Positions 1-34,413 of a stretch of DNA of 34,413 nucleotides are shown here, one piece after another. The notes beneath the pieces are model-generated. The model made no database searches, was not told the origin of the DNA, and saw nothing but the letters and a program-made list of their open reading frames with translations. How positions within the stretch are numbered: the first letter of the stretch is position 1; every line of letters begins with the position of its first letter. The stretch is from positions 1-34,413 of the forward strand of contig JAJFIP010000227.1 of NCBI GenBank assembly GCA_021774875.1, written 5' to 3'. This DNA is from Emcibacter sp. GTDB lineage: Bacteria > Pseudomonadota > Alphaproteobacteria > Sphingomonadales > Emcibacteraceae. The position numbers and the translations under genes were made by a program.

Positions 1-658
1 CACATCTTTTATTGCTGATGAAACTTTGAAGAAAGCCACGCAAATAGCAATTCCATCAGGTCAGAATTTGGCACTTGCGGCGGTTTTGTTTGTTGCGGAT
101 AGTGCCGGAACTGGCCAGTTCAAGACCTGCTGGAGCAATGCGGACAGCATGAAAATGCCAATAAAATTAAGCACTGCATCCGGGGAAACAATGGCTTTGG
201 TATCATATAGTGGGGATGGCTATAATGTTGAAATCAAAGAAGAAATAAATAATATTATATTACATGATGTGGATGAGCATCGTTTGAGTTTTTCTATTGA
301 AGGCATAAGGAAGAAAGCCTTTTACGTTAGGCAGCATAATACAGTTCATCTAGAGGCCGGGGGGCAAACTATCATCGTAACCAATAGCACCTATCATCCT
401 TCTGTCGCAGATCAAGCAGACGGAAATGGCAAGATTATTGCCAGCACTGATGGGGCCATTGTTCTCGTTGCGGTTCATAAAGGCGACCGGGTCATTCAGG
501 GGCAAACTCTGGTTACGATTGAAGCCATGAAAATGGAACATCGTATCGTCGCAGATAGTGACGGTATCGTTGCACTTATTCATGCCCATGAAGGAAATCA
601 AGTGAAAAAGAGCCAGCTTCTGATTGAAGTTGATGTCGATAGCAGGAATGGTGAATGA
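1..658 (+). CDS. Acyl-CoA carboxylase alpha (biotin) subunit, C-terminal part
   Basis: The frame is open at the left window edge, so the biotin carboxylase domain lies outside and only the C-terminal part is visible; the TTG at 26 is not a real start. The end carries a biotinyl (BCCP) domain with the motif EAMKMEH; the biotinylated lysine is encoded at 530-532. Together with the next gene it would form a two-subunit carboxylase that fixes bicarbonate onto an enoyl-CoA, as methylcrotonyl-CoA carboxylase (LiuD) and geranyl-CoA carboxylase (AtuF) do. It ends in TGA two bases before the likely start of the beta subunit, which indicates translational coupling. The family is secure from the biotin motif and the neighbour. 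The substrate is not, since the domain that would help is missing. Confidence 0.9.
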   Translation, partial: TSFIADETLKKATQIAIPSGQNLALAAVLFVADSAGTGQFKTCWSNADSMKMPIKLSTASGETMALVSYSGDGYNVEIKEEINNIILHDVDEHRLSFSIEGIRKKAFYVRQHNTVHLEAGGQTIIVTNSTYHPSVADQADGNGKIIASTDGAIVLVAVHKGDRVIQGQTLVTIEAMKMEHRIVADSDGIVALIHAHEGNQVKKSQLLIEVDVDSRNGE

Positions 659-659
659 T

Positions 660-2303
660 ATGAAAGCATTTGAAACAAAGATTGACACAAATGCCGAAGA
701 ATTCAGAACTAATGCTGACTTTATGACGGGTCTTGTAGGTAAAGTTAAGTATGTTGAAAATCAAATTAGGGTCGGTGAAGAAAAATATAGGGCAAGGGCC
801 ATCCAGAAAGGAAAACTCTTGCCCCGGGAACGATTGGCCTTATTGCTGGATCATGGGGCACCCTTTCTGGAGTTGTGCCCTATCGCCGGATATAAAATGT
901 TTGGTGATACGGACGGTACGTCTGCTGGCGGCAATATCATTACCGGGATAGGCTATGTCAGTGGTCGTCGTGTTCTGGTGATCGTAAATAATTTTGCCAT
1001 AAAAGGCGGTACCATAAATTCTGTAACTTTCCGCAAAACACTTCGCCTTCAGGAAATCGCCTTCAAAATGAGATTGCCCGTGGTTTCATTAAGTGAAAGT
1101 GGTGGCGGTAATCTAGCTGACAGGACGCCAGACCCATGGGGGGCACATAGTTTCATTGACAGTGGTCTGGTTTATTGTCAGCAGGCAGAATTATCTGCTG
1201 CGGGTATCCCGCAAATTACAGTCGCACACGGTAATGCTACCGCCGGAGGCGCCTATCAAGTCGCTCTATCAGATTATATCGTTCTTGTTCGGGGACAATC
1301 ACAAATTTTTCTTGCTGGCCCGCCGCTACTGAAAGCCGCAACAGGTGAAGAGGCCAGTGCCGAAGAATTAGGTGGTGCAGAAATGCATGCTACTATCACA
1401 GGTACAGGGGAATATTTGGCAGAAGACGATGCTGATGGCATTAGAATTGCCCGTGAAATAGTTGATCAACTGCCCCGCGATGCTGGTGAATATTTGATGG
1501 CGGATAAAAAACCGGAAATGCCAGTTTATCCCAAGGAAGATCTTCTCGGTATTGTACCTACAGACAAGAAAATTCCTTTTGATATGCGTGAAGTTATTGC
1601 CCGGATTGTTGATGGATCACGGTTTCTGGAATTTAAGACAGAATTTGGAGCTGATACATTATGTGGGCATGCCTACATAGAGGGTCAAAAATGCGGAATT
1701 ATTGCCAATAACAGCCCAATTACGCCACAAGGTGCCATAAAAGCAACGCAGTTCTTACAGCTTTGCGATCAATCTGATACGGCAATGATATTCCTCCATA
1801 ATACCACCGGTTTTCTGGTTGGTGTCGAGGCGGAACAATTTGGCCAGGTTAAACATGGCTCAAAGATGATACAGGCGGTGGCAAATTTCAGACCGCCAAA
1901 AATTTCCCTGATTATAGGAAGTTCCAACGGTGCCGGTAATTATGCCATGTGTTCAAAGGCATTGAAGCCCGCCTTTTCTTTCGCCTGGCCGACGGCCCGG
2001 ATGGCTGTCATGGGGGGCGAACAAGCGACCAAGGTCATGATGAATATCAAAGAAATGCAGGCAGAAAGAAAAGGCGTAAAAATTACAGATGAAGAGAGAA
2101 TAGAACTTGACCAGATTGCTGAGGAAAACAAGGCTGCATTCGAGAGAATCTCAGCACCATTATTTTTTGCCTCACGAATGATGACAGATGGGCTTATTGA
2201 TCCAAGAGACAGTAGAAATGTAATAGCGTTCTGCTTGGCAACTTGCCGGGAAACGCCACATCGTGGCACAAAATCCAATACATTTGGCGTGGCCAGAATT
2301 TAA
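660..2303 (+). CDS. Acyl-CoA carboxylase carboxyltransferase (beta) subunit, AtuC-like
   Basis: This 547-residue carboxyltransferase would transfer the carboxyl group from biotin to an acyl-CoA. The ATG at 660 is preferred over ATG 633 and 648 or TTG 624, because AGGA at 644-647 sits at a suitable distance and the protein then begins like LiuB/AtuC proteins. Crotonase-fold signatures are visible: ESGGGNL, NATAGGAYQ, FLAGPPLLKAATGEE and LGGAEMH in the N domain, and NNSPITPQGA, HNTTGFLVG and SNGAGNYAM in the C domain. The ESGGGNL stretch replaces the SGGAYLPRQ typical of methylcrotonyl-CoA carboxylase and resembles geranyl-CoA carboxylase (AtuC), which suggests a longer beta-methyl-branched enoyl-CoA substrate. 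That substrate call is an inference from recalled family sequences. An acyl-CoA dehydrogenase pair follows at once, as in leucine and terpenoid degradation clusters. Confidence 0.88.
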   Translation: MKAFETKIDTNAEEFRTNADFMTGLVGKVKYVENQIRVGEEKYRARAIQKGKLLPRERLALLLDHGAPFLELCPIAGYKMFGDTDGTSAGGNIITGIGYVSGRRVLVIVNNFAIKGGTINSVTFRKTLRLQEIAFKMRLPVVSLSESGGGNLADRTPDPWGAHSFIDSGLVYCQQAELSAAGIPQITVAHGNATAGGAYQVALSDYIVLVRGQSQIFLAGPPLLKAATGEEASAEELGGAEMHATITGTGEYLAEDDADGIRIAREIVDQLPRDAGEYLMADKKPEMPVYPKEDLLGIVPTDKKIPFDMREVIARIVDGSRFLEFKTEFGADTLCGHAYIEGQKCGIIANNSPITPQGAIKATQFLQLCDQSDTAMIFLHNTTGFLVGVEAEQFGQVKHGSKMIQAVANFRPPKISLIIGSSNGAGNYAMCSKALKPAFSFAWPTARMAVMGGEQATKVMMNIKEMQAERKGVKITDEERIELDQIAEENKAAFERISAPLFFASRMMTDGLIDPRDSRNVIAFCLATCRETPHRGTKSNTFGVARI

Positions 2304-2314
2304 CAGGAGCAGGC

Positions 2315-3520
2315 ATGAATAAAACAGATAATGAACTTGATGATTTCAGGTATGAAGTACGTGATTGGCTGGAAAAAAATAGGCCAAAGAAACCTGATTT
2401 TCTTATGCCGCAAAGTTTTATGGAGGTTGGAACAGATGAACAATTCCATTATTTACGGGAATGGCAACAGAAAGTCTATGAAGCAGGATTTCTTGGCATG
2501 GCATGGCCCAGAGAATACGGCGGTGGTGGCAGATCTCAAATATTACAGGATATTGCAACGCAGGAAATGAAAGTTGGTAAATTCCCCTTTATGATAAATG
2601 CTATAGGCGTAAGTTGGGCCGGGCCGTTGATACTTAATATGGGTACGGAAGAAGATAAAAGAAAATATATAAAAGGCATATTAAGCGCAGAAGATATCTG
2701 GTGTCAGGGATTTTCCGAACCGGATCATGGTTCAGATTTAGGAAACGTACAATTAAAAGCAGAACGGGATGGGGATGACTATATCCTCACAGGCAGCAAA
2801 ATATGGACGACGCTTGGCAACTACGCCAAATATATGATCTTGTTGGCCAGAACAAATCCCAAAATAGAAAATAAATATGCAGGATTAAGTTATTTTCTAT
2901 CACCAATGAAAATTCAGGGGGTTGACCCAGTACCAATTCAGAAATTGACGGGTGAATATGGCTTTTGCCAGACATATTTTGATGGGGTACGCATTCCGGC
3001 ATCTTGCCTGATTGGTGGTGAAGGCAATGGTTGGCGCGTAGCCATTCAGACCTTGCAATATGAACGTAATGCGGAAGGAGGGGCTGCGGGGGGACCAACT
3101 AGTGAAATTCCCTATGTTCATGAAGTGATTGACGTAGCTCGAAAAATAAAACGCGATGGAAAGCCCGCGATTGAAAATCCTCATATCAGGGATCAGGCGA
3201 TTAAATTTCTTATTACGGAAGTTGCCTGCAGAGCAAATCTTGTTCGAGATGAGATTCCATCTCTTGTAATTGAACGCCCCCAATCTTTATCGATGTCGTT
3301 AAAGGGGTATGGGTGCGATTTTTGGCAAAAGATGCAAGAATTTGCCATGTCATTGCAAGGACAGAGCGCGGCCTATTATGTAGGTGATGATCTTGCTGTT
3401 GCGGGAGGGCGGTGGCATCGGGCCTATTTTAATTCCTTTTCCACAACAATTGGTGGCGGCACCACTGAAATTCAGCGCAATATTGTGGGCGAACGCATTC
3501 TTGGCCTGCCGAAAAGTTGA
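2315..3520 (+). CDS. Acyl-CoA dehydrogenase, large subunit of a probable heteromeric pair
   Basis: This 401-residue flavoenzyme subunit would oxidise an acyl-CoA to its 2-enoyl-CoA. The start is ATG 2315 after AGGAG; the upstream in-frame extension overlaps the preceding gene. The FAD/substrate motif WCQGFSEPDHGSDL lies at about residues 129-142 and the C-terminal GGGTTEIQR at 380-388. The catalytic glutamate position of MCAD-type enzymes (YEGT) is occupied by glycine here. A glutamate in YER at residue 250 sits where isovaleryl-CoA dehydrogenase carries its base. With the small partner that follows, this resembles the alpha2beta2 dehydrogenases of sterol side-chain degradation (FadE pairs) and pimeloyl-CoA dehydrogenase. 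The two stops and starts are nine bases apart, so they are surely co-expressed. Confidence 0.9.
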   Translation: MNKTDNELDDFRYEVRDWLEKNRPKKPDFLMPQSFMEVGTDEQFHYLREWQQKVYEAGFLGMAWPREYGGGGRSQILQDIATQEMKVGKFPFMINAIGVSWAGPLILNMGTEEDKRKYIKGILSAEDIWCQGFSEPDHGSDLGNVQLKAERDGDDYILTGSKIWTTLGNYAKYMILLARTNPKIENKYAGLSYFLSPMKIQGVDPVPIQKLTGEYGFCQTYFDGVRIPASCLIGGEGNGWRVAIQTLQYERNAEGGAAGGPTSEIPYVHEVIDVARKIKRDGKPAIENPHIRDQAIKFLITEVACRANLVRDEIPSLVIERPQSLSMSLKGYGCDFWQKMQEFAMSLQGQSAAYYVGDDLAVAGGRWHRAYFNSFSTTIGGGTTEIQRNIVGERILGLPKS

Positions 3521-3529
3521 GGTAAAGAC

Positions 3530-4663
3530 ATGAGTGATAAATTAAAAATATATCCTGTAATAAATTTTAGCGATGAGCAGGAACAGCTTCTTGAGGTGGC
3601 GACAAATTTTTGTCGTAACAGATGGCCAAATGAGCGTATACGTCAACAGATAAAAGACGAAGACTCTATTGATGCGTATGTCTGGCAAGAAATTGTAGAA
3701 CTTGGCTGGCCAGGTGTTGCCATTCCCGAAGAATATGGCGGTAGCGGTCTCGATCTTGCAGAAGTCGTGACACTGGTTGAACCTATGGGGCAATATCTTC
3801 TTGCCTCTCCGTTGGTTTCCACAACTGTGGTCGCCCAAGCATTAATAGTTGCTGGTACAGATAACCAAAAATCTCATTTATTGCCTGCTATTTGTGAAGG
3901 ATCTGTCGCCAGCCAGGCTTTGTCAGAACCTCATGGTGACTGGGATCTATTAAATCTGAACTGTAAGGCCGAAAGAGAACATGGCAAACTATCTCTTTCC
4001 GGGACAAAAAATCTGATCACTGATGCTCATGTAGCGGATATCATACTCGTCAGTGTGATTTTCGAAGGGGAGCCCGCCTTGGTGATGGTTGCGAAGGAAG
4101 ACATCCCCCAGTCATCTATACGACGTGAAACCATCATTGATGAAACAAGACGGAGTTATCGTCTGTGTCTTGATGGCATCGCTGTGCCAGTTGATAATCT
4201 TCTGAGACAAGAAGATACAATCAAGGCCCTCAACCGTATAGAGCTTGTGTCTTGTTTACTTCATACCGCAGAAATATGTGGGGCAAATAATGCGGCGATC
4301 AATACGGTCGTGGAATATCTAAATACCCGAAAACAGTTTGGACGCTTTATTGGTTCTTATCAGGCTTTAAAACATCCTACAGTGCAATGTTTACAAGAGT
4401 ATGAAGCGGCCAGATCACTGCTTTATTACGCCGCAAGTGTTTTTGAAAATGAGCATGAAGGGGAAGTTGCTGTTCGTATGGCAAAAGCGCAAGCTGGCAT
4501 GGCGTTCTCTTTCATTGCAGACCGGGCTATTCAATTTCATGGCGGCTTTGGATTTACCTATGAATGTGATGCACAATTATATCGCCGCCGGGCAATTTGG
4601 CATGAAAGTCAATTTGGTGATGGAAATTATCACCGACAAAAACTGGCTGAGTTATTGCTTTAA
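3530..4663 (+). CDS. Acyl-CoA dehydrogenase-like small subunit (partner)
   Basis: This 377-residue acyl-CoA dehydrogenase homologue starts nine bases after the large subunit; GAGG overlapping the previous stop serves as its ribosome site. It keeps the C-terminal FAD-contact stretch RKQFGRFIGSYQALKH and FHGGFGFTYE, but its middle is degenerate: the usual TEP..GSD motif is reduced to LSEPHGDWDL, and there is no glutamate where the large subunit has YER. This split of features between two adjacent genes is what is known of heterotetrameric FadE pairs, where one subunit supplies the base and the other the flavin contacts. I infer it is not active alone. The acyl substrate is unknown. Confidence 0.85.
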   Translation: MSDKLKIYPVINFSDEQEQLLEVATNFCRNRWPNERIRQQIKDEDSIDAYVWQEIVELGWPGVAIPEEYGGSGLDLAEVVTLVEPMGQYLLASPLVSTTVVAQALIVAGTDNQKSHLLPAICEGSVASQALSEPHGDWDLLNLNCKAEREHGKLSLSGTKNLITDAHVADIILVSVIFEGEPALVMVAKEDIPQSSIRRETIIDETRRSYRLCLDGIAVPVDNLLRQEDTIKALNRIELVSCLLHTAEICGANNAAINTVVEYLNTRKQFGRFIGSYQALKHPTVQCLQEYEAARSLLYYAASVFENEHEGEVAVRMAKAQAGMAFSFIADRAIQFHGGFGFTYECDAQLYRRRAIWHESQFGDGNYHRQKLAELLL

Positions 4664-4737
4664 GTACTCAAATATGAGGCAGGTAAATTGAAAGATGCTT
4701 GCCACGTTTTGAGGTTAATAATCTTTAGGAGTAGAAA

Positions 4738-5550
4738 ATGATTTCAAATACATTCAGGGCTGATTTGTTTGATCAGAAAGTTGCCTATATAGCAGGTGGC
4801 ACAAGTGGCATTAATTTGGGCATTGCCAAGGGGTTGGTTACACTCGGTGCCAAGGTGGCTGTTGTTGGCAGAAACCCGGAAAAGGCTGTTGTTGCATCAG
4901 CAGAAATTTGTCAGATAAAGTCAGATTATGCCATTGGTTTATCTGCAGACGTCCGTGACTATGATGCGGTTGAAGAAAGTCTGAAGCAAACTGTAGATCA
5001 TTTTGGCCCTATTGATTTTATTATTTCTGGTGCTGCGGGTAATTTCCTTGCTCCTGTTGTTGGTCTTTCCTCCAAGGGTTTTAAAACAGTTGTCGATATT
5101 GATCTGATTGGGACTTACAATGTCTTTCATGCCTGTTTTAACCATATTACAAAACCGGGGGCATCTCTGATTGCCATTACGGCGGGGCAAGCGGTTAATG
5201 CCTTAACACATCAAGCACATGTGGCGGCGGCAAAGGCTGGCATTAATCAACTGATACGCTGTCTTGCCTTGGAATGGGGACCAGCAGGTATCCGTGTCAA
5301 TGGAATTTCTCCTGGTCCTATTGCTGGGACCGAAGGTATGGATCGCCTGGCGCCAACCCCGGAAATAGTAGAAAATCTTACCTCAAGAATAGCCCTGCGG
5401 CGTTTTGGCACCAAGGATGAGATAGCTGATTCCGCGGCTTTCTTATTCTCAGATGCCGCGAGATTCATCACGGGTATAATTCTAGAATGTGGTGGCGGCG
5501 TTGATATTGGCGACGCCAGTCCGGACTGCCTGGTGACATTATCCCGATAA
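4738..5550 (+). CDS. SDR, 2,4-dienoyl-CoA reductase (DECR2/FadH-SDR) type
   Basis: This 270-residue short-chain dehydrogenase starts at ATG 4738 behind TTTAGGAG. The nucleotide-binding motif GGTSGINLG is at residues 20-28 and GAAGNFLAP at 98-106, followed by FKTVVDIDLIGTYN and a C-terminal GPIAGTEGMDRL. These match peroxisomal-type 2,4-dienoyl-CoA reductases, which use NADPH to reduce dienoyl-CoA intermediates of unsaturated acids. As in that family, the classical catalytic tyrosine is absent (HVAAAK, lysine 166, with histidine where tyrosine would be). In this operon it would remove double bonds before or during beta-oxidation. Another enoyl- or ketoacyl-CoA role cannot be excluded. Confidence 0.82.
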   Translation: MISNTFRADLFDQKVAYIAGGTSGINLGIAKGLVTLGAKVAVVGRNPEKAVVASAEICQIKSDYAIGLSADVRDYDAVEESLKQTVDHFGPIDFIISGAAGNFLAPVVGLSSKGFKTVVDIDLIGTYNVFHACFNHITKPGASLIAITAGQAVNALTHQAHVAAAKAGINQLIRCLALEWGPAGIRVNGISPGPIAGTEGMDRLAPTPEIVENLTSRIALRRFGTKDEIADSAAFLFSDAARFITGIILECGGGVDIGDASPDCLVTLSR

Positions 5551-5593
5551 TGATATTTCACAAATTACTCATTTTCAATAAAGCGGAGTTTGT

Positions 5594-6889
5594 ATGAGTC
5601 AGATATTATCAAATGAAAAGCTTTCGCAAGCCATAATGGATGCGGTTGATGCAGGATTTGACGATCAAATAATATTCACGCAAGATTTGGTGAGAATACC
5701 TTCTCAAATGCGTGAGGAACATTTAGCACAGGACTTTATAGCAAAGGAATTGTGCAATAGAGGGTACGGCGTTGATCGCTGGGCTCTGGATGTGGCGAGC
5801 CTGAAAGATCACCCCGGATTTTCACCAGTTGAAGGCGGCTATGATTCAAATGCCATGAATGTAGTCGCTACCCATCGCCCGAAAGAGGAAAAAGGCCGCT
5901 CTCTCATCCTTAACGGCCATATTGATGTGGTCCCCGTTGGTCCATTGGAGCAGTGGTCGGGAAATCCATATGATCCATATATAAAGGATGATTGGCTTTA
6001 TGGGAGGGGAAGTGGCGATATGAAGGCGGGTTTGGTCGCCAATATTTTTGCTCTTGATGCGCTGAAAAGGGCAGGTTACAGACCTGCCTCCACGGTGTAT
6101 TTGCAGTCGGTGATTGAAGAGGAATGTACAGGTAACGGGGCTCTTTCCTGTCTTGTAAAGGGATATGATGCCGAGGCCACAATTATATCAGAACCGTTAG
6201 GGGAAGAATTGATAAGGGCCTCAACCGGGCTGATTTGGTTTCGGGTAAAAATAATGGGCAAACCATCGCACCCATCCTTGCCGGGAGAGGGTATTAACGC
6301 TATCGAAAGTGCTTATGGTGTACTTCAGGCATTAAAGAAGCTTGAGGCTAAATTAAATGCGGAGCGCGTGAAGTATCCAAATTTTAAGGATGTTGATAAG
6401 TCAATTAATTTAGTAATTGGAAAAATAAAAGGCGGGGATTGGGCGTCATCTGTACCCGCATGTTGCACATTTGATTGCCGGATAAATATTTTTCCCGGCC
6501 TGAATCCGAATGATATTACGCAGGAAATTGAAAACTGTATTCGCGATCATGCCCGTGTTGATCCGGGATTAAAAGATTTTCCGCCGACGGTTGAATACCC
6601 CGGACATTTAAGTTCAGGATATATACTTGAGCCGGGCTCTGATGCGGAAGAAATTCTGAATCTCGCCCATATAAAGACGGTTGGTGAGACGCTCCCTACA
6701 AAGGCCTTTACAGGCTATGTGGATGCGACGGTCAATGCCATTTATGGCCAGCGTCCTTGTCTGGTTTATGGGCCGCGAGCAGAAAATATTCACAGTTATG
6801 ATGAAAGAGTAAGTCTCAGTTCAATAAGGCGCGTTACCAAAGTATTTGCACTTTTTGTAGCAGAATGGTGCGGATTGGAAGCTATCTAG
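5594..6889 (+). CDS. M20-family metallo-amidohydrolase (ArgE/DapE type)
   Basis: This 431-residue zinc hydrolase starts at ATG 5594 after CGGAG. Metal and catalytic residues can be read: H109 and D111 in NGHIDVVP, D142 in GSGDMKAG, E175/E176 in VIEEECTG, E200 in ISEP and H400 in NIHSYDE. Family members cleave N-acyl amino acids, peptides or carbamoyl groups in the cytoplasm; known relatives include acetylornithine deacetylase and succinyl-diaminopimelate desuccinylase. An operon of CoA-dependent catabolic genes, with no arginine or lysine genes nearby, argues for a role in cleaving an N-acyl or amide bond of the growth substrate. That role is inference. There is no signal peptide. Confidence 0.85.
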   Translation: MSQILSNEKLSQAIMDAVDAGFDDQIIFTQDLVRIPSQMREEHLAQDFIAKELCNRGYGVDRWALDVASLKDHPGFSPVEGGYDSNAMNVVATHRPKEEKGRSLILNGHIDVVPVGPLEQWSGNPYDPYIKDDWLYGRGSGDMKAGLVANIFALDALKRAGYRPASTVYLQSVIEEECTGNGALSCLVKGYDAEATIISEPLGEELIRASTGLIWFRVKIMGKPSHPSLPGEGINAIESAYGVLQALKKLEAKLNAERVKYPNFKDVDKSINLVIGKIKGGDWASSVPACCTFDCRINIFPGLNPNDITQEIENCIRDHARVDPGLKDFPPTVEYPGHLSSGYILEPGSDAEEILNLAHIKTVGETLPTKAFTGYVDATVNAIYGQRPCLVYGPRAENIHSYDERVSLSSIRRVTKVFALFVAEWCGLEAI

Positions 6890-6903
6890 CAAGGGAAAAT
6901 AAA

Positions 6904-7395
6904 ATGAGAGAACGTGGAGAAATAACCTATAGAGGCCATATTATAGGCGATTGGCTGGACCATAATCGCCACATGAATCTTGGGTTTTATTTAGTCGTTT
7001 TTGATAATGGTACGGGGGGGCTTTACGAGAATCTGGTCATAGGCGAAGCCACGCGCGGCACCATAGGTCATTCAATGTTCACCCTGGAAGCGAGGGTCAT
7101 CTACTTAAAGGAACTTTTCATTGATGATAATATTCGTATTGAAACCAGAATATTGGGCTATGACCATAATAAAATCCATTATATGCACTGGATGATCAAC
7201 GAACAGAATGATGAAATTTGCGCCATAAATGAACTTATGGGCATTAATGTGGATATAAATACCCGAAAATCAATTTCATTCAGTGACGATACCCTTTCAA
7301 GATTAGCCATCCTGTCCACAGAGCATCACAATTACCCGATGCCGGAGGAGGCAGGATGCTCAATCAGACAGATTGGATTTCCAGAAAAAGAATAA
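6904..7395 (+). CDS. Hotdog-fold acyl-CoA thioesterase (4HBT family)
   Basis: This is a single hotdog domain of 163 residues. ATG 6904 is chosen because AAGGG at 6891 precedes it; the ATG at 6865 would overlap the previous gene. The motif LDHNRHMN (residues 18-25) carries the aspartate typical of the 4-hydroxybenzoyl-CoA thioesterase group, followed by GHSMFTLEARVIYLKEL. The pattern resembles carnitinyl/betainyl-CoA thioesterases. It probably releases free acids from CoA in the cytoplasm, either to recycle CoA or to let a dead-end intermediate out. The exact acyl group cannot be told. Confidence 0.78.
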   Translation: MRERGEITYRGHIIGDWLDHNRHMNLGFYLVVFDNGTGGLYENLVIGEATRGTIGHSMFTLEARVIYLKELFIDDNIRIETRILGYDHNKIHYMHWMINEQNDEICAINELMGINVDINTRKSISFSDDTLSRLAILSTEHHNYPMPEEAGCSIRQIGFPEKE

Positions 7396-7422
7396 TTATA
7401 TCATTTAGTTAAGGGTAAAGCT

Positions 7423-8214
7423 GTGAAGAATTTATTTAATATAAAAGGCAAAATTGCCATCGTTACGGGCGGTTCGCGGGGTATAGGGGAGATGATTGCA
7501 AAGGGTTATCTTGAAAATGGTGCGAAAGTTTATATTACCGCCCGCAAAGTGAAGGCATGTGTTGCCACTGCTGAACGCTTATCTAAAATTGGGTCATGTA
7601 TTCCGATTATTTCCGACCTGGCCACGCTGGACGGCATTGAAAAATTTGTTGAAGAAATTAGCAGACGTGAGGAAAAAATTGATATTCTGGTCAATAATGC
7701 CGGGGCCACTTGGGGGGCTGCACTGGAAGAATATCCGGAGGACGGTTGGGACAAGGTGATGGATATCAATTTAAAAAGCCCTTTCTTTCTTGTGCAAAAG
7801 TTGTTTCCTTTGCTAAAAAAAGCTGCGGACATTGAAAATCCATCACGTGTTATTAATATATCATCGGTGAACGGGCTTTGTCCACCACCAGTTAAAGTAG
7901 CCAGTTCACAATTACTGGAGACATATGCATATTCGTCTTCAAAGGCTGCTATGATCATGTTAACCCGCCATTTGGCTGGGCGCCTTACACGGGATAATAT
8001 ACTTGTAAATGCCATAGCGCCTGGACCATTTGAAAGTGATATGATGGCATTTGCCCTAAGGGAGAGCGGCAGTTTCATCATTGAAGATAATCCACGAAAA
8101 CGAATTGGAACGCCCGAAGATATTGCGGGAGTTGCCATATTTCTGGCATCACGGGCATCAGCTTATATGACAGGCTCTTGTATCCCTTGTGATGGTGGGC
8201 TTTCTGCGGTCTGA
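7423..8214 (+). CDS. SDR oxidoreductase, RhlG-like
   Basis: This 263-residue SDR starts with GTG at 7423, with AAGGG at 7411 as ribosome site. The cofactor motif TGGSRGIG is at residues 15-22, NNAG at 91-94, a serine pair at 147-148 and YxxxK as Y170/K174. The C-terminus AYMTGSCIPCDGG resembles the RhlG group of NADPH-dependent ketoacyl reductases. The proline-rich insert GLCPPPVKVASS before the active tyrosine is unusual. It may oxidise or reduce a hydroxy/keto intermediate of the pathway; the substrate is unknown. It is the last gene of the left operon; a copy of the shared 46-bp promoter element follows 22 bases after its stop. Confidence 0.82.
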   Translation: MKNLFNIKGKIAIVTGGSRGIGEMIAKGYLENGAKVYITARKVKACVATAERLSKIGSCIPIISDLATLDGIEKFVEEISRREEKIDILVNNAGATWGAALEEYPEDGWDKVMDINLKSPFFLVQKLFPLLKKAADIENPSRVINISSVNGLCPPPVKVASSQLLETYAYSSSKAAMIMLTRHLAGRLTRDNILVNAIAPGPFESDMMAFALRESGSFIIEDNPRKRIGTPEDIAGVAIFLASRASAYMTGSCIPCDGGLSAV

Positions 8215-8236
8215 CAGGTTTTTATATAGGCATAAA

Positions 8237-8282
8237 CTTAGCAAAATACGAATCATAGAAGCTTTTCTATGTAATATACATA
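8237..8282 (+). promoter_or_regulatory. Shared 46-bp promoter element, copy 1 (PimC/PimD operon)
   Basis: This copy begins CTTAGCAAAA and ends TGTAATATACATA, at exactly the spacing of the six other copies. The -10-like hexamer TGTAAT is at 8270-8275, which predicts a transcript start near 8282 and a leader of about 120 bases before the PimC-like gene. Only in this copy the middle also forms a perfect dyad, CATAGAA/TTCTATG at 8254-8271, overlapping a second one, TATGTA/TACATA. TTTACTA is repeated at 8293 and 8302 just downstream. It is seen directly as a repeat; its promoter role is inferred from position. Confidence 0.72.
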
Positions 8283-8402
8283 AGCTAGAAAATTTACTAG
8301 TTTTACTAATATGGCTATATATATCGGTCATATAGGGTAGCGCGAGCATTGTTAATTATATTAATATTTTACAATAATAGACTAACTTTTTAAGGCACTT
8401 TT

Positions 8403-9596
8403 ATGGACATATCTATTGCAATTGAGGATGTTTTGTTCCGTGAAGAAGTACGCGACTTTATACAAGAGCATTATCCTTCCTATTTACATGATAAAATAGC
8501 AAAATCAGAAGAACTCACAAAAGAGGATTTTCTGGTATGGCACAGGATTTTGCATAAAAAAGGCTGGATTGCTCCGTCATGGCCAAAAGAATATGGTGGT
8601 CCTGGATGGACGTCGGTACAACGGTTTATTTTTAATGAGGAGCTCAGTGCAGCAGGTGCTATTACGACAATGCCTTTTTCACTGACCATGTTGGCCCCCG
8701 TATTGATGCAATATGGAAATGAGAAACAAAGAGAGTATTTCTTACCGCGCATTCTGTCAGGTGAAGATTGGTGGTGTCAGGGGTATTCTGAGCCAGGCGC
8801 CGGATCGGACCTTGCCTCATTACGAATGCCAGCCGTTAGGGATGGTGACGATTATGTTGTTAACGGTTCAAAAACCTGGACAACATTTGCCCAGTTTGCT
8901 GACTGGATTTTCTGTCTGGTCAGAACAAATAGTGACGGTAAAAAACAAATGGGTATATCATTCTTGCTCATAGATATGAAAACACCTGGAATAACTGTTC
9001 GTCCCATAAGAACGCTTGATGGCGGCTATGATATTAATGAAGTACATTTTGAGAATGTTCGGGTTCCTATAGAAAATCTTGTTGGGGAAGAAAATTTTGG
9101 CTGGACATATGCCAAGGCGCTATTAAGCCATGAACGAGGCGGGATTGCCGATGTGGCCCGTTCTGAAGTGGCCATCAAAGCACTTAGAAAAATAGCTACA
9201 ACTGAATTGTCAGATGGTGGCCCCCTGATAGAAAATACCATCTTTTCAAAAAAAATAGCAGAATTGGAAATAGATTTACTTGCCCTGAAATATCTGGAAT
9301 TAAGGGCCGTATTCAATGAAAAATCAGACGATTTAGGGCCGAATGTATCCATATTGAAACTTAAAGGATCAGAAGTCCAACAGCGCATTGGCGAGTTAAG
9401 GCTGGAAGCCGTTGGATATTATGGTTTTCCTTTTAAGTATGGCCCACAGACCAGCAATACAGCCATTTTCCCTGTTGGTCCCTCTTATACTCAATTTGCA
9501 GGTCCATCATATTTTAATCTCCGCAAAACCACCATCTACGGCGGGTCCAGCGAAATTCAGCGCGGTATTGTGGCCAAATCTGTATTGGGTCTTTAA
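8403..9596 (+). CDS. Acyl-CoA dehydrogenase, PimC-like large subunit (copy 1)
   Basis: This 397-residue protein closely follows the large subunit of pimeloyl-CoA dehydrogenase (PimC), known to act on dicarboxylyl- and other acyl-CoAs. Marks are LTKEDFLVWHRILHKKGW near residue 40, WWCQGYSEPGAGSDLASL at 123-140, FLLIDMKTPGITVRPI at 187-202, SHERGG with E244 as the likely base, and YGGSSEIQR near 379-387, where the MCAD glutamate is replaced by glycine. The start is ATG 8403 behind AAGG. It is the first gene of an operon with its own copy of the shared promoter element. The next gene is the PimD-like partner and the third is a paralogue of this one. Confidence 0.9.
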   Translation: MDISIAIEDVLFREEVRDFIQEHYPSYLHDKIAKSEELTKEDFLVWHRILHKKGWIAPSWPKEYGGPGWTSVQRFIFNEELSAAGAITTMPFSLTMLAPVLMQYGNEKQREYFLPRILSGEDWWCQGYSEPGAGSDLASLRMPAVRDGDDYVVNGSKTWTTFAQFADWIFCLVRTNSDGKKQMGISFLLIDMKTPGITVRPIRTLDGGYDINEVHFENVRVPIENLVGEENFGWTYAKALLSHERGGIADVARSEVAIKALRKIATTELSDGGPLIENTIFSKKIAELEIDLLALKYLELRAVFNEKSDDLGPNVSILKLKGSEVQQRIGELRLEAVGYYGFPFKYGPQTSNTAIFPVGPSYTQFAGPSYFNLRKTTIYGGSSEIQRGIVAKSVLGL

Positions 9597-9637
9597 AAAT
9601 CTGATTGCTAAAACAAAATAATAATAAGGTTTATAAA

Positions 9638-10771
9638 ATGGATTTTTCATTTTCGGAAGAACAAGAGCTTTATCGCGCAACTGTTTCGCGTTTTATTCAA
9701 AATCAATATGGTCTTGAGGCGCGTCAAAAGATTGTAAATAGTGATTTGGGAATGAGCAGGGAGAATTGGCAGCAATTTGCAGATCTGGGATTACTGGCTA
9801 TTCCATTTGCAGAGGAATATGGTGGACTTGAAGGATCAGCCGTTGATACGATGGTGGTAATGGAAGAGTTTGGTCGAGGTCTGGTGATAGAGCCATATTT
9901 CGAGACAGTGATCTTCTCGGGGGGTATTCTTTCAATTGGGGGAAGCAATGAGCAAAAACAGCAATATATTCCACGAATAATTTCCGGTGAATGTATATTC
10001 GCAACAGCTTTTGCAGAATCACAATCAAGATATAATCTTGCCGATATTAAAACAACGGCCAAAGTGAGGAATGGCGGCTTTATATTGAATGGGAAAAAGT
10101 CAGTTGTATGGGCAGGCCCATGGGCTGACTATCTCATTGTGACCGCCCGAACATCTGGTAGCCAGTTTGATGAGAAAGGTGTGAGTCTTTTTCTTGTGGA
10201 CAAGAATTCTGAAGGTATTTCACTAAAAAATTACCCAACAATTGATGGGGGGAGGGCAAGTGAAATTTCTTTTGAAAATGTTGAGCTTTCCGATGAGTCA
10301 TTACTTGGACATATCGATGATGGTTTTGATTTATTGGAAGCTGCAGTTGACCGGGCGAGGGCCGCAATATGTGCCGAGGCCGTGGGCGCCATGAAAGCAC
10401 TACATGAAACCACCCTTGATTATGTTAAATTAAGAGAACAATTTGGGGTTCCTATTGGAAATTTTCAAGTTATCCAGCACCGTATGGTTGACATGCTGAT
10501 TGCTTATGAAGAGGCGGTTTCAATTACCTATATGGCGACTTTACACCTTGATCATCCTGTTGAAGAAAGGCAAAAGTCGGTTTCTGCGGCCAAGGCCAAG
10601 ATTGGCCAGTCAGCCAGATATATCGGACAGGAAGCTGTACAAATTCATGGAGGAATGGGGATGACTGACGAGTTAAATGTGGGGCATTATTTTAAGCGAT
10701 TGACAATGATTGATGTGTCTTTGGGTAATCAAGATTACCACGTCAGGCGTTTTGCCGATTTAACACAATAG
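9638..10771 (+). CDS. Acyl-CoA dehydrogenase, PimD-like small subunit
   Basis: This 377-residue small subunit starts at ATG 9638 (the in-frame extension to 9605 has no better ribosome site). It keeps REQFGVPIGNFQVIQHR and QIHGGMGMTDE, the flavin-contact part of acyl-CoA dehydrogenases, while the usual TEP..GSD motif is altered (FAESQSRYNL) and there is no HER base motif (VDRARAA instead). It lies between two PimC-like genes and could pair with either. Known PimCD enzymes are heteromeric; the same arrangement is inferred here. Confidence 0.88.
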   Translation: MDFSFSEEQELYRATVSRFIQNQYGLEARQKIVNSDLGMSRENWQQFADLGLLAIPFAEEYGGLEGSAVDTMVVMEEFGRGLVIEPYFETVIFSGGILSIGGSNEQKQQYIPRIISGECIFATAFAESQSRYNLADIKTTAKVRNGGFILNGKKSVVWAGPWADYLIVTARTSGSQFDEKGVSLFLVDKNSEGISLKNYPTIDGGRASEISFENVELSDESLLGHIDDGFDLLEAAVDRARAAICAEAVGAMKALHETTLDYVKLREQFGVPIGNFQVIQHRMVDMLIAYEEAVSITYMATLHLDHPVEERQKSVSAAKAKIGQSARYIGQEAVQIHGGMGMTDELNVGHYFKRLTMIDVSLGNQDYHVRRFADLTQ

Positions 10772-10837
10772 CAAAGGGTAATTTGTCTTGGTGGAGATGG
10801 AAGAAGATAATTTCCCACGCGGCAAACAGGAGCGAAT

Positions 10838-12037
10838 ATGGATTTAAGTTTTTCTGAAAAAGACTTTATGTTCCGTGAGGAAGTCCGCGAATTTATCAGG
10901 ACAGAATATCCCGGTGACTTGCGCCGTAAAATGAAACAGGGCAAAGAGTTCGCCAAGGAAGATTTTCTGTGTTGGCAGCGGGTTCTCTATAATAAAGGTT
11001 GGGCTGCTCCATCCTGGCCTGTGGAATATGGGGGAACAGGATGGTCTGCCACCCAGCGCTATATTTTTCAGGAAGAACTCGGGCAAGCCGCAACACTAAA
11101 CATCTTGCCATTCGGTTTGAAAATGCTGGCCCCTGTACTTATGGCCTATGGCAGTGATTACCAAAAAGGTTACTTTTTACCTAGAATTCTGACGGGTCAG
11201 GATTGGTGGTGTCAGGGGTATTCTGAGCCAGGTGCCGGATCGGACCTTGCCTCACTTCGAACCAGTGCCGTAAAGGATGGCGACGAATATGTGGTTAATG
11301 GCTCTAAAACCTGGACATCATTTGCTCAATGGGCTGACTGGATTTTCTGTCTGGTCCGTACCAATAGCATGGTGAAAAAACAAGCCGGGATTTCTTTTCT
11401 TCTCATTGATATGAAAACACCCGGCATTACGGTTCGGCCCATTATCACTATCGATGGGATGCATGAAGTGAATGAAGTTTTTTTTGATAATGTGAGGGTT
11501 CCGATCAAAAATAGGGTGGGTGAAGAAAATATGGGCTGGACATATGCCAAAACCCTGCTTTCCCATGAACGTACAGGTACCGCAGAAGTCCCAAGATCAA
11601 AATATGGCATAACATCACTTAAGAAGAATGCCCGCAAACACATTTCAAATGGAAAATCACTGCTAGAGGATGAATATTTATCAAACAAACTTGCTCAGCT
11701 TGAGATTGACCTGCTGGCATTGGAGTATAGTGACTTAAGGGTGCTGTCTGATGATTTTTTAGGAAAAAAAGGCACTGGAGCCGAACCCTCTATTTTAAAA
11801 ATAAAAGGCTCTGAAATTCAACAAAGAGTAACCGAATTGGCACTGGAAATTACTGGATATGCCGGATTTTCATCTTTGGGCGGCCCCTTGCCAATGGAAA
11901 GTAATGCCTATCCAACAGGCCCCGGGTTTGGCTTTGGTGCCGGATCTGAATATTTCAATATGCGAAAAAGTACGATCTATGGCGGCTCCAATGAAATTCA
12001 GAGAAACATCATCGCAAAGACTGTTCTTGGGCTTTGA
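10838..12037 (+). CDS. Acyl-CoA dehydrogenase, PimC-like large subunit (copy 2)
   Basis: This 399-residue paralogue of the gene at 8403 starts at ATG 10838 after CAGGAG. It shares the same landmarks at the same residue numbers: WWCQGYSEPGAGSDLASL near 123-140, SHERTG with E244, and YGGSNEIQR near the end. The two copies differ most before the C-terminus (residues about 340-375), a region that may shape substrate choice. There is no second small subunit, so either one PimD serves two large chains or this protein is a homomer. The surrounding operon continues with a MaoC hydratase and an SDR, completing an (R)-specific beta-oxidation set. Confidence 0.9.
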   Translation: MDLSFSEKDFMFREEVREFIRTEYPGDLRRKMKQGKEFAKEDFLCWQRVLYNKGWAAPSWPVEYGGTGWSATQRYIFQEELGQAATLNILPFGLKMLAPVLMAYGSDYQKGYFLPRILTGQDWWCQGYSEPGAGSDLASLRTSAVKDGDEYVVNGSKTWTSFAQWADWIFCLVRTNSMVKKQAGISFLLIDMKTPGITVRPIITIDGMHEVNEVFFDNVRVPIKNRVGEENMGWTYAKTLLSHERTGTAEVPRSKYGITSLKKNARKHISNGKSLLEDEYLSNKLAQLEIDLLALEYSDLRVLSDDFLGKKGTGAEPSILKIKGSEIQQRVTELALEITGYAGFSSLGGPLPMESNAYPTGPGFGFGAGSEYFNMRKSTIYGGSNEIQRNIIAKTVLGL

Positions 12038-12097
12038 AAGCTAATCTCGCACAACACATTAGAATATATATGCACGGAAAAAAATAAGGATAAAGGA

Positions 12098-12571
12098 ATG
12101 AATAAAATACTGACTTTTGATGAATATCAGGCACGGATTGGCCAAGAATTGGGAACTTCTGATTGGCTGATAATTGATCAGGATAGGATTAACCAGTTTG
12201 CTGATGCAACCGATGATCATCAATTCATTCATGTGGATCCAAAACAGGCAAAGGATACCGTGTTCGGGGGCACAATCGCGCACGGTTATCTCACCTTGTC
12301 GATGCTGTCAAAATTTTCCGGGGAAACATTTCCCATGATTGAGGGTGTTGTTATGGGTATTAACTACGGCCTGAATAAGGTGAGATTTTTAAATCCTGTC
12401 AAAGAGGGCCAGCAGATACGGGCTCAATTTGTTCTCAAAGATGTTGTGGAAAAAAAAGCAGGCCAATATCTCTTTACTACCGATGTAGTGATAGAAATTA
12501 AAGGTGAGAAAACACCAGCCTGCGTCATTGAATGGTTATCCCTTGCCATAACTGGCGAGCATAAAAACTAA
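12098..12571 (+). CDS. MaoC-like (R)-specific enoyl-CoA hydratase
   Basis: This is a single MaoC/hotdog hydratase domain of 157 residues starting at ATG 12098 behind AAAGGA. The catalytic signature is readable as TDDHQFIH, with D40 and H45 spaced as in PhaJ (D31/H36), followed by GGTIAHGYLTLSML. Such enzymes add water to trans-2-enoyl-CoA to give (R)-3-hydroxyacyl-CoA. The next gene is an MFE2-type SDR that would oxidise that product, so the two act in sequence. FAS or PHA roles are less likely, given the acyl-CoA dehydrogenases directly upstream. Confidence 0.88.
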   Translation: MNKILTFDEYQARIGQELGTSDWLIIDQDRINQFADATDDHQFIHVDPKQAKDTVFGGTIAHGYLTLSMLSKFSGETFPMIEGVVMGINYGLNKVRFLNPVKEGQQIRAQFVLKDVVEKKAGQYLFTTDVVIEIKGEKTPACVIEWLSLAITGEHKN

Positions 12572-12601
12572 GATAAATTTCTAAAAAATAAGGACTAGAT
12601 T

Positions 12602-13528
12602 ATGAGTATTCGATTTGATGAACGTGTTGTTATCGTTACTGGGGGCGGCAATGGACTGGGGCGACATCATTGCCTGCAATTTGCTGAACTCGGTGCCAAG
12701 GTTGTGGTAAACGATCTGGGGGGAGCGTTGGACGGAACCGGCCAGTCTCTGAGTGCCGCCGAAACTGTAGCCGAGGAAATTCGGGCAGCAGGCGGCGATG
12801 CGATTGCAAATGGGGCAAATGTAACCAAACCGGAAGAAGTTCAGGCCATGGTTGATGAAGTTATGGCAAAATGGGGGCGTATTGATGTTCTCGTCAATAA
12901 CGCTGGCATTTTACGCGATAAAACATTCCTGAAAATGGACGTGGATAATTTTAAGGCGGTCGTGGATGTTCATTTAATTGGTGCGGTAAATTGCACCAAA
13001 GCGGTATGGGGAATTATGCGACAACAGAATTACGGTAGAATTGTAATGACAACATCTTCAAGTGGGCTATTTGGAAACTTTGGACAATCCAATTATGGTG
13101 CAGCCAAGATGAGTCTTATTGGTTTGATGAATGTATTATGTCTCGAGTGTAAAAAATATAATATTCATATCAATGCGTTAGCGCCAACGGCGATGACAAG
13201 AATGAATGAAGAACTAGAACCTAAAGGCTCAACATTTACAGAATTGTTAAAGCCTGAGCTTGTCTCACCAGCCGTTTTGTTCCTTTCCGGCGAAGATGCC
13301 CCTAATCGCACGATTTTGGGCGCAGGATGCGGGGCCTATGCGGTAACACATATTTATGAAACCAAGGGTCATTATATTAATAACAGCAAGGTATCACCTG
13401 ATGATATTGCGGCAAACTGGGAATTGATTTCCGCTACAGAAGGCGAGGCTGAACAGGATAATGCGGCTGCTCAATCTATAAAATTTGCCGAATTAGCGGC
13501 GATGAATCTTGGAATCTCGCTCGAATGA
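12602..13528 (+). CDS. (R)-3-hydroxyacyl-CoA dehydrogenase, MFE2/HSD17B4-type SDR
   Basis: This 308-residue SDR resembles the N-terminal domain of peroxisomal multifunctional enzyme type 2. Visible are TGGGNGLG at residues 13-20, the VVNDLGGALDGTG stretch diagnostic of this branch (35-47), NNAG at 99-102, a serine run at 152-154 and Y165/K169. The long C-terminal tail also fits the branch. It would oxidise (R)-3-hydroxyacyl-CoA from the MaoC hydratase with NAD. Related proteins serve sterol side-chain degradation in actinobacteria. It starts at ATG 12602 after AAGGA, ends the operon, and converges on the aminotransferase with 14 bases between stops. Confidence 0.87.
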   Translation: MSIRFDERVVIVTGGGNGLGRHHCLQFAELGAKVVVNDLGGALDGTGQSLSAAETVAEEIRAAGGDAIANGANVTKPEEVQAMVDEVMAKWGRIDVLVNNAGILRDKTFLKMDVDNFKAVVDVHLIGAVNCTKAVWGIMRQQNYGRIVMTTSSSGLFGNFGQSNYGAAKMSLIGLMNVLCLECKKYNIHINALAPTAMTRMNEELEPKGSTFTELLKPELVSPAVLFLSGEDAPNRTILGAGCGAYAVTHIYETKGHYINNSKVSPDDIAANWELISATEGEAEQDNAAAQSIKFAELAAMNLGISLE

Positions 13529-13542
13529 GCAATTCGCGGATC

Positions 13543-14853
13543 CTAGAGCATTTGAAAGGCTTTATCAAAAGCGGATATTGTCTGATCAATATCGGATTGA
13601 CCGTGAGCCGCAGAAACATAAGCCCTCAGACCGGGGATTAAAAAAATTCCCTGTTGCAACAGTAATTGATGAAATCTTTTTGATTTTTCTGTATCTGCAG
13701 CGATTAATTGCTCTGGACGGGTGATGTCTCCCTCGATGCCAAAAAATATCTGGATGAAGGGGCCATCTCCGGTGATTACTCCTTTAATCTTGTATTTTTG
13801 TATTAAGTTATTCAGGGCTTGTCGTAATTGCTTCGAATTTTTATCCATTATGGCTAAAGCATCTGTGTTTTTTAATTTGTTTATTGTTGCTATGACACCT
13901 GCCATGGCAACCGGACTGGCGTTATAAGTTCCACTGTGCCAAACAACTTCAGAGGCAACTTTTGAGCCATGGGGTGCTATATAATCCATATATTTTGTGG
14001 GCCCAGCCACGGCTCCAATAGGGTAACCGCCGCCCATTGCTTTTCCCAATGCGGCCAGATCAGGAATGACACCAGATGTTTTTTGAATGCCGCCCAAATT
14101 TAATCGAAATGCGGTAACGACTTCATCAAAGATTAGTAAAATGCCCTTGTCCTTTGTTATGTTCCGCAAGTTTTCCAGGAATTCTTTTTCTGCCAATAAG
14201 CCATAATTGCCTAACATCGGTTCGACTAGCACCCCGGCAATTTCGTTGCTATGTTCAGCAATAAACCGACAGGCATATTCAGTATCATTGAACGGTAATA
14301 TGCAGGTATCCTGAAGTGTGTTTTTCGTAAGTCCTGCTGAACTGGGTTGGCCTTGGGGATAGTCAGGATCATTTTCTGACAATTTAGTGCTTATCATCAC
14401 ACCGTCATGGGTCCCGTGATAGGCTCCGGAAAATTTAATTATTTTATCCCGTTTCGTAATACCGCGTGCCAGACGAATACAGGTCATGGTGGCTTCGGTG
14501 CCAGAATTGGTAAACCGTACCATCTCGGCACAGGGGATACAGTCACATATAAGATTTATGGCTTCTTCGATTGAAGGGTGGGGCAGGCCATATAATATGC
14601 CACTATTTATCATGCTGTTAGCCAGTGCAGAAGTTATTTCCGGATCATTATGGCCAAATATAAGCGGCCCGTACCCGCAGCAATAATCAATATATTCGCG
14701 GCCTTCCACGTCGGTGATATGGCATCCCCAGGCGTGACTGGCCACAGGCATATTGTCAAAATATTTGGCGTTGCCATCAACACCGCCGGGCAATACGCGA
14801 CTGATTGACTTAAATGCATTGGCATTTGATTTAACGATATGGGATTGGGGCAT
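13543..14853 (-). CDS. Class III PLP aminotransferase, HemL-like
   Basis: This 436-residue PLP enzyme has the fold of glutamate-1-semialdehyde aminomutase. Visible are NSGTEAT at 116-122, SGAYHGTHDG at 142-151, D243 in IFDEV (contacts the pyridine nitrogen), and the Schiff-base lysine K271 in ALGKAMGGGYPIGA. Context argues against heme synthesis: it is co-transcribed with a phosphotriesterase-family hydrolase and carries DYCCGYGPLIFGHND in the part that recalls beta-amino-acid aminotransferases of the same subgroup. A role in deaminating an amine released from the growth substrate is inferred. It begins ten bases after the end of the upstream gene, so translation is likely coupled. Confidence 0.8.
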   Translation of the reverse strand: MPQSHIVKSNANAFKSISRVLPGGVDGNAKYFDNMPVASHAWGCHITDVEGREYIDYCCGYGPLIFGHNDPEITSALANSMINSGILYGLPHPSIEEAINLICDCIPCAEMVRFTNSGTEATMTCIRLARGITKRDKIIKFSGAYHGTHDGVMISTKLSENDPDYPQGQPSSAGLTKNTLQDTCILPFNDTEYACRFIAEHSNEIAGVLVEPMLGNYGLLAEKEFLENLRNITKDKGILLIFDEVVTAFRLNLGGIQKTSGVIPDLAALGKAMGGGYPIGAVAGPTKYMDYIAPHGSKVASEVVWHSGTYNASPVAMAGVIATINKLKNTDALAIMDKNSKQLRQALNNLIQKYKIKGVITGDGPFIQIFFGIEGDITRPEQLIAADTEKSKRFHQLLLQQGIFLIPGLRAYVSAAHGQSDIDQTISAFDKAFQML

Positions 14854-14863
14854 ATTTTGTCTT

Positions 14864-15937
14864 TTAACCTTTAGGGGCTACAAATGTGAATAACCGCTGT
14901 GGTGTATGAATTAGAATTTGATCAATTTCTTGTTGGCTGAAGCCTCTATTTAAGGCTCTGGGGACAATATTTTCCACGATATGCGCATAGCCGCAACCCC
15001 CATACTTCCTGAGATAGATTTTATTGTCACAATCTTGAGAAATTACAATTTGCTTGCCAAATCCCTCGTCAAATAAATATCGCAAGTAACGAAGGCGTTG
15101 AATATCGTTGGGTTGATCTATGTCATCACCATATAAATATTGGGTATGTTCATGACCAAAAAGATCATATTCCAGAACCACTCCCGTAGAAGCTAATTCC
15201 TTCAAGCGGGGATGATCAAAGATTGTTCTGTCTATATGGCACATGATGGCGCGGGTTAGGTCGGCTCCCAGTTTTTCTATGGTATGGACAATTTCAAGCG
15301 GCTCATCCGCATGTCGGCCAGGATGAATCATTAAGAGTGCTCCGGTCATCTGCTGCGCCCTGACAGAGGCTCGTAATATTTTATCTTCAAGTGCCGTTCT
15401 TGGCATACTCAAGCCTACTTCGCCAATAAGGCCGGGTCGTATGTCTGTCCCGTCAGCCCCCGCCCGGAAATCTTGAACAATGGCCTCTGTTATGGCGTCT
15501 TCACTCATATGTCGGACATAATCCGGCAAGCACGGGTCCACATAAAATGAACTGCCCATGATGATGTTAAGTCCCGTTGCTCTGGCAATTCGCCGGAGGC
15601 CTTCCGGGCTTCTGTTAAAACCAATAGATGTTACGTCAACGATCGTACCCCCTCCCAGATTTTTAAAGTGTAAGGCTTCTTCAATTGCCAGATCTTCATC
15701 ATCCAGAATAAAATTATCCCGGTTCCAGTGACCAGCAAAATACATACGGCTTAAGGTCTCCATGGTGAGTGGAGCATTAAAAGTTTTTTTTCGGTCGGGG
15801 TCTTGTGGTTCCATAGACCCGAAGGCATGGGAATAATCCAGCAGCAGATGTTCATGGGTCATTGTTTGGCCCATTTGTTGGGGTTCTATAGGGCCAAGGA
15901 CTGTTTGGACCTTACCTGTAATATCACTGTTTTTCAT
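14864..15937 (-). CDS. Phosphotriesterase-family (PHP/PTER-like) metallohydrolase
   Basis: This amidohydrolase-superfamily protein of 357 residues. ATG 15937 is preferred to GTG 15943 because AGGG lies five bases upstream. Counting from that ATG, the binuclear metal ligands can be read: H28 and H30 in THEHLLLD, E173 in LIGEVG (glutamate instead of the carboxylated lysine of true phosphotriesterase), H205, H234 and D302. The bridging glutamate puts it with PHP/PTER proteins. Activities in the family include ester, lactone, amide and phosphoester hydrolysis, so the reaction is open. There is no signal peptide. It is the first gene of a two-gene operon read away from the LysR pair, with a copy of the shared promoter element 44 bases upstream. 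Confidence 0.85.
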   Translation of the reverse strand: MKNSDITGKVQTVLGPIEPQQMGQTMTHEHLLLDYSHAFGSMEPQDPDRKKTFNAPLTMETLSRMYFAGHWNRDNFILDDEDLAIEEALHFKNLGGGTIVDVTSIGFNRSPEGLRRIARATGLNIIMGSSFYVDPCLPDYVRHMSEDAITEAIVQDFRAGADGTDIRPGLIGEVGLSMPRTALEDKILRASVRAQQMTGALLMIHPGRHADEPLEIVHTIEKLGADLTRAIMCHIDRTIFDHPRLKELASTGVVLEYDLFGHEHTQYLYGDDIDQPNDIQRLRYLRYLFDEGFGKQIVISQDCDNKIYLRKYGGCGYAHIVENIVPRALNRGFSQQEIDQILIHTPQRLFTFVAPKG

Positions 15938-15981
15938 GGGCACCCTCTTGATTAATAATCAAACTACGCATTGCAATAGGT

Positions 15982-16027
15982 TAAGTAAATTTGATATATC
16001 CTATGCCTTGATTTGTTTTTGCCTAAT
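15982..16027 (-). promoter_or_regulatory. Shared 46-bp promoter element, copy 2 (hydrolase-aminotransferase operon)
   Basis: Read on the minus strand it starts ATTAGGCAAA and ends ATCAAATTTACTTA, matching the other copies at all invariant positions with the same total length. The -10-like hexamer is TCAAAT, giving a predicted leader of about 44 bases to the ATG at 15937. It lies in the divergent gap only seven bases from the -35 box of the LysR promoter, so a protein bound here could also affect LysR transcription. Confidence 0.65.
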
Positions 16028-16033
16028 TTTCCT

Positions 16034-16062
16034 TTGACTGCAATGGTTCACAGGCTTACTAT
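16034..16062 (+). promoter_or_regulatory. Sigma-70 promoter of the LysR pair
   Basis: TTGACT (16034-16039) and TACTAT (16057-16062) are separated by exactly 17 bases, close to the sigma-70 consensus. The start point would be near 16069, about 50 bases before the first LysR gene. This promoter differs from the 46-bp element that precedes the catabolic units. Confidence 0.6.
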
Positions 16063-16120
16063 TTTACAAATTTTGTCGAGCCATGTTTTCCGGTATTCGT
16101 GAAATGAGACGAGATAGAGT

Positions 16121-17047
16121 ATGAGATTTACCTTTAGACAGATTGAATATTTTGCTGCTGTAGTAAATAGTGGATCAGTAGCGGCGGCGGCATCTCATTT
16201 GAGAGTTTCACCATCCTCAATTTCAGCGGCAATAACAAATCTGGAAGAAGAATTCAGAGTTCTGTTTTTTGTCCGCCATCATGCACGGGGTTTGTCCCTG
16301 ACAAAAGAAGGCAAACGTTTCATGCTTGAAGCGCGGACAATTTTAAAACAGGTGAATAACCTTAATATTGTTGCCAGCGGTCTTTCGGAGGAGGTGATTG
16401 GGCCTATAGATGTGGGCTGTCTTACAAATATTGCCCCGATTATTATGCCGGAATTATGCACTGATTTTCTGAAAATTTACCCTAATACTCAATTACAGTT
16501 TAGCTTTAAATATGCCTCCCATACAAAATTAATTAACAGCTTACGCTATGGAGAAATTGGACTTGCCTTGACCTATGATCTGGAAATGCCAGATGACATT
16601 TCCTTTACGCCGCTGGTTGAATTTCCACCCTATGTCTTGGTCAGTGAGGAAAATCGCCTTGCAACGAAGAAAAAAATAAAGCTAAGCGAACTTGAAAAAG
16701 AACCATTTATCCAATTAGACAGATCGCCGGCACGGGAATATGATCTTTCGTTATTTTTGCAACAGGGGATTCGACCATACATAGCTTATAAATCATCGCA
16801 ATCAATGTTGGTTCGGACCATGGTGGCCAATGATTTCGGGTTTTCTATTATTAATATCAGACCAAAGGTTGAATGTGCTCTTGATGGCAGCAAATTGGCG
16901 ACGATCCCTCTAGAGGGGAATTATAATCATTTAACCCTTGGTATTGCTATGGTCAAACACCCTTTTTTGAGTACATCAGTAAAAGTTTTTAAGGATTTTT
17001 GTTGTGATAATATTCGAAAAAACTCAGTCCCTGGTGCTTTGGTATAA
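16121..17047 (+). CDS. LysR-family transcriptional regulator (copy 1)
   Basis: This 308-residue regulator has an N-terminal winged helix-turn-helix (FRQIEYFAAVVNSGSVAAAA, then SPSSISAAITNLEEEF, residues about 5-46) and a two-lobed effector domain. Its DNA-binding half is very like that of the next gene, so the two arose by tandem duplication. LysR proteins usually activate a neighbouring operon when a pathway intermediate binds. It is divergent from the hydrolase-aminotransferase operon and sits mid-cluster, so control of these genes is likely. The ribosome site is weak (GAGACGAG). Confidence 0.92.
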   Translation: MRFTFRQIEYFAAVVNSGSVAAAASHLRVSPSSISAAITNLEEEFRVLFFVRHHARGLSLTKEGKRFMLEARTILKQVNNLNIVASGLSEEVIGPIDVGCLTNIAPIIMPELCTDFLKIYPNTQLQFSFKYASHTKLINSLRYGEIGLALTYDLEMPDDISFTPLVEFPPYVLVSEENRLATKKKIKLSELEKEPFIQLDRSPAREYDLSLFLQQGIRPYIAYKSSQSMLVRTMVANDFGFSIINIRPKVECALDGSKLATIPLEGNYNHLTLGIAMVKHPFLSTSVKVFKDFCCDNIRKNSVPGALV

Positions 17048-17079
17048 TGGTTCTCTCATTAATAAGAAGTTGATAAATA

Positions 17080-18021
17080 ATGCATTTTACTTTTAGACAA
17101 CTTGAATATTTTGTCGCCGTTGCCGCCACCGGAACGGTAGCAGGTGCGGCGGAAAGGATGAATATCTCGGCACCCTCAATTTCAGTTGCGATCACTCAAT
17201 TGGAAAAAGAGTTCATGGTCAAACTTTTCGCACGGCATCATGCCAAGGGCTTGACAATGACAGAGGAAGGGGAGCGATTTCTGATAGAGGCACAAACGAT
17301 ACTTAAACAGGCAAATTCTCTGGATAATGCTACAAGATTTATGTCGGAAGAAGTCGGCGGCACGATTGAACTGGGGTGCCTAAGCACCATAGCCCCAATT
17401 ATCGTGCCAAAATTATGTAAGGGATTTCTAAAACATTATCCGGACATAAAATTTACTTTCCATGATGCCCCCCATGCGGAGCTGATTAATAAATTACATT
17501 TAGCGGATATTGGGATTGCTCTGACATTTTGTCTAAAAATTCCCAAAGATATAATATTCGCACCGCTAGTTGCCTTGCCGCCTTATGTGATGATCAGTGC
17601 GAACAATCCTCTTGCACAGAAAGAATCCTTGAGTTTGAATGATCTGAAAGATACATCATTCATTCAAATTGGCACGTCCCCCATGAAAGAATATGCCATG
17701 TCAATTTTCCATAAAGAAAAAACCAAGCCCAAAGTCCTGTATAAATCACCCCATTCATCTATTCAAACTTATGTGGCTCATGATTATGGTTATACATTTA
17801 CTTATATCAGACCAAAATTAGAGCAGAATCTGGATGGCAGCAGGCTGGTAACTATTCCGCTAAAAGGAACATTTGATCCCTTGATAATGGGAACGGCCAT
17901 GGTGAATAAACAATTTCAGAACCCTGCCATCAAGGCATTTCACGATTATTGCTGCCAGCATATTTCAGAAAAATCTATTCCCGGAGCTTTGGCGCCGGGG
18001 GCATCAGGTTTGGTGAATTAG
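17080..18021 (+). CDS. LysR-family transcriptional regulator (copy 2)
   Basis: This is the tandem paralogue of the preceding gene, 313 residues, starting 32 bases after its stop. The helix-turn-helix (FRQLEYFVAVAATGTVAGAA, then SAPSISVAITQLEKEF) and the HHAKGLTMTEEG wing match copy 1. Effector-domain residues differ more (for example TFCLKIPKDI against TYDLEMPDDI), so the two may sense different ligands or form a heteromer. The C-terminus has a short extra tail. Its TAG stop at 18019-18021 overlaps the TAA stop of the convergent thiolase gene. Confidence 0.92.
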   Translation: MHFTFRQLEYFVAVAATGTVAGAAERMNISAPSISVAITQLEKEFMVKLFARHHAKGLTMTEEGERFLIEAQTILKQANSLDNATRFMSEEVGGTIELGCLSTIAPIIVPKLCKGFLKHYPDIKFTFHDAPHAELINKLHLADIGIALTFCLKIPKDIIFAPLVALPPYVMISANNPLAQKESLSLNDLKDTSFIQIGTSPMKEYAMSIFHKEKTKPKVLYKSPHSSIQTYVAHDYGYTFTYIRPKLEQNLDGSRLVTIPLKGTFDPLIMGTAMVNKQFQNPAIKAFHDYCCQHISEKSIPGALAPGASGLVN

Positions 18022-19202
18022 GCAACTTCAAATAAGCCAGCCATCCCTTGCCCTCCGCCGATACACATTGTGATGACGACAAATCTCTCACCGCGCCGCC
18101 TGGCTTCAATAAGTGCATGGCCCACAAGTCGTGCGCCTGTCATACCAAAGGGATGGCCAATGGATATGCCGCCGCCATTGACGTTTAACCTTTCATTGGG
18201 AATACCAAGCTGGTCTCGGCAATATATCACTTGAACAGCAAATGCTTCATTAAGCTCCCATAATCCAATATCTTCTATCTTCAGATTATGCCGTTCCAGT
18301 AATTTTGGTATGGCATAAACCGGGCCAATACCCATCTCATCTGGCTCACATCCCGCGACAACCATGCCGCGGTAAATACCAAGAGGATGCAGTCCTCTAC
18401 GCTCCGCTAACTTTGAGTCCATAACAACACATGCTGAGGCACCATCTGAAAGTTGACTTGAATTTCCGGCTGTAATGCATCCGCCCTCGCCCATAACTGG
18501 TTTGAGGCCTGCCAATCCTTCCAGTGTTGTATTGGGGCGATTACAATCATCTTTCAAAATACTAAATTCTTGCTCAGCAGTGATGCCTGTATCTTTATCC
18601 GTGACAAGCATTTTAGTAGAGAACGGTACAATTTCATCCTCAAATTTGCCTTCTGCTTGTGCTTTGGCTGTTCGTTGTTGGCTTTGCAGGCTAAAAATAT
18701 CCTGTTGTTCACGGCTTATATTATAACGTTCCGCAACAATCTCCGCTGTTTGTATCATGGAATAATAAACCCCGGGATACAGTTTTTTAAGCTGCTCATC
18801 TTCTAACCGGAAATTATTGAAATATTTAGTATTGGTTAGTGAAATAGATTCTAACCCGCCAGCAACCATAATATCGACTCCATCGACAATAATTCTATGC
18901 GCCGCTGAAGAAATTGCCTGCAATCCTGATGAACAGAAACGGTTGATTGTACTCCCCCCGACACTCACCGGAAATCCAGCACTTAAAGCAGCCTGTCTGG
19001 CAATATTTCCGCCTGTGGCACCCTCCTGACCGCCACAGCCAAGGATAATATCCTCCACTTCTTCTCCTTCGAGACCTGCCCTCTTTACCGCATGCTTGAA
19101 AACATGTCCGCCCAAAGGGGCACCATGCGTGTTGTTCAATCCTCCTCGAAAAGATTTTGTCATTCCTGTTCTTGCTGTTGAAACAATAACTGCTTCGCGC
19201 AT
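18018..19202 (-). CDS. Thiolase (acetyl-CoA acyltransferase)
   Basis: This 394-residue thiolase has the full catalytic set: C90 in NRFCSSGLQAI, H350 in SIGHPFGMTG and C380 in MCIGGGQG. Degradative thiolases split 3-ketoacyl-CoA into acetyl-CoA and a shortened acyl-CoA. The sequence AGGLESISLT and the length fit acetyl-CoA C-acetyltransferases of beta-oxidation. It lies 108 bases downstream of a broken acetyltransferase gene on the same strand, and its best candidate promoter is the 46-bp element beyond that gene. It may serve the (R)-specific branch, as the second thiolase is paired with a FadB-type enzyme. Confidence 0.9.
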   Translation of the reverse strand: MREAVIVSTARTGMTKSFRGGLNNTHGAPLGGHVFKHAVKRAGLEGEEVEDIILGCGGQEGATGGNIARQAALSAGFPVSVGGSTINRFCSSGLQAISSAAHRIIVDGVDIMVAGGLESISLTNTKYFNNFRLEDEQLKKLYPGVYYSMIQTAEIVAERYNISREQQDIFSLQSQQRTAKAQAEGKFEDEIVPFSTKMLVTDKDTGITAEQEFSILKDDCNRPNTTLEGLAGLKPVMGEGGCITAGNSSQLSDGASACVVMDSKLAERRGLHPLGIYRGMVVAGCEPDEMGIGPVYAIPKLLERHNLKIEDIGLWELNEAFAVQVIYCRDQLGIPNERLNVNGGGISIGHPFGMTGARLVGHALIEARRRGERFVVITMCIGGGQGMAGLFEVA

Positions 19203-19310
19203 AATTTTTCCCTTTTTATGAGTAGTTGTTCATGGATGCGGGGTTAAGCATCCTATTTGGGGCTACGTCATTTTGATTTTTTTGGTATTTTGATATTTCC
19301 ATATGCCTGA

Positions 19311-19946
19311 TTATTCATGTGTGTTCAGGTCTTTGTACATGCGACATGATGGCCCGATATTTGCGGCTTCCTGTAATTTTGGTACATATGTCTCGGTGAG
19401 TATTTCCATCCCCATTTTCTGATAAAATTTTACCGCCGGTTGATTAGAAACAGCATCAAGCTGGATCGTGCGACAGTTCATTTTTTTTGCCTGTTCAAAA
19501 GCACACTGCAGCAGTTTCGCGCCAATGCCTTTTCCCTGCATATCTTCTGCGACTGACAGAAAATTTACATAATATGCACTTCGTGGAATTTTTGGTGACA
19601 GGAAAGACGTTCACCGCAGAACATTTTTCATATGGGACATCAATTCATTATTGATGAATGGTTCGGTGATGCCTGCTGTGATAAGAAGCTGTTCTTGATA
19701 TGTAACGGAACCATAGCCTATCAAAACGCCGACGACCTTATCCCCTTCAAGGGCGATAGTGCCAAACTTATGAGAATATACAGTATTATTCCTTTGCCAG
19801 CATGCCGTAACGATGTTGTGGCTTACGTCCAGTTTATTTTTATAGATGTAACTAATGGTATCCGGCGCCGTTTGGGGTAAGAGGTCAGCAACTTCTGAAG
19901 CGTGCTTAGGCTCACCTTTAACGATGTTTATATCAATCTTGTTCAT
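19311..19946 (-). pseudogene. GNAT N-acetyltransferase gene interrupted by an in-frame TGA
   Basis: One reading frame spans the whole interval but carries TGA at 19611-19613 after the codons for MKNVLR. The frame then resumes without a shift, and the translation past the stop (SPKIPRSAYYVNFLSVAEDM) joins directly to the acetyl-CoA-binding motif QGKGIGAKLL and a normal GNAT C-terminus. Intact, it would be about 211 residues. An internal ATG at 19541 could give a short fragment of 76 residues, but that alone lacks half the fold. Other genes here end in TGA, so the codon is a true stop. Either a fresh nonsense mutation or a sequence error explains it. A 46-bp element points at its start. Confidence 0.75.
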
Positions 19947-20035
19947 AGTTTTTTATCTACATTATTGGTGGATAGTAAGCACGCCAATGGCTGGAAATAG
20001 CTTTTATTTCTGTGACTCTAGTAAGAGTTATTGAG

Positions 20036-20081
20036 TATGTAAATTAGATAGATATGGCCCGTTGGTTCAGTTTTCGCTAAG
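20036..20081 (-). promoter_or_regulatory. Shared 46-bp promoter element, copy 3 (GNAT remnant and thiolase)
   Basis: On the minus strand it begins CTTAGCGAAA, carries TGAACC at positions 13-18 and ends TCTAATTTACATA, one of the best matches to the consensus. The predicted start is near 20036, about 89 bases before the GNAT frame. TTACTAG follows at the same distance as in copy 1. The thiolase gene downstream has no element of its own and probably depends on this one. Confidence 0.7.
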
Positions 20082-20151
20082 TCTGATTTGCTCGGTTCCA
20101 TAGGATGATACCAGTAATATAAGATAAAAACAGGGGGTCAACTGAAACAAG

Positions 20152-20197
20152 ATTAGGTAAAAGTGAAGCAAGGTGACATTTAAATATATTTTACATT
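20152..20197 (+). promoter_or_regulatory. Shared 46-bp promoter element, copy 4 (TonB receptor)
   Basis: It begins ATTAGGTAAA, has TGAAGC at positions 13-18, and ends TATATTTTACATT. All invariant positions of the family are kept. The -10-like hexamer TATATT is the closest of the seven to the sigma-70 consensus. The predicted leader is about 96 bases and contains the inverted repeat at 20234-20261. Confidence 0.65.
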
Positions 20198-20233
20198 GTT
20201 TGCCCAATAGCCAACACTCTAGGTCCATTCAAA

Positions 20234-20261
20234 ATACTCTGAATTTTTACTGACAGAGTAT
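20234..20261. repeat. Perfect 8-bp inverted repeat in the TonB receptor leader
   Basis: ATACTCTG (20234-20241) and CAGAGTAT (20254-20261) are exact reverse complements around a 12-base spacer, 32 bases before the receptor start codon. If the transcript begins near 20197, this is a hairpin in the mRNA leader. Otherwise it is a two-fold-symmetric operator. It is not found before the other genes. Confidence 0.6.
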
Positions 20262-20293
20262 CGGTAAAGAATTAAAATATAGGTGAGGATAGG

Positions 20294-22528
20294 ATGTTAA
20301 ATAATTCCAAAAATAAATACATAATAAAAAAGCAGTTATTGTCTGCGTGTTTGGTTGCTGTATTGGGAGCTTACGGTATTCCTGCATTAGCTGCTGTTGA
20401 AGCTGATGATGAATTTGCTATTGATGAGATTATAGTGACGGCGACAAAAAGAGAAACAACACTACAGGATGTCGCATTAAGTATCTCGGTTCTAAGTGAA
20501 GAAATGATCTCTAATTCTGGTATTACATCAGTCCAGAATCTGAGCTCAATGGTAGCAGGCTTAGATGCAAATAATCAGGGCCCAGGGTTATCTAATCTTA
20601 CCATAAGGGGCATTACAAATACTTCTGATAGTTTTTTCGTTAATTCCACCGTAGGTTTTTATGTGGATGAAATACCTGTTGCAGGAGATCCGTTAAGGTC
20701 GCCTGAATTGTCACTTTTTGACGCACAAAGGGTTGAAGTATTACGTGGTCCGCAAGGAACACTTTTTGGCGATGGTTCTTTGGGGGGCACCATAAGGGTT
20801 ATTACCAATAAGCCTGACTCGAAAGAATTCAGTGGCCGTGCGGTAGGAACCTATTCATCATGGGATGGCGGGGGTGATAATTATGAATTAAAAGGTGTTA
20901 TCAATATTCCTGTGATAGAGGATAAGCTGGCATTTAGAGTATCTGGTAGTTACAAGGATGATGGTGGATATATTGATAATGAATTACCCGGCACTTTAAT
21001 AGAAGATATTACAGATATCAATACATACGAATCCAAATCTGTAAGAGCCGCCCTTCGGGCAACGCCAAATGAGGATTTAACAATTGACCTGGTTTATAGA
21101 TACTCAGATCTTGATGTGAATGACATACGGGAAGAACAATCCCCAAGTGTTAAGAATAGAAATATATTAGAACCTAATACTAATGTGATGAATTCCGGTG
21201 CTTTGACGATTGAATATAATTTGGGATGGGCTTCTTTTGTATCAGCTTCTGCATATACGGACATCGTTCAAACTAATGCTCATGAGATAACTGATTTTGT
21301 CATTACACCATTTTTCCCCGGTATGTGTCCTTCAGGTTTTGGCTTTTCCTTATGCGCATCATCATTTGATTTCATGGACGATATACAAACCTTTACTCAG
21401 GAAATGCGTCTTGTTTCTTCTGGAGATGGTCCCCTTAATTGGACTATTGGTGGTTTCTACCGAAATGACGAACGTCATGAATTTGAAGATCTTTTCACAT
21501 TTCCTGATGATATCAGCCCGTTATTTTTTGGTGGTGTGAAATCGCTTGATATAGATTTTGTGCAAAGTGCTAATCAATATGCTGCTTTCGGTGAGTTCGA
21601 TTATCAGATGGGGGATATAAATTTACTGGTTGGTGGTCGTTATTATAAGGAGACTAAAACGTCAACTAACGTCACTGGCGGTGCCCTGGTTGCTCCTGCC
21701 AATAGTACCACAGACGATAGTAATGAAGTGTTTATTCCAAAAGCTGTAATAAAATATACACCGAGCTCGGATTTTACAGCATATGTGTCATATTCTGAAG
21801 GATTTCGGGCAGGTGGTGTGAATGCCTTGGCCTCTGCTGCAAAAGCTTTTGACCCGTCCAGTAACATTCCGGATGGTTATGGCCCAGAAGAATTGAGAGC
21901 TTGGGAATTGGGTTTAAAGAAAATTTGGATGGATGGTCGCGTTCGGACGAACCTCTTTCTTTACCGCAATTCATGGAAGGACATGATTCAGGATTTCATA
22001 GATGTAGGTAATTTTGGTTTTACGGATAATGCAGGTGATGCGGTGAGTAAAGGGTTTGAGATTGAACTGGCTGCTACCCCGATGGATGGTCTGAATATTG
22101 CGTTTAATATTTCCCATAATGATGCGACATTCAGCGATGATATTTTTGATCCCGTTTCTGGTGCTCAATTAGTCATAGGGGGTAACTTAATTCCCGGAAT
22201 GGCCAGATGGTCCTATAATTCAACTCTGGAATATCGTTATCCTATTGGAGAAGTTGAGGGACTGTTTTGGGCGAGTTTCTCTCATCGAGGAAGGACATTC
22301 TCTGAGGTTGCTAATAGTGAAATTTCCAAAACAGATAATCTGGACATCTTAAACCTGAGAATTGGTGTGGCGGGTGATCAATGGGGTGTATATCTATTTG
22401 GAAATAACATGACTCAGGAAAGGGGTGCAGTATTAGCTTTTCCACCTCTAAATCCCTCGTTTAATGCGGTTGATGCAACTTTTGTTTCACCACGGGAACT
22501 TGGCGTAGAATTAAGATTTAATTTCTAA
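20294..22528 (+). CDS. TonB-dependent outer-membrane receptor
   Basis: This 744-residue receptor starts at ATG 20294. An N-terminal signal peptide ends near ALA at 31-33, followed by a TonB box DEIIVTATK (44-52), the plug domain (LTIRGITNT, VEVLRGPQGTLFGDGSLGGTIRVITNKP near 150-180) and a beta-barrel ending in the aromatic residue of LRFNF. This class imports substrates too large or scarce for porins. Because it sits within a catabolic cluster with no siderophore genes, it probably imports the organic growth substrate and not iron; that is an inference. It is expressed from its own copy of the shared element and followed by a hairpin before the serine hydrolase. Confidence 0.93.
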   Translation: MLNNSKNKYIIKKQLLSACLVAVLGAYGIPALAAVEADDEFAIDEIIVTATKRETTLQDVALSISVLSEEMISNSGITSVQNLSSMVAGLDANNQGPGLSNLTIRGITNTSDSFFVNSTVGFYVDEIPVAGDPLRSPELSLFDAQRVEVLRGPQGTLFGDGSLGGTIRVITNKPDSKEFSGRAVGTYSSWDGGGDNYELKGVINIPVIEDKLAFRVSGSYKDDGGYIDNELPGTLIEDITDINTYESKSVRAALRATPNEDLTIDLVYRYSDLDVNDIREEQSPSVKNRNILEPNTNVMNSGALTIEYNLGWASFVSASAYTDIVQTNAHEITDFVITPFFPGMCPSGFGFSLCASSFDFMDDIQTFTQEMRLVSSGDGPLNWTIGGFYRNDERHEFEDLFTFPDDISPLFFGGVKSLDIDFVQSANQYAAFGEFDYQMGDINLLVGGRYYKETKTSTNVTGGALVAPANSTTDDSNEVFIPKAVIKYTPSSDFTAYVSYSEGFRAGGVNALASAAKAFDPSSNIPDGYGPEELRAWELGLKKIWMDGRVRTNLFLYRNSWKDMIQDFIDVGNFGFTDNAGDAVSKGFEIELAATPMDGLNIAFNISHNDATFSDDIFDPVSGAQLVIGGNLIPGMARWSYNSTLEYRYPIGEVEGLFWASFSHRGRTFSEVANSEISKTDNLDILNLRIGVAGDQWGVYLFGNNMTQERGAVLAFPPLNPSFNAVDATFVSPRELGVELRFNF

Positions 22529-22568
22529 GATATATTTTTATGTCTTGATCAGAAATAAGATTTTCGAA

Positions 22569-22601
22569 CAGAAGTCTGCTCATCTCTTGAGTGGACTTTT
22601 G
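22569..22601 (+). terminator. Stem-loop, possible terminator or mRNA processing site
   Basis: A 14-bp stem with three G-U wobbles (arms 22569-22582 and 22588-22601) closes a five-base loop. Four T fall in the descending arm and pair with an A-rich stretch. There is no long T-run after it, so termination may be partial. It separates the receptor gene from the serine hydrolase gene, which has no shared element of its own and probably relies on read-through. Confidence 0.5.
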
Positions 22602-22646
22602 CTCGTTATGGACTGAAATACGAAAGAAAGTTAACCAGGCTTAGGT

Positions 22647-23921
22647 ATGAAAAAATTAATTTTGTTTTTAGTGCTGATTATCACGCCTTCTTTTGCTGAT
22701 ATACAAATGATTATTGTTCGGGCAGATGATCTTGATGCAACCGCTGATAGACATGTTATGCAAGGTTATCCTCCACCAGAAGATATGTTAGTGAATTCTG
22801 GTAACTGGCTTTTATCTCCTTATAACAGATGGTCTTTTCAGAATACAGAAATGCTGTTTCCAACTCGCACAATTTCACATGGTAAGCAGGCACAAGAGAA
22901 ACTGCCAAAGGCAAATCAGAAATATATTCAGGCTTTCTCTAACATGAAATTTTCTATTGATATGACTTTTGATAGCTTCTTGGAAGATAACTATGTGGAT
23001 GGAATCATGGTGCTAAAAGATGGTGCCGTTGTGGTTGAACGATATGCCAATAGTCAAACTCAGGATACACGCCATATTATGTTTTCTGTAACAAAATCCT
23101 TCACAGGTCTGTTGATGGAAATATTGATTAGTGAAGGTATCATCGATGAGAGCCGCACCATTGCCAGTTATGTGACAGAATTAAAGAATAGTGCTTATGG
23201 TGACGCCACAATTCGTCAGGCTATGGATATGGAGGTCAGTCTGATTTTTTCCGAGGATTATGATGATCCTCACTCTGATATTGCAAAATTTAAATATGCG
23301 GCTGCCATGGGGAGACCCCCAAACGGAATTAAAGCCACTTCTTCGCTATATGATTTTCTCCCCCAATTAAAAAAAGATACTCAGCATGGGGAGAAATTTC
23401 AGTATGCCTCTGCCACAACGGAAGTCTTGGGGTGGGTGATGACTCGCGCAACAGGCTTGGGGTTATATGAATTGATTGAAGACAAGATTTATCAGCATAT
23501 AAATGCCAAAAAAGACAGCTATATTCTCTTAGACCGTAAAGGTAAAGCCTTGGCCGCTGGCGGTTTGAATATAACATTACCTGACCTCGCCCGTTTTGCC
23601 CTTCTCGTTCATAATGATGGGGTGGTGGCGGGGCAACAAGTAATCCCAAAGTTGGTAATATCTAAACTTAAACGTGGTGGAAATATTAGTCATTTTCCCA
23701 ACAGCGATGGTGTAAGATGGTCATATAAGAGCCAGTGGTATTTTGATGCGGAAGACAATAGTATGTTGGCATTGGGAATACATGGGCAGTCCATTTATAT
23801 AGGTCTGGATAGTGGTGTAGTCGTGGTAATCCAGTCCTCATGGCCAAATGCCAGCTATGGAAAAGCAGGATATAGAAGATATTTCTTTCATAAAGGCGTC
23901 AAGGCAGCTCTTGAAAAGTAA
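22647..23921 (+). CDS. Exported serine hydrolase, class C beta-lactamase/NylB-like
   Basis: This 424-residue serine hydrolase has an N-terminal signal peptide (MKKLILFLVLIITPSFA). The SxxK motif is S147-V-T-K150, the second motif is Y253-A-S255 in YASATTEVLGW, and the third is H379-G-Q. The arrangement resembles 6-aminohexanoate-dimer hydrolase (NylB) and related esterases more than true beta-lactamases. It would act in the periplasm, on an amide or ester carried in by the TonB receptor. The family is sure; the substrate is inferred only from its neighbours. Confidence 0.85.
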   Translation: MKKLILFLVLIITPSFADIQMIIVRADDLDATADRHVMQGYPPPEDMLVNSGNWLLSPYNRWSFQNTEMLFPTRTISHGKQAQEKLPKANQKYIQAFSNMKFSIDMTFDSFLEDNYVDGIMVLKDGAVVVERYANSQTQDTRHIMFSVTKSFTGLLMEILISEGIIDESRTIASYVTELKNSAYGDATIRQAMDMEVSLIFSEDYDDPHSDIAKFKYAAAMGRPPNGIKATSSLYDFLPQLKKDTQHGEKFQYASATTEVLGWVMTRATGLGLYELIEDKIYQHINAKKDSYILLDRKGKALAAGGLNITLPDLARFALLVHNDGVVAGQQVIPKLVISKLKRGGNISHFPNSDGVRWSYKSQWYFDAEDNSMLALGIHGQSIYIGLDSGVVVVIQSSWPNASYGKAGYRRYFFHKGVKAALEK

Positions 23922-23940
23922 ATTGCATTTCTGCAAATTG

Positions 23941-23986
23941 CTTAGGAAAAACAATACTCAAGTTGCTCTTATCTCTAATTTACATA
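23941..23986 (+). promoter_or_regulatory. Shared 46-bp promoter element, copy 5 (enoyl-CoA hydratase/C45/symporter)
   Basis: It begins CTTAGGAAAA and ends TCTCTAATTTACATA; the last 15 bases are identical to those of copy 6. The -10-like hexamer is TCTAAT. The predicted leader before ATG 24060 is about 73 bases. It lies 19 bases after the stop of the serine hydrolase. Confidence 0.7.
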
Positions 23987-24059
23987 TCTTTTTGGATTAA
24001 TTAGGTTTGATTATGGGAGTTATGTCGCCCGCTATATATTGATAATCAAAGGAATGATA

Positions 24060-24872
24060 ATGGATTATGAAGATATTCTGGTTGAAGATCGTGGTAAGGC
24101 AACATGGATTACTCTCAATCGTCCAGATGTGATGAATGCCATTCGACCTCAAACTCACAGGGAAATAATCAATGCTTTCCAACAGGCTGATCAATCTCCC
24201 GATACCCATTTTATCGTTTTAACAGGTGCTGGTCGGGCATTTTGTGCCGGCGATGATTTCAAGGAAGTTTTCTTGGCAGAAAAATCTGTAGTGGGAACAG
24301 AGAGCGCGATTAAATTTGACCGTTATAATAAAGAAATTGGGGCTGCTACACCAATTGTTATGGCCTTAGCCAACTGTACAAAACCCACCATTGCAGTTGT
24401 TAATGGGGTCGCTGTTGGCATAGGAATGGATCTTGCCTTATTATGCGATATGAGAATAGCCGCAACAACAGCTTCTATGGGTTCCTTTTATGTTCGGCGC
24501 GGGTTTGCAGGAACGGTAGCCAGCACAGTAATTTTGCCACAAATTATTGGCCTATCCCGCGCTATGGAGTTAATTTTATCAGGTGAAAAAATTGACGGTG
24601 TGGAAGCAGAGCGGTTAGGTATTGTATCAAGGGCAGTCGCCCCAGAGGAACTGGATGCTGCTGCGGATGAATTGATTGAGAAACTGTCTTGGGGAGCACC
24701 ATTGGCGCAAAAGGCGATTAAACGAATTGTAAAAAAAGGGTTAGGTGTCGATCTTCAATCAATGGAAGAATATACCCGATTATTATCCGACCCGCTTTGG
24801 GATACTGAAGATCATACAGAAGGTGTCATGTCATATGTGGAAAAAAGAAAACCATCTTTTAAAGCGCAATAA
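24060..24872 (+). CDS. Enoyl-CoA hydratase/isomerase-family protein lacking both catalytic glutamates
   Basis: This 270-residue crotonase-fold protein starts at ATG 24060; AAAGGA lies a proper distance upstream, and the TTG at 24039 is rejected. The oxyanion-hole motif CAGDD is at 62-66 and GVAVGIGMD at 116-124. Hydratases have a glutamate where D124 stands, and a second glutamate where this protein reads FYVRRGFAGT (143-152). It also lacks the aspartate used by PaaG-type isomerases, having T152 instead. The overall pattern is closest to the PaaG isomerase group. It may be an isomerase, a ring-opening hydrolase or a dehalogenase-like member with another active-site layout. It is first in an operon with the C45 enzyme and symporter. 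Confidence 0.82.
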   Translation: MDYEDILVEDRGKATWITLNRPDVMNAIRPQTHREIINAFQQADQSPDTHFIVLTGAGRAFCAGDDFKEVFLAEKSVVGTESAIKFDRYNKEIGAATPIVMALANCTKPTIAVVNGVAVGIGMDLALLCDMRIAATTASMGSFYVRRGFAGTVASTVILPQIIGLSRAMELILSGEKIDGVEAERLGIVSRAVAPEELDAAADELIEKLSWGAPLAQKAIKRIVKKGLGVDLQSMEEYTRLLSDPLWDTEDHTEGVMSYVEKRKPSFKAQ

Positions 24873-24906
24873 ACAAATATAGTTAAAAATAATTGAAAGT
24901 TAAAGA

Positions 24907-26091
24907 ATGACACTAGAAATCGAGGAAAAAATCATAGCCGGTGGAGGACCGGAAGATAATATGATTGTTCGACATCTCGTACTTCGTGGCAGCCAGTTTG
25001 ATATAGGCAAACATATGGCTGCTCTTGCCATTAATCGTTATGAATATAGCGCACCATTATCAGTTGATCCCTTAATGTCAGATGTTAAGCGTGAATATAT
25101 TCAAAAAAAATGGCCAACGCATTATTTGCGAATGCAAGGGGCAGCGGCGGCTTTTAACCTTGATATATTAGACTCTGACTATGATTTCTATGAACTGTAT
25201 TATTCTCCGGGAACGCCGCCGCCGGGCTGTTCCAATATTTATTATCCAAGAACGGCCAATGGCCATGCAATGCTGAGCAGGAATTATGATCTGTCAACGG
25301 GTGTTGATCCCGTTTCCACCAGAGAACCGTACTTAATGGAAGTATATCCTGATGAAGGATATTCGTATCTTTCTATGTGTGCTTATGACTTGTTGGGGGG
25401 GACGACAGACGGGATAAATTCAGAAGGCTTGAGCGTTGCCCTGTTAGCTGACCTTGAAACCGCATTATCGGTTACGGACCCGGAGCATCCTGCGGGGATA
25501 TATGATTATGAAGGAACCATGTTTTCGGGCCGGATGGCCGCAGGAGTAAGCGAGATGCAGGTTTCTCGTTTTATCCTGGAAACCTGTAAAAATGTAGATG
25601 AAGCAAAGCGGGCCTTGTTAACCCTATTGTCTCATTACCGGGTAATACCATTGCATTATATCATTGGTGATCGCCATGGAAATGGCTTTGTTTTTGAAGG
25701 CTCGATGCAGGGCCATTTGCCAAGGTTCATTGATTGTAATGGTTCTGCTCTCCCCGTAACTAATCACCCAATCAGGGGGCGTAAAGTTACAAAGCATGAA
25801 TTGATTGATGAATCTGTCGGTCGGTTAGAGGAGCTGAAACGCAGAATAAAGACCAATGATGGTCCTATAGATTTTCCTCATATTAAAGCCAATGCAGAAA
25901 GTGTTGCCGCTGTGTCGCCAGTTGGTGAAGGACAATATGCGGGTGAAGTCGTGTCCAGAACATTGTGGCATAGTTTTTATGACCTGAATGAGCGATCACT
26001 AATAATAAACTATTATTTGCATGATACAGGTGACGAAAACTCCCCTGTGGTTCATCGCACCTCTGATCTTCATTTCAATTTGGAAATTTGA
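24907..26091 (+). CDS. C45-family Ntn acyltransferase/amidohydrolase
   Basis: This 394-residue protein resembles acyl-CoA:6-aminopenicillanate acyltransferase proenzymes. The self-cleavage site is visible as PPPGCSN with C108 as the new N-terminal nucleophile, so a short N-terminal chain and a long catalytic chain are expected. Further marks are LSRNYDLS and DLLGGTTDGINSEGLSVALL. Known family members transfer or hydrolyse acyl groups on amines. Here, next to a hydratase-family gene and a transporter, it probably cleaves or exchanges an N-acyl bond in the cytoplasm. No signal peptide is seen. Penicillin biosynthesis is excluded by context. Confidence 0.85.
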   Translation: MTLEIEEKIIAGGGPEDNMIVRHLVLRGSQFDIGKHMAALAINRYEYSAPLSVDPLMSDVKREYIQKKWPTHYLRMQGAAAAFNLDILDSDYDFYELYYSPGTPPPGCSNIYYPRTANGHAMLSRNYDLSTGVDPVSTREPYLMEVYPDEGYSYLSMCAYDLLGGTTDGINSEGLSVALLADLETALSVTDPEHPAGIYDYEGTMFSGRMAAGVSEMQVSRFILETCKNVDEAKRALLTLLSHYRVIPLHYIIGDRHGNGFVFEGSMQGHLPRFIDCNGSALPVTNHPIRGRKVTKHELIDESVGRLEELKRRIKTNDGPIDFPHIKANAESVAAVSPVGEGQYAGEVVSRTLWHSFYDLNERSLIINYYLHDTGDENSPVVHRTSDLHFNLEI

Positions 26092-26184
26092 GAACTTGGG
26101 GAAAAATTATTGATGTATTTTTTATCACAGGGCCTACCTCAATATTATCTATAGAGAATTTTGACCGAAAGCAGAAGTAACATT

Positions 26185-27540
26185 ATGTCGGATAATAAGT
26201 CGGTAAATCTAAGTACCATTATTCATTATGGCCTGCCCGCCACGGGCATCGGATTTATGATGTTCCTTGGCAGTGTATATTTGATGAAATATTCCACTGA
26301 CGTACTGTCAATTTCACCTTTGATTATAGGGGGCATCGTTTTTATATCAAGGATTCTGGATGCGATTACTGACCCCTTGGTGGGATATTACAGTGACAAG
26401 TCCACCAGCAAAATGGGTCGGAGAAGGCCCTGGATATTAGCATCGTCCATACCGATTTTTATCTTTTTTTATATGATGTGGTGTCCGCCTGCTGTTCTCT
26501 CTGGATATTTGCTAATACTCTGGATGGGAACGGGCGTCATATTATTCTATACCGCTGCGACATTGTTTATTATTCCTCATTTTTCTTTGGGCGCGGAATT
26601 GAGTGATAGTTATCATGTCAGAACCAAAATATTTGGTTTTCGTCACGGATTTGATCAGCTTGGCTATTTATTGGCGGTTGCAGTAGGTTACTTTCTTTTT
26701 CAGGCTAGTAACCCAAGTGAATTAATGACCAGTATTACTTTATTAGGTGGCGGGACGGTTGCCATAACGATTATTATTATGGTAGTTTTTGTCAAGGAAG
26801 CACCAGCGTCACATAAAATAAAACGAGAGAAAAGTCCCTACCAGTCTTATAAAAATGTCTTTGCCAATAAATATGCCCTACGCTTGGTTATCGTATATTT
26901 ATTTGAAATTACAGGTATGATTTTTGCCTCCTCTTTCACGCCCTATATTTCTGAATATATATTAAAAACACCTGATCAAACATCTCTCTACTTGCTCATA
27001 TATATGGCTGGCTCATTTCTTGGCATACCTATCTGGGTCTATCTCTCGCGTTATTTTGGCAAGAAAAAACTATTATTTTATGCCCTTAATTTTTTGGGCC
27101 TGACGTTTGGGTCTGCTATTTTTCTACAAGAAGGAAGCATCATACATATGTATGTGATACTTTTTCTTCTTGGAATTGGTGCCGGAAGCCCAGGAGTATT
27201 GGTTGTTTCCATTCAAGCTGATATCATTGATTATGGTGAATGCCTAACTGGCAAACGTACGGAAGGGGCCTATTTTGCTGTATGGAATTTTGCCATGAAA
27301 TCCGCTACTGGTATAACTTTCCTACTTGTTGGAATTATACTGGAAACTTCAAGTTTTATCCCAAATATTGATCAGTCTGATGCAACAAAATTATGGATGC
27401 TGATAGGGTTTTCAGCAATTCCAGCACTTTGTTATTTAATCGCCGCCGGAATTTTTAAAGGCTTTAATCTGGATGAACAGCAGTATTTGAGAATTCGAAA
27501 AATCCTTGACTATAGAAAAATAAAACTCGGGGTAATTTAG
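26185..27540 (+). CDS. GPH-type cation symporter (MelB-like major facilitator)
   Basis: This integral membrane protein of 451 residues has about twelve hydrophobic segments. ATG 26185 is used; a TTG at 26161 in frame is possible. The family signature RILDAITDPLVGYYSD runs from residue 56, followed by GRRRPW at 78-83; D59 and D63 correspond to the cation-site aspartates of MelB. GPH carriers import sugars, glucuronides or other polar solutes with sodium or protons. In this cluster it would carry the substrate or a periplasmic hydrolysis product across the inner membrane. Solute identity is unknown. Confidence 0.88.
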   Translation: MSDNKSVNLSTIIHYGLPATGIGFMMFLGSVYLMKYSTDVLSISPLIIGGIVFISRILDAITDPLVGYYSDKSTSKMGRRRPWILASSIPIFIFFYMMWCPPAVLSGYLLILWMGTGVILFYTAATLFIIPHFSLGAELSDSYHVRTKIFGFRHGFDQLGYLLAVAVGYFLFQASNPSELMTSITLLGGGTVAITIIIMVVFVKEAPASHKIKREKSPYQSYKNVFANKYALRLVIVYLFEITGMIFASSFTPYISEYILKTPDQTSLYLLIYMAGSFLGIPIWVYLSRYFGKKKLLFYALNFLGLTFGSAIFLQEGSIIHMYVILFLLGIGAGSPGVLVVSIQADIIDYGECLTGKRTEGAYFAVWNFAMKSATGITFLLVGIILETSSFIPNIDQSDATKLWMLIGFSAIPALCYLIAAGIFKGFNLDEQQYLRIRKILDYRKIKLGVI

Positions 27541-27544
27541 ACTG

Positions 27545-27590
27545 CTTAGCTAAAAATGAACGCGAGTAGCGACTTTCTCTAATTTACATA
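27545..27590 (+). promoter_or_regulatory. Shared 46-bp promoter element, copy 6 (thiolase/FadB/amidase)
   Basis: It begins CTTAGCTAAA, has TGAACG at positions 13-18 and ends TCTCTAATTTACATA. It starts four bases after the symporter stop. The predicted leader is long, about 187 bases, and holds a hairpin at 27617-27639 and two copies of TAGCCGCT (27631 and 27711). Confidence 0.7.
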
Positions 27591-27616
27591 CGTAATCAAA
27601 TTCAGTTAGTTATTGC

Positions 27617-27639
27617 TATCGGCTAGATAATAGCCGCTA
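27617..27639 (+). other. Short hairpin in the thiolase leader
   Basis: CGGCTA (27620-27625) pairs with TAGCCG (27631-27636) around the loop GATAA; after one mismatch two more bases pair. A T-rich stretch follows from 27643. It could be a weak terminator for the symporter gene or a leader structure, as it lies downstream of the predicted start at about 27590. Confidence 0.35.
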
Positions 27640-27777
27640 TGAATTTATTTGATTTTATTTAGATCCGTAAATTATGAAATATTTCAATAATATATTTAGA
27701 ATCAATATATTAGCCGCTTATGTGTAATTTTCCCAGTGGATTTTATTATAGATAATTGCGGATAAGAAAAGGTAATA

Positions 27778-28992
27778 GTGAAAATGACAAATCGAGCATA
27801 TATTTATGATGCTATTCGTACCCCCCGTAGCAAAGGTAAACCGGGGGGCAGTCTGAACGAAGTAAAACCCTTTGAATTGGCAGCAGGGCTACTTCGGGAA
27901 CTACAATCCCGTCACGACCTGGATACCAGTTATGTGGATGATATTGTCATGGGCTGTGTCGGCCCCATAGGTGAACAGGGTGGAAATGTGACCCAGATGG
28001 CTGTGCAAATGGCTGATTGGGACGAGAGTGTTGCTGCAGTACAGTTAAATCGTTATTGCGCTTCTGGTTTGGAGGCCGTCAATATTGCTGCGCAGAAAGT
28101 GGCATCTGGTTGGGAACAACTGGTTGTTGCTGGTGGTGTGGAAAGTATGTCTCGGGTTCCAATGGGCTCAGACGGCGGGGCGGCGTTTATGGACCCGGAA
28201 GTAGCCTTGCATTCGCTGTCCGTGTCTCAGGGTATTGGGGCCGACATGATTGCAACATTGGAAGGGTGGAGCCGTGAAGATGTTGACGTTTTTGCTTTGG
28301 TATCTCAGCAGCGTGCGGCCAATGCCCGTGATCAAGGATATTTTAATGGGTCCGTCATACCAGTTAAGGATCGTAACGGGATTACAATTCTGGCAGAAGA
28401 TAATTTTATCAGGCCTGGGACCACTCTCGAGGCACTGGGAGGATTAAATCCTTCTTTTGAAAAGGCAAGCCGCATGGGAATGGCGGAGATGATCCTGTCA
28501 AAATATAACAGCGTTGAAAAAATTAATCATGTCCATACGCCGGGAAATTCTTCCGGTATTGTCGATGGGGCCAGCGCGGTTCTTATTGGCAGTGAAAAGG
28601 CAGGTCAGGATATTGGCCTGAAGCCACGCGGGCGCGTTGTGGCAACGGCGGTGACATCGACTGACCCTATAATCATGTTAACTGGCCCCGGTCCGGCAGC
28701 AAAAAAATGTTTGGCGACAGCAGGCCTAACCACCAGTGATATTGATCTTTGGGAAATCAACGAGGCTTTTGCCTCTGTCGCCATGCGGTATATGAAAGAT
28801 CTGGGGGTTTCACATGATGTTACCAATGTGAATGGTGGTGCTATAGCCATGGGGCATCCTTTGGGGGCCACGGGTGCCATGCTTGTAAGCACCATATTGG
28901 ATGAACTGGAACGTCGAGGACTAAAGCGTGCCATGCTGTCTCTTTGTGTTGGCGGCGGTATGGGCATCTCAACCATTATTGAACGTGTGTAA
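27778..28992 (+). CDS. Thiolase, FadA-type, paired with FadB/FadJ-like enzyme
   Basis: This 404-residue thiolase. GTG 27778 has AAAAGG five bases upstream; ATG 27784 is an alternative. The catalytic residues are C94 in [12 protein letters not shown]360 in [10 protein letters not shown] and C390 in LCVGGGMG. It would release acetyl-CoA in the last step of beta-oxidation. The immediate neighbour is a bifunctional hydratase/dehydrogenase 24 bases downstream, the usual two-subunit trifunctional arrangement. It is clearly distinct in sequence from the thiolase at 18018-19202. Confidence 0.9.
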
Positions 28993-29016
28993 TCCAGATA
29001 ACCTAGTCAGGAAAAA

Positions 29017-31170
29017 ATGATGAGTGGATTTAAATATGAAAAAGACAGTGACGGTATTGTTACTGTAACTATGGATATGACCGGGCCGGTTAATGCCATG
29101 AATGATGAATATCATCAGGCCATGAGCAGCACCATTGAGAATCTGGAGGCTGAAACTGATCTTTCAGGAGTAGTGATAACATCCGCGAAGAAGACCTTTT
29201 TTGCTGGCGGAGACCTGAATGATTTAGCCACAGCCCCGCAAGGGTGCGAAGAAGCTTTTTTTCATGGCGTTGAGGCGGCAAAATCGGTAATGCGGCGTTT
29301 CGAAAAACTGCCGGTACCTGTGGTCGCGGCAATCAATGGTGCGGCGATTGGCGGGGGATTTGAAATTTGCCTGGCCTGTAATTATCGTATAGCCTGGAAT
29401 GATAAATCCGTCACCGTTGGTATGCCTGAAGTTAATCTGGGGCTAATGCCGGGGGCAGGTGGTGTGGTTCGACTAACCAATATGCTGGGTATTGAAAGGG
29501 CGCTACCTTTTCTTATAGAAGGCAAAATTCTTAAGGTAGTGAATGCCCTTGAGGCTGGTTTTATAGATGAAACAGTTGAAAGTCTGGATAATCTTGTCCC
29601 CTGTGCCAAGGCTTGGGTTCTGGAACATAAATCTGATGAATTATCGGCTATTCAACCTTGGGATCAGAAGGGCCGAAAGATTCCCGGGGGCAATGCCTAT
29701 AGTCTGGAATTAGTTCCTATTATATTTACAGCCCCAGGCCTGTTGCGCAAAAAGACCCGTGGATTGTTACCGGCACCGGAACGTATCCTAGAAACAGCAG
29801 TGGAAGCTTTGCGTCTGGACTTTGACACAGCTTTACTGGTTGAATCACGCAATTTTGTTTCCTTGATTACGACACCACAGGCTAAAAATATGATGTCATC
29901 ATTGTTTTTTCAGTTAAATCAGGTGAATGGTGGGGCCAGCCGTCCGAAGGATATAGCACCAAGTACAATTAAAAGAGTTGGCATCATTGGGGCTGGAATG
30001 ATGGGGCAGGGTATTGCCTATGTTTCGGCAATATCCGGTATAGAAGTGATATTGAAAGATGTTACAAAGGAAGCCGCTGAAAAAGGTAAGGCTTATTCGG
30101 AAAAACTTTTGGATAAACGTATTTCCCGTGGCCGCAGTGATGAGACTAAAAAGATTGAAATTCTGCAACGAATTAAACCGACAGAGGATAATGAAGACTT
30201 GCGAGGCTGCGATCTGATTATTGAAGCAGTATTCGAAAATGTTGATTTAAAAAATGATATTACTAATTCTTGTGAAGGATTATTGGCTGAAGGTGGTATT
30301 TGGGGCTCTAATACATCCACTCTACCCATCACGGGATTGGCCAAAGCCAGTAAAAGGCCGGAGAATTTCATAGGATTGCATTTCTTTTCTCCTGTGGACA
30401 GGATGGCTCTGGTAGAAATTATTTGCGGTGAAAAAACCAGCGATGAAACCCTGGCAAAGGCATTTGATTATACTCGCCAAATCAGAAAAACACCTATTGT
30501 TGTAAATGATTCTTTGGGATTCTTTACATCCCGAACCTTTAGTACACAGTTGGGGGAAGCCTCACAAATGGTGTCGGAAGGTATTCATCCGGTCCGCATA
30601 GAGTCATTAAGCAAAGCACTTGGTATGCCCGTTGGCCCGTTGCTTGTTCATGATCAGGTGAGCCTTAAACTCGGCGTTGATGTGGCCGAAACTCAGAGAG
30701 AGTCTGGGTTGCTTGATAAAACCGCTATTGACCCTACACCGGAGGGGACAAAATTGGTCACTGATCTGGTAAAAATACATGATCGTGGTGGGCGTCAATA
30801 TGGCGGAGGTTATTATGATTACGATGAAAATGGTAAACATATTTGGCCTAAATTGGTTGAACTTTATTACAAACCAGAGCTGAATATAAGTGACCGAGAG
30901 ATTAAAGATCGTCTCTTATTTAGATCAGTTATTGAAAGCCTTAAATGTCTGGAAGAAGGTGTGCTTCGTAGCGTGGCAGATGGAAATATTGGCTCTCTTA
31001 TGGGGATCGGGGCACCAAAATGGACAGGAGGCTACATCCAGTTTGTCAATACTTACGGGCTGGAGCGTTTTGTGGATCGCTGCCATGAGCTGGAAGAAAA
31101 TTATGGCTCTCGTTTTATTGTTCCGAACATTGTTAAAGCTAAAATAGCTTCTGGAGACCTGTTTAATTAA
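29017..31170 (+). CDS. Bifunctional enoyl-CoA hydratase/(S)-3-hydroxyacyl-CoA dehydrogenase (FadB/FadJ type)
   Basis: This 717-residue fusion starts at ATG 29017 after AGGA. The N-terminal crotonase domain keeps both catalytic glutamates, E115 in GGGFEICLA and E138 in GMPEVNLGL. The middle Rossmann domain has GAGMMG at 325-330, and the dehydrogenase catalytic pair is H455 in GLHFFSPVDRM and E467. The C-terminal dehydrogenase domain follows. It hydrates enoyl-CoA to the (S)-3-hydroxy form and oxidises it with NAD, opposite in stereochemistry to the MaoC/SDR pair elsewhere in the window. It is co-transcribed with the thiolase before it and the amidase after it. Confidence 0.93.
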   Translation: MMSGFKYEKDSDGIVTVTMDMTGPVNAMNDEYHQAMSSTIENLEAETDLSGVVITSAKKTFFAGGDLNDLATAPQGCEEAFFHGVEAAKSVMRRFEKLPVPVVAAINGAAIGGGFEICLACNYRIAWNDKSVTVGMPEVNLGLMPGAGGVVRLTNMLGIERALPFLIEGKILKVVNALEAGFIDETVESLDNLVPCAKAWVLEHKSDELSAIQPWDQKGRKIPGGNAYSLELVPIIFTAPGLLRKKTRGLLPAPERILETAVEALRLDFDTALLVESRNFVSLITTPQAKNMMSSLFFQLNQVNGGASRPKDIAPSTIKRVGIIGAGMMGQGIAYVSAISGIEVILKDVTKEAAEKGKAYSEKLLDKRISRGRSDETKKIEILQRIKPTEDNEDLRGCDLIIEAVFENVDLKNDITNSCEGLLAEGGIWGSNTSTLPITGLAKASKRPENFIGLHFFSPVDRMALVEIICGEKTSDETLAKAFDYTRQIRKTPIVVNDSLGFFTSRTFSTQLGEASQMVSEGIHPVRIESLSKALGMPVGPLLVHDQVSLKLGVDVAETQRESGLLDKTAIDPTPEGTKLVTDLVKIHDRGGRQYGGGYYDYDENGKHIWPKLVELYYKPELNISDREIKDRLLFRSVIESLKCLEEGVLRSVADGNIGSLMGIGAPKWTGGYIQFVNTYGLERFVDRCHELEENYGSRFIVPNIVKAKIASGDLFN

Positions 31171-31197
31171 ATTTCCTGGCAAATAAAGAGTTTTTAT

Positions 31198-32622
31198 ATG
31201 ATAAAAGAATATGCAGATTTGGATGCAGTGGCACTGACGGAATTGGTCAGCACCGGGCAGGTGAGTGCGCGCGAAGTTGTTGAAACTGCAATTGCCGCAG
31301 CAGAAGAACTTAATTCAAAACTTAATGCCATAGTTATCCCAACATTTGAAACGGCACTGGAGCAGACAAAAAATATTTCATCAGGGCCGCTCGCGGGCGT
31401 ACCATTTCTGATAAAAGATATGGTAGCGGTTAAGGGTGTGCCCTGTAATTTAGGCAGTCGTTTGTGGGCAGATATGATCCCGGATTTTGACTCTGAGATC
31501 ATCAAACGGTATCGGCGTGCAGGATTGATTTTATTGGGGCAAAGTAATCAACCTGAGCTGGGTTTGACAGCTACAACCGAGGGAGCATTTTCCGGGAAAT
31601 GTCATAATCCCTGGAATTTGGATCATAGTCCTGGCGGTTCCAGTGGCGGCTCTGCGGCAGCTGTGGCTGCCCGTATTGTTCCGGCTGCCCATGCGGCAGA
31701 TGGCGGTGGTTCCATCAGGGGGCCGGCATCATGTTGTGGTTTGGTTGGGTTAAAGCCCTCTAGGGGCAGAACCACATTAGCCCCTTCCAAAGGGGAAGGC
31801 TGGGGCGGGGCTTCTACGGCTCATGCAGTGACCCGTTCGATAAGAGACAGTGCATTGATCCTTGATGTTAGTCACGGAGCCGTGCCCGGTGATCCTTACC
31901 ATCCCCCATATTTTGGCGGTTCGTATTTTAAACAGCATAGGCAGGATCCGGGAAAGTTAAAAATAGCGCTTGATCTGAAACCAATAACAGGAAAGCCAGT
32001 TCACCCGGAATGTCTGAAAGCTGTTGATAATACAGCACGTCAACTTGAAAATCTTGGCCATCAAATAGTTGTGGAAAGTCCTATATTTGATCGACAACGA
32101 TTGCTAAAAGTATCGGCTGATGTTGTTGTGGCATCAATTGCCCAAACCGTGGACAGCAGAGCAGCAGAATTAGGTCGTTCGCTAGAGAAGGATGATATTG
32201 AGCCATATACGTGGCTATGTGTAAATGAAGGCAGAAAAATTTCTGCGGGTGATTATATTCAGGGAATTAATTTTTATCATGAAGTAGGCCGAACTATTGC
32301 TGATTTTTTCTCAGATTACGATTTGATCCTGAGTCCGACACATCTTACGCCGCCGCCCCTGCTGGGTTGGATAGATACCCAATCTGATGACCTAGATACA
32401 TATAGAGCCAGAATGGAAGAATTCTGGGGGTTTACCAGTTTATATAACGCCAGTGGCAGTCCGGCTATTTCCCTACCATTACATGAAACGAAGGCTGGCT
32501 TGCCGATTGGGGTACAATTGGCGGCTGATTTCGGTAATGAATTGCTTTTGCTGCAAATCGGGCATCAGTTGGAACAGGCAATGCCTTGGATTCATCGAAA
32601 GCCTATGGTTTGTACTAAGTAG
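31198..32622 (+). CDS. Amidase-signature hydrolase, NylA-like
   Basis: This 474-residue amidase-signature enzyme has the Ser-cisSer-Lys triad K73 (LIKD), S148 (GGSSGGS) and S172 (DGGGSIRGP). The order and spacing agree with 6-aminohexanoate cyclic-dimer hydrolase (NylA), where the two serines are also 24 residues apart. It is cytoplasmic and cleaves linear or cyclic amides. It is the third gene of the FadA/FadB operon, which links amide hydrolysis to beta-oxidation. The invariant TAG of the next promoter element overlaps its stop codon. A bile-acid, lactam or N-acyl-amine substrate is possible; the sequence does not decide. Confidence 0.88.
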   Translation: MIKEYADLDAVALTELVSTGQVSAREVVETAIAAAEELNSKLNAIVIPTFETALEQTKNISSGPLAGVPFLIKDMVAVKGVPCNLGSRLWADMIPDFDSEIIKRYRRAGLILLGQSNQPELGLTATTEGAFSGKCHNPWNLDHSPGGSSGGSAAAVAARIVPAAHAADGGGSIRGPASCCGLVGLKPSRGRTTLAPSKGEGWGGASTAHAVTRSIRDSALILDVSHGAVPGDPYHPPYFGGSYFKQHRQDPGKLKIALDLKPITGKPVHPECLKAVDNTARQLENLGHQIVVESPIFDRQRLLKVSADVVVASIAQTVDSRAAELGRSLEKDDIEPYTWLCVNEGRKISAGDYIQGINFYHEVGRTIADFFSDYDLILSPTHLTPPPLLGWIDTQSDDLDTYRARMEEFWGFTSLYNASGSPAISLPLHETKAGLPIGVQLAADFGNELLLLQIGHQLEQAMPWIHRKPMVCTK

Positions 32623-32663
32623 GAAAATATGAACCAAAGGTGGTTTTATTTTTAATTTACTTA
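32618..32663 (+). promoter_or_regulatory. Shared 46-bp promoter element, copy 7 (CehA/McbA-like gene)
   Basis: It begins AGTAGGAAAA, has TGAACC at 13-18 as in copy 3, and ends TTTTTAATTTACTTA. Its invariant TAG is the stop codon of the amidase. The -10-like hexamer is TTTAAT; the predicted leader is about 114 bases. The middle includes a small dyad AACCA/TGGTT (32632-32645). It weakens only at positions 1, 2 and 45-46 of the family pattern. Confidence 0.62.
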
Positions 32664-32777
32664 ATTTGGCTCTGTAATAAGCTTGAAGACATAAGATAAA
32701 TCTTTCCATAAGGAAAATCTGTCTGCTTTAAAATGCTGTAATATTTTTATAAGATGTATCCTGATAGGAGATGCAAT

Positions 32778-34413
32778 TTGCTTAGATTGAATGCAATGGT
32801 GGTAAAATATCTTCATTTGGCCGGACTTATTTTTTGCCTCAACATTATCATTGCGGTGAAGGCTAATTCACATGTTGATCATGATATGGAATCGGTCAGG
32901 CATGTTGTTGAACAATATGCGCTTGCGATTATTGATGGTGATCGCGAATTGCTTGACAGGATATTGTCTAAAAGTGAGCAAAGTTCTTTTGGATTGGGAG
33001 GGCCGTGGACTGCCCCGAAATTTGGTTTTACCAATGTTGATATGAGCAAAGCCAGATACCAAATTACGGAAACTGGTGTGACGGTTGGTCCGGTTGCTTT
33101 TTCGGTGGAAAAGCAGGTATGGACATTCATTTGGGATATGAAACTCGTAAAGGAAAAAGATGGCCATTGGCGTATCCTTACCATTAAATCGACAGAAAAA
33201 TTACATGAAGAACTATATGCAAATGGTCTGGCGGCACAGGGTATCTCTTATCCTGTAAAAATTCATATTCGCGACGATAAAGGCCATCCGGTGGCAGCCC
33301 GTATCAATATTCGGGATAGCAAGGGTGAATATTGGCCGCCAAGGTTTCATAATAAAAAGATAGCGACTTTCTTTCGGGATGATGTGGGGGGGGATGTTTT
33401 TATGGGAGGCAATATATATGCCTATGTCAAGTCCGATCCAATAGCAGATTTGCCGCCAGGTGATTATACAATAGATGTGGCAAAGGGCATGGAATATGGC
33501 ACCGCGCACATGAATTTTACGGTAAAAGAAAGTGCTCAGAACTCGCTTGATATTACCATTGGGCGGCAATTCGATATGGCCGCCAGAGGCTGGTATTCTG
33601 GTGACACACATATCCATTTTGTCGGGGATTATAACGCCCAGCTGGAAGCCGAGGCAGAAGGATTGAATGTGGCCAACATTCTAGCCACAGCCTGGGGCCC
33701 ACTTGTAACAGATATAGACAGATTTACCGGGGCGCCAAGCAAAATATCGACGGAAAATCACATAGTATATGTCAATCAGGAAACCCGTCATGGGGTTTTA
33801 GGTCATACAACGATGCTAAATCTCAAAAAATTAATTCATCCGCTGGCTTGGGGCGGTATTGCGGGTATGCAGGAAGGGGTTGTTGGCGGCTATGATTATC
33901 CATCGATGGCTCAGCTTGCCGACGAGGCCCATAAGCAGGACGGAATTGTCACGTGGGCGCATTTTCCAGATCCTGCGGGTGAGGTCGCTATCGATATTGC
34001 ATTGGGAAAAATAGATGCTGTGGATATTTTTACCTGGCAGGATGGATTTTCGCCGGGCTTTCCCGCTGCTGACGGAGCAGCAACGCCAAGCCCTGTAGAT
34101 TATTGGTATAAATTTCTGAATACCGGGTCACGTCTTCCTGCTACAGCGGGTACAGATAAAATGTATAATATTCAAACCATTGGTTCGGTAAGAACATATG
34201 CTTTTGTGGGAGACAAACCCTTTACTTATCAAGCATGGATTGATGCCATAAAGGCAGGACGGACATATGTTACAACCGGTCCGCAGATCTCCTTTTTGGC
34301 AGATGGCAATCCAATCGGATCCATCTTAAAACCTGAGCAAGGAGATATGATTGTCTTGAAGGCTACCGTTGAAATTCCCAAAGGCTATCCGGCGGATTAT
34401 CTGGAAATTGTCC
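32778..34413 (+). CDS. Exported CehA/McbA-family metallohydrolase, 3' end outside the window
   Basis: The frame is open to the right edge (545 codons seen). TTG 32778 is the best start: AGGAG at 32766-32770 lies seven bases upstream, and the N-terminus then has a signal peptide (hydrophobic run to about residue 27, possible cleavage after VKA). Residues about 35-140 look like an NTF2/SnoaL-type domain and about 150-270 like an Ig-like or carboxypeptidase-regulatory domain. A PHP-type metal-binding domain begins with GDTHIHF (H278, H280), followed by H395 in WAHFPDP and D460 in AGTDKM. CehA and McbA hydrolyse the carbamate carbaryl; most relatives are uncharacterised. It has its own copy of the shared promoter element. 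Confidence 0.85.
   Translation, partial: MLRLNAMVVKYLHLAGLIFCLNIIIAVKANSHVDHDMESVRHVVEQYALAIIDGDRELLDRILSKSEQSSFGLGGPWTAPKFGFTNVDMSKARYQITETGVTVGPVAFSVEKQVWTFIWDMKLVKEKDGHWRILTIKSTEKLHEELYANGLAAQGISYPVKIHIRDDKGHPVAARINIRDSKGEYWPPRFHNKKIATFFRDDVGGDVFMGGNIYAYVKSDPIADLPPGDYTIDVAKGMEYGTAHMNFTVKESAQNSLDITIGRQFDMAARGWYSGDTHIHFVGDYNAQLEAEAEGLNVANILATAWGPLVTDIDRFTGAPSKISTENHIVYVNQETRHGVLGHTTMLNLKKLIHPLAWGGIAGMQEGVVGGYDYPSMAQLADEAHKQDGIVTWAHFPDPAGEVAIDIALGKIDAVDIFTWQDGFSPGFPAADGAATPSPVDYWYKFLNTGSRLPATAGTDKMYNIQTIGSVRTYAFVGDKPFTYQAWIDAIKAGRTYVTTGPQISFLADGNPIGSILKPEQGDMIVLKATVEIPKGYPADYLEIV

Follow-up and report, generated by a model that had tools for sequence, protein, structure and literature searches.

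6-Oxocamphor hydrolase (CamK), a member of the crotonase fold, uses a catalytic His/Asp set, and methylmalonyl-CoA decarboxylase (MMCD) gives a catalytic role to His66 and Tyr140. We take Δ3-Δ2-enoyl-CoA isomerase (ECI) to carry a single Glu at the hydratase Glu164 column, the triad of the dienoyl-CoA isomerase 1dci to be Asp176/Glu196/Asp204, and Gly141 to be the number of the oxyanion-hole residue in the rat hydratase. For hydration, the available part of a study on rat MFE1 describes Glu103 as activating water and Glu123 as exchanging the C2 proton, with E123A inactive as a hydratase, and states that the counterpart of Glu144 activates water and forms a hydrogen bond to the 3-oxygen (PMC10988713); we matched Glu103 and Glu123 to Glu144 and Glu164 by their order and by established usage. 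In the accessible text on DmdD, E121A (the Glu144 equivalent) abolished activity and E141A (the Glu164 equivalent) lowered kcat/Km to approximately 1/88,000 (PMC3660561), and in that on AcuH both glutamates were essential (PMC5651017). PaaG (1,2-epoxyphenylacetyl-CoA isomerase) has a single catalytic acid, consistent with isomerases (PMC4498308), which is numbered D136 in PMC9493321, according to the sections available of these papers. For C-C bond chemistry, Asp163 of MenB is essential and Ser161 binds the ligand (PMC3637252), and EchA20 is a ring-opening enzyme that clusters with MenB (PMC5380842), again as given in the accessible portions.

The window, i.e., the whole stretch of 34,413 nucleotides that was analyzed, contains a gene for a crotonase-fold acyl-CoA enzyme at positions 24060 to 24872 of the plus strand. 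The open reading frame is complete, stop-free, and 270 residues long, and an AGGA at 24050 to 24053 lies six bases 5′ of its ATG. Its product matched Pfam ECH_1 at 2.2e-51 (175 bits, gathering cutoff 27), and its AlphaFold2 model, made with 40 aligned sequences, had a mean pLDDT of 91.1, with low confidence mostly at residues 71 to 100 or so. Compared with solved crotonases by VIA-align, the model gave Z values of 30 to 34, the nearest folds including 3-hydroxypropionyl-CoA dehydratase (5zai, Z 33.8) and PaaG (6sl9/3hrx, Z 33), followed by the rat hydratase (1dub, Z 32.3) and dienoyl-CoA isomerase (1dci, Z 30.4). The ECH_1 score and the fold place the protein in the crotonase superfamily and, together with the pLDDT, indicate that the reading frame did not arise by chance. 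No NCBIfam cutoff was reached among the best 25 of 71 families, with PRK09245 at the top (190 versus 354 bits). Judged by its residues, the protein is a member of a known superfamily with a catalytic set that appears to differ from the known types.

The comparison with ECH, PaaG, and BadI proposed in the initial annotation was carried out as sequence columns. Residues 114 to 163 aligned gaplessly with Escherichia coli PaaF, FadB, CaiD, and PaaG, and D124 (codon at 24429 to 24431), Y144 (24489 to 24491), and T152 (24513 to 24515; all on the plus strand) fell at the columns of the hydratase Glu144, the hydratase Glu164, and the PaaG Asp, respectively. A script check agreed with the numbering given earlier for these residues, the FYVRRGFAGT stretch being residues 143 to 152. 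At columns 124/144/152 the window protein reads D/Y/T, compared with E/E/G in PaaF, E/E/D in CaiD, T/F/D in PaaG, E/P/N in MMCD (ScpB), V/G/G in MenB, V/G/P in BadI, and D/E/D in a dienoyl-isomerase homolog. The reference residues were located as E109/E129 in PaaF, E119/E139 in FadB, E111/E131 in CaiD, D144 in PaaG, H66/Y140 in ScpB, and S161/D163 in MenB. The hydratase glutamates had been reported as missing, and this holds for the Glu164 column, occupied by Y144, but not for the Glu144 column, which keeps a carboxylate in the form of an Asp; the acid in a canonical catalytic position that had been named as evidence against that report is thus present at one position, D124. The reported absence of the PaaG Asp was confirmed, since T152 stands at its column.

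The fold is likewise intact, as had been claimed, but of the oxyanion-hole motifs the counterpart of rat Gly141 is replaced by I121. Relatives carry W, Y, M, or I at this column, and the backbone NH of I121 can still serve the oxyanion hole. The other oxyanion-hole position, in the AGDD loop (D65-D66 codons at 24252 to 24257, plus strand), holds a further acid, D65, which aligns with His66 of ScpB; D or E is common there (69 of 81 rows from the best 80 of 531 relatives). The protein is not of the MMCD type, as the columns of His66 and Tyr140 are D65 and G151. A placement of MMCD Tyr140 in the T152 column was ruled out, Tyr140 lying one column earlier.

Relatives were collected by scanning genome contigs with a three-sequence alignment, and the best 80 of 531 relatives placed the window protein in a clade of at least nine members. 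The other eight (L024 to L031) come from MAGs of the Dehalococcoidia, Myxococcota, and Pseudomonadota and from a single unassigned bacterium; they are 39 to 50% identical to it, and each carries D124, so the residue pattern is not an isolated error. Within the best 80 of 531 relatives, D65, D66, D124, R146, and R147 (the last two encoded at 24495 to 24500, plus strand) are invariant in all nine clade rows, column 144 is aromatic throughout (Phe in eight, Tyr in the window protein only), and column 152 is T in two, S in three, and E in four. The invariance of D124, D65, and R146-R147 over nine members from distant phyla, within this same set of relatives, argues against a non-catalytic or barely active protein, i.e., a pseudoenzyme or a partner subunit of a mixed crotonase complex; the missing acids at two of the three columns and a long end branch of the window protein (0.86 to 0.89 in the trees) would fit such a protein, which we nevertheless regard as very unlikely.

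A sister group reads E124-F144-D152 in 32 of 33 rows, with L036 (D-F-D) as the exception, and D124 without an acid at columns 144 and 152 also occurs in L057, L062, L078, L079, and L100, all within the best 80 of 531 relatives. L057, L078, and L079 are Chloroflexota crotonases with D124 as the sole acid of the three columns and a PaaG-Asp loop shortened by two to three residues. L058, L070, and L083 have Asn at 124, Phe at 144, and a deletion of the 152 loop, so that all three columns lack an acid. No match to the window crotonase at an E value of ≤1e-55 was found in 39 related genomes, 15 of the same genus included. With up to six candidates scored per genome, there was none among 395 genomes at the order level (≤1e-50) or 397 at the phylum level (≤1e-48), and 2 of 384 genomes at the class level had a match (≤1e-50). 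No plasmid match was found at 1e-35, and a single-protein search for related loci returned 146 pattern matches, none of them confirmed.

Phylogeny was examined with a careful tree of 39 chosen rows and a quick tree of 103 rows; the latter omits five sequences of the source genome that are partial or fused (L014, L015, L016, L018, and L020) and four matches without loci. In the 39-row tree, supports were 99/95 for the window protein with L024 and L025, 100/99 for the five L026-L031 rows used, 100/98 for seven sister rows, and 93/94 for all 15 rows of the window clade and the sister group. Monophyly of the D124-type rows had a support of just 61/22, and the three groups branch in no well-supported order. 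Outside the hydratase, CaiD/dienoyl-isomerase, MMCD, and BadI/MenB rows, the remaining 27 of the 39, PaaG among them, all carry F, W, or Y at column 144, and 24 of the 27 have an acid at column 124 and/or 152; this group is weakly supported (82/61) and merges with BadI/MenB once the three columns are dropped. On the 39-row tree, from which L062 and L100 are absent, the state with D124 as the sole acid calls for three changes or more, whether the columns are included or excluded.

The earlier view that the protein is not a standard hydratase is upheld by the missing Glu164 counterpart and by the AU test, in which grouping of the window clade with three hydratase rows was rejected (log-likelihood down 43, p 0.0019). 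With the enoyl-CoA hydratases (ECH, PaaF, FadB, and 3-hydroxypropionyl-CoA dehydratase) it shares the fold, the oxyanion-hole motifs, and an acid at the Glu144 column, but this acid is Asp and not Glu, no Glu occupies the Glu164 column, a side chain replaces Gly at 152, and D65 replaces Ala. Fast ordinary hydration is unlikely because published Glu164-equivalent mutants are essentially dead as hydratases. On the other hand, a hydratase or dehydratase of a special substrate might use D124 to activate water and Y144, D65, or T152 in place of the missing glutamate, and the family annotation, the top PDB match (3-hydroxypropionyl-CoA dehydratase, 36% identity), the one hydratase acid retained as Asp, and the hydroxyl of Y144 at the Glu164 column in the window member all speak for it. 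We consider this reading unlikely in view of the rejected grouping, the Phe found in place of Y144 in the eight other clade members (best 80 of 531 relatives), and the effect of losing the Glu164 equivalent, which, in the portions of the reports available, left DmdD approximately 88,000-fold less active and AcuH and MFE1 E123A inactive. EchA19 was tried as a yardstick, and its cutoff was reached by none of 142 genomes. The window does contain a FadB-type domain with both Glu residues (GGGFEI and GMPEVNLG) and a MaoC-domain protein, in line with the two hydratases named in the initial annotation. That these would make a third plain hydratase superfluous, as was argued there, carries little weight, since the source genome has 24 matches to the crotonase at an E value of ≤1e-5, the crotonase itself counted.

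The reading that we prefer, with a probability of roughly 0.42, is that of a putative acyl-CoA enzyme working with one carboxylate, D124 being the sole acid at the three usual columns, and its reaction is most likely the isomerization of a double bond. An isomerase is favored because one-carboxylate members of the fold are typically isomerases and because the tree neighbors, PaaG and the sister group, combine an aromatic side chain at column 144 with an acidic one at column 152. The invariance of D124 in the clade (best 80 of 531 relatives), the pattern of the 27 rows, the rejected grouping with hydratases, and the dienoyl-reductase-like SDR gene found next to sister-group crotonases also speak for it. 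E. coli PaaG (29% identity) has the fold (Z about 33), the aromatic residue at the Glu164 column, and a single pocket acid in common with the window protein, but the positions are reversed: Asp at 152 and Thr at 124 in PaaG, Asp at 124 and Thr at 152 here. The TIGR02280 score was 153 bits versus a cutoff of 345. The Δ3,5-Δ2,4-dienoyl-CoA isomerase was compared through its homolog L109, which aligns with 1dci; its Asp176 column is shared as D124, whereas its Glu196 and Asp204 correspond to Y144 and T152. The Glu of ECI at the Glu164 column is absent as well, Y144 being in its place. Against an isomerase, both of the proven proton-shuttle positions, the Glu164 column and the PaaG Asp, are missing as judged from the alignment, and the role known for the Glu144 column is to activate water, not to transfer the C2 proton.

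For such an isomerase we infer the following steps, from fold to substrate. The acyl-CoA would be bound with its thioester polarized in the oxyanion hole by the backbone NH groups of D65 and I121, and D124, with no second carboxylate at the three columns, would shuttle a proton, assisted by the T152 hydroxyl. The double bond would thereby be shifted in an unsaturated acyl-CoA, itself presumably made from an acylated compound that the cell imports. The single acid would thus face the pocket from a third wall, that of the Glu144 column, in contrast to the Glu164 column used by the enoyl-CoA isomerases or the Asp column of PaaG.

Isomerization or C-C bond hydrolysis had been offered as the unusual reaction, and isomerization is the better of the two, as the motif Ser and Asp of a BadI/EchA20-type hydrolase are absent. 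The window protein has the fold in common with BadI, MenB, and EchA20 (the last compared only via MenB and BadI sequences), but the Ser and Asp of their GSxDxG motif (S161 and D163 in MenB) are F149 and G151 here, as aligned with four BadI rows over the TIGR03210 cutoff and E. coli MenB, and BadI and MenB carry Val at column 124. BadI-like ring cleavage would therefore need other residues. A C-C lyase or hydrolase could instead use D124 to act at C3 of a 3-oxo- or 3-hydroxyacyl-CoA, by activating either water or the 3-hydroxyl group, so that the C2-C3 bond breaks with the enolate held in the oxyanion hole. The role of the Glu144 equivalent in activating water and hydrogen-bonding the 3-oxygen, in the part of PMC10988713 available, agrees with this, as do the lack of an acid for the C2 proton and the AU test, which did not reject shared ancestry of the window clade with BadI/MenB (log-likelihood down 6, p 0.208). 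However, given the replaced Ser and Asp and given that no ring-cleavage partner genes were identified adjoining the crotonase, we find C-C cleavage rather improbable.

If D124 alone supports catalysis, it would be a third place in the crotonase pocket for one working carboxylate. The literature searched, outside which lie many subscription papers, described no crotonase in which Asp stands at the Glu144 column while both other columns lack an acid. It is possible but doubtful, from the residues alone, that the carboxylate migrated round one pocket until a crotonase arose that relies on the acid of the Glu144 column alone and carries out a reaction new to the superfamily. The series, in its inferred order, would run from D152 alone (PaaG) through E124 with D152 (sister group) and D124 with E152 (L027 to L030) to D124 with S or T152 (the window protein, L024 to L026, and L031), and a separate route would have led to D124 alone with the shortened loop (L057, L078, and L079). 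The relatives cover most acid combinations at the two columns, so that, if D124 alone does support catalysis, a switch of function is testable by a two-residue swap. The name enoyl-CoA hydratase may be wrong for many of the genes that bear it; the window protein, as things stand, is one of many uncharacterized members of the superfamily.

The crotonase gene lies in a series of plus-strand genes: a TonB-dependent receptor (20294 to 22528; NCBIfam TonB receptor models, scores under their cutoffs), a β-lactamase-family serine hydrolase directly 5′ of the crotonase (22647 to 23921; Pfam PF00144, 4e-26), a C45 family autoproteolytic acyltransferase/hydrolase 34 bases 3′ of it (24907 to 26091; NCBIfam NF040521, 101 bits with a cutoff of 85, and Pfam AAT), and a GPH/MFS_2 family transporter (26161 to 27540; Pfam MFS_2, 3.8e-82). 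The operon of crotonase, C45, and transporter genes claimed earlier agrees with their same-strand order and with gaps of 34 and 69 to 93 bases, but promoter and terminator signals did not stand out: promoter-like sites numbered 17 versus 18.7 expected and terminator-like sites 5 versus 4.3 expected, no better than chance. Because these scans were uninformative, the case for the operon is one of strand and spacing. The receptor, β-lactamase-family hydrolase, C45 enzyme, and transporter suggest the uptake and breakdown of an imported acylated or amide compound. A β-lactamase-family gene was found within 3 kb in three of the eight clade loci (3′ of the crotonase) versus 2 of 72 others (best 80 of 531 relatives), a count biased by a model built partly from those three hits, by the close kinship of L028 and L029, and by several short flanks. 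The clade members are true relatives that differ from the window protein by the E at column 152 in four of them and by their surroundings, as no C45 match was found in the flanking DNA of L024 to L031.

In a genome of the same family (G016), the stretch from 394 to 18305 of L115 holds a C45 homolog (46% identity) in a cluster with DUF1611, an enolase-superfamily protein, two GPH-like transporters, a CoA ligase, an acyl-CoA dehydrogenase, CoA-transferases (one of family III), a TonB receptor, and a β-lactamase-family gene. No crotonase was found in this stretch, and its GPH and β-lactamase genes are not close to those of the window. Clusters of this type may serve to break down a peptide-like substance or an amide.

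The stretch from 19200 to 27700, which covers the TonB receptor through the transporter, has a GC content of 39.9%, versus 43.4% in 1 to 19200 and 45.4% from 27700 to the end, and 17 further crotonase loci in the source genome average 48.8%. It may be an acquired module because of this difference and because no close crotonase relative was found in 15 same-genus genomes. Elsewhere, the window encodes SDRs, thiolases, the MaoC protein, and the FadB-type protein according to family scans, and by their translations other genes appear to encode components of a CoA carboxylase as well as acyl-CoA dehydrogenases. One of the SDRs (4738 to 5550, plus strand) matched over its cutoff as a PRK07576-type protein, near 2,4-dienoyl-CoA reductases, and a homolog of it (53 to 58%) lies directly upstream of a sister-group crotonase in five Parvibaculaceae loci and in L021. 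Within the CoA-catabolic region, a class-III aminotransferase and a phosphotriesterase-family gene form a pair at 13543 to 15943 of the minus strand. Tandem LysR regulators with alike beginnings lie at 16121 to 18021, flanked by this pair and by an opposite-strand thiolase.
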